Below, piece by piece: positions 1 through 46,790 of a stretch of DNA of 46,790 nucleotides (position 1 is the first letter of the stretch; each line of letters begins with the position of its first letter). Origin of the DNA: Amaricoccus solimangrovi (GTDB lineage: Bacteria; Pseudomonadota; Alphaproteobacteria; Rhodobacterales; Rhodobacteraceae). The stretch lies in the NCBI RefSeq assembly GCF_006385685.1, contig NZ_VFRP01000028.1:1-46790 (forward strand), read 5' to 3'. Both the position numbers and the translations under genes were made by a program. The notes under the pieces were generated by a model that saw only the letters and a list, made by a program, of their open reading frames with translations, ran no database searches and was not told the DNA's origin.

Positions 1-1
1 T

Positions 2-100
2 CCCGAGAACGCGAAGACCGGCTTCCTCTTCAACTACACCTGGTGGGCCGATCACCGCGACGAACTCGACGGCCGCTTCCAGTCCTGGCTGGCGCAGTAG
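2..100 (+). CDS. 3' end of a gene cut by the window edge, possibly a periplasmic solute-binding protein
   Basis: Only the last 32 codons are present, read in the frame that ends at the TAG at 98-100. The tail contains NYTWWADHRDELDGRFQSWL. A tail of the form WWADNxDEVxxRFxxWL is often seen at the C-terminus of spermidine/putrescine-type extracellular solute-binding proteins, so that is a tentative reading from memory of the family. The strong GC bias at third codon positions matches the real genes in this window. Nothing else can be said because the N-terminal part is outside. Confidence 0.4.
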   Translation, partial: PENAKTGFLFNYTWWADHRDELDGRFQSWLAQ

Positions 101-123
101 GCACCCGGTCGCGCGGATACGTT

Positions 124-150
124 GGCAGGCGCCGCCCCGGCGGCCCTGCC
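124..150. terminator. GC-rich hairpin after the truncated first gene
   Basis: GGCAGG and CCTGCC arms enclose an inner GCCGCC/GGCGGC pairing, starting 23 nt after the stop codon at 100. There is no T-run on the 3' side, so it may work with Rho or only protect the mRNA end. From 151 to about 260 I see no gene. Confidence 0.4.
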
Positions 151-333
151 AGCGCCCGCCGCTCATCTCGCACGCCGGCCTCGGAGCCTCCCTTCCTTGA
201 CCGACCGCGCCGCTGCCGAGGGTGCCCCGCGACACATGGAGGCCCGAGATCTTCTCGCCCAGGGTGTGGCCCCATAAGCAGGATTCCCACCTGCGCTGAT
301 TTCTGGTTCAACCTTCCGAAAGTGGAGGGTTGG

Positions 334-492
334 ATGCGACGGCATGAGTTGAGCGATGAGCAATGGGTGGTCATCGAGCCGCTGTTGCCGAACAAGCCTC
401 GAGGGGTGCCGCGGGTCGATGACCGGAGGGTCATCAACGGCATCCTCTGGCGGTTCCGGACCGGCGCTCCGTGGCGGGACGTGCCAGATGCC
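334..492 (+). mobile_element. IS5-family transposase fragment, N-terminal end only
   Basis: The frame opens with MRRHELSDEQWVVIEPLLP and continues through DDRRVINGILWRFRTGAPWRDVP, the conserved N-terminal (DUF4096-type) region of IS5/IS427-group transposases. A full transposase would be about 250-280 residues and would go on with a DDE catalytic domain. Here similarity stops at WRDVP around 490, where an IS110-type sequence on the opposite strand takes over. The stretch from about 262 to 333 is probably the IS left end and leader, but I could not define the terminal inverted repeat. This is a dead relic; the reading frame runs on only by chance. Confidence 0.75.
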
Positions 493-932
493 GAAGGTCT
501 TCGGGAGTCCGCGCATTTCGTTCTCGAGCCGCGCCCGAACGCCGACCAGAGCATCCCGGGCGGTGAGCAGCGCCCGCGTGACGCAGGCGGCATGGCTCTT
601 GATCCGCACCTCCTTGAACCAGCCGGTCCGCGCGATCCGCGCCATGCCGCGCGCGTCATGACGGTCGGTCTTGTCGGGCATCATCTTCAAGGCGGCGTTG
701 GCAGGGCGCGCGTCGAGGCAGACGAGGGGCAGCCCCTTCGCCGTCAGCGCATTCCATAGTCAGACCGCCAGCGGGCCGGTCTCCATGCCGATCTTCCCGG
801 GTGTCCAGCACCCGAGCCAGGTCGCGATCGCATCCGGGCAGGTTCCGACCCTGCCCTCCGCCAGCAGCGCTCCGGCGCCGTCGACGACACAGATCGCCGC
901 CGGTTCCTGCGATACGTCCAACGCCGGGATCC
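486..932 (-). pseudogene. IS110-family transposase remnant with in-frame stop
   Basis: Read on the minus strand, the sequence starts at ALDVSQEPAAICVVDGAGAL and continues through a METGPLAV block, then MMPDKTDRHDARGMARIA and ARLENEMRGLPKTFGI. These are the N-terminal DEDD-type (RuvC-like) blocks of IS110 transposases. Two parts lie in the same frame and are separated by one TGA at about 760-762, where homologues have a tryptophan codon (LAV-W-LWNAL), so this looks like a single nonsense change. The C-terminal half with the serine motif is missing because the element is fused to an IS5 fragment near 486-492. Its other end abuts the stop codon of the next gene at 935. The element cannot be active. 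Confidence 0.75.
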
Positions 933-934
933 CC

Positions 935-1465
935 TCAGATCGCCTCGTAGCTCTCGATCCCCACCGGTTCGCCGGACGCGGTCGGGATGAGCCGCCGCCG
1001 GGCCGCGTCGCGGAGGAAGGCGTCGAAGGCCGGCGCCGCGTGCGCCCCGGCATCGTCGCGGAGGCTCTGGAGCAGGAACAGGTCGGGATCGGCGCGCGAG
1101 CGATGCGCGCGCAGGGGCGCCGGTGCGTGCCCGTTACGGGCCATTTCCTCCGACAGGGCGCGGGCCAGCGCGTCGCCCATGCCCGGCGCCGCGCGGATCC
1201 GCGCCACCTCGGTCACGACGCCGGGGCCGGCCCGCGTCCCGACCGCGAGCCACCCGACGGCGAGTTCGCCGATCTCCACCCGCCGCAACCGGGCCCGCCC
1301 GACGGAAAGCCGCCCCACCGCCAGGGCGCCCACGGCGAGCGCGCCGACGGCCAGCGCCCCGAGCGCCGCCGCGCCCAGTGTCAGCGCGCCGAACGACGCC
1401 GCCCCGGTCGCGCTCGCGCCCGTCGCGACGGTCCCCCGCCGGCTATCCGTCAGATGACGTCGCAT
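935..1465 (-). CDS. Antibiotic biosynthesis monooxygenase-fold protein with N-terminal pentapeptide-like repeats
   Basis: This is a 176-residue protein. Residues about 25-75 are a run of alternating A-L-x-V-G units (GALAVGALAVGALAVG) ending in RLSVGRARLRRVEIGELAVG, which should form a short beta-solenoid. Residues about 78-176 begin VTEVARIRAAPGMGDALARAL, typical of the ABM/quinol monooxygenase dimeric alpha-beta barrel. The start at 1465 is preceded by a GGGAG ribosome site. I know this two-part architecture as a family of uncharacterised bacterial proteins; substrate and reaction are unknown. The TGA at 935-937 touches the IS110 remnant, so the last residues could have been altered by that insertion. 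It sits downstream of the TPR regulator on the same strand, 108 bp away. Confidence 0.7.
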   Translation of the reverse strand: MRRHLTDSRRGTVATGASATGAASFGALTLGAAALGALAVGALAVGALAVGRLSVGRARLRRVEIGELAVGWLAVGTRAGPGVVTEVARIRAAPGMGDALARALSEEMARNGHAPAPLRAHRSRADPDLFLLQSLRDDAGAHAAPAFDAFLRDAARRRLIPTASGEPVGIESYEAI

Positions 1466-1573
1466 GTCCGCTCTCCCGCCCGTTCCGACCCTGTCCGGCG
1501 AGAGTGCGGCTGAACGGAGGTCGGCGCAACGGGTGGCATCGCCCGCGGCGTAGCGGCGCTCTCCCTGTCGCGC

Positions 1574-3250
1574 TCACTCGGTGCCGATACCGGCACGCCG
1601 GAGCGACGCCGCGAACCGCTCGTAATCCTCCGGCCGCCCGGCGAGGGGGCGGACCCGGGCCTCGAGATCCCCGAGCAGCGCCGGCGCCTTCGCCGCCAGC
1701 CAGTCCCGCTCGCGGCGGGCGTCCTCCATCTCGCCCGCCTCCGCGAAGAAGGCGGCGGCCATCAGGTGGTAGATCGGCACGTCGTGAAACACGGCGGACC
1801 GGATCCGGGCCGCCGCCTCCGCGTAACGGCCGTCGATATAGGCGCAGAGCGCGATGCCGGTCTCGAAATAGGGCAGGGGCCCCGGATTGCGCGCGAGCGC
1901 GTCGGCCAGCAACGCGCAGCCCCGGTCCCATTCGCCGTGCAGCGCGAGGCGGTAGCCGTATTCGCCGAGCATGTCCGTGTCGTTGGGATTGAGCGCGACC
2001 CCGGCCGCGCCGACGCGCAGCGCCCCCTCGAAATCCCCGCCGAGATAAAGCGCCATCATCTTCGCCTCGGTCGCGCGGATGTTGGCCGGATCGAGCAGGA
2101 GCGCGTGGCGCGCATCCGCCAGCGCGCGGCCGAGATCCGCCTCCGGCTCGAAACCCCAGCGGCGGCCGTCGATCGCGACCTGGGCGCGCAATCCCCAGGC
2201 CGTCGCATAGTCGGGCAGGCGCGCGACCGCGCGCTCGACGCAGGTCCGGACCGTCCCGTAGCCCTCGGCGTCGATCGTGGCGCGAAAGGCGAAATAGGCG
2301 AGCACGCAGGCATAGCCATCCGCGGGGTCCGCCGGCCGCTCGGCCCGCGCCGCGGCGTCGGCCTGGAAGATCGCGCCGTAGGGCTGGCCGATCGCCGTCG
2401 CGGCCTCGGCCGCGATCCGCGTCTCGGCCGCGAGCGGCCGCTCTGTCCCGAGATCGGCGGCGTAGCTGCGCGCCCAGACCACCGTCCCGTCGACGGGGCG
2501 ATGCAGGTTGAGGCTGACGCGGAGCTCGTCGCCGTCGCGGCTGAGCGTCCCGTCGAGCGCGTAGCCCGGCCCGGGCGTCGTCTCCGCCGTTTCCTCCAGC
2601 GGGGCCACGACGACGATGTCCCGGAACCGCGCGAGTTCGGCGATGAGCTCCGAGGTCAGGCCGCTCGCGAGCGCGGCGTCGAGCGCGTCGCCCGCGACGA
2701 CCCGGGGCGCCACGACCGCGACGCGCGGAATGTCGGGCTTGGCGGGCGCCGCCGCGCGCGGCCACCGTAAGGCGCCCAGAAGCCCCGCGAGCGTGACGAG
2801 GGCGAGAAGGAGGATGGCGCCGATGAGCGGCGCGACGCGACGTCGCGGGGCCTCCGGCCGCGCGGTGGCCTCCGGCGCCGCCTCGCGCGCGACGAAGCTC
2901 GGCACGTAGCCGCCCTTCGGCACGGTGATGACGATCGGATCGTCGGCGCCGGCGGAGAGGTAGTAGCGGTCGAGCGCGCGGCGCAGGTGCCCGGCCTCGA
3001 CGCGCACGATCGGGTCGGTCCGCGGATCGAAGGAGGCGTCGCGGCCGAAGACCTCGATGGCGATCGAATAGGCCTTGATGCGCTCCGCCCGGCCCGCCAG
3101 CGCCTCCTCGACGACATAGGCGAGGAAGCGGCGGTCGCGGTCGGTGGCGTCGAAGGCGTCGCTTTCGAGGATCCGCCGGAGCTGGGCGCGGCAGGGCGCC
3201 GGGTCGAGCGACCCGCCCTCCCCCTCGGGCCGGTATGCCACCTGTTCCAA
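1574..3250 (-). CDS. Membrane-anchored regulator: winged-helix-like N-domain, TM helix, TolB-like domain, TPRs
   Basis: Residue numbers assume the TTG start at 3250, which has AGGAGG 7 nt upstream; the frame is open back to 3325, and GTG at 3241 is an alternative. Residues about 20-112 carry a conserved block (FLAYVVEEALAGRAERIKAY, then VRVEAGHLRRALDRYY and ITVPKGGYVPSF). This block is common in front of class III cyclases and TPR proteins of rhizobia. Its helix-plus-hairpin pattern resembles the OmpR/CadC winged helix; that is inference. A single TM helix follows (about 140-162), then a TolB-like region and TPR-type helices. It is divergent from the small gene at 3472 and paralogous to the protein at 41845-43707, which has the same neighbours. 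It probably controls the sulfatase module, as a one-component membrane regulator. Confidence 0.75.
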   Translation of the reverse strand: MEQVAYRPEGEGGSLDPAPCRAQLRRILESDAFDATDRDRRFLAYVVEEALAGRAERIKAYSIAIEVFGRDASFDPRTDPIVRVEAGHLRRALDRYYLSAGADDPIVITVPKGGYVPSFVAREAAPEATARPEAPRRRVAPLIGAILLLALVTLAGLLGALRWPRAAAPAKPDIPRVAVVAPRVVAGDALDAALASGLTSELIAELARFRDIVVVAPLEETAETTPGPGYALDGTLSRDGDELRVSLNLHRPVDGTVVWARSYAADLGTERPLAAETRIAAEAATAIGQPYGAIFQADAAARAERPADPADGYACVLAYFAFRATIDAEGYGTVRTCVERAVARLPDYATAWGLRAQVAIDGRRWGFEPEADLGRALADARHALLLDPANIRATEAKMMALYLGGDFEGALRVGAAGVALNPNDTDMLGEYGYRLALHGEWDRGCALLADALARNPGPLPYFETGIALCAYIDGRYAEAAARIRSAVFHDVPIYHLMAAAFFAEAGEMEDARRERDWLAAKAPALLGDLEARVRPLAGRPEDYERFAASLRRAGIGTE

Positions 3251-3268
3251 GGCACCCCCTCCTCGGCG

Positions 3269-3288
3269 CGCCGGACAATCCTCCGGCG
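3269..3288. promoter_or_regulatory. Perfect 7-bp inverted repeat upstream of the TPR regulator
   Basis: CGCCGGA and TCCGGCG are separated by 6 nt, 18 nt upstream of the preferred TTG start of the regulator gene. It could be an operator or a leader hairpin. The rest of the divergent intergenic region (to 3471) contains GGGGT-TAATT-ACCCC near 3368-3382 but no other clear element. Confidence 0.3.
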
Positions 3289-3471
3289 TCGCGTGGCTTA
3301 TACTCTCCGGGCCTCGCCCTGCCAATCGTTACGCGACCTGTCCGCCGCGCGGTTTACGCGCGTTCCACGGGGTTAATTACCCCCCGATACTTCCGCCGGT
3401 CCCCCGGGCGGGTCAGGCTCCGGACGAGCGGCGCGACCTCCGTGCCGGATCGCGACATCTGGACGGGTGCG

Positions 3472-3756
3472 ATGAGCTGGAAGCCCGAGCGCGACCTCGC
3501 CTCCGCTCTCCGGCGGTTTCCGGAGAAGGCGGACCGGGTGCTCCGGCTGGCGGAGCGCGACGAGGCGTTCCGCGACATGTGCGAGGAACTCGCCGCCGCG
3601 GAGGCCGCGCTCGAAACGCTGACGGGCGACGGCTCCGCGACCGGGGCCGCGCGGAGGGAGGAATGCGAGGGCTGGATCGTCCGCCTTCTCGGGGAGATGT
3701 CGGACGCCGTCCGGGAGGAGGAGGTGATCCGGCTCTCCGACCGCAGGCGACGCTGA
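3472..3756 (+). CDS. Small helical protein paired with the sulfatase regulator
   Basis: This is a 94-residue, charged, helix-rich protein without a signal peptide or TM segment. Key positions are FPEKADRVLRLAERDEAFRDMCEEL. The same spacing (FP, RL, R-D, FR, C, acidic pair, then Ala/Leu-rich helix) occurs in the 82-residue protein at 43838-44086, which also sits between a TPR regulator and a sulfatase. That positional repetition supports a real gene and a shared cytoplasmic role. I do not recognise a named family and assign no function. The ATG at 3472 is chosen because the conserved block starts just after it; the frame is open further upstream. Confidence 0.65.
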   Translation: MSWKPERDLASALRRFPEKADRVLRLAERDEAFRDMCEELAAAEAALETLTGDGSATGAARREECEGWIVRLLGEMSDAVREEEVIRLSDRRRR

Positions 3757-3886
3757 GCCGGCGGGCCGGGAGGCCCGTGGCGCCGAACCGATCTGACGCG
3801 GCGGATACCGGGGATCCGGTCCCGCGTCCGAGCCCGCTCCCGGCAGGGGGCGACAACGGCCGGAAGGCCATGGGAGAGGGAAGAGG

Positions 3887-4150
3887 ATGATGACACGCTA
3901 TCTGACCGGAGCCGCGATTCTCGCGCTGCTCGGCGCGCCGGCCTTCGCCGCCGGGCTGGAAGTCACCTGCGGCGACTACAGCATGATGGACGAGACCACC
4001 AAGATGGAGACCATCGCGGAACTCGAGACCGAGACCTCGCAGTTGCCGAAGGAGCAGCAGCTGACCGCCGAGGCGATCCACACCAAGCTGGAAGCCGAGT
4101 GCAAGGACAAGGTCGACATGATGGTGATCGACGTCGTCACCGGCAAGTAG
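3887..4150 (+). CDS. HdeA-like small periplasmic protein
   Basis: This is an 87-residue precursor with a clear signal peptide (LTGAAILALLGAPAFA-A, cleavage after about residue 21). The mature part of about 66 residues starts LEVTCGDYSMMDETTK and has a second cysteine in KLEAECKDKVD. Two cysteines at this spacing, an acidic helix and a C-terminal lysine-rich helix fit the HdeA/HdeB acid-stress chaperone fold, where the cysteines form one disulfide. Assignment to that fold is by pattern only. Two ATGs (3887, 3890) follow AGAGGAAGAGG; either may be the start. It lies 130 bp downstream of the small gene and 208 bp upstream of the next, so it may have its own promoter. Confidence 0.65.
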   Translation: MMTRYLTGAAILALLGAPAFAAGLEVTCGDYSMMDETTKMETIAELETETSQLPKEQQLTAEAIHTKLEAECKDKVDMMVIDVVTGK

Positions 4151-4230
4151 CGCCCGTTCCATCAACCAGGGTCCGGCCGCGCGGCGGGCGGACCCGCCGC
4201 GCCCGAACCACCCGGCCCGCCGGATCGGCG

Positions 4231-4305
4231 CGAATATGTAAATGCATATCCGACCGAGGGCGGACGGGGATCCGGCCGCGCGCTCGATATGCATATGCAT
4301 ATTCG
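4231..4305. promoter_or_regulatory. Pair of AT-rich palindromic elements upstream of the secreted-protein gene
   Basis: Two 21-bp AT-rich elements stand out in GC-rich DNA: 4231-4251 (CGAATATGTAAATGCATATC) and 4285-4305, whose centre is the perfect palindrome ATGCATATGCAT at 4289-4300. Each is the near reverse complement of the other, with mismatches only at two central positions and one edge base. Their centres are 54 bp apart, close to five helical turns, and the second ends 53 bp before the ATG at 4359. This looks like a cooperative dimer or looping operator; the cognate factor is not identifiable. Confidence 0.5.
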
Positions 4306-4358
4306 GCCAGATCGCCGCGCGAGCCGTGGGTACCGGCCGCCCCTCCGGAGGTTCTTTC

Positions 4359-5003
4359 ATGCTGCGACCGACGCTGGTTTCCGTTCTCCTCTCCGCGGGG
4401 CTTCTGCTCGCGGGGCCGGGCTTCTCGCAATCGGCGCCGCCCCCCGCGCCGCATGTGCCGCTCCAGAAGACGATCGGCAAGGCCCGCCCCGAGATCGTGC
4501 CCTCGCTCATCGTCATGAACGCCGCGGGGGCGGCGCTCGCGGAGGGGACGCTGACGCTGAAGGCGGTGGCGGCGAATTCCATCGTCTTCGCCGACCGCCC
4601 GGTCCGCGCGGCGGGACACGCGCCGACGAGCGTGCTGCTCGACGAATGGAACCCGTCCTATCCCGACAGCTTCCACGCCGACCCGCCGAACGCCACCGTC
4701 TCGGCCTTCGGGACCACCGAGAAGGAGGTCTACGACGCCGTGGTGACGCTCCGGAACCCGCGGATGAACGGGGCTGATCTCGTTTTCGACGTCGACGTGC
4801 TCGAGGGGAGCCTCGACGGCGCCACGGGTCCGGCGGCGCTCTTCATCGACATCATCGGCCGGCCGCTCACGCCGCTCTCCTTCGCAGGCGCCGCGCGCCG
4901 GACCGCCTATCGCGGCGCCTGGTACGCGGGCGCGGCCGACGCGGCCGCCGTCGACGCGGCGCGGCCGGCCTGCGGCTATCCGCCCTATCCGCCCTGCTAC
5001 TGA
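4359..5003 (+). CDS. Secreted protein of unknown function in sulfatase module A
   Basis: This is a 214-residue precursor with a signal peptide (LVSVLLSAGLLLAGPGFSQS, cleaved near residue 24). The mature protein has IVPSLIVMNAAGAAL, then SIVFADRPVRAAGHAPT and a DPPNATVSAFG segment, with strand-rich spacing suggesting a compact beta fold. The C-terminal 30 residues are Ala-rich and end in CGYPPYPPCY, two cysteines that could form a disulfide. I remember similar sequences as uncharacterised secreted proteins and give no function. The ATG at 4359 has GGAGG 8 nt upstream. It is 92 bp upstream of the sulfatase and probably co-transcribed with it. Confidence 0.7.
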   Translation: MLRPTLVSVLLSAGLLLAGPGFSQSAPPPAPHVPLQKTIGKARPEIVPSLIVMNAAGAALAEGTLTLKAVAANSIVFADRPVRAAGHAPTSVLLDEWNPSYPDSFHADPPNATVSAFGTTEKEVYDAVVTLRNPRMNGADLVFDVDVLEGSLDGATGPAALFIDIIGRPLTPLSFAGAARRTAYRGAWYAGAADAAAVDAARPACGYPPYPPCY

Positions 5004-5095
5004 CGCGGAGCCGCGCGGCTCCGCCCGGGGCGCGAGACATCCAGCTTGCCCGCGCCGCCCGGCGCGGTCGCGACACGAACCAGAGGACCAGAGCC

Positions 5096-7582
5096 ATGCA
5101 CGTGACGAGGCAGACCCTGCCCGCGACCGCCTTCACCCTCGCGCTCATCCTGACCGCGACGGTGGCCTCGGCCCAGGGGGCGGGCGAGACACCGCCGGCG
5201 GGCGCCGCCGGGGCGACGACGACGATCGACGGACGCTACCTTCCGGCCCCGCCCCGCCCGTTCCGGGGCGAGATCGACACCAATGCCATGCAATCGACGC
5301 CCTCCTGGCCCGAACTGATCACCCCGCCCCGGGGCGCGCCGAACGTCCTGCTGATCATGACCGACGACGTGGGCTTCTCGGCCCCCTCGACCTTCGGCGG
5401 CGTGATCCCGACGCCGACGCTCGACCGGATCGCCGACGAGGGGCTGCGCTACACCCGGTTCCACACAACGGCGCTCTGCTCGCCCACCCGCGCGGCGCTG
5501 CTGACCGGGCGCAACCACCATTCGGTCGCGACCGGGGTCGTGGTCGACCAGGCCACCGGCTTCCCCGGCTACGACGGCGTGATCAAGCGCGACACGGTCG
5601 CGGTCGGCGAGATCCTCAAGCAGAACGGCTATGACACCTCCTGGTTCGGCAAGGACCACAACACGCCGACCTGGGTGGCGAGCCAGGCCGGGCCGTTCAC
5701 CGACTGGCCGACCGGGCCGATCAAGGGGTTCGACTACTACTACGGCTTCATCGGCGACGACACGAGCCAGTGGCAACCGAACAACCTGTTCCGGAACACG
5801 ACCCCGATCGAACCCTATCTCGGCCATCCGGGCTGGAACCTTATCACCGCGATGGCCGACGAGGCGATCGGGCGGATCAACATGCTGAACGAGGTGCAGC
5901 CCGAGCGGCCGTTCATGATCTACTACGCGCCGGGCGGCACCCACGCGCCCCATCATCCGACCAGGGAGTGGGTCGACAGGATCGAGGCGATGCACCTCTT
6001 CGACGAGGGCTGGAACAAGCTCCGCGATACGATCTTCGCCAACCAGAAGAAGCTCGGGATCGTGCCGGAGAACGCCGAGCTCACCGCCTGGCCGGACGAC
6101 CTGCCGAAGTGGGACACGCTCTCGGACGAGCAGAAGAAGCTCTACATCCGCCAGGCCGACGTCTACGCCGCCTATCTCGCCTATACCGATCACGAGATCG
6201 GCCGGGTGGTCCAGGCGATCGACGACGCGGGCAAGCTCGACAACACGCTGATCATCTACATCTCGGGCGACAACGGCGCGAGTCCGGAGGGGACGCTCAA
6301 CGGCCTTTACAGCGAGTTCGCGATCCTGAACGGCATCCACCCGAGCGTCGAGGACAACATGAAGTTCTACGACGCCTGGGGCACCGACCAGACCTATCCG
6401 CATTACGCGGTGCCCTGGGCCTGGGCCTGGGACACGCCCTACCAGTGGACCAAGGAGGTCGCCTCGCATTTCGGCGGCACCCGCAACGGCATGGCGATGA
6501 TGTGGCCCGACCGGATCAAGGACAAGGGCGGCATCCGGACGCAGTTCCACCACGTCATCGACGTCGTGCCGACGATCCTCGAGGCCGCCGGCATCCCCGA
6601 ACCGGTCTCGGTCAACGGCGTCGCGCAGCGGCCGATCGAGGGCGTGAGCATGGCCTATACCTGGGACGACGCCAACGCCCCCGGCCGGCGCGACACGCAG
6701 TATTTCGAGATGTTCGGCTCCCGCGCGATCTATCACGACGGCTGGGTCGCCGCGGCGCCGCCCCTGGTCGCGCCGTGGGATCTGTCGCTGGCGCCGCCGC
6801 CGGCGGATGTGATGAACGGCTTCAAGTGGCAGCTCTACGACATCGAGGCCGACTGGAGCCAGGCGAAGGACGTCGCGGCGGAAAATCCGGACAAGCTCCG
6901 CGACATGCAACAGCTCTTCACGATGCAGGCGGAGAAGTACCGGGTCTTCCCGCTCGACGACCGCACCCTGCCGCGCTTCATGGCGCCGAAGCCGAGCTAC
7001 ACGCCGGGCCGGAACGAATTCTCCTACGCCGGTCCGCTCATGAACGTGCCGTTCCCGGGCGTCGCCGGCGCGCCGGACCTGCTGAACAAGTCCTACACGA
7101 TCACCGCCGAGGTCGAGATCCCGGCGGGTGGCGCCGAGGGCATGCTGATGACCGACGGCGGGCGGTTCTCCGGCTACGGCTTCTATCTCGTCGGAGGCAA
7201 GCCGACCTTCACCTGGAACCTGATCCAGCTCGAGACCGTGAAATGGCAGGGGAAGGAGGCGCTCTCGCCGGGGCATCACACGCTCGTCTTCGACTGGAAA
7301 CAGTCCGCGCCGGGGCTCGGCAAGGGCGGCACGGGCACGCTCAAGGTGGACGACGCGGTGGTCGATACGAGGGAGATGCCGAAGAGCCTGCCGGTCGGCA
7401 TCGGCTGGGTCGAGACCTTCAACGTCGGCGTCGATACCGGCACCTCGGTGGACGAGTCCGACTACAAGGTGCCCTTCCCCTTCACCGGGACGATCGACCG
7501 GGTGACGGTGAAGCTCGGCCCGGAGCAACTGACGGCCGCCGAGCAGGAGATGATCCGGGGCGCTCGTCAGACGAGCAACTGA
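5096..7582 (+). CDS. Secreted arylsulfatase, large form with C-terminal beta domain
   Basis: This is an 828-residue type I sulfatase precursor that hydrolyses sulfate esters in the periplasm or outside. It has a signal peptide (ends ATVASAQG, about residue 27). The metal-binding DD is at 90-91 and the signature C-S-P-T-R at 128-132, where Cys128 should be converted to formylglycine. FGKDHN and SGDNG (Asp392-Asn393) supply other metal and sulfate ligands. Residues about 640-828 form an extra beta-rich C-terminal domain, making the protein longer than the usual 500-570. No formylglycine-generating enzyme gene is in the window, so maturation depends on one elsewhere. The natural substrate cannot be read from sequence. 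The next gene, DUF1254, follows in the same direction. Confidence 0.93.
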   Translation: MHVTRQTLPATAFTLALILTATVASAQGAGETPPAGAAGATTTIDGRYLPAPPRPFRGEIDTNAMQSTPSWPELITPPRGAPNVLLIMTDDVGFSAPSTFGGVIPTPTLDRIADEGLRYTRFHTTALCSPTRAALLTGRNHHSVATGVVVDQATGFPGYDGVIKRDTVAVGEILKQNGYDTSWFGKDHNTPTWVASQAGPFTDWPTGPIKGFDYYYGFIGDDTSQWQPNNLFRNTTPIEPYLGHPGWNLITAMADEAIGRINMLNEVQPERPFMIYYAPGGTHAPHHPTREWVDRIEAMHLFDEGWNKLRDTIFANQKKLGIVPENAELTAWPDDLPKWDTLSDEQKKLYIRQADVYAAYLAYTDHEIGRVVQAIDDAGKLDNTLIIYISGDNGASPEGTLNGLYSEFAILNGIHPSVEDNMKFYDAWGTDQTYPHYAVPWAWAWDTPYQWTKEVASHFGGTRNGMAMMWPDRIKDKGGIRTQFHHVIDVVPTILEAAGIPEPVSVNGVAQRPIEGVSMAYTWDDANAPGRRDTQYFEMFGSRAIYHDGWVAAAPPLVAPWDLSLAPPPADVMNGFKWQLYDIEADWSQAKDVAAENPDKLRDMQQLFTMQAEKYRVFPLDDRTLPRFMAPKPSYTPGRNEFSYAGPLMNVPFPGVAGAPDLLNKSYTITAEVEIPAGGAEGMLMTDGGRFSGYGFYLVGGKPTFTWNLIQLETVKWQGKEALSPGHHTLVFDWKQSAPGLGKGGTGTLKVDDAVVDTREMPKSLPVGIGWVETFNVGVDTGTSVDESDYKVPFPFTGTIDRVTVKLGPEQLTAAEQEMIRGARQTSN

Positions 7583-7700
7583 CTCCTTGAGAGGGCCGCG
7601 CCGGTCCTCCATTCTCGCAACGCGGGGTCCGGTTCGCCGGGCCCCGGAGCCTCCCAAACCCCGGAACCGGGACCGAACCAGATCGAGGATCGCACCGAGC

Positions 7701-9308
7701 ATGAGACTTCCGCTTCACGCCATGGCCGCCGCCGGCCTGCTCGCCGTCCCGCTGACCGCCGCCGCCCAGGGCCAGAAGGAACCGCCCGCCGCGATCGCCA
7801 CGCCCGACCGCGTCGAGACGCGGCTCGGCACGCTCGAATTCACCGATGGCGCGCCCGGGCCGAAGACGGCGGCTGCGCTCTACGATCATCTCGACTTCAC
7901 CTATGCGTTCCGCGCCTTCACCGACACCTTCCGGGGCGTCAGCGTCGAGGCGGCGCGCCAGGGCTTCGAGGCCGCCGGGATCAAGGACAACGAGATCCTG
8001 ATCTTCTCCGGGCTGATGGATTCCTCGTCGCTGTTCCTGACGGCCAACGCCGATACCGTCTATTTCCTCGGCTTCGTCGATCTCTCGAAGGGCCCGATGG
8101 TGGTCGAGACCCCGCCGGGCGCGCTCGGCACCATCGACGACATGTGGTTTCACTGGGTGACCGACTTCGGCCGGCCGGGGCCGGACCGGGGCGAGGGCGG
8201 CAAGTACCTGCTGGTCGGGCCGGGCTATGACGGCCCGCTGCCCGAGGGCGGCTTCTATGTCGGGCATTCCCGCACCAGCCGCGTCCTGCTGCTCGGGCGC
8301 GCGTTCCTCGAGAACGACGATCCGAAGGCGCCGGTCGAGGCGATCAAGTCCAGCACCCGCATCTATCCCTACGCGCCGGGGGGTGTCGGCACCTCGATCG
8401 CCGAATATCTCGAAGGCGGCGTCGAGCTCGGCCGGGACGCGACGCCCGAGACGCCGGTGTTCCACGAGGGCACCGGCCTCGTCATCAACACGATCCCGCC
8501 GAACGATCTGAGCTATTACGAGATGCTGAACGACCTGGTGCAGGCGGAGCCCGCCGATGTGATCGATCCCGAGCTGATGGGGCCGATCGCGGCCATCGGC
8601 ATCGAGAAGGGCAGGGAGTTCGCCCCGGACGCGCGCATGCGCGGGATCCTCACCGAGGCCGCCGCCGTCGCCAACGCGACGAGCCGGACGCTCGGCTTCG
8701 ATCCGCGCGATCCGGAGTGGTTCTACTATCCCGACTCGCAATGGTGGAATCCGCTCTTCCTCGGCGGCTACCAGTTCGAGACCCCGCTTCCGGAGATCAC
8801 GCGGGAAGGGGCGAAGCCCTATCCGCCGACCGGCTACCGCCAGCTCGACGCGCGCACCTCGTTCTTCTACATGGCGACGGGGATCACGCCGGCGATGGCG
8901 ATGCGGCTGCCGGGCGTCGGCTCGCAGTATCTCTTCGCGGCGAAGGACGGGGACGGCCATTTCCTCGACGGGGCGAAGACCTACAGGGTCACGCTGCCCA
9001 AGGGCATTCCGGCCGGGGAGTTCTGGTCCTTCACCCTCTACGACAACCAGACCCGCTCGATGCTCCAGACGCCGCAGAAATACCCGCGCGCCGGCAGCCA
9101 GTCCTATCCCTCGCCGGCGGCCGAGGCGGCGGCGGACGGCTCGACGACGATCTGGTTCGCGCCCGAGCAGCCGGAAGGCGTCGGCCGCGGCAACTGGATC
9201 CAGACCGACCCCGGGAAGGGCTGGGTCACCATCCTGCGGCTCTACAGCCCGCTCGAGGCGTTCTTCGACAAGTCCTGGCGCCCGGGCGAGATCGAGGCGG
9301 TGGAGTGA
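7701..9308 (+). CDS. DUF1254/DUF1214 secreted protein
   Basis: This is a 535-residue precursor with signal peptide (MAAAGLLAVPLTAAAQG). The N-terminal DUF1254 part includes SSLFLTANADTVYFLGFVDL; the C-terminal DUF1214 part includes LPKGIPAGEFWSFTLYDNQT and ends in a GNWIQTDPGKGW block. These two domains normally occur together. Members are periplasmic and of unknown biochemistry, often beside sulfatases or transporters. It begins 118 bp after the sulfatase stop; the ATG at 7701 puts the signal peptide at the N-terminus. Likely the last gene of sulfatase module A, because the next gene runs the other way. Confidence 0.88.
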   Translation: MRLPLHAMAAAGLLAVPLTAAAQGQKEPPAAIATPDRVETRLGTLEFTDGAPGPKTAAALYDHLDFTYAFRAFTDTFRGVSVEAARQGFEAAGIKDNEILIFSGLMDSSSLFLTANADTVYFLGFVDLSKGPMVVETPPGALGTIDDMWFHWVTDFGRPGPDRGEGGKYLLVGPGYDGPLPEGGFYVGHSRTSRVLLLGRAFLENDDPKAPVEAIKSSTRIYPYAPGGVGTSIAEYLEGGVELGRDATPETPVFHEGTGLVINTIPPNDLSYYEMLNDLVQAEPADVIDPELMGPIAAIGIEKGREFAPDARMRGILTEAAAVANATSRTLGFDPRDPEWFYYPDSQWWNPLFLGGYQFETPLPEITREGAKPYPPTGYRQLDARTSFFYMATGITPAMAMRLPGVGSQYLFAAKDGDGHFLDGAKTYRVTLPKGIPAGEFWSFTLYDNQTRSMLQTPQKYPRAGSQSYPSPAAEAAADGSTTIWFAPEQPEGVGRGNWIQTDPGKGWVTILRLYSPLEAFFDKSWRPGEIEAVE

Positions 9309-9393
9309 CGCCCGGTGTCCGCCGCCCGACGCCTTCCGCGGGCTTCGCCGCGCCCGGTGGCGCGGGCGTACCGGATCGCGGCGCGGCGGCCCG

Positions 9394-10044
9394 TCACCGC
9401 GCGCGCGGGGGAACGAACGGCAGTTCGGGGGCGGCCAGCCCGGCGAAGGGGTCGGCCCAGGCGGGTATCCGCGACAGGCGGTCGTTCCAGCGCGAGATGG
9501 CGGGATAGTCCGCGAGCGGCAGGCCGGCCGCGGCGTTGAAGGGCAGGAAGGTCGCCATCCGGAAGTCGGCGTAGCTCAGACCGCTGTCGAGCAGGAAGGC
9601 TCTCGTCTCGAGATGCGCGTCGAGTTGCGCGGCGCTCGCGCGAAAGAGCGCCTCGCCTTCCGCGACCTTCACCGGATCGACCGGGCCGAGCCCGTAACGC
9701 TGCCTGGTGCCGAACTCGAAATGGACCATGTCGCAGGCATGCACGAAATTCGCCTTGCCCCAGCTGATCCACCGGATCAGTTCCGGAAGCTCCGGATCCA
9801 GCCGCCAGAAGGTCGATCCGGCCGACATCGACAGGCGGCAGGCGATGGCATCCGCTTCCCAGAGCGTGGTCCCGTCCTCGACGAGAATGGGAACGCGGAG
9901 GGAGGGATTGAGTTTCCGGAACCGCTCGCTCGACGCCGGATCGAAGGGCGAGGCCCAGACGAACTCGATCTCCGATCCGAGGTATTTCGCGGTGGCCACC
10001 GCGAGCCGGGGATTGGGGTTGCGCGAGAAGTAGAGCGTCGGCAC
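9394..10044 (-). CDS. Glutathione S-transferase family protein
   Basis: This is a 216-residue two-domain GST. The N-terminal thioredoxin fold reads VPTLYFSRNPNPRLAVATAKYL, followed by the cis-proline region LRVPILVEDG and the glutathione-site motif LWEADAIACRL. The rest is the helical C-terminal domain, with SYADFRMATFLPF in the usual N-capping-box position. The GTG at 10044 is chosen because it directly precedes the first strand and has GGGAGGG upstream; longer starts to 10113 would add an unrelated tail. It converges on the DUF1254 gene and has no operon partner. Substrate unknown. Confidence 0.85.
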   Translation of the reverse strand: MPTLYFSRNPNPRLAVATAKYLGSEIEFVWASPFDPASSERFRKLNPSLRVPILVEDGTTLWEADAIACRLSMSAGSTFWRLDPELPELIRWISWGKANFVHACDMVHFEFGTRQRYGLGPVDPVKVAEGEALFRASAAQLDAHLETRAFLLDSGLSYADFRMATFLPFNAAAGLPLADYPAISRWNDRLSRIPAWADPFAGLAAPELPFVPPRAR

Positions 10045-10120
10045 TCCGGTTTCCCTCCCCGTCCGGGGTCCCCTGCGCCCCGGCCCTCCGGGGCAACGCG
10101 GCGGGATCCCCACCCCCGCC

Positions 10121-12400
10121 TCAGATCACCACGAGGTCCGCGCTGGTGAGCGTCGGCGCGCCGCTCAGCGCGGCGAAGACGACGGCCGCGCCCGCGCCGT
10201 CGCCGTCGGCGTCGTAGGACAGTTCGCCGCGCGACGTGTCGTAGAGGATGAAGTCGTCCGCGTCCCGCGCGGAGCCGGTGGCATTGGCCGCGAAGAGGCC
10301 GCTCGCCAGGACGCCCTTCGCCGTCAGCATCGGCATCACCGCCTTTGCGATCTCGATCGTGTCGGCGGCCGCGTTGAAGCCGATGATCGCGTCGACGGCG
10401 CCCAAGGCCGAATTGAAGCGGAACACGTCCAGCCCGGCGCCGCCGTTCAGCGCGTCGGGCCCGCCGCCGCCGTTCAGCATGTCGTCGCCGATCCCGCCGT
10501 TCAGCGTGTCGGCGCCGGCGCCGCCGTTCAGCCTGTCGTTGCCCGCGGCGCCGCCGAGCGTGTCATCGCCGCCACCCCCGTTGAGAAGATTGTCGCCGGG
10601 GTTCCCGGTCAGGACATTGGCGAGGCCGTTGCCGGTCGCGTTGATGGCCGCGCTCCCTCGCAGCGCGAGATTTTCCGCCTGGCCGCCGGCGAGCGAGAAG
10701 GTCACCGTCGAGAACACCCGGTCGAAGCCTCCGCCGCTCGCCTCGCCGACCTGATCGCCGGCGTCGTCGACGTGGTAGCGGTCGTCGCCCGCGCCGCCGG
10801 CCATCGTGTCGGCGCCGCCGCGGCCATCGAGAACATTGGCCCCGGCATTGCCGGTCAGGATGTTGTCGAGATCGTTGCCGAGCCCGCGAATGTCGCCGGC
10901 GCCGGTCAGCACCAGATCCTCGAGCAGGCCGGCGGCCTGATCCGGATTCGCGAGGTCGAAAGCCACGCGCGACATCACCGTGTCGTGGCCGTGGTCGCCC
11001 GCCTCCTGCTCCACCACCCTGTCGCCGGCATTGTCGACGACATAGACGTCGTCGCCGTCCCCGCCGATCATCTCGTCCGCGCCCGCGCGCCCGTCGAGGG
11101 TGTTGTCCCCGCCGGTTCCGGTCATCACGTTGGCCAGGGCGTTGCCATAGCCGTCGCTGTCGGCCGACCCGCCGGAGCCGTGATAGAGCGTCAGGTTCTC
11201 GAAATCGCCCTGAAGCCGGGGGCCGCGCCTGAGGTCGAAGGTCGCGGCGGCGAAGATCGTGTCGATCCCGGCGCTGTCGATCAGCGTGTCCGTCGCGTCG
11301 GCGGTGTAGTCGTCGTCGCCGTCCCCGCCGTTCATCAGGTCGGCGCCGTCGCCGCCGCCTCCGCCACCCCCGAGGTCGTCGTCCCCGGCGCCGCCGGTCA
11401 GCGTATCGGCGTAGCCCGATCCCACCAGCGTGTCCGCGTTGGCGGTGCCGGTGACCCCGACGCCCGAGGTCGCGTCGACGGCGCTGAGCCAGACGCGCTC
11501 GTTCGAAAGGAGCAGCCTGGTCGAGAAGTCGATCGACCCGCCGGCGCCGTCGACGCGGAACATGATCTGGCCGGTGTCGTTCCCGCCGGTGATGCGCGCG
11601 AAGGCGTTGAGCTGTTCCAGCGTGGCGAAGGTCACGCCCCAGGACATGACGACGAGCCGCTCGACATTGCTGAATGTCAGGTCGCCGAGATCTCCCGTGC
11701 CGCGATAGGGCGACCAGGAGTAGAGCTGGAAGGCGGCGGCGACGACCACGTCGTCGCCGCCGCCTCCGTCGATCGTTCCGTCCTGGCGCCGCACCTCGAA
11801 CGTATCCGCGCCGTTGCCCCCGTAAAGCGCATCCGCGCCGCCGCTGGCGTCGTCGCGATAGACGCCTACGAAACGGTCGTTGCCCGCGCCGCCGCGGACC
11901 ACGTCGTCGTGACGCGTATTGGCGAAGGAATCGGCATGACCGGTGCCGGTGACGTCGTAGCCGGAGGAGAGCGTGGTCGCGTTCACCGCGACGCCGGTCG
12001 TGCCGGTGACCCGGCCCGAGAAATCGATCGGGCCGCCCGGGCCGGTCAGGTAGATGTTCCCGCCGGAGGGCAGGGTGATCGCGGCGAAGGCGCTCAGCTG
12101 ATCGATCCGAAGGGCCACCTCGTAGCTCTCCACGAGGAGATGCTCGACATTCGCGAAGGCGAGCGCGCCCAGGGTATCGCCCCGCAGGTATACGCGATCG
12201 AAACCGGCGCCGCCGTCGATGGCGCCGCCGTCGCCATAGCCGGGCGCCAGCAGGAAATCGTCATCGCCGCCGGCGCCCGAGAGCATGTCGATTCCGCCGG
12301 CCGCGCCGGGCGTTCCATCGCTCGATATGCCATCGAAAACATCCGCGTCCGGCGTTCCGGCGAGATAATCGTCGCCGCTCGTGAGAACGTAGGTTGCCAC
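10121..12400 (-). CDS. RTX calcium-binding repeat protein
   Basis: This is a 759-residue protein with no N-terminal signal peptide, starting MATYVLTSGDDYLAGTPDAD. Glycine-aspartate nonapeptide repeats of the GGxGxDxxx type run through residues about 150-720 in several blocks (for example GGAGDDRYHVDDAGD and GGGGDDTLGGAAGNDRL), broken by TFSNVERLVV-like connecting strands. It ends with the DTSRGELSYDADGDG segment typical of proteins exported by type I secretion. Such repeats bind Ca2+ and fold outside the cell. No enzymatic domain is visible, so a surface or matrix protein is more likely than a toxin. No type I secretion genes are in the window. The ATG at 12400 follows an AGGGGTGAGCC ribosome site. 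Confidence 0.9.
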   Translation of the reverse strand: MATYVLTSGDDYLAGTPDADVFDGISSDGTPGAAGGIDMLSGAGGDDDFLLAPGYGDGGAIDGGAGFDRVYLRGDTLGALAFANVEHLLVESYEVALRIDQLSAFAAITLPSGGNIYLTGPGGPIDFSGRVTGTTGVAVNATTLSSGYDVTGTGHADSFANTRHDDVVRGGAGNDRFVGVYRDDASGGADALYGGNGADTFEVRRQDGTIDGGGGDDVVVAAAFQLYSWSPYRGTGDLGDLTFSNVERLVVMSWGVTFATLEQLNAFARITGGNDTGQIMFRVDGAGGSIDFSTRLLLSNERVWLSAVDATSGVGVTGTANADTLVGSGYADTLTGGAGDDDLGGGGGGGDGADLMNGGDGDDDYTADATDTLIDSAGIDTIFAAATFDLRRGPRLQGDFENLTLYHGSGGSADSDGYGNALANVMTGTGGDNTLDGRAGADEMIGGDGDDVYVVDNAGDRVVEQEAGDHGHDTVMSRVAFDLANPDQAAGLLEDLVLTGAGDIRGLGNDLDNILTGNAGANVLDGRGGADTMAGGAGDDRYHVDDAGDQVGEASGGGFDRVFSTVTFSLAGGQAENLALRGSAAINATGNGLANVLTGNPGDNLLNGGGGDDTLGGAAGNDRLNGGAGADTLNGGIGDDMLNGGGGPDALNGGAGLDVFRFNSALGAVDAIIGFNAAADTIEIAKAVMPMLTAKGVLASGLFAANATGSARDADDFILYDTSRGELSYDADGDGAGAAVVFAALSGAPTLTSADLVVI

Positions 12401-12579
12401 GGCTCACCCCTTCGATTCAGGAGCGCGCCGAGTGCTCTCCCGTGTGGAATCAAGCGGATACTGTACCGATCATATCGCTTTGCGATTGGAAGGTCACCTC
12501 TTTCATCCCGGGAGGAAGCCGGCGCGGCCGGGGGTGGATGCGAGGGCGCCGCGCCCGGACGCGCCTCGCGCTCGCGGGG

Positions 12580-13269
12580 TCAGGTGAGGATGAAGTCGGA
12601 AGCGCCGAGATCGCCGAGACGGACGCCGAGGAGGGTGACCGCGGTTCCTTCGCCCAGATCGAGGATCACGTCGTCGCCCGAGCGCGTCGCCCGCTCCAGA
12701 ACCGCCGCGGCGGAGGCGAAGTCGAATTCCTCGACGTCCAGGCGGTCGAGGCCGGGCTCGAAATCCTCGATCACGTCGGCTCCGCCGAAATCGTCGAACT
12801 CGAAGACATCCGCCCCGGCGCCTCCGACGAGCACGTCGTCTCCCTCGCCGCCATCGATCCGGTCGTCGCCCGCGCCGCCGACCAGGCGGTCGGAGCCTTC
12901 GCCGCCATCCAGTTCATCATCGCCGGCGCCCCCGAAAAGCCTGTCGTCGCCCCGGTCGCCATCGAGCTCGTCGCGCCCGACGCCGCCCGAGAGACGGTCG
13001 CGCCCGGAACCGCCGTCGATCTCGTCGTCGCCGTCGCCGCCATAGATCCGGTCGTCGCCCGAGCCGCCCTCGATCTCGTCGTTCCCGGTCCCGCCCTTGA
13101 TCCGGTCGTCGCCCGAACCGCCCTCGATCTCGTCATGACCGCTCCCGCCAAGGAGGCGGTCGTCTCCGCCACGTCCGAAGATCGTGTCGTTGCCCCCGAA
13201 TCCGCGGACGCGGTCGAAGGCGCCGGTTCCGCGCAGGACGTTGCCGCCGGCGTCGCCGTCGATGTGCAT
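12580..13269 (-). CDS. Small RTX protein made almost entirely of nonapeptide repeats
   Basis: This is a 229-residue acidic protein starting MHIDGDAGGNVLRGTG; the ATG at 13269 follows GAGGAGA, which excludes the in-frame start at 13296. Residues about 5-155 are an almost unbroken series of roughly 15-16 GGxGDDxIx repeats (GGSGDDRIKGGTGNDEIEGG and so on). The C-terminal 75 residues hold the non-repeat cap (VFEFDDFGGADVIEDFEPG and a final ASDFILT), probably the type I secretion signal. It is close in design to the next RTX gene, 180 bp away. Its upstream region carries 11-bp phased repeats shared with the adjacent two-component operon, so it is probably controlled by it. Confidence 0.88.
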   Translation of the reverse strand: MHIDGDAGGNVLRGTGAFDRVRGFGGNDTIFGRGGDDRLLGGSGHDEIEGGSGDDRIKGGTGNDEIEGGSGDDRIYGGDGDDEIDGGSGRDRLSGGVGRDELDGDRGDDRLFGGAGDDELDGGEGSDRLVGGAGDDRIDGGEGDDVLVGGAGADVFEFDDFGGADVIEDFEPGLDRLDVEEFDFASAAAVLERATRSGDDVILDLGEGTAVTLLGVRLGDLGASDFILT

Positions 13270-13317
13270 CGGTGATCTCCTCGATTGTGATGTCATCCCC
13301 TCCTGAGCACATCCCCG

Positions 13318-13361
13318 CTGACGCCGGTCTGACGGCGGGTGTCAGGAAGCTGTCAGGAAGA
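13318..13361 (-). promoter_or_regulatory. Four 11-bp phased half-sites, candidate response-regulator site for the small RTX gene
   Basis: On the plus strand CTGACG begins at 13318 and 13329, and TGTCAGGAAG at 13340 and 13351, an exact 11-bp step throughout. The last pair is a perfect 10-bp direct repeat. Direct repeats at 10-11 bp are the usual arrangement for OmpR/PhoB-family regulators. The array lies 49-92 bp upstream of the ATG at 13269 and overlaps the last codons of the kinase gene. CTGACGG also occurs twice, at 11-bp spacing, upstream of the PepSY-regulator-kinase operon. Confidence 0.55.
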
Positions 13362-14711
13362 GGGCGGGGCGGCCGGCAGGTCGAGCCGGGCGATGAGCCC
13401 CTGGCGGCCATTCTCCAGCGCCAGCGCGCCTCCGGCGGCGGCGGCGATCTCCGAGGCGATGGACAATCCGAGGCCCGCGCCCGGGCCCGCGAGGTCGAGC
13501 CGGACGCCGCGGGTCCGGAGCGTGCGGAGCAGTTCCGGAGGTATGCCGGGACCGTCATCCGCGATCTCGATCACCACGCGGCCCCCCGCGCGGGACGCGC
13601 GGATCTCCACCGCCGCGCGCGCGTGACGCGCGGCGTTCTCGAGCAGCGCGCCCAGGGCCTCGGTCAGGTCATCCGCGTCGATGCGCGCGCGAAGGCCGGG
13701 CAGGGCATCGACGCGCCAGCCGAGGCGAGCGCCTTCCGGAGTCCGGCGCAGCACGGCGAGGAGCCGGTCGATGACCCCGGCCGGCTCCGAGAGCGCGAGG
13801 CGCGCCGCGGAGGCGACGCGGGCGCGCGCCAGTTCGCGATCGACGTGGCGTTGCATCGCCAGGGCGATCTCCTCGATACCCTCGGCCTCCGCGCGCTCTC
13901 CCTTCGCACGCAACCGGTCCGCTTCCCCGATCAGGGCCTGCAGCGGACTCTTCAACCCGTGCGCGAGATCGGCCGAACGTCCGCGGGCACGCAGGAGCGC
14001 CTCCTCCCGTTCGGCGATGAGCGCGTCCACCTCGGCGGCGAGCGGACGGATCTCGCGCGGAAAATCCGCGCCGAGCCGGCTCTTCTCCCCCGATCTCACC
14101 GCCGCGACGCGCTCCCCGACCTTCGCGAGCGGGCGGAGGCCGACGGCGACCTGGGCCGCGCCCGCGGCGATCAGCATCGCGGCGAGCAGGGCGACATAGG
14201 GCGCGAGATCCCCGACGAAGGCGCGGGTCGCCGCGCGGACCTCGCTCCGGTCGAGCGCCACGGCGGTGCGAACCCGCGATACGCCGCCCCCTTCGGCGAG
14301 CGTCAGGGTCCGCTCCAGAAGCAGGAGGGTCGCGCCCCCCGGCCCCTCCAGCGCGTCTTCCCGCGGCGTGCCGGGCGGCGGAGCGGGATCCGGAAGATCC
14401 AGCGCCCCGTCCCAGAGCGAGCGCGAGCGCGACGGGCCGCCCGTGTCGGTCTCGACCTGCCAGTAGGAGCCGGAGAGGGGCCGCGCGAAACGCGGATCGG
14501 ACGGCGGACGGGTCACCGTCACGGAGCCGTCCGGCGCCCGCGAGAGACCCGCGGCCAGCTGATCGAGATCGACGAGCATCTCCGCGTAGGCGCGCCGCTC
14601 GACATGCCGCTCGAAGAGGACGCGCAGCCCGACCGCGGCGAGCGCGAGGGCCGCCAGGATCGCGGCGGCGCCGGCGAGCAGAAGGCGGAGCCTGATCGAG
14701 CCGCCGCTCAC
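13353..14711 (-). CDS. Sensor histidine kinase, PhoQ/QseC-like
   Basis: This is a 452-residue inner-membrane kinase with TM1 at about 8-30, a periplasmic sensor of about 130 residues, TM2 at about 170-190 and a HAMP-like linker. The phosphorylated histidine is His251 in AHGLKSPLQAL. The ATPase domain has an N box (LLENAARHA), G1 (DDGPGIP) and G2 (GAGLGLSI). It starts at GTG 14711, which overlaps the regulator's stop codon by 4 nt (GTGA), so translation is coupled. It should pass phosphate to the response regulator encoded just upstream. PepSY genes often accompany this kinase class, suggesting a signal at the periplasmic face such as cations or envelope stress; that is inference. Confidence 0.92.
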   Translation of the reverse strand: MSGGSIRLRLLLAGAAAILAALALAAVGLRVLFERHVERRAYAEMLVDLDQLAAGLSRAPDGSVTVTRPPSDPRFARPLSGSYWQVETDTGGPSRSRSLWDGALDLPDPAPPPGTPREDALEGPGGATLLLLERTLTLAEGGGVSRVRTAVALDRSEVRAATRAFVGDLAPYVALLAAMLIAAGAAQVAVGLRPLAKVGERVAAVRSGEKSRLGADFPREIRPLAAEVDALIAEREEALLRARGRSADLAHGLKSPLQALIGEADRLRAKGERAEAEGIEEIALAMQRHVDRELARARVASAARLALSEPAGVIDRLLAVLRRTPEGARLGWRVDALPGLRARIDADDLTEALGALLENAARHARAAVEIRASRAGGRVVIEIADDGPGIPPELLRTLRTRGVRLDLAGPGAGLGLSIASEIAAAAGGALALENGRQGLIARLDLPAAPPSS

Positions 14712-15370
14712 GCGTCCGCTTCGAGGTAATAGCCGAAGCCGCGCCGCGTGCCGACCAGCCCCGGCCCGAGCTTGCGCCTCAGCCGCGCGACCAGCGCCTC
14801 CAGCGCGTTCGCCTCCCGCGCGTCGTCGTCGCCATAGAGATGTTCCAGCAATTCGGTGGGCGGAACGACCCGCGCGCGGTGGAGCGCCAGATAGGCGATC
14901 AGCCGGTATTCCAGCGACGATAGCGCAACGGGTACGCCCCTGACGGCGACGGTCATGCGATTGCCATCGATCGTGAGGGAGCCTGCCACGAGGATGGCGG
15001 CGCCCCGTCCCGCCGCGCGCCGGACGAGCCCGCGCGAGCGCGCGACCAGTTCCTCCATGTGGAAAGGCTTCGGCAGGTAGTCGTCGGCGCCCGCGTCGAT
15101 CCCCTCCACCCGTTCGACCCATGCGCCCCGCGCGGTCAGCACAAGCACGGGCATGTCACGGCCGTTCGCGCGCCAGCGCTTCAGGATCGCGAGACCGTCC
15201 ATCGACGGCAGTCCGAGGTCGAGCACGACGAGGTCATATTCCTCGGTGTCGCCAAGGAACCAGGCCTCCTCGCCATCGCTCGCCGTCTCGACCCGGAATC
15301 CCGCCGCCGAGAGCGCGGTCACGAGGTCGCGCCGGATCCGGGGATCGTCCTCCACCGCGAGTACGCGCAT
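14708..15370 (-). CDS. OmpR-family response regulator
   Basis: This is a 220-residue regulator. The receiver domain has the acidic pair at 8-9, the phosphorylated Asp51 (LVVLDLGLP) and Lys101 (YLPKPF). The C-terminal winged helix (about 125-218) includes LSSLEYRLIAYLALH, the recognition helix NALEALVARLRRKL and the wing TRRGFGYYL. Its ATG overlaps the stop of the PepSY gene by 1 nt, and its TGA overlaps the kinase GTG, so all three genes form one unit. Likely targets are its own operon and the small RTX gene, both preceded by 11-bp phased repeats. Confidence 0.95.
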   Translation of the reverse strand: MRVLAVEDDPRIRRDLVTALSAAGFRVETASDGEEAWFLGDTEEYDLVVLDLGLPSMDGLAILKRWRANGRDMPVLVLTARGAWVERVEGIDAGADDYLPKPFHMEELVARSRGLVRRAAGRGAAILVAGSLTIDGNRMTVAVRGVPVALSSLEYRLIAYLALHRARVVPPTELLEHLYGDDDAREANALEALVARLRRKLGPGLVGTRRGFGYYLEADA

Positions 15371-15672
15371 CAGTCGTCATCATCCTCCCCGACCGAGATC
15401 ACGCGGCCGGTTCTCGCATCGACGACCGCCTCGAGCAAACGCCCATCCGGGGCGATGAACTCGAATTCGTAGACATGGCCGCCATCCTTCGCCTCGAACT
15501 CGACCTCGATGATCCGGCCGTCGATCTCACGCTCGACGATCCCGAGGATCTCGCGCAGCGGCAGGACCTCCCCCCGCTCGAGCGCGCGGCGCGCGCGGTC
15601 GCTGTCGTCGAGATCGGCGTTGCCGATCACGGGCACGACGAGCAGGACGGTCGCGAGGCCTGGAATCTTCAT
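15370..15672 (-). CDS. PepSY-domain periplasmic protein, first gene of the two-component operon
   Basis: This is a 100-residue precursor: a short signal peptide (MKIPGLATVLLVVPVIGNA), then a single PepSY domain with REILGIVEREIDGRIIEVEFE and ending DARTGRVISVGEDDDD. The acidic tail could bind cations. PepSY proteins are thought to modulate periplasmic proteases or sensors, and this order (PepSY, regulator, kinase) is common in Proteobacteria. It therefore may act as an accessory to the kinase's sensor domain. It has a GGGAGG ribosome site. Confidence 0.85.
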   Translation of the reverse strand: MKIPGLATVLLVVPVIGNADLDDSDRARRALERGEVLPLREILGIVEREIDGRIIEVEFEAKDGGHVYEFEFIAPDGRLLEAVVDARTGRVISVGEDDDD

Positions 15673-15693
15673 CCGCCTCCCTTGCCCGATTCC

Positions 15694-15713
15694 CGCTGAC
15701 GGCTCGCTGACGG
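15694..15713 (-). promoter_or_regulatory. Two 11-bp phased CGCTGACGG repeats before the PepSY operon
   Basis: CGCTGACGG occurs at 15694-15702 and again at 15705-15713, 22-41 bp upstream of the PepSY start. The identical 9-mers with 11-bp step suit an OmpR-type dimer and suggest autoregulation. The position so close to the start codon would make it overlap the promoter core or leader, so repression is as possible as activation. Confidence 0.5.
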
Positions 15714-15771
15714 ATCCGGCTCCCGCCGGTCAGGATGGCGACGCCGCGATCGGAAACCCGTGACGAGGGGA

Positions 15772-15802
15772 GGGCGCCTTCCGCCCCGTCGCGAAGGCGC
15801 CC
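15772..15802 (-). terminator. Hairpin after the DUF2076 gene
   Basis: GGGCGCCTT and AAGGCGCCC form a perfect 9-bp stem, starting 6 nt beyond the stop of the gene at 15809. No T-run follows on the minus strand. Confidence 0.5.
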
Positions 15803-15808
15803 CCGGGC

Positions 15809-16321
15809 TCACATCTCGAAGTCCTCGTCGAAGCTCATCTCCTCCGCCGGGGCATCCTCCTCGGGCGGCGTCTCCTCGGCCATCGCGGGATCGCCGGAGA
15901 ACATGCCCGCGATCGCATTGCCGAGCAGAACGCCGCCCGCGACGCCGACCGCCGTCTGCGCCGCGCCCGCGAGGAAGCCGCCGCCCTGATGGGGCGCGCG
16001 CATGGCCTGCGTCGCCGGGCCGTTCCCCGGCGCGGGCCGGGGCGTCGGGCGGGCGCCACCGCCGAAGAGGCTCGAGAGGAAGCCGCCGCCGCCCGCCCGC
16101 GCCTGTTCGGTCTCCAGCGCCTCGATCCGGGCCTGGGCCTGTTCGAGCGCCGCCTGCTGAACGACGATGGTCTGCGCCATGTAGTAGGGCGCGCCCGGCT
16201 GGGCCGCGATCGCCCGCGCGATGAAGCCCTCGGCCGCGGCGTCCCGCGCGGGCGCGGCGCGCTCCGCCTCGGCCAGCCTGGAGAACAGCCCTTCGATCGC
16301 CTGCTGGTCGTTCCGGTCCAT
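15809..16321 (-). CDS. DUF2076 family protein
   Basis: This is a 170-residue protein matching the DUF2076 pattern: MDRNDQQAIEGLFSRLAEAE at the start, then GAPYYMAQTIVVQQAALEQA and a coiled-coil QARIEALE. Next come a Gly/Pro-rich linker with FLSSLFGGG, a glycine-zipper-like hydrophobic stretch (about 128-150, FLAGAAQTAVGVAGGVLLGN) and an acidic tail. Members are described as periplasmic ligand-binding sensor-like proteins, but there is no experimental role I can name. The ATG at 16321 is the family start; the frame stays open upstream without homology. It is monocistronic. Confidence 0.85.
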   Translation of the reverse strand: MDRNDQQAIEGLFSRLAEAERAAPARDAAAEGFIARAIAAQPGAPYYMAQTIVVQQAALEQAQARIEALETEQARAGGGGFLSSLFGGGARPTPRPAPGNGPATQAMRAPHQGGGFLAGAAQTAVGVAGGVLLGNAIAGMFSGDPAMAEETPPEEDAPAEEMSFDEDFEM

Positions 16322-16555
16322 GTCGTCTCGCCTCCATCGGTTTCCCCCGGGTTTCTCCCGGTCCCGGCGATATAGGTGGTCCCGCGCCCTCCCGCGGCCC
16401 CGCGCGTCACTTTGCCTCAACCCGCGCGCGACCGATCCGCGCGTGACGGAAGGGCGGCGAGGCCGAACAGGTCTGTTCGGCGCCGCGCGGAGCCTGTAGG
16501 CCGAGCCTCATCTCCGCCGCGCAGAACGAGATCCGCCGCCCGAGGAAACCGAACC

Positions 16556-17350
16556 GTGCCCAGATTCTCCGCCAACCTGTCCTTTCTCTACGCCGAATTG
16601 CCGTTCCTCGACCGTTTCGCCGCGGCCGCGGAGGATGGCTTCCCGGCCGTCGAATACGTCTCCCCCTACGAACATCCGCCCGAGGCGGTCGCGGCGGCGC
16701 TCCGCTCGGCCGGCCTCACGCAGGCGCTCTTCAACCTGCCCGCCGGCGACTGGGCCGGCGGCGAGCGCGGCATCGGCTGCCTGCCGGACCGGGTCGACGA
16801 GTTCCGCGCCTCGGTCGGGACCGCGATCCGCTACGCCGAGGCGCTCGGCTGCGACAAGGTCAACTGCCTCGCGGGGATCGCCCCGGCGGGCGCGGACCGG
16901 GCCGAACTGGAGGCGGTGCTGGTCGCGAACCTGCGCCACGCGGCGCCCCGCTTCGCGGAGGCCGGGATCAGGCTCCTGCTCGAGCCGATCAACCTGCGCG
17001 ACATGCCGGGCTTCCTGATCCCGACCACCGACGACGCCGGGCGGATCCTCGACGCGGTGGGATCGGACAATCTTCACATCCAGTACGACGTCTATCACCA
17101 GCAGGTGATGCGCGGCGACCTGATCGGGACCTTCGCGCGGCTGCGCGGGCGCATCGCCCATGTCCAGATCGCCGACAATCCGGGGCGGGGCGAGCCCGGG
17201 ACCGGCGAGATCAACTATCCCTTCGTGCTGCGGGAACTCGACCGGCTCGGCTACGACGGCTTCGTCGGCTGCGAGTACAAACCGAAGGCCGGCACCAGCG
17301 CGGGGCTCGGATGGATGAAGCCCTATCTCACCGGGAGAGCGCGGGCCTGA
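16556..17350 (+). CDS. hyi: Hydroxypyruvate isomerase (Hyi/OtnI-like)
   Basis: This is a 264-residue AP-endonuclease-2-type TIM barrel expected to interconvert hydroxypyruvate and tartronate semialdehyde (or a 2-oxo-tetronate) in glyoxylate and sugar-acid metabolism. Family landmarks are FSANLSFLYAELPFLDRF at the N-terminus, LLLEPINLRDMPGFL with the metal-binding Glu, IQYDVYHQQ, HVQIADNPGRGEPGTGEINY and a final GCEYKPK Glu. The GTG at 16556 is the start because homology begins there; AGGAAA lies 9 nt upstream. It stands alone, followed by a hairpin. OtnI versus Hyi specificity cannot be decided without the missing partner genes (tartronate semialdehyde reductase, OtnK). Confidence 0.88.
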   Translation: MPRFSANLSFLYAELPFLDRFAAAAEDGFPAVEYVSPYEHPPEAVAAALRSAGLTQALFNLPAGDWAGGERGIGCLPDRVDEFRASVGTAIRYAEALGCDKVNCLAGIAPAGADRAELEAVLVANLRHAAPRFAEAGIRLLLEPINLRDMPGFLIPTTDDAGRILDAVGSDNLHIQYDVYHQQVMRGDLIGTFARLRGRIAHVQIADNPGRGEPGTGEINYPFVLRELDRLGYDGFVGCEYKPKAGTSAGLGWMKPYLTGRARA

Positions 17351-17374
17351 CGCCCTGACTCCATCGGACCCGAT

Positions 17375-17406
17375 CCGATCCTCGGCGCGCGCGAGGTGAG
17401 GATCGG
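17375..17406 (+). terminator. Hairpin after the isomerase gene
   Basis: CCGATCCTC and GAGGATCGG form a perfect 9-bp stem with a 14-nt GC-rich loop, beginning 24 nt after the stop at 17350. There is no T-run. From 17407 to 17726 (320 bp) I see no gene; only the last 12-15 bp, with AAGGAGG, clearly belong to the next gene as its ribosome site. Confidence 0.5.
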
Positions 17407-17726
17407 CTCGTGAAACCCGGGCAGGGCCGCGCGCGGCGAAACACCCGGAAGGTCCGTTCCCGCCACGCCGCGCGGATCGCCATGAGCGACCGGTCAAGCG
17501 AAGCGCCTTCGACGAATCATCGCCCCGCCGAGGCCTGACGGGCGGGCGGGCCGCGAGTGGCTCCGATGGCCGGGCTCCCGGAGAGTGATACGATTTTTCC
17601 TCCCCGCCGGGCTTCGCACGCGTGGCGGCGGAATTCCGTTTGCACACGCCGCGATCGCCCGCCATGAGCTTGCTCCCGGGGCCCCGCGCGCGGGCCCGGC
17701 AACGTCGGTTCAAGGAGGATGCCCGG

Positions 17727-18764
17727 ATGAAGGCGCTGGTTCTGGAGGAGAAGCGCAGGCTCTCGCTGCGCGATTTCGATATCCCCGGCACGCTCGGGCC
17801 CAGGGACGTCCGGATCCGGACGCACACGGTCGGGATCTGCGGTTCGGACGTGCATTACTACACCCACGGCAAGATCGGCCCCTTCGTCGTCGAGGCGCCG
17901 ATGGTGCTCGGGCACGAGGCCTCGGGAATTGTGATCGAGACCGGGGCGGAGGTCGCGCATCTGAAGCCCGGCGACCGCGTCTGCATGGAACCGGGGATCC
18001 CCGACCCGACCTCGCGCGCGGCCAAGCTCGGGATCTACAACGTCGACCCGGCGGTGACCTTCTGGGCGACGCCGCCGGTGCATGGCTGCCTCACCCCCGA
18101 GGTGATCCATCCGGCGGCCTTCACCTACAGGCTGCCCGAGAGCGTCTCCTTCGCCGAGGGCGCGATGGTCGAGCCCTTCGCGATCGGCATGCAGGCCGCG
18201 CTCCGGGCGCGGATCCAGCCCGGGGACGTCGCGGTCGTGACCGGCGCCGGCCCGATCGGGATGATGGTGGCGCTCGCCGCGCTCGCCGGCGGCTGCGCGA
18301 AGGTGATCGTCGCGGACCTCGCCCAGCCCAAGCTCGACATCATCGGCGCCTACGACGGGATCGAGACCGTCAACATCCGCGACCGCGCGCTCTCCGAGGC
18401 GGTCGCCGCGGCGACCGACGGCTGGGGTTGCGACGTCGTCTTCGAATGCTCGGGCGCGGCGCCGGCGATCCTCGGCCTGCCCGCGCTCGCGCGGCCGGGG
18501 GGCGCGATCGTGCTCGTCGGCATGCCGGTCGATCCGGTGCCCGTCGACATCGTCGGGCTCCAGGCGAAGGAACTCCGCGTCGAGACCGTGTTCCGCTACG
18601 CCAATGTCTACGACCGCGCGATCGCGCTCATCGCCTCGGGCAAGGTCGACCTGAAGCCGCTGATCTCGGCGAGCCTTCCCTTCGAGGACTCGGTCGCCGC
18701 CTTCGACCGCGCCGTCGAGGCGCGCGACACCGACGTGAAGCTCCAGATCGTCATGCCGGACTGA
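17727..18764 (+). CDS. xdh: NAD-dependent xylitol dehydrogenase (D-xylulose reductase)
   Basis: This is a 345-residue zinc medium-chain dehydrogenase expected to oxidise xylitol to D-xylulose (EC 1.1.1.9). Catalytic zinc ligands are Cys38 ([13 protein letters not shown]), His63 and Glu64 (LGHEASG). The Rossmann motif is [14 protein letters not shown]. The segment [18 protein letters not shown] lacks the four cysteines of a structural zinc site, as in alphaproteobacterial xylitol dehydrogenases. Conserved [13 protein letters not shown] and [11 protein letters not shown] also fit. The start has AAGGAGG 8 nt before the ATG. It stands in front of the AraC regulator and ribitol operon, so it probably supplies xylitol use in the same polyol region. 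Sorbitol or another polyol is a possible alternative substrate. Confidence 0.82.
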
Positions 18765-19190
18765 CCGGCGCCGACCCGCGCCTTCGTCCCGGCGCCGCCG
18801 CGCGCCGGGATCGCGCCTGATCCGAAACGCGCCGTGTGCCATGCGGAAAAGTATGAGACGCGCGCCGCCACGAAGGCGAGGCGCGCCGCTTGCCAACACG
18901 CCCGAGACAAGACGATACCGATCGAAAGATCAGGTATTTAACTGGAGAACTTCAGGTAGGGCGATCTGCTCGCGCAAGCTTCTGCCGCGGCGCGGCGAAG
19001 CAGCGATGGATCATTTCCGCGAAACCGGTCGTTTTCCGACAGAACGCACGCAAAAAAGTATCGATCTTTTCTTCGCCTTGATGTGGAATCCGCCCCGGTC
19101 CCCAACCTAGGTTTCCGCTGCGTCCGGCGCGTCCGCAGAACAAGCGCCACCCGCTTCCCGGGGAAAGCGACGCAGGTTGGAGGAAGACCC
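18765..19190 (+). promoter_or_regulatory. 426-bp gene-free region upstream of the AraC regulator
   Basis: No ORF here has plausible coding bias or homology. The stretch about 18915-19085 is noticeably richer in A/T (runs such as ATTTAACTGGAGAAC and CAAAAAAGTATCGATC) than the flanking genes, so promoters and operators for the regulator probably lie there. I found no strong inverted repeat. The end carries GGAGG for the GTG start at 19191. Confidence 0.4.
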
Positions 19191-20075
19191 GTGCAGCCAG
19201 ATCTGGAACTGGTCCACATCCGCAAGGGCGAGTCCTTCGCCGCGTGGATGCATGGCTATCCGTTCCGGACGGTGCGCTGGCACTATCATCCCGAATACGA
19301 GATCCATCTCGTCACCGCGACCTCCGGAACCTTCTACGTCGGCGACTTCGTCGGCTCCTTCCGGCCCGGCCAGCTCATCATGACCGGGCCGAACCTGCCG
19401 CAGAACTGGATCAGCGACATCGCGCCCGGCGAGGTCGTGCCGCTGCGCTCGCTCGTGATCCAGTTCCCCGAGGCCTTCATCGAGGAGGCCAGCGCGGCCA
19501 TGGCCGAGATGGAGGCGCTGCGCCCGCTCCTCGAGCGGAGCCGGCGCGGCCTGATCTTCGACGACGAGACGAGCGCGCGGGCGCGGCCGCTGATGGAGGC
19601 GCTGATCGAGGCGCGGGGCCTGCGCCGGCTCGCGCTCTTCTGGGAGATCCTCGATCTGCTCTGCCAGGCGCCCGGCCACGAGGTCCTGGCGAGCCTCAGC
19701 TTCGAACTCGACCTGACGCGCTTCGGCGACGGCGGGATCAACCGCGCGCTCGCCCATGTGCGCGAGCACCTGACCGAGCAGATCGAGGAGACCGAGCTCG
19801 CCGCGATGGTCGGCCAGAGCCAGAGCGCCTTCTCCCGCGCCTTCAAGCGCCACACCGGCACGACGCTCGTGCGCTACCGCAACCAGCTGAGGATCGACCT
19901 CGCCTGCCAGATGCTGCTGACCCACCCCGAGACCCGGGTGGCGCAGATCTGCTACGATGTCGGCTTCTCCAATCTCTCGAACTTCAACCGCCATTTCCTT
20001 CGCCTGAAGGGAATGTCGCCGTCCGAGTTCCGGACGACGTTCGCCGCCCAGAAAGCCATGGTCATGGCCGAATAA
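19191..20075 (+). CDS. AraC-family regulator of the polyol operon
   Basis: This is a 294-residue protein with an N-terminal cupin-type sensing domain (HYHPEYEIHLVTATSGTFYV, about 25-75) and a C-terminal double HTH (about 185-285). The latter includes LAAMVGQSQSAFSRAFKRHT, then VAQICYDVGFSNLSNFNRHF and LKGMSPSEFR, the AraC signature. It starts at GTG 19191 with GGAGG 8 nt upstream; longer in-frame starts add no homology. It is directly upstream of, and in the same direction as, the ribitol transporter genes, 97 bp away, so it is the likely activator of that operon in response to a polyol. Confidence 0.9.
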   Translation: MQPDLELVHIRKGESFAAWMHGYPFRTVRWHYHPEYEIHLVTATSGTFYVGDFVGSFRPGQLIMTGPNLPQNWISDIAPGEVVPLRSLVIQFPEAFIEEASAAMAEMEALRPLLERSRRGLIFDDETSARARPLMEALIEARGLRRLALFWEILDLLCQAPGHEVLASLSFELDLTRFGDGGINRALAHVREHLTEQIEETELAAMVGQSQSAFSRAFKRHTGTTLVRYRNQLRIDLACQMLLTHPETRVAQICYDVGFSNLSNFNRHFLRLKGMSPSEFRTTFAAQKAMVMAE

Positions 20076-20172
20076 GCCCGCCTGACCGCGAAGATTTCAC
20101 GAGTTCGAACGGCGCGGTGCCGTCCGAAGACGCGCGGGTGCTGCCTGCGACACCCCTTGGGAGGAACCCAGA

Positions 20173-21078
20173 ATGAAAACAGCCCTTCTCACCGCCTCCG
20201 CCCTGCTGGCGCTGGCCACCGCCCCCGCGGTCGCCCAGGACCAGCTCAAGATCGGGATGACCTTCCAGGAGCTCAACAACCCCTATTTCGTCTCGATGCA
20301 GGAGGCGCTGAACGAGGCCGCCGCCTCGATCGGGGCCGAGGTGATCGTGACCGACGCCGGCCACGACGTCGCCAAGCAGATCTCCGACGTCGAGGACATG
20401 CTGCAGCAGAACATCGACATCCTGCTGCTGAACCCGACCGACAGCGCGGGCATCGAATCCGCCGTGCACGCCGCCAAGGCCGCGGGGGTGATCGTGGTCG
20501 CGGTCGATGCGAATGCGAACGGCCCGGTCGACACCTTCGTGGGCTCCAAGAACCGCGACGCCGGCTACATGTCCTGCAAGTACCTCGCCGAGTCGCTGAA
20601 CGGCGAGGGCGAGGTCGCGATCCTCGACGGCATCCCCGTCGTGCCGATCCTCGAGCGCGTCGAGGGCTGCGAGGCGGCGCTCGCCGAGGCGCCGGGGATC
20701 ACGCTCGTCGACACCCAGAACGGGCGGCAGGACCGCTCGGTCGCGCTCGGCGTGGTCGAGAACATGATCCAGTCGCATCCGGACCTCGCCGGGATCTTCT
20801 CGGTCAACGACGGCGGCGCCATGGGCGCGCTCGCCGCGATCCAGGGCTCGGGCCGCGACATCAAGCTCACCTCCGTCGACGGCGCGCCCGAGGCGGTGAA
20901 GGCGATCGCCGACGGCACGCCCTTCGTCGAGACCACCGCGCAGTTCCCGCGCGACCAGGTCCGCGTCGGCCTCGCCATGGCGCTCGCCCAGAAGTGGGGC
21001 GCCCGGGTGGTCCCGGCCCAGGTGCCGATCGACGTGCGCGTCGTCGACTCCGAGAACGCCGCCGACTTCAGCTGGTAA
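20173..21078 (+). CDS. rbtA: Sugar/polyol ABC transporter, periplasmic binding protein (ribitol likely)
   Basis: This is a 301-residue RbsB-family (Peripla_BP_4) precursor with signal peptide ([13 protein letters not shown]). Family marks are [21 protein letters not shown] at the first ligand loop, [26 protein letters not shown] and [14 protein letters not shown] near the hinge. It captures the substrate and delivers it to the permease at 22638. Ribitol is inferred from the downstream ribitol dehydrogenase and D-ribulokinase and from the known rhizobial rbtABC arrangement; the sequence alone would also allow ribose or another pentitol. It is followed by a strong stem-loop before the ATPase gene. 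Confidence 0.85.
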
Positions 21079-21089
21079 GGCGCAACCCT

Positions 21090-21120
21090 CCGCCGCTCTC
21101 CCCCCGCGGGGGAGCGGCGG
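21090..21120 (+). other. Intercistronic stem-loop between binding-protein and ATPase genes
   Basis: CCGCCGCTCTCCCC pairs with GGGGAGCGGCGG (one bulge) between the stop at 21078 and the ATPase start at 21146. Such structures often block 3' exonucleases and make the binding-protein mRNA more abundant than the rest of the operon. It has no T-run and is unlikely to be a full terminator. Confidence 0.5.
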
Positions 21121-21145
21121 TCCTCTCCGGCCACGAGGTGGGCAC

Positions 21146-22648
21146 ATGCTCGAACTGAACGGCATCAAGAAACGGTTTGGCAGGATCGAGGTCCTGCACG
21201 GCGTCGATCTGCGCGTCCACGCGGGCGAGGTCCACGCGCTTCTCGGCGAGAACGGCGCGGGCAAGTCGACGCTGATGAAGATCCTGACCGGGATCCTCCA
21301 GCCCTCCGAGGGCACGATCCGGATCGACGGCGCCGAGCGCCACTTCGCCGATTACGACGAGGCGATCGCCGCCGGCGTCGGGATCGTCTTCCAGGAGTTC
21401 AGCCTCATCCCCTATCTCGACGCGGTCGAGAACATGTTCCTCGGCCGCGAACTCCGGGGCCGGTTCGGGCTGCTCGACCGGCGCGCGATGCGGGCGCGGG
21501 CGCGCGAGATCATGCGCCAGCTCGCCGTCGACGTGCCGCTCGACGTGCCGGTGGCGCGCCTCTCCGTCGCCGAGCAGCAGTTCGTCGAGATCGCGAAGGC
21601 GCTGTCGCTCAATGCGCGGATCCTCGTGCTCGACGAGCCGACGGCGACGCTGACGCCCTCGGAGGTCGAGCACCTCTTCGCGGTGATGCGCGAGCTCCGC
21701 CGCCAGGACGTCGCGATCATCTTCATCTCGCACCATCTCGAGGAGATCTTCGAGATCTGCGACCGGATCACCGTGCTGCGCGACGGCCAGTTCGTCGGCA
21801 GCTGCGCGGTCTCGGAGGTCGACAACGACCGCGTCGTCGAGATGATGGTCGGCCGCCGGATCGAGAGCAGTTTCCCGCCCAAGCCCGGCGTCGACCCCGC
21901 CGCCCCCGTCGTGCTCGAGGCCGAGGAGGTCCAGCTCCGCCGGGGCGGCCCGGTCTCGCGTTTCGAGCTCCGCTCGGGCGAGATCCTCGGCTTCGCGGGC
22001 CTCGTCGGCTCGGGCCGGACCGAGACGGTGCTCGCGCTTCTCGGCGCCTATCCGGCCGCGCGCTGCAAGGTCCGGATGGACGGGGTGGAGAAGCGGTTCT
22101 CCGGTCCCGACGAGGGGCTGGCGCACGGGATCGGCCTCCTGCCCGAGAGCCGCAAGGACGAGGGGCTGATCACGAGCTTCTCGATCCTGCAGAACGTCTC
22201 GCTCAACAACTACGGCAAGTACCGCCGGAACCACTGGTTCATCGACCTGCGCAAGGAGCTCGACTGCACGACCGCCGCGATGGCGGCGGTGCGCGTCAAG
22301 GCCCAGGGCCCGCATGCCCGCGTCGACACGCTCTCGGGCGGCAACCAGCAGAAGGTCGTCATCGCGCGCTGGCTCAACCACGACATGCGCGTGCTGATCT
22401 TCGACGAGCCGACGCGCGGCATCGACGTCGGCGCCAAGGCCGAGATCTACGCGTTGATGCGCGCCTTCACCGCGCGCGGCCATTCGATCATCACCGTCTC
22501 CTCCGAACTGCCGGAGGTGATCGGCCTCTCGGACCGCGTCTGCGTCTTCCGCCAGGGCGGGATCGTCGCGACCGTCGAGGGCGCGGACATCAATTCGGAA
22601 ACCATCATGACCCACGCGACAACCGGGAGAGTCGAACATGTCGCATGA
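21146..22648 (+). CDS. rbtB: Sugar/polyol ABC transporter, double ATPase (ribitol likely)
   Basis: This 500-residue protein has two fused ABC ATPase domains, like RbsA/XylG. Domain 1 has Walker [10 protein letters not shown] (about 36-44), a degenerate signature RLSVAEQQF and Walker [12 protein letters not shown] with an HHLEE switch. Domain 2 (about 255-500) has a changed P-loop, GLVGSGRTE, a good signature LSGGNQQKV and Walker [12 protein letters not shown]. This asymmetry is normal for the CUT2 family, where one site is catalytic. It energises uptake through the permease, whose ATG lies inside its 3' end (11-nt overlap). Confidence 0.9.
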
Positions 22649-23615
22649 CACCGTCACCGCCCCCGAGGAGAAGGGCCGTGGGTTCAGCCCGGCGTCCCTG
22701 CTGCGCTCGCCCCTCGCGCTCCCCCTCATCGGGCTCATCGTCGTCTCCTGCCTCATGGGGCTCGCGAGCGACAATTTCTTCAGCCTCAACAACATCCTGA
22801 ACGTGCTCCGGCAGGTCTCGGTGGTCGGCGTGCTCGCCGTCGGCATGACCTTCGTCATCCTCACCGGCGGGATCGACCTCTCGGTCGGCGCGGTGATGGC
22901 GCTCGTCGGCACGCTGAGCGCGGGGATGATGGTGAACATCGGCCTGCCGGCGCCGCTCGCGCTCGTGGCCGGGATCGCGCTCGGCCTCGCGCTCGGCGTC
23001 GTCAACGGGGCGCTCGTCGCCTGGGGCCGGATGCCCGCGATCATCGTGACGCTCGCGACGATGGGCATGGCACGCGGCCTCGGCCTCATCTATTCGGGCG
23101 GCTATCCGATCAGCGGCCTGCCGTCCTGGATCTCCTGGTTCGGCATCGGCCGGATCGGCGTGATCCCGGTCCCGGTCATCATGATGGCGCTCATCTACGC
23201 GGTCGCCTGGGTCGTGCTCCAGCGCACCGCCTTCGGGCGCCATGTCTACGCGATCGGCGGCAACGAGACCGCCGCGCGGCTCTCGGGCGTCAAGACCCGG
23301 CGGGTGCAGCTCGCGGTCTACGCGATCTCGGGCCTGACCGCGTCGCTCGCCGCCGTGATCCTGACCGGGCGGCTCATGAGCGGCCAGCCGAACGCCGGGG
23401 TGGGTTTCGAGCTCGACGCCATCGCGGCGGTCGTCCTCGGCGGCACCGCGATCGCCGGCGGCCGGGGCCTGATCCTCGGGACGCTGATCGGCGCGGTGCT
23501 GCTCGGCATCCTGAACAACGGCCTCAATCTCATGGGCATCAACCCCTACCTGCAGGACGTGATCAAGGGCTTCATCATCCTGCTGGCCATCTACATCGGG
23601 CGGGACTGGCGCTGA
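22638..23615 (+). CDS. rbtC: Sugar/polyol ABC transporter, permease (ribitol likely)
   Basis: This is a 325-residue RbsC-family inner-membrane permease with about 8-10 hydrophobic helices. The family motif [21 protein letters not shown] is at about 72-92, and the ATPase-contact region includes [20 protein letters not shown] at about 195-215. The C-terminal [19 protein letters not shown] is also diagnostic. The ATG overlaps the ATPase stop; a GGGAGAG ribosome site is inside the upstream gene. A single permease gene is usual for this family because it works as a homodimer. Confidence 0.92.
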
Positions 23616-23648
23616 GCGCCGCCGCGATCTCTAAACCGGGAGAAGAGC

Positions 23649-24380
23649 ATGTCTGAATCGCTGGCGGGCAAGATCGCCGTCATCACCGGCGCGGCCTCGG
23701 GTATCGGCCTCGCGACGACCGAGGCGCTCCTCGCGGAGGGCGCGAGCGTGGTCATGGTGGACTGGAACGAGGCCGCCCTCACCGAACTCGCCGGCAGGCT
23801 CGGCGACAGGGCGATCCCGCAGGTGACGAACCTGCTCGACGCCGCGAGCTGCGATGCGATGATCCCCGAGATCCTCGGCAAGGTCGATCACATCGACATC
23901 CTCTACTGCAACGCCGGCACCTATATCGGCGGCGACCTCACCGAGACGACGCCCGAGGCGATCGACCGGATGCTGAACCTCAACGTCAACGCGGTGATGA
24001 AGAACGTGCACGCGGTCGTGCCGCACATGTCCGCGCGCAAGACCGGCGACATCCTCGTCACCTGCTCGATCGCGGGGCATTTCCCGACCTACTGGGAGCC
24101 GGTCTACGCGGGATCGAAATGGGCGATCACCTGCTTCGTCCAGACGATGCGCCGGCAGATGATCCCGCATGGCGTGCGCGTCGGCCAGGTCTCGCCCGGG
24201 CCGGTGGTCTCGGCGCTGCTCGCCGACTGGCCGGAGGAGAACCTGCGCAAGGCGAAGGAATCGGGTTCGCTGATCGATCCGGGCGAGGTCGCCGACGCGG
24301 TCGTCTACATGCTGACGCGCAAGCGCACGGTGACGATCCGCGACATGCTGGTGCTGCCGACCAATTTCGACCGCGTCTGA
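23649..24380 (+). CDS. rbtD: Ribitol 2-dehydrogenase
   Basis: This is a 243-residue classical SDR expected to oxidise ribitol to D-ribulose with NAD+ (EC 1.1.1.56). It has the NAD motif TGAASGIG (about 14-21), the NAG motif in LYCNAGTYIGGDL, Ser in TCSIAG and YAGSK as catalytic Tyr-Lys. Compared from memory with Klebsiella ribitol dehydrogenase, NAGxYIGG, WEPVYxxSKxA, VGxVxPGPVVxALLxDWP and the C-terminal VTxRDxxxLP all agree, which is more specific than a generic SDR match. It lies 33 bp after the permease and 29 bp before the kinase, so it belongs to the same operon. Confidence 0.88.
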   Translation: MSESLAGKIAVITGAASGIGLATTEALLAEGASVVMVDWNEAALTELAGRLGDRAIPQVTNLLDAASCDAMIPEILGKVDHIDILYCNAGTYIGGDLTETTPEAIDRMLNLNVNAVMKNVHAVVPHMSARKTGDILVTCSIAGHFPTYWEPVYAGSKWAITCFVQTMRRQMIPHGVRVGQVSPGPVVSALLADWPEENLRKAKESGSLIDPGEVADAVVYMLTRKRTVTIRDMLVLPTNFDRV

Positions 24381-24409
24381 GCGGGCGCGCCGGCCGGGGA
24401 GGGCCACCG

Positions 24410-26026
24410 ATGGAGCGTTATCTCATTGGCATCGACGTCGGGACCGGCTCGGCCCGGGCCGGCGTCTTCGACACCGCCGGCAAGCTCCTCGTCACCGCGA
24501 AGCGCCCGATCGGGATGCATCGCGACGACGGCGGCGTCGCCGAGCAGTCGAGCGAGCAGATCTGGGAGGCGGTCACCGCCGCGACGCGCGAGAGCGTGGC
24601 GGAGGCCGGGATCGACCCCGCCGCCGTCGCCGGGATCGGCTTCGACGCGACCTGCTCGCTCGTCGTGCGCGGGCCCGGCGACGAGACCCTCCCCGTTGGA
24701 GATCCCGCCCATCCCGAGCGCGACGTCATCGTCTGGATGGACCACCGCGCGCTCGGCCAGGCCGAGCGGATCAACGCGGGCGACCACGCGGTGCTGCGCT
24801 ACGTCGGCGGCCGGATCTCGCCCGAGATGGAGACGCCGAAGCTGCTCTGGCTGCGGGAGAACCGGCCCGAAATCTACGCGCGGGCGGCGCATTTCTTCGA
24901 CCTGACCGACTTTCTGACCTGGAAGGCCACCGGCGCGACCGAACGCTCGGCCTGCACCGTCACCTGCAAATGGACCTATCTCGCGCATGAAGGGCGCTGG
25001 GACGCCGACTATTTCCGTGCGATCGGCCTGGGCGACCTCGCCGACGAGGGTTTCGCGCGGATCGGCGCGCGCGTGGTCGATCCCGGCACGCCGCTCGGCC
25101 AGGGACTGACCCCGGCGGCGGCCGGGGCGCTGGGGCTTCGCCCCGGCGTCGCGGTCGCGGCCGGGCTCATCGACGCGCACGCGGGCGGGGTCGGCACGGT
25201 GGCGGCGGGGGGCGATCCGACGCGCTGCCTCGGCTATGTCTTCGGCACCTCCTCCTGCACGATGACGACGACCGAGGAGCCGGCCTTCGTCCCCGGCGTC
25301 TGGGGCCCGTATTACTCGGCGATGGTGCCGGGCGCCTGGCTGAACGAGGGCGGGCAGTCGGCGGCGGGCGCCGCGATCGACCAGCTCACGCGGCTCCATC
25401 CCGCCGCCGCCGAGACCGAGGCGCTGGCGCGGGCGGCGGGCAAGTCGCTGCCCGGCTGGCTGGCGGACCGGGCGCTCGAACTCGCCGGTTCGGCGAGCGC
25501 GGCGGTCCGGCTCGCCGACGACTACCACGTGGTGCCCGAGTTCCTCGGCAACCGCGCCCCCTTCGCCGATCCCCACGCGCGCGCCGTCATCATGGGGCAG
25601 GGGCTCGAATCCGGCCCCGACTCGCTCGTCGCGCTCTATGTCGCGGGGATCTGCGGCCTCGGCTACGGCCTGCGCCAGATCATCGAGACCCAGGCGGAGC
25701 ACGGCGCCCCGGTCGCGACGATCAGCGTGAGCGGCGGCGCGGGCGCCCATCCGCTGACGCGCCAGCTCCTCGCCGACGCGACCGGGCTTCCGGTCGAGAT
25801 CACCGAATGCGCCGAGCCGGTGCTGCTCGGCTCGGCCATGCTCGGCGCGGTCGCGGCCGGCGTCCATCCGAGCCTGCGCGCGGCGATGCCGGCCATGTCG
25901 CGCGTCGCCACGCGCTGCGCGCCCGATCCCGCCACCCGCGCGCTCCAGGACGCGCGCCACGCGGCCTTCCTCGCCCTGCAGCGCGCCGCGCGGGAGATCC
26001 GCGCCTCCATCGGCGGCATCTCCTAG
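24410..26026 (+). CDS. rbtK: FGGY-family D-ribulokinase
   Basis: This is a 538-residue FGGY kinase expected to phosphorylate D-ribulose to D-ribulose 5-phosphate (EC 2.7.1.47). N-domain marks are LIGIDVGTGSARAGVFD (phosphate 1) and GFDATCSLVV; WMDHRA follows in the sugar-binding region. The C-domain has VFGTSSCTMT, LNEGGQSAAGAAIDQ and the adenosine motif ISVSGGAGAHPLTRQLLAD. Length and the TCSLVV motif match the YpCarbK/FGGY pentulose kinase branch rather than xylulokinase (about 480-490) or araB. The adjacent ribitol dehydrogenase supplies its substrate. L-ribulose or D-xylulose activity cannot be excluded. The ATG at 24410 has GGGGAGGG upstream. Confidence 0.87.
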   Translation: MERYLIGIDVGTGSARAGVFDTAGKLLVTAKRPIGMHRDDGGVAEQSSEQIWEAVTAATRESVAEAGIDPAAVAGIGFDATCSLVVRGPGDETLPVGDPAHPERDVIVWMDHRALGQAERINAGDHAVLRYVGGRISPEMETPKLLWLRENRPEIYARAAHFFDLTDFLTWKATGATERSACTVTCKWTYLAHEGRWDADYFRAIGLGDLADEGFARIGARVVDPGTPLGQGLTPAAAGALGLRPGVAVAAGLIDAHAGGVGTVAAGGDPTRCLGYVFGTSSCTMTTTEEPAFVPGVWGPYYSAMVPGAWLNEGGQSAAGAAIDQLTRLHPAAAETEALARAAGKSLPGWLADRALELAGSASAAVRLADDYHVVPEFLGNRAPFADPHARAVIMGQGLESGPDSLVALYVAGICGLGYGLRQIIETQAEHGAPVATISVSGGAGAHPLTRQLLADATGLPVEITECAEPVLLGSAMLGAVAAGVHPSLRAAMPAMSRVATRCAPDPATRALQDARHAAFLALQRAAREIRASIGGIS

Positions 26027-26090
26027 CAACGTCTCGCCGTCGCCCTCGCCGAGCACCTTCCCGCCTTTCCCCAGCATTCCCGAGGATCCC

Positions 26091-26816
26091 ATGCAATTCA
26101 CCGGCAAGTCCGTCATCATCACCGGCGCGGGCAAGGGCATCGGTCGCGCCTGCGCGCGCCTGATGGCCGAGCGTGGCGCCGAGGTCGTCGCGCTCAGCCG
26201 CACGCAGTCGGATCTCGACAGCCTCCGCGCCGAGATCGGCGGCCGCGCGATCGCGGTCGACCTCGCCGATCCCGCCGCCACCCGCGCCGCGATGGCCGAG
26301 GCCGGCGCCTGCGACTATCTCGTCAACAGCGCCGGCATCAACGTGCTCGAGAGCGTGCTCGAGATGACCGAGGCGGGCTACGAGGCGGTGCTCGGCATCA
26401 ACCTGCGCGCCGCGCTTCTCACCTGCCAGGAATTCGCGCGCGCGCGGATCGCGGCCGGCGGCGGGGGGGCGATCGTGAACATCACCTCCATCGCCGGGCA
26501 TCGCGGCTTCCAGGATCATCTCTGCTACGCGGCCTCGAAGGCCGGGCTCGAGGGCGCGACCCGGGTTCTGGCGAAGGAGCTCGGTCCCCACGGGATCCGC
26601 GTCAACGCCGTCGCGCCGACGATCACGCTGACCGAACTCGCCGCCGAGGCCTGGAGCGACGAGGCGAAGAGCGCGCCGATGATGGTCCGCCACCCGCTCG
26701 GCCGCTTCGCCGAGGCCGAGGAGGTCGCGCGGAGCATCGCGCTGCTCCTGTCCGGCGACGGCGCCATGATCACCGGGGCGGTCCTTCCGATCGACGGCGG
26801 CTTCCTCGCCGTCTGA
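26091..26816 (+). CDS. SDR similar to L-xylulose reductase (DCXR type)
   Basis: This is a 241-residue SDR with NAD(P) motif TGAGKGIG, ALSRTQSDLDSL after strand 2, catalytic Ser in ITSIAG and YAASK. ALSRTQxDLDSL, GIRVNAVxPT, WSD..K, PLGRFAEAEEV and LPIDGGF closely follow mammalian and bacterial L-xylulose reductase as I recall it. That enzyme interconverts xylitol and L-xylulose with NADP(H), but bacterial relatives include other sugar and sugar-acid dehydrogenases. It is 64 bp after the kinase and the last gene of the ribitol unit, which suggests a wider pentitol role. Placement in the pathway is inference. Confidence 0.75.
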   Translation: MQFTGKSVIITGAGKGIGRACARLMAERGAEVVALSRTQSDLDSLRAEIGGRAIAVDLADPAATRAAMAEAGACDYLVNSAGINVLESVLEMTEAGYEAVLGINLRAALLTCQEFARARIAAGGGGAIVNITSIAGHRGFQDHLCYAASKAGLEGATRVLAKELGPHGIRVNAVAPTITLTELAAEAWSDEAKSAPMMVRHPLGRFAEAEEVARSIALLLSGDGAMITGAVLPIDGGFLAV

Positions 26817-26869
26817 CCCAGGGAAGGGCGTCCGGAAGCACCCCGGATAATCATGCTTATGATGTGGCA

Positions 26870-26888
26870 GGCCCGGCGCGCCGGGGCC
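26870..26888. terminator. Bidirectional GC hairpin between convergent genes
   Basis: GGCCCGGCG and CGCCGGGGCC pair with one bulge, between the SDR ending at 26816 and the TetR gene ending at 26918 on the other strand. A smaller A/T element, ATCAT-GCTT-ATGAT, lies at 26850-26863. Confidence 0.5.
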
Positions 26889-26917
26889 TCGCCCGGTCCC
26901 GGCGCCGCCCGGACATC

Positions 26918-27640
26918 CTAGCCGGTGGCGTCGGGGATCCTGAGATGGTCGAGGATGATCCGGCGCATCGTCTTGATCGCGCGGGCGTAGTTGAATGTCG
27001 GAAACATCACGTTGCGAAAGAGCGCGCCGTCGAGAAAGGTCGAGATGAAGAGCGCCGCGTCGCGTGCGTCGACCGGGCGGAACTCGCCCCGCGCGACGCC
27101 GTCGCGGATCGCCGCGCCGAGGACGTCCGCCTCCTGATCGTAGAAGGCGCGGATCGCCTGATCGACCAGCGGCGCGCGGTTGTGGGTGCTCGCATAGTCG
27201 AGGCTCATCTTCGCGACCTTCTGGAACTGGACGAACTGGCGGATATGCAGATCGATCCAGGCCGAGATGACCGCCTCCGGCGTGCGCGCCTCGCGCGTCA
27301 CCGAGGCGAATTGCTCGAAGGCCTCCTCGACGACCCGGGCGATCGCCCGCATGAAAAGCTCTTCCTTGTTGTCGAAGTAGTAGTAGAGATGCGAGGGGTT
27401 CATCCCGGCGGCGAGCGCGATGTCCTTCACGGTGACGGTCGAATAGTTCTGCTCCGCGAAGAGGTCCAGAGCCACGCGGCACATGATGTCGGGCGGCGAT
27501 CCCGCCGCGATCCTGAGCCGGCCGTCGCTCTCGCGCGCGGCCCGCGCGGCTCCCCGGCGGCGGACGCGGCGCGCCGGTCCCTCACCACCCGCCCGACGCT
27601 CCGCCGGGCCCTGGTCCACCTCGTCAGTCTCGCGGTCCAC
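26918..27640 (-). CDS. TetR-family regulator, last gene of the minus-strand catabolic operon
   Basis: This is a 240-residue protein. The HTH region (about 52-98) reads ALDLFAEQNYSTVTVKDIAL then AGMNPSHLYYYFDNKEELF, a clear TetR DNA-binding domain; the rest is the helical ligand-binding and dimer domain. About 50 residues of charged, low-complexity sequence precede the HTH. The GTG at 27640 lies 12 bp after the SDR stop, so it is co-transcribed with the catabolic genes; a GTG 9 codons further in is an alternative. It probably represses its own operon through TTGA-type operators at 35218 and 35555 and releases on an intermediate of the pathway (inference). Confidence 0.85.
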   Translation of the reverse strand: MDRETDEVDQGPAERRAGGEGPARRVRRRGAARAARESDGRLRIAAGSPPDIMCRVALDLFAEQNYSTVTVKDIALAAGMNPSHLYYYFDNKEELFMRAIARVVEEAFEQFASVTREARTPEAVISAWIDLHIRQFVQFQKVAKMSLDYASTHNRAPLVDQAIRAFYDQEADVLGAAIRDGVARGEFRPVDARDAALFISTFLDGALFRNVMFPTFNYARAIKTMRRIILDHLRIPDATG

Positions 27641-27652
27641 GCGCCGGTACCC

Positions 27653-28432
27653 TCACCCCTTGATGTACCAGGTGGTCGTGCTTCCGCCGTCGACCACGAT
27701 CCGCTGACCCGTAACATAACGGGCGCCCGCGAGGTAGGCGACCGCTTCGGCCACCTCTTCCGGCGTGCCGGCCCGCGCGATCGGGATGCCGGTGACCTCG
27801 GCGGCGAGCGCGGGCTCGCGCGTCTCCCAGTCCGAGCCCGCCGACCGGATCGGGCCGGGGCAGACGCAGTTCACCCGGAGACCGAGCGGCGCCCATTCGA
27901 CCGCCATCTGCCGGGCCGCGGCGACGACCGCCGCCTTGGCCGCCCCGTAGGCGCCGGCGCCCGGGTAGCAACGCAGGGCGGAGGCGCCGGCGATGCCGAT
28001 GATCGCGCCCCCCTCGCCCGGGGCCGGCGCCTGTCCCATCGCGCGGGCGGCCGCGGTGGCGAAGTAGAAGAAGCCGCGGGCATGAAGATCGAAGAGCGCG
28101 TCCCAGTCGGCGGCCGGGAGGTCGAGGAGCCGGCCCGGGCGCGATCCGCCGGCGTTGTTGACGGCGATGTCGAGGCGCCCGGCGCGGTCGAGCGTCCCGG
28201 CCACGGCGGCGTCGACCGAGGCGCGGTCGCCGAGATCCATGGCGATCGCGCTCACCCGCGCGCCCTCGCGCGAGAGCTCCGCCGCCGCGGCGCGCGCGCC
28301 CTCCATGTCATGAAGGCCGGTCAGCACGACGCGCGCGCCGCCCCGTGCCAGCCGCCGCGCGATCGCGCGGCCGATGCCGCGCGCGCCGCCGGACACAAGC
28401 GCCACCTGTCCGTCGAAGGGTGCTTCGGTCAT
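27653..28432 (-). CDS. Short-chain dehydrogenase of the catabolic operon
   Basis: This is a 259-residue classical SDR: SGGARGIG cofactor loop (about 15-22), MDLGD, NNAGG, and catalytic Ser and YGAAK. The C-terminus has VNCVCPGPIRSAG and VTGQRIVVDGGSTTTW. Its ATG at 28432 overlaps the stop of the flavoprotein gene (ATGA), showing translational coupling. Alcohol or ketone substrate unknown; it probably oxidises or reduces a ring or side-chain carbonyl produced by the neighbouring oxygenases. Confidence 0.88.
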   Translation of the reverse strand: MTEAPFDGQVALVSGGARGIGRAIARRLARGGARVVLTGLHDMEGARAAAAELSREGARVSAIAMDLGDRASVDAAVAGTLDRAGRLDIAVNNAGGSRPGRLLDLPAADWDALFDLHARGFFYFATAAARAMGQAPAPGEGGAIIGIAGASALRCYPGAGAYGAAKAAVVAAARQMAVEWAPLGLRVNCVCPGPIRSAGSDWETREPALAAEVTGIPIARAGTPEEVAEAVAYLAGARYVTGQRIVVDGGSTTTWYIKG

Positions 28433-30036
28433 GCCTCGTCTCCCAGGATGCGCAGGGCGGCGATATAGCCCCAGGTCATGTTCGGCCCGAGCGTGGTTCC
28501 CGATCCGACCGCCCGCGTGCCGAACGGATTGGCCATCGCGACGCCCGCGCAGTAGAGGCCGGGTATCGGGGCGCCCGCCCGGTCGAGCACCCGGGCATGC
28601 GCGTCGATTCTCGGCCCGCCCTTCGTCGAGAGCAGGCAGAGGTTGAAGGGCAGCGCGACGAGCGGCGGCGCGATGGGCCGCAGGCGCTCCGGCCGGCGCC
28701 CGCCGGGGGCGAGAGGGTCGAGATGGCGGCCGAAATCGCGATCCTCGCCCGCCGCGGCGTCCGCGTTGAAGCGGAGCAGCGTTTCCGCGAGCGCGGCCGG
28801 CGGAACGTCGATGGCCGCGGCGAGACCGGCCGGAGAGCCGGCCTCCCGCGCCCAGCCCGGCGCGCGGGCGAGGAAGCGTCGCAGGAGCGGTGCGGTCCGG
28901 AGCGTGGCGCGATCGGTGACCATCCAGGCGGGCAGATGGCGCGAGGCGCCGGTCGCCGGGTCGCGCTCGGCGAGGACTTCGCCGAGATTGAAGAGGTATT
29001 CGTTGACGAAGCGCCGCCCGCCGCGGTCGACGAGGATCGCCCCCGGTTCGCGATGGTGGAACGTGCCGACCGGAAGCGGCGCGCCGTCGAGACGCGCCGG
29101 CAGCGCCGGGGCGATGTTCGCCTGATCCATCCGCGCCAGCCGCGCGCCGACCGCCTCCGCCATCCGGGCGGCGTCGCCGGTATTGCCCGGAGCGGAGGCG
29201 ACGAGATCGACGGGCCCCGCGAAATGCCGCGCGCGCCGGGCCGTGTCGCGCTCGAACCCGCCCGAGGCGAGCACGACGCCGCGCCGCGCCCGGAGCTTCA
29301 GGGGTCCCCGCGCCGTGGCGCAGCTCACGCCGACGACGCGCCCGTCGCCACCGCGGCACAGCTCCACGACGCGGAGTCCGGTGGCCACGCGCCCGCCCGC
29401 GGCGCCGAGCCCGCGGGCGAGGCCCGCGACGAGCGCGGTGCCCTGCGCGCGGCGGCCAAGGAGAAGGCGCCCGGCGAGCCGGGGCGCCAGGCTGAACGCG
29501 GCGCGCCCCGGCCGATGCCAGGGGTCGTGCCGTCGCATTTCCTGATAGGTCAGCAGATGCGCCACATGGGGCGGCTGAAGCCGGAGGCCAGCCCGGCGGA
29601 TCGGCCGGGGCGAGACCATCCGCCCCGTCGCGAGCGCGCCCGGCGCCTCCGGATACGGGTCCGCGTCGTCGGAGAGGGCGAAGCGGAGCGGCGTCGCCTG
29701 CTCGACGAAGGAGAGGCAGCGCGGCGCCTCGCGGGCGAAGGCTTCCCAGAGCGGGCCTTCCTCGGCCTCCCACCCCGCCGGGCTGACCGCGCGGATGTAG
29801 CGCAGCGCCGTCTCCGCGTCGTCCGCGATCCCGGCGGCGCGGGCGAGATGGTTGCCGGGGATCCAGATCCCGCCGCCCGACATCGCGGTCGTGCCGCCGA
29901 TCCGGTCCATGCGCTCGGCGACGAGCACCGACAGCCCGCCCGCCGCGCAGGCGAGAGCCGCGGTCAACCCCGCGCCGCCGGAACCCACGACGATCACGTC
30001 GTATTCCGCCGAAAAGCCCGCGCGGCCCGCGGGCAT
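28429..30036 (-). CDS. FAD-dependent oxidoreductase, 3-ketosteroid dehydrogenase / fumarate reductase type
   Basis: This is a 535-residue flavoprotein. The N-terminal FAD fold is VIVVGSGGAGLTAALACAAG with the ribose-binding Glu in VAER, followed by GGTTAMSGGGIWIPGN, which is characteristic of the KstD-like branch. The C-terminal FAD-contact block is GLYCAGVAMANPFGTRAVGSGTT. Members introduce or reduce C=C bonds next to a carbonyl. The substrate is unknown and I would not call it a steroid enzyme, since no steroid genes are present. It is 1 nt downstream of the aldo/keto reductase gene and overlaps the SDR gene, in a tight operon. Confidence 0.85.
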   Translation of the reverse strand: MPAGRAGFSAEYDVIVVGSGGAGLTAALACAAGGLSVLVAERMDRIGGTTAMSGGGIWIPGNHLARAAGIADDAETALRYIRAVSPAGWEAEEGPLWEAFAREAPRCLSFVEQATPLRFALSDDADPYPEAPGALATGRMVSPRPIRRAGLRLQPPHVAHLLTYQEMRRHDPWHRPGRAAFSLAPRLAGRLLLGRRAQGTALVAGLARGLGAAGGRVATGLRVVELCRGGDGRVVGVSCATARGPLKLRARRGVVLASGGFERDTARRARHFAGPVDLVASAPGNTGDAARMAEAVGARLARMDQANIAPALPARLDGAPLPVGTFHHREPGAILVDRGGRRFVNEYLFNLGEVLAERDPATGASRHLPAWMVTDRATLRTAPLLRRFLARAPGWAREAGSPAGLAAAIDVPPAALAETLLRFNADAAAGEDRDFGRHLDPLAPGGRRPERLRPIAPPLVALPFNLCLLSTKGGPRIDAHARVLDRAGAPIPGLYCAGVAMANPFGTRAVGSGTTLGPNMTWGYIAALRILGDEA

Positions 30037-30037
30037 C

Positions 30038-31018
30038 TCACGCGAAGCCGATCACGGCGCGCGGCCGGTAGGGCGCCTCGAGCGCGGCGATCTCCTCCAG
30101 GGAAAGCTCGAGGGTCAGGGCGGCCGCGGCGTCGGCGAGCTGCTCGGGCCGGGTCGCCCCGATCACCGGCGAGACGACGGGCTCCCTGCCGAGCAGCCAG
30201 GCGAGGGCGACCTGGGCGGGCTTCGCGCCGCGCGCGGCGGCGATTTCCACCACCTTGCCGACGATCTCCCGGTCGGCCGCGACCTCCTCGGCGTAGAGCG
30301 CGGGCGTGTAGCCGTCCGTCGCGGATCGCTCCGAACCCTCGCCCCAGGGGCGGGCGAGGCGGCCGCGCGCGAGCGGGCTCCACGGGATGACCCCCACGCC
30401 CGCGGCGCGGCAGAAGGGCAGCATTTCGCGCTCCTCCTCCCGGTAGAGCAGGTTGAGGTGGTTCTGCATCACGGTGAAGCGGGTCCAGCCATTGGCTTTC
30501 TGCGTCTCGATCGCGGTGACGAACTGCCAGGCGAACATAGAGGAGGCGCCGAGATAGCGCGCCTTGCCGGCCTTCACCACGTCGTGCAGCGCCTCCAGCG
30601 TCTCCTCGAGCGGGGTCGCATAGTCCCAGCGGTGGATCATGTAGACGTCGACGTGATCGGTGCCGAGCCGCTTCAGGCTCGCGTCGATCTCCGACAGGAT
30701 CGCCTTCCGCGACAGGCCCGCGCCGTTCGGGCCGGGCCGCGTCCGGTTGTAGACCTTGGTCAGGATCACCACCTCGTCGCGCGGCACGGCGCCGAGCAGG
30801 AGCCGGCCGAGCGTCTCCTCGCTGCCGCCGTCGGAATAGGCGTTGGCGGTGTCGAAGAAGTTGATCCCGAGGTCGAGCGCCTTCGCGAAGAACGGCCGGC
30901 TTCCCTCCGCGTCGAAGAGCCAGCCGTGCCGGGGCGTCGGCCCGGTGGCGTAGCTCATGCAGCCGAGGCAGAGGCGCGAGACTTCGAGGCCGGTGCGGCC
31001 GAGCCTGGCGTAGTCCAT
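30038..31018 (-). CDS. Aldo/keto reductase
   Basis: This is a 326-residue NADP-type AKR barrel. The catalytic tetrad is visible as Asp and Tyr in FFDTANAYSDGGSEETLG, Lys in VILTKVY and His in YMIHRWD. VMQNHLNLLYREEEREMLPFC and IPWSPLARGRLA are typical of the yeast-Aad/YajO-like subgroup. It starts at ATG 31018, overlapping the Rieske gene's stop by 4 nt. In the operon it probably reduces an aldehyde or ketone made by the oxygenases, or works in the oxidative direction; the substrate is unknown. Confidence 0.88.
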   Translation of the reverse strand: MDYARLGRTGLEVSRLCLGCMSYATGPTPRHGWLFDAEGSRPFFAKALDLGINFFDTANAYSDGGSEETLGRLLLGAVPRDEVVILTKVYNRTRPGPNGAGLSRKAILSEIDASLKRLGTDHVDVYMIHRWDYATPLEETLEALHDVVKAGKARYLGASSMFAWQFVTAIETQKANGWTRFTVMQNHLNLLYREEEREMLPFCRAAGVGVIPWSPLARGRLARPWGEGSERSATDGYTPALYAEEVAADREIVGKVVEIAAARGAKPAQVALAWLLGREPVVSPVIGATRPEQLADAAAALTLELSLEEIAALEAPYRPRAVIGFA

Positions 31019-32202
31019 CAGACGCTCTCCCCGATGCCGTCGCGCACCCAGTCCGCGAGCTGCCAGACCGGCATCTCCAGATGGCTGAGCCGCCCCGGAC
31101 CCGCGAGCCGCGACTTCGCGCCGATCTGCTGCAGCGTGTTCACCTCGACGTCCTCCCGGGCGATCACCGCGCCCTTTTCCTTCGCCTGCGCCATCAGATC
31201 GGCGAATTCCGGGTTCTCGAGCGCCGAGCGGTGCACGAGGTGATGCCGGATCCACCAGGTCTCGCCCGCCGATTTCGGCAGGATCGTGGTCCAGCGCACC
31301 GAGTTGGCCGAGGTGCCCATCAGATGGTTCGGAAAAACGTGGTAGAGGTTGCCGGTCCGGATCTGCTCCTCGGTCCAGTCCGCGAAGACCGGCAGGCCGG
31401 GGGCGAGCGCGGCTTCGGTCGGCAGGTCGGCCCGGAGCGGGTGGCGCAGGCCGATCCAGCCCTGCTCCGGATCCTCCTTCACGAGCCCCCAGCTCTCGCC
31501 ACCCGGATGGTGCGGCTGCAGCGTCTTCGCGTGCGCGCCGATGTGGTGGTAGCATTCCATGAAGGTCTCGACCGCGATCTTCCAGTTGAACGGGCAGGGA
31601 AATTCGGTCGAATAGCCGACGACGAGCTCGTCCATCGGGATATTGGCGAATTCCCGCGCGAGCCCGTCCATCCGGGGGCCGAGCGGCTCGGCGTCGCCCG
31701 AGAGGTTCACGTAGATCGAGCCGAGCACGATCTCCGAGCGGATCTCGGGCAGACGGCACTTCTTCGGATCGAACCCCAGCGCCTGATCCATGAAGGGCGC
31801 GGCCTTGAGTTGGCCGGTCAGGTCGTAGCCCCAGCGGTGGAACGGGCAGGAGAACATCTTCGCATTGCCCGCGCCCGAGACCACCGGCGCCCAGCGGTGC
31901 AGGCAGACGCGCGACATCACGCGGATCCGGTCGGGGCCGCGCACCACCACCATCGGCTCGCCGAGCAGGTCGAGGGTGAAATAGTCGCCCACCTCCGGGA
32001 TCTGCGCGACATGGCCCACCACCATCCAGCCGGGGCGGAAGATGCGCTCGCGTTCGAGCGCGAAGAAGGCCTCCGTCGTGTAGGCGGCGGGGGGCAGGGT
32101 CTCGGCATCCGCCAGCGTCTGGCCCCGGCCGCCGTGCACCGCCGCGAGGATGCGCTCGGGCGCCCATTTCTCCAGGCTCTCGATCCGGGCGGGTTCGCTC
32201 AT
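31018..32202 (-). CDS. Rieske non-heme iron oxygenase, alpha subunit
   Basis: This is a 394-residue ring-hydroxylating-type oxygenase. The Rieske 2Fe-2S ligands are Cys100-x-His102 and Cys119-x-x-His122. The mononuclear iron site is in NWKIAVETFMECYHHIGAH, with His219 and His224 as ligands. Catalysis would be hydroxylation or N/O-demethylation using O2. Short alpha subunits like this, without a beta subunit, are usual for the demethylase and choline/carnitine-type branches as well as for oxygenases of aromatic substrates. No ferredoxin or reductase gene is in the operon, so electrons must come from elsewhere. The ATG at 32202 is preceded by AAGGAGA. Confidence 0.9.
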   Translation of the reverse strand: MSEPARIESLEKWAPERILAAVHGGRGQTLADAETLPPAAYTTEAFFALERERIFRPGWMVVGHVAQIPEVGDYFTLDLLGEPMVVVRGPDRIRVMSRVCLHRWAPVVSGAGNAKMFSCPFHRWGYDLTGQLKAAPFMDQALGFDPKKCRLPEIRSEIVLGSIYVNLSGDAEPLGPRMDGLAREFANIPMDELVVGYSTEFPCPFNWKIAVETFMECYHHIGAHAKTLQPHHPGGESWGLVKEDPEQGWIGLRHPLRADLPTEAALAPGLPVFADWTEEQIRTGNLYHVFPNHLMGTSANSVRWTTILPKSAGETWWIRHHLVHRSALENPEFADLMAQAKEKGAVIAREDVEVNTLQQIGAKSRLAGPGRLSHLEMPVWQLADWVRDGIGESV

Positions 32203-32213
32203 CGTGGTCTCCT

Positions 32214-33272
32214 TCAGGCGGTGGCGTCGGCCGGGGTGGCCGCGGTTTCGCGGCGGAGCACCGGCAGCACCTCCGCCCCGAAGCGTTCGAGCGCGCGCGC
32301 GGCCATCGCGAGCGGCATGTCGCCGAACTGGAAGAACATGTTGTAGTGCGTCGGGTTCATCGCCGCGCGCTCGGCGAGGATGCGCTCGGTCACCTGCGCG
32401 GCGGAGCCGATGATGACATTGTCGCGGAAGGTCTCGAGCGGCGGCTCGTCGGGCAGCGGCGGCGCGTCGATCATCGGCCCGGCATGGCCGATCTCCTTCG
32501 CGCGGAGCCCGGTCGCCATCCGGCCGACGAAGCGCGCGCAATCGGCGGCGATCAGCGCCTCGGCGGGGTCGTCGGTGACATGCACGTACTGCTGGACGCC
32601 GAGCCCGGTCGCGGGGAAGCCGGCGGCCGCCCAGTCGGCGCGGGTCTTTCGCCCCATCGCGATCAGCGCCTCCGACCCGCGCCATCCGGCGGTGATGAAC
32701 GGCGTGGCGCCGAGCGGCCCGAGGCGGGCGATGATCCGGGGATCGCCGCCGGTCACATAGAGCGGCGGCAGGGGCGTCTGGACCGGGCGGAGCAGCATCG
32801 GCGCCTCGGGCAGGCCGAGCGCGCGGGCGGAACCCGTCACCGCGCCGGTGGTCAGCGCCTCCTCCAGAACATCCCAGTACTTCAGGAAGATGTCGCCCCG
32901 CGTCGTGACATCGACGCCGTAGCGGTCGAACTCGAACGGCTGGTAGCCGGTGCCGACGCCGAGCACCAGCCGCCCGCCCGAGAGCTGGTCGACCAGCGCG
33001 ATCTCCTGCGCGACCCGCATCGGCTGGTAGAGCGGCAGCACGATCACCGCCGTGCCGAGCCGGATCCGCCGCGTCAGCCCGGCCATGTGCGCGGCCATCA
33101 TCAGCGGCGAGACCGAGACGGAATAGTTGGTGAAATGGTGCTCGGCGAACCAGGCGGTGTCGAGGCCGATCTCCTCGGCGAGCCCGACCATCAGCTTGGC
33201 ATCCGCCACCACGCCGGGCACGCCGCGCGGGTGCTGGCGGTAGGACATCAGGTTGAACAGCCCGAATTCCAT
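32214..33272 (-). CDS. Luciferase-like flavin-dependent monooxygenase
   Basis: This is a 352-residue bacterial-luciferase-family TIM barrel (F420/FMN type). Marks are MEFGLFNLMSYRQHP, DTAWFAEHHFTNYSVSVSP, RIRLGTAVIVLPLYQPMRVAQE and LSGGRLVLGVGTGYQPFEFDRYG, then PPLYVTGGDP and a C-terminal VIIGSAAQVTERI gate. Most such proteins in Proteobacteria use reduced FMN from a separate reductase, which is not in this operon. Known relatives cleave C-S or C-N bonds or hydroxylate carbon; the substrate here is unknown. It lies 11 bp upstream of the Rieske gene and 14 bp downstream of the permease. Confidence 0.88.
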   Translation of the reverse strand: MEFGLFNLMSYRQHPRGVPGVVADAKLMVGLAEEIGLDTAWFAEHHFTNYSVSVSPLMMAAHMAGLTRRIRLGTAVIVLPLYQPMRVAQEIALVDQLSGGRLVLGVGTGYQPFEFDRYGVDVTTRGDIFLKYWDVLEEALTTGAVTGSARALGLPEAPMLLRPVQTPLPPLYVTGGDPRIIARLGPLGATPFITAGWRGSEALIAMGRKTRADWAAAGFPATGLGVQQYVHVTDDPAEALIAADCARFVGRMATGLRAKEIGHAGPMIDAPPLPDEPPLETFRDNVIIGSAAQVTERILAERAAMNPTHYNMFFQFGDMPLAMAARALERFGAEVLPVLRRETAATPADATA

Positions 33273-33286
33273 GGCGTCGTCTCCGG

Positions 33287-34177
33287 TCAGGCGGGGTTGG
33301 TGGTCGTGGCGCGGGCCGTGTGGCCGCGGTTGTAGTAGGCTTCGATCCGCGCCTGTATCAGCGACAGCGCCGTGGTCGCGACGAGGTACCAGACGCAGGC
33401 GACGATCAGCATCGGGATGGTCTGGAAGGTGCGCGAATAGATCGTCTGCACCGAATAGAGCAGGTCCCAGAGCGCGACGATCGAGACGATCGACGTGGTC
33501 TTGAGCATCCCGATCGTCTGGTTGCCGGTCGGCGGCACGATGAAGCGCATCGCCTGCGGCAGCACGATCAGGAACAGACCCTGCCGCCGCGAGAGGCCGA
33601 GCGACTTCGCCGCGTCGTCCTGGCCGGGCGGCACGCTCTTCAGCCCCGCGCGCACGATCTCGGCCATGTAGGCGCCCTCGTTGAGGCCGAGCCCGAGGAT
33701 CGCCGCCGTGTAGGGGGTGATCAGGTCGTTGAACGAGCCGGTGAGGAAGGTCACGTCGGTGAAGGGGATGCCGATCCGGTATTTCGGATAGAGCGCGGCG
33801 AGATTGTACCAGAAGATGAGCTGCACCAGCACCGGCGTCCCGCGGAAGAACCAGGTGTAGGCGGCGGCGAAGGCGCGGGCCGGCGGGCTGCCGTGCGTCG
33901 TCATCAGCGCGAGCAGGATGCCGATCGCGACCCCGATCACCATCGTGACGGCGGTGAGCCAGAGCGTCGTGAGGAAGCCCCCGAGCACGGTGGACGAAAA
34001 GAGGTACTGCCCCACCACCGGCCACTGGAAGCGCGGGTTGGTGGCGACGCTCCAGGCGAGCCCGATGCCGATGGTGGCCATCAGGACGGCGGCGACGACG
34101 GCGCTCCAGCGCACCTCCTCCCAGCGGAAGAGCGGTGCGCGGGGCGGGCGGTCGTGCTCGGTTTCGCTTTTCATCAT
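33287..34177 (-). CDS. Amino-acid-type ABC transporter permease
   Basis: This is a 296-residue HisM/GlnP-family permease with about five to six TM helices. TWFFRGTPVLVQLIFWYNLA and the cytoplasmic EAA loop GLKSVPPGQDDAAKSLGLSR..LPQA are diagnostic. A cytoplasmic N-terminal part of about 25 residues precedes TM1. Two adjacent ATGs (34177, 34174) follow a GGAG site. The binding protein is encoded directly upstream, but there is no ATPase gene in the operon or elsewhere nearby, so it must share one. Confidence 0.9.
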   Translation of the reverse strand: MMKSETEHDRPPRAPLFRWEEVRWSAVVAAVLMATIGIGLAWSVATNPRFQWPVVGQYLFSSTVLGGFLTTLWLTAVTMVIGVAIGILLALMTTHGSPPARAFAAAYTWFFRGTPVLVQLIFWYNLAALYPKYRIGIPFTDVTFLTGSFNDLITPYTAAILGLGLNEGAYMAEIVRAGLKSVPPGQDDAAKSLGLSRRQGLFLIVLPQAMRFIVPPTGNQTIGMLKTTSIVSIVALWDLLYSVQTIYSRTFQTIPMLIVACVWYLVATTALSLIQARIEAYYNRGHTARATTTNPA

Positions 34178-34239
34178 GGCTCCGGCTCTCTCCGACGGGG
34201 GTGCGAGGGGCCCGCGCCGGACGCGGCCCCCCCGGGGGA

Positions 34240-35166
34240 TCAGGGCAGCGGCTTCGTCGTCGTCATGTTCACGCCGAAATCCGAGAGCGCGGCGTGCTTG
34301 AGGTTCCATTTCGCGAAGATCGCATCATAGGCCCCGTCCGCCTTGAGTTTGGTGAGCGCCGCGACGAGCGCTGCCTTCAGCGGTTCGTTCTCCTTGGCGA
34401 CGACGATGCCGAGGTAGTGCTTCTCCTCCAGCGGATCGGGCATCGAGCCGATGTCCACGGGGTTGTTGGCCCGGATCTCGTCCACCGCCGAGCCCTCGGA
34501 GAGAGCGAAGTCGATCCGGCCGGAGAAGAGCGCGAGCAGCACGGCGGATTGCTGCGGGAATTCGCCGATCTCGATCGGCTCCAGCCCCTGCTCCACGCAC
34601 CAGTCGTTGAACCCGGAGAGCCGGGTCAGGAAGTCGGTGCCCGACTGGCCGGCGGTGGTGAGCCCGCAGAAGGATTTCGGATCCTCGGCCACGATCGTGT
34701 CGTTCGAGGCGAGATAGTAGAACTGGTTGCCGTAGGTCAGCGAATGGTTGACGAAATCGACCACCTCCTCGCGCTCCGGCCGGTCGGTGATGCATTCCAT
34801 CGCCGCGTCGTAGCGCCCGCCCTGCACGCCGGGGATGAGCCCCGCGAAGTCGATCGAGGACACCTCGAGCGTCACGCCCATCACCTGCGCCAGCGCGTCC
34901 CAGATGTCGACCTCGTAGCCGACCATCTTCTTTTCCGAGTCGAACCACTGGCAGGGCGGATAATTCGCATCCGTCGCCATCTTCAGCACGCCGGTTTCCC
35001 GGATCGCCTCGGGCAGAAGCGCGTGGATCGCGGGATCCTCCTTCTGCTCGGGGATCGGCGTCTTCGGATAGGCGTCCTGCGCCAGCGCCGGGGCGAGGCC
35101 GGCGAGACTCGCCGCGAGCGCGGCCACGAGCGTCGGGAGGCGGAAGGGACGAACGGGTATCGGCAT
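34240..35166 (-). CDS. Amino-acid-type ABC transporter, family 3 periplasmic binding protein
   Basis: This is a 308-residue precursor: signal peptide LVAALAASLAGLAPALAQ, then a family 3 fold with LKMATDANYPPCQWFDSEKKMVGYEVDIWDAL. The ligand loop region includes YDAAMECITDRPEREEVVDFV; FCGLTTAGQSGTD and ALSEGSAVDEI follow. Family 3 ligands are amino acids or related small amines and acids, which fits a nitrogen-containing pathway substrate. The ATG at 35166 has GGAGAGA upstream. It is the first gene of the minus-strand unit and is preceded at 35218-35233 by a TetR-type operator. Confidence 0.9.
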   Translation of the reverse strand: MPIPVRPFRLPTLVAALAASLAGLAPALAQDAYPKTPIPEQKEDPAIHALLPEAIRETGVLKMATDANYPPCQWFDSEKKMVGYEVDIWDALAQVMGVTLEVSSIDFAGLIPGVQGGRYDAAMECITDRPEREEVVDFVNHSLTYGNQFYYLASNDTIVAEDPKSFCGLTTAGQSGTDFLTRLSGFNDWCVEQGLEPIEIGEFPQQSAVLLALFSGRIDFALSEGSAVDEIRANNPVDIGSMPDPLEEKHYLGIVVAKENEPLKAALVAALTKLKADGAYDAIFAKWNLKHAALSDFGVNMTTTKPLP

Positions 35167-35217
35167 GGTCTCTCCATGGAAGCGGCGGGCGCGGCGGCCG
35201 GCTGGGAGGGCAGGCAT

Positions 35218-35233
35218 TTGATCGTTCGTTCAA
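35218..35233. promoter_or_regulatory. TetR-type operator, site 1
   Basis: TTGATCGTTCGTTCAA fits the two-fold pattern TTGA-n-YG-tt-YG-n-TCAA, ending 52 bp upstream of the binding-protein start at 35166. The same pattern recurs at 35555-35570 before the divergent unit. The TetR regulator at 26918-27640 is the natural candidate ligand. Confidence 0.5.
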
Positions 35234-35554
35234 ACCTGACGGTCCGGGGGCCGGCGTGGCTACCGCGATCCGCGGGGGCCGGGCGAAAATCGGGATCCGG
35301 GGGGCTACTTGCCGCATTAATTCGCCATGACACAGGCTAATGATCATTTATTGCCCAGGATGTTATCGATGCGGCAAGAATCAGCGATTCGTCGTCTGTT
35401 TCGAGGCAGATCGAGGCGAATCCAGTCATCCACCCCTCCGTTCACGCCGGATCCAAGCGCTTGGAATCGGCCTCGCCAAACTCGGGATCGTCAGCCTTTC
35501 CAGTATCTTCGCAGCCCGGAAGATAGGGAAAACGGTCGCTTCCGAAAAATCTGT

Positions 35555-35570
35555 TTGAATGTTTGATCAA
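35555..35570. promoter_or_regulatory. TetR-type operator, site 2
   Basis: TTGAATGTTTGATCAA shares the outer TTGA/TCAA arms, the central TT and the YG steps with site 1. It ends 46 bp upstream of the ATG at 35617, almost the same distance as site 1 from its own gene. It overlaps the perfect palindrome GTTTGATCAAAC at 35561-35572. Confidence 0.5.
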
Positions 35571-35616
35571 ACCACGCTCAGCTTGGGCGACCAGGAGAAC
35601 ACCCCAGGAGAACGGA

Positions 35617-36090
35617 ATGACGGTGGAAGAGGCGATCGCGCGCTTCGAGGCGGAGCGCGAGAAGATATGGATGAGTTCGCCCGAGGACGTGACGGCGCTC
35701 GGCCAGGGGATCGTGCCGCGGCGCACCGGCGCGCGCGGTCAGTACCTCTCCACCATCATCTTCGCCGAGGGCGAGGCGCGCACCTTCGCCGACGAGATGC
35801 TCTGGGGCATCATCCGCGTCTGCGAGGACACGACGGCCGATCTCGCCACGCTCCAGGCGCTGATCGACCAGATCATCGGCTACAAGGCGTCCTTCTTCGA
35901 CTTCGTCTCGCTGCCCTCGGCGGCGGAGATGACGCGGCTCTACGTGGAGGCGGCGAAGCTCTGCGAGACCACGGACGAGCTCGCCCGGCTCTCCCACGCC
36001 GCGCTCGGCTATGCGAACCGGCTGCACATGTGGGTCGACTACATCCTGCCCTGGGGACTCGGCGACGCCTTCCGGCGGAAGGAGGCGTGA
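35617..36090 (+). CDS. Unknown helical protein, first gene of the GlnT-like unit
   Basis: This is a 157-residue soluble protein, predicted mostly alpha-helical, with no signal peptide or TM helix. Blocks that look conserved in character are MSSPEDVTALGQGI, GQYLSTIIFAEGEARTF and ALGYANRLHMWVDYILPWG. I do not recognise a family. The ATG at 35617 has CAGGAG 6 nt upstream and starts the coding bias. It precedes the DUF3830 gene by 2 nt, so the two products probably act together, perhaps as partners of one complex or enzyme (inference). Confidence 0.7.
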   Translation: MTVEEAIARFEAEREKIWMSSPEDVTALGQGIVPRRTGARGQYLSTIIFAEGEARTFADEMLWGIIRVCEDTTADLATLQALIDQIIGYKASFFDFVSLPSAAEMTRLYVEAAKLCETTDELARLSHAALGYANRLHMWVDYILPWGLGDAFRRKEA

Positions 36091-36092
36091 GC

Positions 36093-36518
36093 ATGCGGCT
36101 CGTTCTCGACATCGCCGGCAAGGACATCTGCGAGATCGACGTCTGGGAGGACAAGGTCCCGAACCTCTGCGCCCAGTTCCGCGAGAAGCTGCCGATGACC
36201 TCGATGCTCCAGCACGGCAAGCTGCTGGGGGATCTCATCTTCTTCACGATGCCGATCGTGGCGCCCTGGGAAAACCGCTACCTGACCGAGGAAGTGGGCG
36301 CCGAGCGGGTCGCGAAATACGGGAGCCCGGCGGGCGCCGTCTGCTTCTACAGCCCGCGCCAGCAGTTCTGCGTCGTCTACGGCGACGAGGCCTCCGACGA
36401 GCCGCTGCCGATCTCCTATATCGGCGAGGTCGTCTCGGGGTCGCTGGAACTGAAGATCGCGGGACTGGAAACGTGGTTCGACCAGAGCCGCACGGTCACC
36501 CTCAGGATCGCGGAGTAA
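36093..36518 (+). CDS. DUF3830 cyclophilin-like family protein
   Basis: This is a 141-residue protein fitting DUF3830: [52 protein letters not shown], then PGEVCFY-like [19 protein letters not shown]. The fold is a cyclophilin-like beta barrel, and members often sit beside hydantoinase, amidohydrolase or ABC transporter genes for nitrogen compounds. No catalytic role is established to my knowledge. Its ATG lies 2 nt after the previous stop, with AAGGAGG inside the upstream gene, and it is 4 nt before the ligase gene. Confidence 0.82.
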
Positions 36519-36522
36519 GCGC

Positions 36523-37890
36523 ATGGCCTTCGACATGACCGACGAGGCGATCGCCGCGCTCCAGGCGGAGCTGGCGGCGAAGGGCGTACGCTACTGCGTC
36601 GGCGCCTACGTGGACATTCATGGCGTCCAGAAGGGCAAGGTGGTTCCCCTGCCCCATCTCGCACATATGGCGCATGGCTCGGAACGCTACACCGGCTACG
36701 CGCTCGACGGGCTCGGCCAGGCGCCGAACGACGACGAGATCACCTCGATCCCCGACTTCGGCCACGTGATCCAGCTGCCCTGGGAGCCGAGGATCGCCTG
36801 GATGCCGGCGGACAACCATTTTCAGGGCGCCCCCTATCCGCTCTCGACACGCGTCGCGCTGAAGGCGCAGCTCGAGAAGGCGGCGGAGCTCGGCTTCGGC
36901 TTCGACCTCGGGATCGAGGCGGAGATCTTCCTGCTGCGCCGGACCGCCGCCGGGCTCGAAGTGCCGAGCCCGAACGACACGCTGGTGAAGCCCTGCTACG
37001 ACCTGAAGGGCTTCCTCGACAATTTCGGCTGGCTCGACAGGATGGCCTCGACCATCGACGCGCTCGGCTGGGATCTCTATTCCTTCGACCACGAGGATGC
37101 GAACGGCCAGTTCGAATTCGACTTCCGCTTCGCCGACGCGCTCACCACCTGCGACCGGCTGACCTTCTTCCGGATGATGGCGAAGCACTACGCCGAGGAG
37201 GAGGGGCTGATCGCGACGATGATGCCGAAGCCCTTCGCGGACCGCACCGGCAACGGCGCGCATTTCAACATGTCGCTCCGCGATCTCGCGAGCGGCGCCA
37301 ACGCCTTCGCCTGCGACCCGGCGGAGGATCCGCGTGGGCTCGGCCTCACCGCGACCGGCTATCACTTCATCGGCGGCATCCTCGCGCATGGCCGCGCGCT
37401 CTGCGCGGCGCTGGCGCCGACGGTCAACAGCTACAAGCGGCTGGTGCGGCGGGGCGCCATGGCGGGATTCAGCTGGGCGCCGGTGTTCAACTCGTATGGT
37501 TCCAACAACCGCACCAATTCGGTGCGCGTGCCGGCGGGCGGCGGGCGCTGCGAGAGCCGGAACGCGGACGGCTCGGTGAATCCCTATCTCGCCGCGACGC
37601 TCGTGCTCGCGGCCGGGCTCGACGGGGTGAAGCGCGCGCTCGATCCGGGCAAGCCGAACGATGACAACCTCTACGAGCTTACCGAGGCCGAGCGCGCGAC
37701 GCGCGGCATCGAGTTCCTGCCGCAGACGCTGCTCGAGGCGGTCGAGGCCTTCGAGGCGGATCCGCTGGTGGAGGAGACGCTCGGCACCGCGCTTCGCGAC
37801 GAATTCGCGCTCTACAAGCGCCAGGAGTGGAACGAGTACCACCTGACGGTCGGCGCCTGGGAAACCGAGCGCTACAGCCAGCTGTTCTGA
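36523..37890 (+). CDS. glnT: Type III glutamine synthetase-like ligase (GlnT family)
   Basis: This 455-residue protein is the length of the rhizobial GlnT group. Catalytic landmarks are GIEAEIFLL (metal Glu pair), [31 protein letters not shown] and [17 protein letters not shown]. These enzymes make a gamma-glutamyl phosphate from glutamate and ATP and transfer it to ammonia or a primary amine. In this context an amine-accepting gamma-glutamyl ligase that activates the pathway substrate is as likely as glutamine synthesis. It should act as a dodecamer in the cytosol. No adenylylation motif was sought in detail. It is tightly coupled to its neighbours (4 nt before, 1 nt overlap after). Confidence 0.87.
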
Positions 37891-38891
37891 TGGACCTGCC
37901 CGAGCTCCGGCGCTTCTCCCTCGGCGACCTGCCGCTCTCGGGCGGCGGCCGCCTCCGGGACGCGGTCCTCACCTATCGCCTCTGGGGGGAGAGGGACGCG
38001 CCCGCGGTGCTCCTGCCCTCCTATTACACCGGAACGAGCGCCTCCCAGACCGGGATCATCGGGCCCGGGCGGGCGCTCGATCCGGAGCGGCTTCTCATCA
38101 TCGCGACCGACCTCTTCGGCAATGGCGTCGCGACTTCGCCCAGCCATCGGAACGGCAGGGAGCGGGAGGCCTTCCCCGGCGTGTCGGTCGAGGACAACGT
38201 CCGGGCCCAGGCCAGCCTTCTCGACGCGCTCGGCATCGGCCGGCTCGCGCTCGTCCAGGGGTGGTCGCTCGCCGCGATCCAGGCCTGGCACTGGGCGGCG
38301 ATGTTTCCGGACCGGGTGGAGGCCATCCTCCCCGTCTGCGGCGCGACCGGCTGCTGGCCGCTGAACCGCGTGTTCCTGTCCGGGCTGCGGGCGGTTCTGG
38401 AGGCCGACCCGGATTTCGCCGGCGCCGCGCCCGGACCGGGGAACGCCCCCCGGGCGCTCCGCGCCTTCGGCAGGGTCTACGCCGGCTGGGCCTATTCGCC
38501 CGCGTTCTGGCGCGACGCGCGCTGGCGCGAGCTCGGCTTCGACGGCGCCGGGGCGGTGCTCGACTGGTGGGAGCGGGATCATCTGCTCTGGGACGCGCAT
38601 GATCTCGCGGTGGCGCTTGCGACCTGGGAAGGCGCGGATCTCGCCCGCGCGACCGGGGCGCCGGATCTCGCCGCGGCCCTCGCCAGGGTCACCGCCCGGG
38701 TGATCGCGATGCCCGGCGAGACGGACCGCTACTTCACGCCGGAGGAAAACGCCCTCGAGATCGCCGCCGTCGCGCGCGGAGAGCTGCGGCCCCTGCGCTC
38801 CGCCTTCGGTCATTGCGCCGGAGCGCCGGGCCGCGTCGCCGCCGACAGCGCGGAAGTCGAGAAGGCGACACGCGCGCTGCTTCCGGCCTGA
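37890..38891 (+). CDS. Alpha/beta hydrolase, MetX/homoserine acetyltransferase-like
   Basis: This is a 333-residue alpha/beta hydrolase. It has the MetX-type start (LRDAVLTYRLWGERD, LLPSYYTGT) and IATDLFGNGVATSPS. The nucleophile elbow is GWSLAAIQAW; GWS replaces the usual GGS/GSS and the next residue is Leu instead of Met or Gly. Candidate Asp is in GETDRYF and His in FGHCAG. Relatives are often annotated as homoserine O-acetyltransferase but act as hydrolases on other substrates, and no methionine genes are near. Its ATG overlaps the ligase stop (TGATG). It might hydrolyse an ester or amide intermediate. Confidence 0.82.
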   Translation: MDLPELRRFSLGDLPLSGGGRLRDAVLTYRLWGERDAPAVLLPSYYTGTSASQTGIIGPGRALDPERLLIIATDLFGNGVATSPSHRNGREREAFPGVSVEDNVRAQASLLDALGIGRLALVQGWSLAAIQAWHWAAMFPDRVEAILPVCGATGCWPLNRVFLSGLRAVLEADPDFAGAAPGPGNAPRALRAFGRVYAGWAYSPAFWRDARWRELGFDGAGAVLDWWERDHLLWDAHDLAVALATWEGADLARATGAPDLAAALARVTARVIAMPGETDRYFTPEENALEIAAVARGELRPLRSAFGHCAGAPGRVAADSAEVEKATRALLPA

Positions 38892-38911
38892 CCGGGACGC
38901 GCGCTGATCGC

Positions 38912-38927
38912 GGCGGGCGCGCCCGCC
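38912..38927. terminator. Perfect 16-bp palindrome between convergent genes
   Basis: GGCGGGCGCGCCCGCC lies between the hydrolase ending at 38891 and the TPM gene ending at 38936 on the other strand, and can serve both directions as a hairpin. There is no T-run. Confidence 0.45.
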
Positions 38928-38935
38928 CGAAGGGG

Positions 38936-39547
38936 TCAGATGAAATAGATCCGGTCGGGCAGTTCGTTCGCGCTCTCGCTCGTGCTCGGGAACTCCCGGA
39001 CCAGCACCGCGCCGCAGGATTCGATCGCCGCGACGAAGCCGTCGGCGACCCGGCCTTCGCGCAGATGCGCGACGAGCGCGTCGACGGCGTCCTGCCAATG
39101 GGACTGGGGAACACGCGCCGCGACGCCCTCGTCGGCGATGACGCGGGCGTAATGTTCGGCGAGGGAGACGAAAATCAGGATGCCCGACCGGTCGCGCTTG
39201 CGCGAGACCGAGCGGGTGTAGAACTGCTCGGTCGCGACGCGGAACGCCATCGCGCGCCGCGCCCGCCGGGGGATCAGCCAGGCGCGCGCCCGGGGCGGCG
39301 ACAGCGCGAGCGCCAGCGCCACGAACACCGCGAGCTGGAGCGTGAGGATGCTCGTGACCGGCAGCGCGGTGAAGGCGATGAGCAGCCAGGGCGCCGCCAG
39401 CGCCGCGAGCGCGGCGATCAGGATGGGCAGCGCGCCGCTGTCGGCCGACTGCTCGGCGAGCACGCAGACGATTTCGCCGGTGCTCCGCGCCTCGACCGCG
39501 CGGATGGCGGCGACGATCCTGTCGTGATCCTCGGGGGACATTTCCAT
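38936..39547 (-). CDS. TPM-domain membrane protein, second of two
   Basis: This is a 203-residue protein starting MEMSPEDHDRIVAAIRAVEARSTGEIVCVLAE, the first strand and helix of a TPM domain. Two TM helices follow (about 40-60 and 65-85), then FYTRSVSRKRDRSGILIFVSLAEHYARVIADEG and SHWQDAVDALVAHLREG. Its ATG overlaps the upstream gene's stop (ATGA). Proteins like this regularly accompany LemA and a larger YgcG-type TPM protein in the order seen here. Function is uncertain; roles in envelope or membrane protein maintenance are suggested for the group. Confidence 0.85.
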   Translation of the reverse strand: MEMSPEDHDRIVAAIRAVEARSTGEIVCVLAEQSADSGALPILIAALAALAAPWLLIAFTALPVTSILTLQLAVFVALALALSPPRARAWLIPRRARRAMAFRVATEQFYTRSVSRKRDRSGILIFVSLAEHYARVIADEGVAARVPQSHWQDAVDALVAHLREGRVADGFVAAIESCGAVLVREFPSTSESANELPDRIYFI

Positions 39548-40353
39548 CACCAGCTCCCCGACGCGCCGCCGCCGCCCGACGAGCCGCCGCCGCCGGAGAA
39601 TCCGCCACCGCCGCCGCTCCATCCGCCGCCGCCCGAACGGCCGCCCCGGTACTGGCCCGACCGTCCGCCCCCTTGGCTGATCAGCATGCCGAAGAGCATC
39701 GCGTTCACGAAGCGGCGGAACCCGCGCGACAGGATGAAGAGGGCGACGAAGCCGAAGAAGAGGAGGGCGGCGGGCCAGCCGGCCGCGTCGCCCTCCGGCG
39801 CGCGGTCGAGGCGGAGCTCCGGCCGCGCCTCCCATTCGGAGGCGTCCGTGGTCAGCACGGTGATGATGTCGTCGACGCCGCGCGCGACGCCGCCGTCGAA
39901 GTCGCCCGCCTTGAACCGGGGCGTGATGGCATTGGTGATGATGACCTTCGAAAGCGCGTCGGTCAGCGTTCCCTCCAGGCCGTAGCCGACCTCGATCCGC
40001 ACGCGGCGCTCGTTCGGCGCGACGAGCAGGAGCGCGCCGTTGTTCCTGTCCGCCTCCCCGAGCTTCCAGGCGCGGAAGAGCCCGTTGGCGTAGGGCTCGA
40101 TCTCCTGGCCCTGGAGCGAGGGCACGGTGGCGACGACGAGCTGGATGCCCGAGCGCTGCTCCAGCGCGGCGAGCTTCGGCTCGAGCGCGGCCTCCGCCTC
40201 CGGCGAGAGGATCCCGGCCTCGTCGACGACCCGGCCGGTCAGCGGCGGGAAGCTCTGCGCCGCGGCCAGCGTCGCGAGAAAGGCGAGGGCGAGCGCGGCG
40301 AGGGCGAGGAGCGGGCGCCCCGGGCTCAGGCGCGCGAGATCGCGGGTGCTCAT
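39547..40353 (-). CDS. YgcG-type TPM-domain protein with glycine-serine tail
   Basis: This 268-residue protein has an N-terminal signal peptide (LLALAALALAFLATLAAAQS) and the TPM domain at about 38-165: LTGRVVDEAGILSPEAEAALEPKLAALEQRSGIQLVV, RNNGALLLVAPNERRVRIEVGYGLEG and the TNAITPRFKAGDFDGGV segment. A TM helix at about 193-210 and a 45-residue Gly/Ser-rich tail (SGGGG repeats, ending GASGSW) follow. The tail is normal for the family. It is encoded 13 bp after the LemA gene and overlaps the next, forming a three-gene operon. Confidence 0.9.
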   Translation of the reverse strand: MSTRDLARLSPGRPLLALAALALAFLATLAAAQSFPPLTGRVVDEAGILSPEAEAALEPKLAALEQRSGIQLVVATVPSLQGQEIEPYANGLFRAWKLGEADRNNGALLLVAPNERRVRIEVGYGLEGTLTDALSKVIITNAITPRFKAGDFDGGVARGVDDIITVLTTDASEWEARPELRLDRAPEGDAAGWPAALLFFGFVALFILSRGFRRFVNAMLFGMLISQGGGRSGQYRGGRSGGGGWSGGGGGFSGGGGSSGGGGASGSW

Positions 40354-40366
40354 CTGGCCCCCCGCG

Positions 40367-40960
40367 TCAGAACTTCACGGTGGGCGGGGTCTGCGCGCCG
40401 TCGCTGGCGGTGAAGTCCGCCATCGGCTCGGCGCCCCGGATCTTCGCCCAGATCACGCCCGGGAAGGTCCTGATCTCGGTGTTGTAGGCGCGCACGGCCT
40501 CGATATAGTCGCGGCGCGCGACGGCGATGCGGTTCTCGGTGCCTTCGAGCTGCGACTGCAGGGCGAGGAAGTTCTGGTTCGACTTCAGGTCCGGATAGTT
40601 CTCGCTGACGGCGATCAGCCGGCCGAGCGCGCCGCTCAGCTGGCCCTGCGCCTCCTGGAACTGCCTGATCTTTTCCGGATCGGACAGGTCGCTCGCCGAT
40701 ACCGTGATCTGGGTCGCCTTCGCCCGCGCCTCGACCACCGAGGTCAGCACATCCTTTTCCTGGGCGGCGTAGCCCTGCACCGTCGCGACGAGGTTCGGGA
40801 TCAGGTCGGCGCGGCGCTGGTAGTTGTTCTGGACGTCCGACCAGCGCGCCCTGGCCTGCTCCTCGAGCGTCGGGATGGTGTTGTAGCCGCAGGCCGAGAG
40901 CAGAAGGCCAAGCAGGGAGACGAGAAAGAAGGCGCGAAGGCGCGCGACCTGGGCTGTCAT
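40367..40960 (-). CDS. lemA: LemA family lipoprotein
   Basis: This is a 197-residue LemA protein. A signal peptide ends in the lipobox LLSAC, so Cys is probably lipidated; then GYNTIPTLEEQARARWSDVQNNYQRRADLIPNLVATVQGYA, the LemA signature, followed by long helices with EKIRQFQEAQGQLSGALGRL and NFLALQSQLEGTENRI. The ATG at 40960 has GGAGG 7 nt upstream; an adjacent ATG at 40963 is possible. It is the first gene of the LemA-TPM-TPM operon. The protein should form a helical bundle at the inner membrane. Confidence 0.92.
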   Translation of the reverse strand: MTAQVARLRAFFLVSLLGLLLSACGYNTIPTLEEQARARWSDVQNNYQRRADLIPNLVATVQGYAAQEKDVLTSVVEARAKATQITVSASDLSDPEKIRQFQEAQGQLSGALGRLIAVSENYPDLKSNQNFLALQSQLEGTENRIAVARRDYIEAVRAYNTEIRTFPGVIWAKIRGAEPMADFTASDGAQTPPTVKF

Positions 40961-41137
40961 CATCCGTCCTCCGGCGCCGCGGACAGGGGGCGCTGTTTCG
41001 ATCCGGCGCTCAGCGTAGAGCAAACCCGCCGCCGCGGAAACTCTCGCGCGCCGTCGAGGTCGGTTCGCGTCACCTGGTCGACACGCCGGGGTTCATCGCG
41101 CGGCCCATCCCTCTCCCGGCGCGGAAATGGTTGAAGG

Positions 41138-41194
41138 ATGATATCATGTGGCCTATCTTGATGTCATGCATGTCATTCTGGCCTCGGAGATATC
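41138..41194. promoter_or_regulatory. Operator region of the toxin-antitoxin operon
   Basis: A perfect 10-bp palindrome ATGATATCAT (41138-41147), a direct repeat ATGTCATGC-ATGTCAT (41161-41176) and a second GATATC (41189-41194) crowd the 60 bp before the antitoxin ATG. The two GATATC cores are 49 bp apart, and the second lies between the ribosome site and the start codon. RHH antitoxins commonly bind such repeats to repress their own operon. Confidence 0.5.
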
Positions 41195-41196
41195 AC

Positions 41197-41451
41197 ATGC
41201 CGGCCGTCACCATCCGCAACCTTCCCGAAGCGGTCCACCGGGCGCTCAAGGTGCGCGCGGCGCATCACGGGCGCAGCACCGAGGCGGAGATCCGCGATAT
41301 CCTGGAAGCGACGGTCCTGCCCGCCGGCCGTCTTCGTGTCGGGTCCGCCCTCTCGGCGCTCAGCCGCGACGCCGGACTGACGAACGCCGATTTCGAGGCG
41401 CTGGAGGGGGTGCGCGACAGGACGCCGGCCTCCCCGATGCGCTTCGAATGA
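41197..41451 (+). CDS. FitA-like ribbon-helix-helix antitoxin
   Basis: This is an 84-residue antitoxin. Residues 1-40 are a FitA-type RHH: MPAVTIRNLPEAVHRALKVRA then HGRSTEAEIRDILEATV. The C-terminal half should wrap around the toxin and block its active site. The ATG at 41197 starts the RHH strand, with GGAGA upstream; the longer frame to 41131 has no homology. Its TGA overlaps the toxin ATG (ATGA), as usual for these pairs. Confidence 0.9.
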   Translation: MPAVTIRNLPEAVHRALKVRAAHHGRSTEAEIRDILEATVLPAGRLRVGSALSALSRDAGLTNADFEALEGVRDRTPASPMRFE

Positions 41452-41873
41452 TCCTGCTCGATACCAATGTCGTCTCCGAGGCGATGAAGCCCGATCCGGC
41501 CCCGGCGGTCCTCGACTGGCTCGACGGGCAACCCGCCGAGACGCTCTTTCTTTCGAGCGTCACGGTCGCGGAACTGCTCTTCGGCATCGGCGCGTTGCCG
41601 GAAGGGCGGCGCAGGCGGAAGCTCGCCGCCGTGGCCGACGGACTGCTCGGCCTGTTCCAGGCGAGGATCCTGCCGTTCGACACCGCGGCCGCGCGCTGCT
41701 ACGCCGATCTCGCGGTCGCGGCCCGAACCGCGGGAAAGGGCTTTCCGACGCCGGACGGGTACATCGCGGCCATCGCGGTCGCACGCGGCTTCATCGTCGC
41801 CACCCGCGATACCAGCGCCTTCCGCGCGGCGGGTGTCCGGATCATCAACCCCTGGGACGAGGAAAACCGCTAG
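41448..41873 (+). CDS. PIN-domain toxin, FitB/VapC type
   Basis: This 141-residue ribonuclease toxin has the acidic quartet of the PIN fold: Asp5 (LLDTNVVSE), Glu42 (VAELLFGI), Asp103 (TPDGYIAAIA) and Asp121 (ATRDTSAF), with the C-terminal VRIINPW. All four metal-binding residues are present, so it is probably active. FitB/VapC toxins cut tRNA or other RNA when the antitoxin is degraded. Its 3' end overlaps the 3' end of the convergent TPR-regulator gene. Confidence 0.92.
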   Translation: MILLDTNVVSEAMKPDPAPAVLDWLDGQPAETLFLSSVTVAELLFGIGALPEGRRRRKLAAVADGLLGLFQARILPFDTAAARCYADLAVAARTAGKGFPTPDGYIAAIAVARGFIVATRDTSAFRAAGVRIINPWDEENR

Positions 41874-43707
41874 CCGCGCCGGATCGGGCGGAAACCCTCA
41901 GCGGACGGGCGCGGGAGCGCTCGCGGGTGGCTCGGCGGGCGGGTCCAGCCGGCCCGGCGGAGGCCGGCCACCAGCGCGTCGATGGTCGATTCTGTGCCCT
42001 GGTGCGAGCGGAAATAGCCGGCGGGATCGGTGGCGAGCCTGGGTTCGAGGGCCTCATCCGCGCGAGCGCCGCGCGGGCGGTCGGCGCGTCGCCGAGGGCG
42101 CCCGCCGCGATCGCGATCAGCGCCTGACCCGTCGGGGAGCCCTCGGCGGCGCCCTCCCCGGCGGTTTCCAGCATCGCGGCGTAGTCGCGCTCGAGATACT
42201 GGTGGATCGCGATCAGGTGGTAGTACCAGCCCGGCGGCCTGATCGACCGCGCGATCGCGCGCTGGAGGAGCGGAACGCCCTCGTCCCATTTGCCACGCGC
42301 CGCGAGCCGCCAGCCAAGCTGGGCGAGGGTGTCCGGATCGTTCGGATTGAGGGCGAGCGCCGCGCGCTGGGTGCGCTCCGACTCATCGTAATAGCCGGCG
42401 TAGTACTCGATCGAGGCAAGCGCCTTCAGCGCGGTCACGTTCTCCGGGTCGAGCTCGCTTCCGCGGCGGGCCGTGGACAGGGCCTCACCCAGGACGGCGT
42501 CCCGGTCGACGCCCGGAGTGAAGTCGAAGCGGACGCCGTCCATCTCCAGCCAGCCGAGCAGCGCCCAGGCCTCGGCATAGGAGGGATCGCGTCGCACCGC
42601 CTCCTCGAGGCAGGCCCGCGTCGGCGCGTAGAGTTCGGGCGGAAAGGATCGGCGGTAGATGTGGGCCCGCAGCACGCAGGCGTAGCTCGCCATGCTCGGC
42701 ACGGCGCCGGAGAGGACGCGGGCGGTCACATCCCCCTTCACCGCCCCGTAGGGCTGCCCGAGCGCCATGGCGATCCCCGCCGCCATGTCGCCCTGCGCCG
42801 CGAGCAGATCGCCGGGATCGAGCCGCCGGTCGAAGCTCTCGCTCCATTTCACCTCGCCGCTCGCCGCGTCGACGAGCATGGCGTTGACGCGGACCTGCGA
42901 GTCGGTCGCCGTGACGCCGCCGCTGACGACGTAGGACACCCCGAGCCTGTCGTGGAGTTCGGCCGCGTCCGCGTCGCCGCTCTCCCCGAAACTCGCCCCC
43001 GCCGAGAACACCCGCAGCGCGTCGAAGCGCTTCAGTTCCGTGATCAGCTGCTGGCTGATGCCCTCCGCGAGAAATGTGACCTCGTCTTCCGCCCCGTTCG
43101 GCGTGAACGGCAGGACGATGATGCTGGGGCCGCTCTCCCCGATCGGAGGCGCGGCGTCCCGCCCGGCAAGGAAGGCGGCGAGCAGGGCGGCCGCGGCGGC
43201 GAGAGCGCAGCCCGCTGCGAACCGCGCCCCTCGGCGGCGCCGGAGCCGCCGGTCCGGTACGGGTTCGGCGGGTGGCGGTGGCGGCGGGGTGGCGGGAGCG
43301 GCCGCGATCTCGCGCCATTCCGACCGCACGGCGTAGCCGCCCTTGGGGATCGACAGACGCACCGGATCGAGCCTGCCGTCCTCGGCATAGTAGCCGTCGA
43401 GGTCGCGCCTGAGGCGCCGGGCCTCGAGGCGCACCACCGGATCGGACTGCGCGTTGAAGTCATCGCCCCGGCCGAAGACCGCGGTGGCGATCGTGTACCC
43501 CTTCAGGCGGTCGCCCCGTCCGGTCAGGGTCTCCTCGACGAGATAGGCGAGCATGCTTCGCCGCCGTCCCTGCCGGAACTTCGGCGTGGCGAGGACGCGG
43601 GCAAGCGCCGCCGCCGTATCGGACGGCCCCGGCACATCAGGCAGGATCGCGCCCCCGGCGCCTTCGGTCCCGATCGTCCCCATGCCCCGCGAGCCTCCCG
43701 CCCACAC
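41845..43707 (-). CDS. Membrane-anchored TPR regulator of sulfatase module B, C-terminally frameshifted
   Basis: This 620-residue paralogue of the protein at 1574-3250 has the N-terminal block MLAYLVEETLTGRGDRLKGY then VRLEARRLRRDLDGYY and LSIPKGGYAVRSEW (about 50-150), a Pro-rich linker and a TM helix at about 180-200. A TolB-like domain follows with ISQQLITELKRF and an AsnPro-rich TPR region. After ALARMRP near 42050 the frame gives SNPGSPPIPPAIS, which looks non-coding. The other minus frame gives EPRLATDPAGYFRSHQGTES and IDALVAGLRRAGW, matching the tail of the paralogue (SLRRAGIG), and would stop at 41870. So either a real frameshift or a base error exists there. Its start may lie later than 43707. 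Confidence 0.78.
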   Translation of the reverse strand: MWAGGSRGMGTIGTEGAGGAILPDVPGPSDTAAALARVLATPKFRQGRRRSMLAYLVEETLTGRGDRLKGYTIATAVFGRGDDFNAQSDPVVRLEARRLRRDLDGYYAEDGRLDPVRLSIPKGGYAVRSEWREIAAAPATPPPPPPAEPVPDRRLRRRRGARFAAGCALAAAAALLAAFLAGRDAAPPIGESGPSIIVLPFTPNGAEDEVTFLAEGISQQLITELKRFDALRVFSAGASFGESGDADAAELHDRLGVSYVVSGGVTATDSQVRVNAMLVDAASGEVKWSESFDRRLDPGDLLAAQGDMAAGIAMALGQPYGAVKGDVTARVLSGAVPSMASYACVLRAHIYRRSFPPELYAPTRACLEEAVRRDPSYAEAWALLGWLEMDGVRFDFTPGVDRDAVLGEALSTARRGSELDPENVTALKALASIEYYAGYYDESERTQRAALALNPNDPDTLAQLGWRLAARGKWDEGVPLLQRAIARSIRPPGWYYHLIAIHQYLERDYAAMLETAGEGAAEGSPTGQALIAIAAGALGDAPTARAALARMRPSNPGSPPIPPAISARTRAQNRPSTRWWPASAGPAGPARRATRERSRARPLRVSARSGAASGFPRPRG

Positions 43708-43766
43708 GGTTAACCTACGTTATTCCGCTCTGAGATGACACAGGAATGCGGGCTGCGAAACGTGTT

Positions 43767-43778
43767 CGAACATGTTCG
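43767..43778. promoter_or_regulatory. Perfect 12-bp palindrome in the module B divergent promoter
   Basis: CGAACATGTTCG lies 60 bp from each flanking start (regulator at 43707, small gene at 43838). It resembles, but is 2 bp shorter than, the Gram-positive LexA box and does not match the alphaproteobacterial GTTC-N7-GTTC spacing, so an operator of the adjacent regulator or another dimer is more likely. Confidence 0.4.
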
Positions 43779-43837
43779 CCGCTCCCGCCGGCGCGAGGCG
43801 GCGTGATCCTCGCGCGGTCGGCCGGGCGGAGGGAGAG

Positions 43838-44086
43838 ATGGGACGGCTCGTGCATGTGGTGGCGCTCTTTCCCGACGACGAACTCGCGATCCACCGCCTT
43901 TACACGCGCGATGCCGGGTTTCGCGCCGTCTGCGACGATTACGAGGAGGCGCTCGCCGCCCTCGCGCGCTGGGAAACGGTCGACGCGGCCAAGGCCGACG
44001 ACTTCCGGCGGCTCGCCTCCGAAATCGAAGCGGAGATCGCCGCGTACCTGAGACAGACGGCGGGCGGCGGGCACTCCGGCGGCTGA
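43838..44086 (+). CDS. Small helical protein of sulfatase module B
   Basis: This is an 82-residue, cytoplasmic-looking helical protein: VVALFPDDELAIHRLYTRD, then GFRAVCDDYEEALAALARWE and LASEIEAEIAAYLRQ. It shares the FP, RL, RD, FR, C and acidic-pair positions with the 94-residue protein at 3472-3756 in module A. The ATG at 43838 has GGAGGGAGAG upstream. It is 42 bp before the sulfatase gene and presumably in its operon. No named function; a partner of the TPR regulator is one possibility given the repeated neighbourhood. Confidence 0.75.
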   Translation: MGRLVHVVALFPDDELAIHRLYTRDAGFRAVCDDYEEALAALARWETVDAAKADDFRRLASEIEAEIAAYLRQTAGGGHSGG

Positions 44087-44128
44087 CGTTCAAAACCGCG
44101 ATCCGCGGAACCGGCAGAGGAGACCAGC

Positions 44129-45859
44129 ATGAAACCCAAGCAACGCGGGTGGCGCGGGGCCGCGGACCTGTTCCGCGCCTCCGCCCTCGCCCTCGTGGCC
44201 GCCGCGACGGGAACGGCGTTGCCAGCGTCGGCGCAGGAGGGCGAAAGGCCGAACATCCTCTTCATCATGGGGGATGACATCGGCTACATGCAGCCGTCGA
44301 TCTACCATCGCGGCCTGATGGTCGGCGAGACGCCGAACATCGACCGGATCGGCCGCGAAGGCGCGATGTTCACCGACTACTACGCCGAACAGAGCTGCAC
44401 CGCCGGACGCACCGCCTTCTTCACCGGAATGAACCCGCTCCGCGTGGGCATGCTGCTGCCGGAGATCCCGGGCAGCCCGTCCTATCTCCGGGCGGGGACG
44501 CCGACGCTGGCGAAATTCCTCCATGACCTCGGCTACACCACCGGCGAATTCGGCAAGAACCACCTCGGCGACACCACCGAGTCGCTGCCGACCGCGCACG
44601 GCTTCCAGGAGTTCTGGGGTTATCTCTACCATCTCGACGCGATGCAGGGGGTGAGCTTCCCCGACATCAACGCGACGCCGACCAGCCAGACGGTGGCGCC
44701 ACCGTGCCGGAACACGCCGATTCCGGGGCTGGCCGAGGTGCCGGGCGCCGTCGATCCCAAGACCTCGGTCTGCCTGACGCCGCCGCGCCCGGTGCTGGCC
44801 TGCAAGTCCTCCGACGGCGGGGCGGACAACCAGACCTGCTCCGATGAGGGGCCGCTGACGCTCGAACGCTCGGAGACCGTGGACGAGGAGATCTCCGCCA
44901 AGGTGATCGACTTCCTCGACCGCAACGACCCGAAGAAGACCGGCAAGCCGTTCTTCGTCTGGTACAACCCCGCCCGCATGCACATCACCACCATGCTGCC
45001 GCCGAAATACCTCGCGATGGTCGGAGAGCCGGGCGGCAAGGACTGGGGCATCAACGAAGCCGGCATGAAGCAGATGGACGACAACATCGGCACCGTGCTC
45101 GACAAGCTCTCGACGATGGGCCAGCTCGACAACACCATCGTCGTCTTCACCACCGACAACGGCGCCGAGACGATCACCTTCCCCGACGGGGGTACGACGC
45201 CCTTCAAGGGCGGCAAGCTCTCGACCTGGGAAGGCGGCATGCGGGTGCCGCTGGTGATCCGCTGGCCCGGTCACATCGAACCCGGCACGGTCAAGACCGA
45301 CATGATGTCCGCGCTCGACTGGGTGCCGACGCTCGTCGACATCGCCGGCGGGCCGAAGGGCGAAGATCTCAGGACCCAGGTCGAGAACGGCTATCCCGGC
45401 CTGGTCAAGACCACACTCGACGGGATGAACGTGCGCGACTATCTCGAGGGCAAGGTCGCCGATTCGCCCCGTGATCACTTCTTCTATTACTCCGGCAAGG
45501 ATCCGTCGGCGGTTCGCTACAAGAACTGGAAGATGTACTTCGCGATGGTCTCGGACGATCCCGCGGGCTTCATCCATGGCGTGCAGCCGTACAGCTGGAC
45601 CCAGGTCGTCAACATCAAGCGCGACCCGTTCGAGACCTCGGTGGGGGACCAGCAGAAGACGCTCTTCGGCATGGGGGGCTCCCTCGCCTCGCCATCGACG
45701 GCCTATGTCTACGACTGGAACCTGCTGCCGCTCGGCCAGGCGCTCTGGCTGAAGGAGCTCGAGACCTACGTCAAGTACCCGCCGCTGCAGGAACCGGGAA
45801 GCTACAACCTCGAGCAGGTCGTGCAGCAGGTCCGGTCCATGAAGAGCGGCGCCGACTGA
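44129..45859 (+). CDS. Secreted arylsulfatase with C-T-A-G-R signature
   Basis: This is a 576-residue type I sulfatase precursor. It has a signal peptide (ALVAAATGTALPASAQE, about residue 37), metal Asp49-Asp50 (FIMGDDIGY), and the formylglycine site Cys90-T-A-G-R94 in QSCTAGRTAFFTG, where Ala replaces the usual Pro. FGKNHLGD, TTDNGAE and GGMRVPLVIRWPGHI are further family blocks. An insertion with several cysteines (PPCRNT, SVCLTPP, LACKSS, NQTCSDE) between about 190 and 240 could hold disulfides. The C-terminal part covers SYNLEQVVQQV. It is only moderately like the sulfatase at 5096, so the modules were probably not made by recent duplication. Substrate unknown. Confidence 0.92.
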   Translation: MKPKQRGWRGAADLFRASALALVAAATGTALPASAQEGERPNILFIMGDDIGYMQPSIYHRGLMVGETPNIDRIGREGAMFTDYYAEQSCTAGRTAFFTGMNPLRVGMLLPEIPGSPSYLRAGTPTLAKFLHDLGYTTGEFGKNHLGDTTESLPTAHGFQEFWGYLYHLDAMQGVSFPDINATPTSQTVAPPCRNTPIPGLAEVPGAVDPKTSVCLTPPRPVLACKSSDGGADNQTCSDEGPLTLERSETVDEEISAKVIDFLDRNDPKKTGKPFFVWYNPARMHITTMLPPKYLAMVGEPGGKDWGINEAGMKQMDDNIGTVLDKLSTMGQLDNTIVVFTTDNGAETITFPDGGTTPFKGGKLSTWEGGMRVPLVIRWPGHIEPGTVKTDMMSALDWVPTLVDIAGGPKGEDLRTQVENGYPGLVKTTLDGMNVRDYLEGKVADSPRDHFFYYSGKDPSAVRYKNWKMYFAMVSDDPAGFIHGVQPYSWTQVVNIKRDPFETSVGDQQKTLFGMGGSLASPSTAYVYDWNLLPLGQALWLKELETYVKYPPLQEPGSYNLEQVVQQVRSMKSGAD

Positions 45860-45942
45860 CGCCTCCGGCCCGCGGAAGCCGGCCATTCCGATGCGGCCCG
45901 GCATCTTCCAGCCCCTGCGCGCTCCCGAAGGACGCCTTCGCC

Positions 45943-46315
45943 ATGGGCGAGATGTTCGGGAGCGTCGGCTACGCCGCGGCGATCCTCGGCAAGTGGCACC
46001 TCGGCTCGGCGCCGGAAAGCCTGCCGACCGCGCGCTCGCCCGGCTCGGGGTCGTCGACGGCACCGTGGTGATCTTCGCCTCCGACAACGGCCCGTGGGGC
46101 GAGAACGCCCGCGAGTTCGGCAATCAGGGCACGCCCGACATGGGCAGCCCCGGGCCGTCCCGGGGCGAGCCCGGCGAGGTGACGGAGGGTTCGATCCGGA
46201 CCGCCGCGCTGATCCGCTGGCCCGGCCACGTCGCGCCGGACTCGAGCTCCCCCGCGATGTTCTCGATCATGGACTTCCTGCCGACGCTGGCCAGCATCCT
46301 CGGCCCACGCGCCGG
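45943..46315 (+). pseudogene. Remains of another sulfatase gene, with deletion and frameshift
   Basis: One frame from 45943 gives MGEMFGSVGYAAAILGKWHLG..SLPTA, the mid-N-terminal sulfatase block. From about 46040 another frame gives LGVVDGTVVIFASDNGPWGEN, then NQGTPDMGSPGPSRGE and EGSIRTAALIRWPGHVAP..MFSIMDFLPTLASILG, the later sulfatase blocks. The signature C-x-P/A-x-R region upstream, about 150-200 residues between the two blocks, and the C-terminal third are missing. The order is right but the product cannot be active. It follows the intact sulfatase directly, so a tandem sulfatase pair was probably present before. Confidence 0.8.
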
Positions 46316-46690
46316 CCCGTCCGCGGCGTTGTCGGCGGCGCCGCCACGTCATCGATTGGCGCGATATGGAACTCCTCCCGGAAGCCGCGGAGAGGGTATT
46401 TGAACGAACCGCTTCGCGGGGCGTTTCATTGACGGGTTTTCCCGGCAATGATCCGGCCTCGCTCGCATCGGCGGCGGGCCAGCGGCCCCGGCTCATCGCA
46501 TCGCATGCGCCACCAAGGAGGGCACAATGGCTCCGCCGAGGCGGATATCCGGCACGATTCCCATCGCGCGCGCCGAGGGCGCGACGTCCCGACGGCCGAC
46601 CCGCGTGCGTCCGGTGCCCCGGATCGCAGACGGCGCGCCAGGCGGCGGGGGCGGAAGCCGCCCTTCGCCGCCTCCGGGGGAGTTCGAATC
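46316..46690 (+). other. 375-bp stretch without a convincing gene
   Basis: Downstream of the sulfatase remnant several frames stay open only because of high GC. None has recognisable blocks or a good ribosome site, and I could not connect them with the missing sulfatase C-terminus. The final 15 bp contain a GGGGGAG that may serve the next gene. Confidence 0.4.
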
Positions 46691-46790
46691 TTGAAGACCC
46701 GCGACTGGCTCCTCTGGCTGCTTGGCGCGCTCGCGGTGTGTCAGGCGATTTTCGCCGCCCTCCCGGCGATCGACATCCGGGTGTCGAGCC
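46691..46790 (+). CDS. 5' end of a membrane protein, possibly PAP2-family phosphatase
   Basis: From a TTG at 46691 the frame reads KTRDWLLWLLGALAVCQAIF, then FAALPAIDIRVSS and leaves the window. A hydrophobic first helix followed by PxIDxxVS is how many bacterial PAP2 (lipid phosphatase, LpxE-like) proteins begin. GGGGGAG lies 9 nt before the TTG. Only about 33 residues are seen and no catalytic motif is reached, so this is tentative. Confidence 0.4.
   Translation, partial: MKTRDWLLWLLGALAVCQAIFAALPAIDIRVSS

Follow-up and report, generated by a model that had tools for sequence, protein, structure and literature searches.

A split Pictet-Spenglerase pair in a conserved oxidative gene cluster of Amaricoccus solimangrovi and its possible role in the catabolism of histidine conjugates

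Two adjacent genes of Amaricoccus solimangrovi, encoding a 157-aa protein and a DUF3830 protein, are assigned by sequence comparison as the two halves of a split Pictet-Spenglerase of the McbB/KslB/cucumopine-synthase type. They lie within an island (26918-38891) of the window, by which we mean the entire 46,790-nt stretch of contig NZ_VFRP01000028.1 that was analyzed. We favor, at a probability of roughly 55%, the explanation that the island as a whole is a catabolic cluster for a histidine-derived conjugate, in which the pair would run in reverse. This histidine-releasing direction is suggested by the linkage of orthologous pairs to histidine utilization (hut) genes and to an importer.

The island consists of two divergent units, inside which neighboring genes overlap or leave gaps ranging from a few bases to some tens. 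The minus strand carries a TetR-family regulator (26918..27640; 69% orthologue in locus L010), whose start is uncertain because homology begins at about residue 25, a short-chain dehydrogenase/reductase (SDR; 27653..28432; PF13561, 1.7e-58), a KstD-like FAD dehydrogenase (FAD_binding_2; 28429..30036; PF00890, 1.5e-61), an aldo/keto reductase (AKR; 30038..31018; PF00248, 2e-70), a Rieske oxygenase nearest CntA/GbcA (31018..32202; PF00355 and PF00848), a luciferase-like (LLM) flavin monooxygenase (32214..33272; PF00296, 3.6e-51), an amino-acid-type ABC permease (33287..34177; 72% orthologue in L010), and a family 3 solute-binding protein (SBP) of a PAAT importer (34240..35166; PF00497, 2.1e-31). 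The plus strand carries the helical-bundle (Cucumopine_C) subunit of the pair (35617..36090), its cyclophilin-like (DUF3830) subunit (36087..36518), a type III glutamine synthetase-like (GlnT-like) ligase (36523..37890; TIGR03105, 1.1e-188), and a MetX-like alpha/beta hydrolase (37890..38891; PRK07581, 1.4e-88, under the cut-off). The DUF3830 frame may start at GTG 36087 or at ATG 36093. This gene content agrees with an earlier sequence-only reading of the same DNA: all 12 open reading frames are in place, and the ten proteins covered by domain and profile scans fit their families. The TetR and permease take their labels from that reading, sequence inspection, and orthologue position.

The 157-residue protein had been called unknown; in a Pfam scan it matches Cucumopine_C (PF18631) with 155.5 bits against a cut-off of 27 (E 1.3e-45), and a sequence search places it at 4.2e-17 to McbB (PDB 3x27). 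Its AlphaFold model (pLDDT 86.9) returns McbB 3x27 as the top Foldseek hit (E 2.1e-5, TMq 0.77), with KslB chains at E 1.7e-3 and above in the same search and an identity of ~19-27% to McbB/KslB. DUF3830 had earlier been taken as a sign of nitrogen-heterocycle hydrolysis, a role replaced here by that of the other Pictet-Spenglerase half. The cyclophilin-like protein scores 25.7 for DUF3830, just below the Pfam cut-off of 26. As a single-sequence query it does not find KslB or McbB; a profile of 30 relatives finds both (5.4e-8 and 3.3e-6, respectively), along with cyclophilin-like proteins not named Pictet-Spenglerases (2nnz, 9.1e-8; TM1367, 2e-5), a breadth that weighs against the favored explanation. 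The AlphaFold model of this subunit is poor (pLDDT 53), and its Foldseek list was therefore not used as evidence. Glu105 is invariant in all 30 aligned rows and aligns with Glu97, the catalytic Glu of McbB in its cyclophilin-like domain. In our reading of the alignment, Gln93 falls where McbB has His87, so that the pocket differs from that of McbB. The halves are separate in every one of the 30 aligned rows, pRi1724-type pairs included, either as distinct frames or with an intervening stop, and the single-chain arrangement of both domains occurs in none (0/30).

The two units form one conserved cluster, as is evident from genes kept together and a shared palindrome. Of 20 loci retrieved by way of the 157-aa protein, 14 (4 from Rhodobacterales and 10 from Enterobacterales) hold genes of both together, in varied order, an outcome that bears out the earlier proposal of a single pathway, for which a check in related genomes had been suggested. 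Among 295 genomes of the Erwinia typographi family, the 157-aa protein is present in 7/7 genomes with an orthologous Rieske oxygenase, and the Rieske orthologue in 0/286 genomes without the 157-aa protein (hypergeometric 1e-12, a value that ignores kinship). The pair is present in all 8 genomes found with the Rieske orthologue, these seven and Sodalis dw_96; in the latter the 33.9-kb stretch with the oxygenase cluster has no pair, and a pair of the hut-linked clade lies on another contig. Individual genes are absent from some islands (LLM and MetX in L096 and L126, LLM in L012, MetX in L010), which weighs against the favored explanation. The island has probably spread by gene transfer, as we infer.

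One spaced palindrome, TTGAWN6WTCAA, precedes both units in the window and in the four closest loci (L010-L013); it was first spotted by eye and then re-tested without a preset motif. The copy at 35218..35233, ~50 nt before the SBP start, is a candidate operator of the minus unit, and that at 35555..35570, 46 nt before the plus-unit start, a candidate operator of the plus unit. The two divergent units are probably under joint control. L015, L021, L028, and L093 each have one exact copy, which in no case falls in the spacer before the pair. In 8/8 Enterobacterales stretches searched for inverted repeats, the pair is instead preceded by a recurring AT-rich TTAATTA repeat.

The direction and substrate that we favor for the pair come from its relatives. 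Seven fetched loci carry it at 55-76% identity (57-75% for the helical subunit) with no oxygenase genes in the stretch, and the same importer type adjoins the pair wherever visible. In five of these seven close loci hut genes lie within 10 kb; the order in L019 is importer, pair, then hutC, F, I, H, G, and U, and L097 adds a KstD-like gene to a hut-linked locus. In Kaistia, Devosia, and Consotaella, the pair-bearing hut loci share with the island a pair of 65-76% identity (72-75% for the helical half) and the importer type, and differ from it in having hut genes adjacent to the pair and no Rieske, LLM, AKR, GlnT, or MetX gene in the stretch. More distant split pairs also fit this picture: one on pRi1724 adjoins oxoprolinase genes and an amino-acid importer, and those in Sodalis praecaptivus and genome G647 have hutH in addition. 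A phylogenetic tree places the window's clade as sister to hut-linked Consotaella with support of 94/93, just under the 95/80 mark, and hut-linked and oxygenase-linked pairs interleave in it. This interleaving, together with the 57-75% identity of the helical subunit, argues against cleavage of a Pictet-Spengler adduct whose amine is not histidine (tryptophan or some other aryl-ethylamine), with the orthologues' hut linkage reflecting a substrate shift. We regard that possibility as very unlikely, even though the McbB and KslB structures were solved with tryptophan and the aligned Gln93 and His87 point to a different pocket.

Several observations count against a catabolic reading. No hut link was found at L014 (contig edge) or L029, nor at the four 45%-identity loci L098-L101, and a tblastn search (E 1e-10) found no hut gene in the window or in 21 oxygenase-type locus stretches. 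The Amaricoccus genome does contain hutU, a point in favor of the catabolic reading; its hut genes lie on contig C49, apart from the island. Presence of hutU in 20/21 carrier genomes says little, since the count covers carriers alone.

Three of the five hut-linked loci have a DAK-type dihydroxyacetone-kinase gene next to hutC, and 2 other loci have a PTS-type DhaK/L/M set close to the pair. These genes support a tentative, rather doubtful extension in which the pair would open histidine-triose adducts to histidine and dihydroxyacetone or glyceraldehyde by retro-Pictet-Spengler catabolism, the oxygenase island being an add-on for decorated versions. The notion that a dihydroxyacetone kinase is a routine hut neighbor was rejected: the four nearest DAK relatives (72-81%, from the family of Devosia, viewed in regions 5.5-19.9 kb long, the 5.5-kb one with little flank) have no adjoining hut or pair gene.

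Among characterized systems, McbB (marinacarboline) and KslB (kitasetaline) share both domains with the pair by profile; for the helical half, the predicted fold agrees as well. They differ in being one fused protein rather than two genes and in being tied to alkaloid synthesis, whereas the island pair is tied to import and its relatives also to histidine degradation. Two reports describe McbB/KslB Pictet-Spenglerases in the synthetic direction with tryptophan (PMC7024544; PMC12513458), which counts against a catabolic reading. Cucumopine/mikimopine synthase and the split pair of Ri plasmid pRi1724 have the same domain pair as the island. Pairs of the pRi type are 23-26% identical to the window pair, and that of pRi1724 adjoins an amino-acid importer, as the island pair does (SBP and permease). 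The pRi1724 split pair has oxoprolinase genes nearby, of which tblastn finds no match in the window; no oxygenase genes were found at its locus, and the plasmid also has a fused gene of the family. A biosynthetic explanation, in which the pair would condense imported histidine or tryptophan with an oxidoreductase-made carbonyl to give an alkaloid- or opine-like product that is then tailored, draws on the synthetic role of McbB and KslB and on oxygenases, ligases, and SDRs being frequent tailoring enzymes. We consider it unlikely, given that the transporter genes are of the import type, that close orthologues adjoin hut and dihydroxyacetone-kinase genes, and that the pRi1724 relatives lie beside oxoprolinase genes.

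The remaining proteins of the island are known by family. Import of a nitrogen compound through an amino-acid-type transporter, as also proposed previously, is suggested by these families. In comparison with solved structures the SBP matches a large number of amino acid binders, and octopine/nopaline-binding proteins rank lower; because none of the matches is ligand-specific, naming its substrate in this way was rejected. A search around the importer in the window and in L010-L013 turned up no ATPase of an amino-acid importer, which also counts against a catabolic reading. The best solved relative of the LLM monooxygenase is 8cbb. The Rieske protein best matches 6y9c, a carnitine monooxygenase. 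Like CntA/GbcA, it has a Rieske and a catalytic domain, with the motifs CLHR...CPFH and ETFMECYHHIGAH and a Glu at the bridging position; it scores 113.7 bits with the curated GbcA model, whose cut-off is 670. A GbcB-like reductase occurs in L017, L021, L027, L028, L092, L093, L095, and L137 and is absent from the window stretch. The KstD-like protein reaches 306 bits against a cut-off of 788 for the 3-oxosteroid (3-ketosteroid) dehydrogenase model, the nearest NCBIfam model of the AKR (PRK09912) is below its cut-off, and the MetX-like hydrolase, with a GWSLA motif, has 297 bits for PRK07581 (cut-off 332).

Solved LLM, Rieske, and MetX relatives were too distant to name a substrate. Three plasmid regions with LLM/Rieske relatives were not decisive either: one holds an LLM relative (45%) in a Rhizobium cluster with a flavin reductase, an amino-acid importer, SDRs, and RidA, and the other two gave nothing usable on substrate. 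Upstream sugar genes (an FGGY kinase frame at 24119-26026 and sugar ABC genes) were also considered as part of the pathway. Three Enterobacterales loci also have an FGGY-type kinase ahead of the pair, at 24-25% identity to that of the window, an identity so low that we take the sugar genes as coincidence.

The GlnT-like ligase exceeds the TIGR03105 cut-off (627 versus 470 bits), a model that covers type III glutamate-ammonia ligases and so does not fix its function. Its best solved match is the glutamate-methylamine ligase 9qur (397 bits), which makes a gamma-glutamyl amide step somewhere in the pathway plausible; nothing was found for gamma-glutamylation as the core or entry step that the sequence-only reading had proposed. 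In that scheme an imported amine would be gamma-glutamylated and/or oxidized by the two oxygenases, the pair having a minor, different role. The kinship of the ligase to glutamate-methylamine ligase speaks for it, as does that of the Rieske protein to carnitine monooxygenase, an enzyme that releases an amine. It is nonetheless quite unlikely, as all 8 genomes with the Rieske orthologue carry the pair, 11 oxygenase-free stretches have the pair without the ligase, and, in contrast to gamma-glutamylmethylamide synthetase systems, no N-methylglutamate synthase or other glutamate-synthase-like gene of the N-methylglutamate route is found among the ten scanned proteins.

In the histidine-conjugate pathway that we prefer, the importer would take up an amino-acid-like alkaloid or opine, and the two-subunit Pictet-Spenglerase would open its tetrahydro-imidazopyridine ring in reverse, giving L-histidine and a carbonyl compound. 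The freed L-histidine would enter the hut pathway encoded elsewhere in the genome. The Rieske, LLM, AKR, KstD-like, and SDR enzymes may strip or degrade decorations before or after cleavage, roles that are guesswork; GlnT could capture an amine set free in the process by turning it into a gamma-glutamyl amide, and cleavage of an ester or lactone could fall to the MetX-like hydrolase. The order and nature of these non-cleavage steps are likewise conjectural. TetR would bind the palindrome before both units and bring them under common control.

No paper on the cluster was found in the literature searched, and work on pAtAg67, a cucumopine-catabolic plasmid, might already describe a catabolic pair. 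The open-access collection searched yielded no papers on DUF3830, PF18631, PF12903, or Cucumopine_C, and none joining at least three of Rieske, LLM, gamma-glutamylmethylamide, and histidine utilization. Alkaloids are the products of the characterized enzymes found with this fold, and opines those of cucumopine/mikimopine synthases. In Rhodobacterales, Hyphomicrobiales, and Enterobacterales the fold occurs in two-gene, importer-linked systems, hut-linked in relatives. This setting leads to a hypothesis that can be put to the test, namely that bacteria break down histidine Pictet-Spengler adducts through reversed ring closure. DUF3830 and Cucumopine_C gene pairs would thereby gain a role: bacteria may reverse a ring-forming reaction so as to live on histidine conjugates, perhaps an overlooked class of nutrients.

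All 12 genes that the sequence-only reading placed in the island (26918-38891) are real and lie in the order it gave, as judged by an open reading frame check in the window. In transcription order, the minus-strand unit encodes a solute-binding protein (SBP), a permease, a luciferase-like monooxygenase (LLM), a Rieske oxygenase, an aldo/keto reductase (AKR), a KstD-like FAD dehydrogenase, an SDR and a TetR regulator. The plus-strand unit encodes a 157-residue protein (P0009, 35617..36090), a DUF3830 protein (36087..36518), a type III GS-like ligase (GlnT, 36523..37890) and a MetX-like hydrolase. The window is one contig of a 4.86-Mb genome, and both locus scan and tree place its closest loci in Rhodobacterales. 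On a reading of the sequence, with the kinase compared, the adjoining plus-strand genes at 21146-26816 (sugar-type ABC ATPase and permease, SDR, FGGY kinase, SDR) form an apparently distinct sugar cluster. Past the island lie putative TPM-domain and LemA family proteins, judged from the look of their sequences (38936-41023, minus strand), and a frame that by its look resembles PIN/VapC, perhaps half of a toxin-antitoxin pair (41148-41873, plus strand).

The 157-residue protein had been called unknown, a label that does not stand: P0009 matches the Pfam family Cucumopine_C (1.3e-45). A PDB sequence search aligned it with the solved chain 3x27 (4.2e-17), an entry labeled cucumopine synthase in one of its fields and titled as McbB in complex with tryptophan. 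The predicted structure of P0009 (pLDDT 86.9) retrieved two McbB chains first in Foldseek (E 2.1e-5 and 4.7e-5), the only matches below 0.001, followed by 27 KslB chains (E 1.7e-3 to 4.9e-2). These two bacterial Pictet-Spenglerases make beta-carbolines from tryptophan, as stated in passages on McbB (PMC7024544) and on both enzymes (PMC12513458). The DUF3830 protein gave no firm phmmer match as a single query. A profile built from 30 relatives, including four of the type found on Ri plasmids (pRi), reached the cyclophilin-like domains of KslB (5.4e-8) and McbB (3.3e-6). It also matches 2nnz (9.1e-8) and TM1367 (2e-5), which are cyclophilin-like and not named Pictet-Spenglerases, so homology for this half is at the domain level and the case for an enzyme rests on the neighboring gene. 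Thirteen columns are invariant across the 30 aligned rows, among them Glu105, which aligns with the catalytic Glu97 of McbB. In our reading of the alignment, Gln93 stands opposite McbB His87, so the pocket would not be identical to that of McbB. A script found the two halves to be separate genes in 30/30 rows, by a different frame or an intervening stop. Given Cucumopine_C and cyclophilin-like homology in separate halves, the first two plus-strand genes (hereafter the pair) look like a split Pictet-Spenglerase. Both domains are homologous to those of McbB, but the pair is split and its activity putative, and we therefore count it as a variant of the McbB-type enzyme.

The proposal that both units form one cluster held up in a co-occurrence scan of a genome collection with a single representative of each species, in which 82 pattern matches yielded 20 confirmed loci. 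The pair occurs with GlnT and importer or oxygenase genes in 14 of these, four from Rhodobacterales (L010-L013) and ten from Enterobacterales (L017, L020-L028). Gene order differs in Enterobacterales (pair, MetX, TetR, GlnT, AKR, Rieske, LLM, permease, GlnQ-like ATPase, SDR; the ATPase was identified in, for example, L024), and KstD and SBP genes adjoin the SDR in the six genomes whose KstD locus was fetched. A GbcB-like reductase gene is present in L017, L021, L027, L028, L092, L093, L095 and L137. Several loci extend beyond the fetched stretch; within the stretches, MetX was not found in L010 nor LLM in L012, and L013 has truncated LLM and MetX genes and no Rieske gene, with one elsewhere in its genome. 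Added genome searches recovered L092-L094, which share the gene set up to the limits of their stretches, and L096 with L126, where neither LLM nor MetX was found. The island of L095 (9902-19200, genome G517) is decayed, its 157-residue gene interrupted and several others jointly broken or absent, as would be expected for genes of a single pathway.

A reciprocal test used 295 genomes of the Erwinia typographi family (the tool's definition, including Rouxiella and Acerihabitans). The 157-residue protein occurs in nine and a Rieske orthologue (42-46% identity, E <=3.5e-97) in seven, all seven within the nine; the chance of this overlap is 1e-12 assuming independent genomes, which these are not. 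The remaining two are G021, whose locus at a contig edge contains the pair and an importer ATPase, and the decayed G517. Another 18 genomes have weak Rieske matches only (28-36%, E 1e-31 to 1e-35), taken as other enzymes. Sodalis dw_96 (G030) carries an oxygenase cluster without the pair in the 33.9 kb fetched, and the pair with its own importer on a different contig (L029). The 157-residue protein is present in 1/390 genomes of the window's order, and the Cucumopine_C model matches 1/11 genomes of the genus; this rarity and patchiness fit an island spread by gene transfer. PF18631 appears in 4/385 genomes of the class (two above cut-off).

Joint control of the units is suggested by the palindrome TTGAWN6WTCAA, which occurs exactly twice in the spacer between them: about 50 nt before the SBP gene (35218..35233) and 46 nt before the plus unit (35555..35570). 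None of 100 window shuffles had two copies, the whole genome has five sites including these two, and L010-L013 share the two-site arrangement. Since the palindrome was first spotted by eye, we re-tested without a preset motif; among 3328 arm/gap combinations, TTGA-N8-TCAA alone occurred twice in all five spacers, which share 43-64% pairwise aligned identity. We infer that TetR binds this candidate operator. The arrangement was not found in the Enterobacterales loci. Upstream of the 157-residue gene there (e.g., L017 9937-9962), an AT-rich palindrome around TTAATTA...TTAATTAA recurs, a different candidate operator.

Comparison with solved structures places GlnT closest to glutamate-methylamine ligase and the Rieske protein closest to carnitine monooxygenase, with Glu at the bridging position in 7/7 Rieske sequences inspected. 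An NCBIfam and Pfam scan covered 10 of the 12 proteins (all except TetR and the permease); the Rieske and KstD-like proteins fall below the curated NCBIfam cut-offs of named families and should not carry those names. Plausibly, an oxidative C-N cleavage would release an amine for capture by GlnT, and SDR, KstD, AKR, LLM and MetX would act on a carbon skeleton.

Eleven loci carry the pair without oxygenase genes in the stretch: seven at 55-76% identity (L014, L015, L016, L018, L019, L029, L097) and L098-L101 at 45%. Dihydroxyacetone-kinase-type genes lie near the pair in five of the 11, probably reflecting two independent events: a DAK-family gene adjoins hutC in L015, L016 and L018, and L100 and L101 have DhaK, DhaL, DhaM and an EI-like protein within ~10 kb (scanned Dha proteins being drawn from one or other locus). 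DAK relatives (72-81%) in four Devosia-family genomes had no hut neighbor in the fetched stretches. These neighbors hint at a triose as the carbonyl product, at least in the linked loci.

Histidine utilization (hut) enzyme genes occur in five of the seven closer loci (L015, L016, L018, L019, L097), and were not found in the stretches of L014 (contig edge) or L029. Curated NCBI cut-offs are passed by HutC in L016, L018 and L019 and by HutF, HutI, HutH and HutG in L019; in L097, a KstD-like gene (53%) lies between hut genes and importer. A script search found no hut genes in the window or in 21 oxygenase-type stretches. A tree built from both proteins places the hut-linked pair of Consotaella, which has a long branch, as sister to the window's clade (support 94/93), and together they group (90/99) with the remaining hut loci of Hyphomicrobiales and with two importer-only loci of Enterobacterales, both supports being under the tool's 95/80 mark; oxygenase-linked Enterobacterales pairs fall apart from this group. 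Genomic context thus appears to have shifted around a pair that remained similar, suggesting a single reaction type. Counting carriers only, hutU is present in 20/21 genomes, the window's included. Four genomes (G014, G023, G024, G028) carry, besides the main copy (946-970 bits), another hutU-like gene that is more divergent (685-706 bits).

More distant relatives extend these contexts to plasmids. The Ri plasmid pRi1724 has a split pair (L050 11579-12546) near amino-acid importer and oxoprolinase genes, plus a separate fused family gene; the split pairs of Sodalis praecaptivus pHS1 (L048 7510-8489) and G647 are accompanied by importer genes, oxoprolinase genes and hutH. Of two pairs on a Sinorhizobium medicae plasmid, only one has an oxoprolinase gene in its stretch. 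Cucumopine-synthase-like proteins (320-390 aa open frame) in L104, L105, L106 and L108 lie beside regulators resembling HutC (34-41%), which may be no more than general GntR relatives; importer genes occur in L104-L106, oxoprolinase genes in L104 and hutH (68%) in L108, and the catabolic context may extend to fused forms. A section of PMC10745273 describes pAtAg67 as a plasmid of cucumopine catabolism. The split pairs of pRi1724 and pHS1 are candidates for a catabolic enzyme of mikimopine-type opines, and the hut, importer and oxoprolinase neighborhoods suggest breakdown of histidine conjugates as a probable role of the pair.
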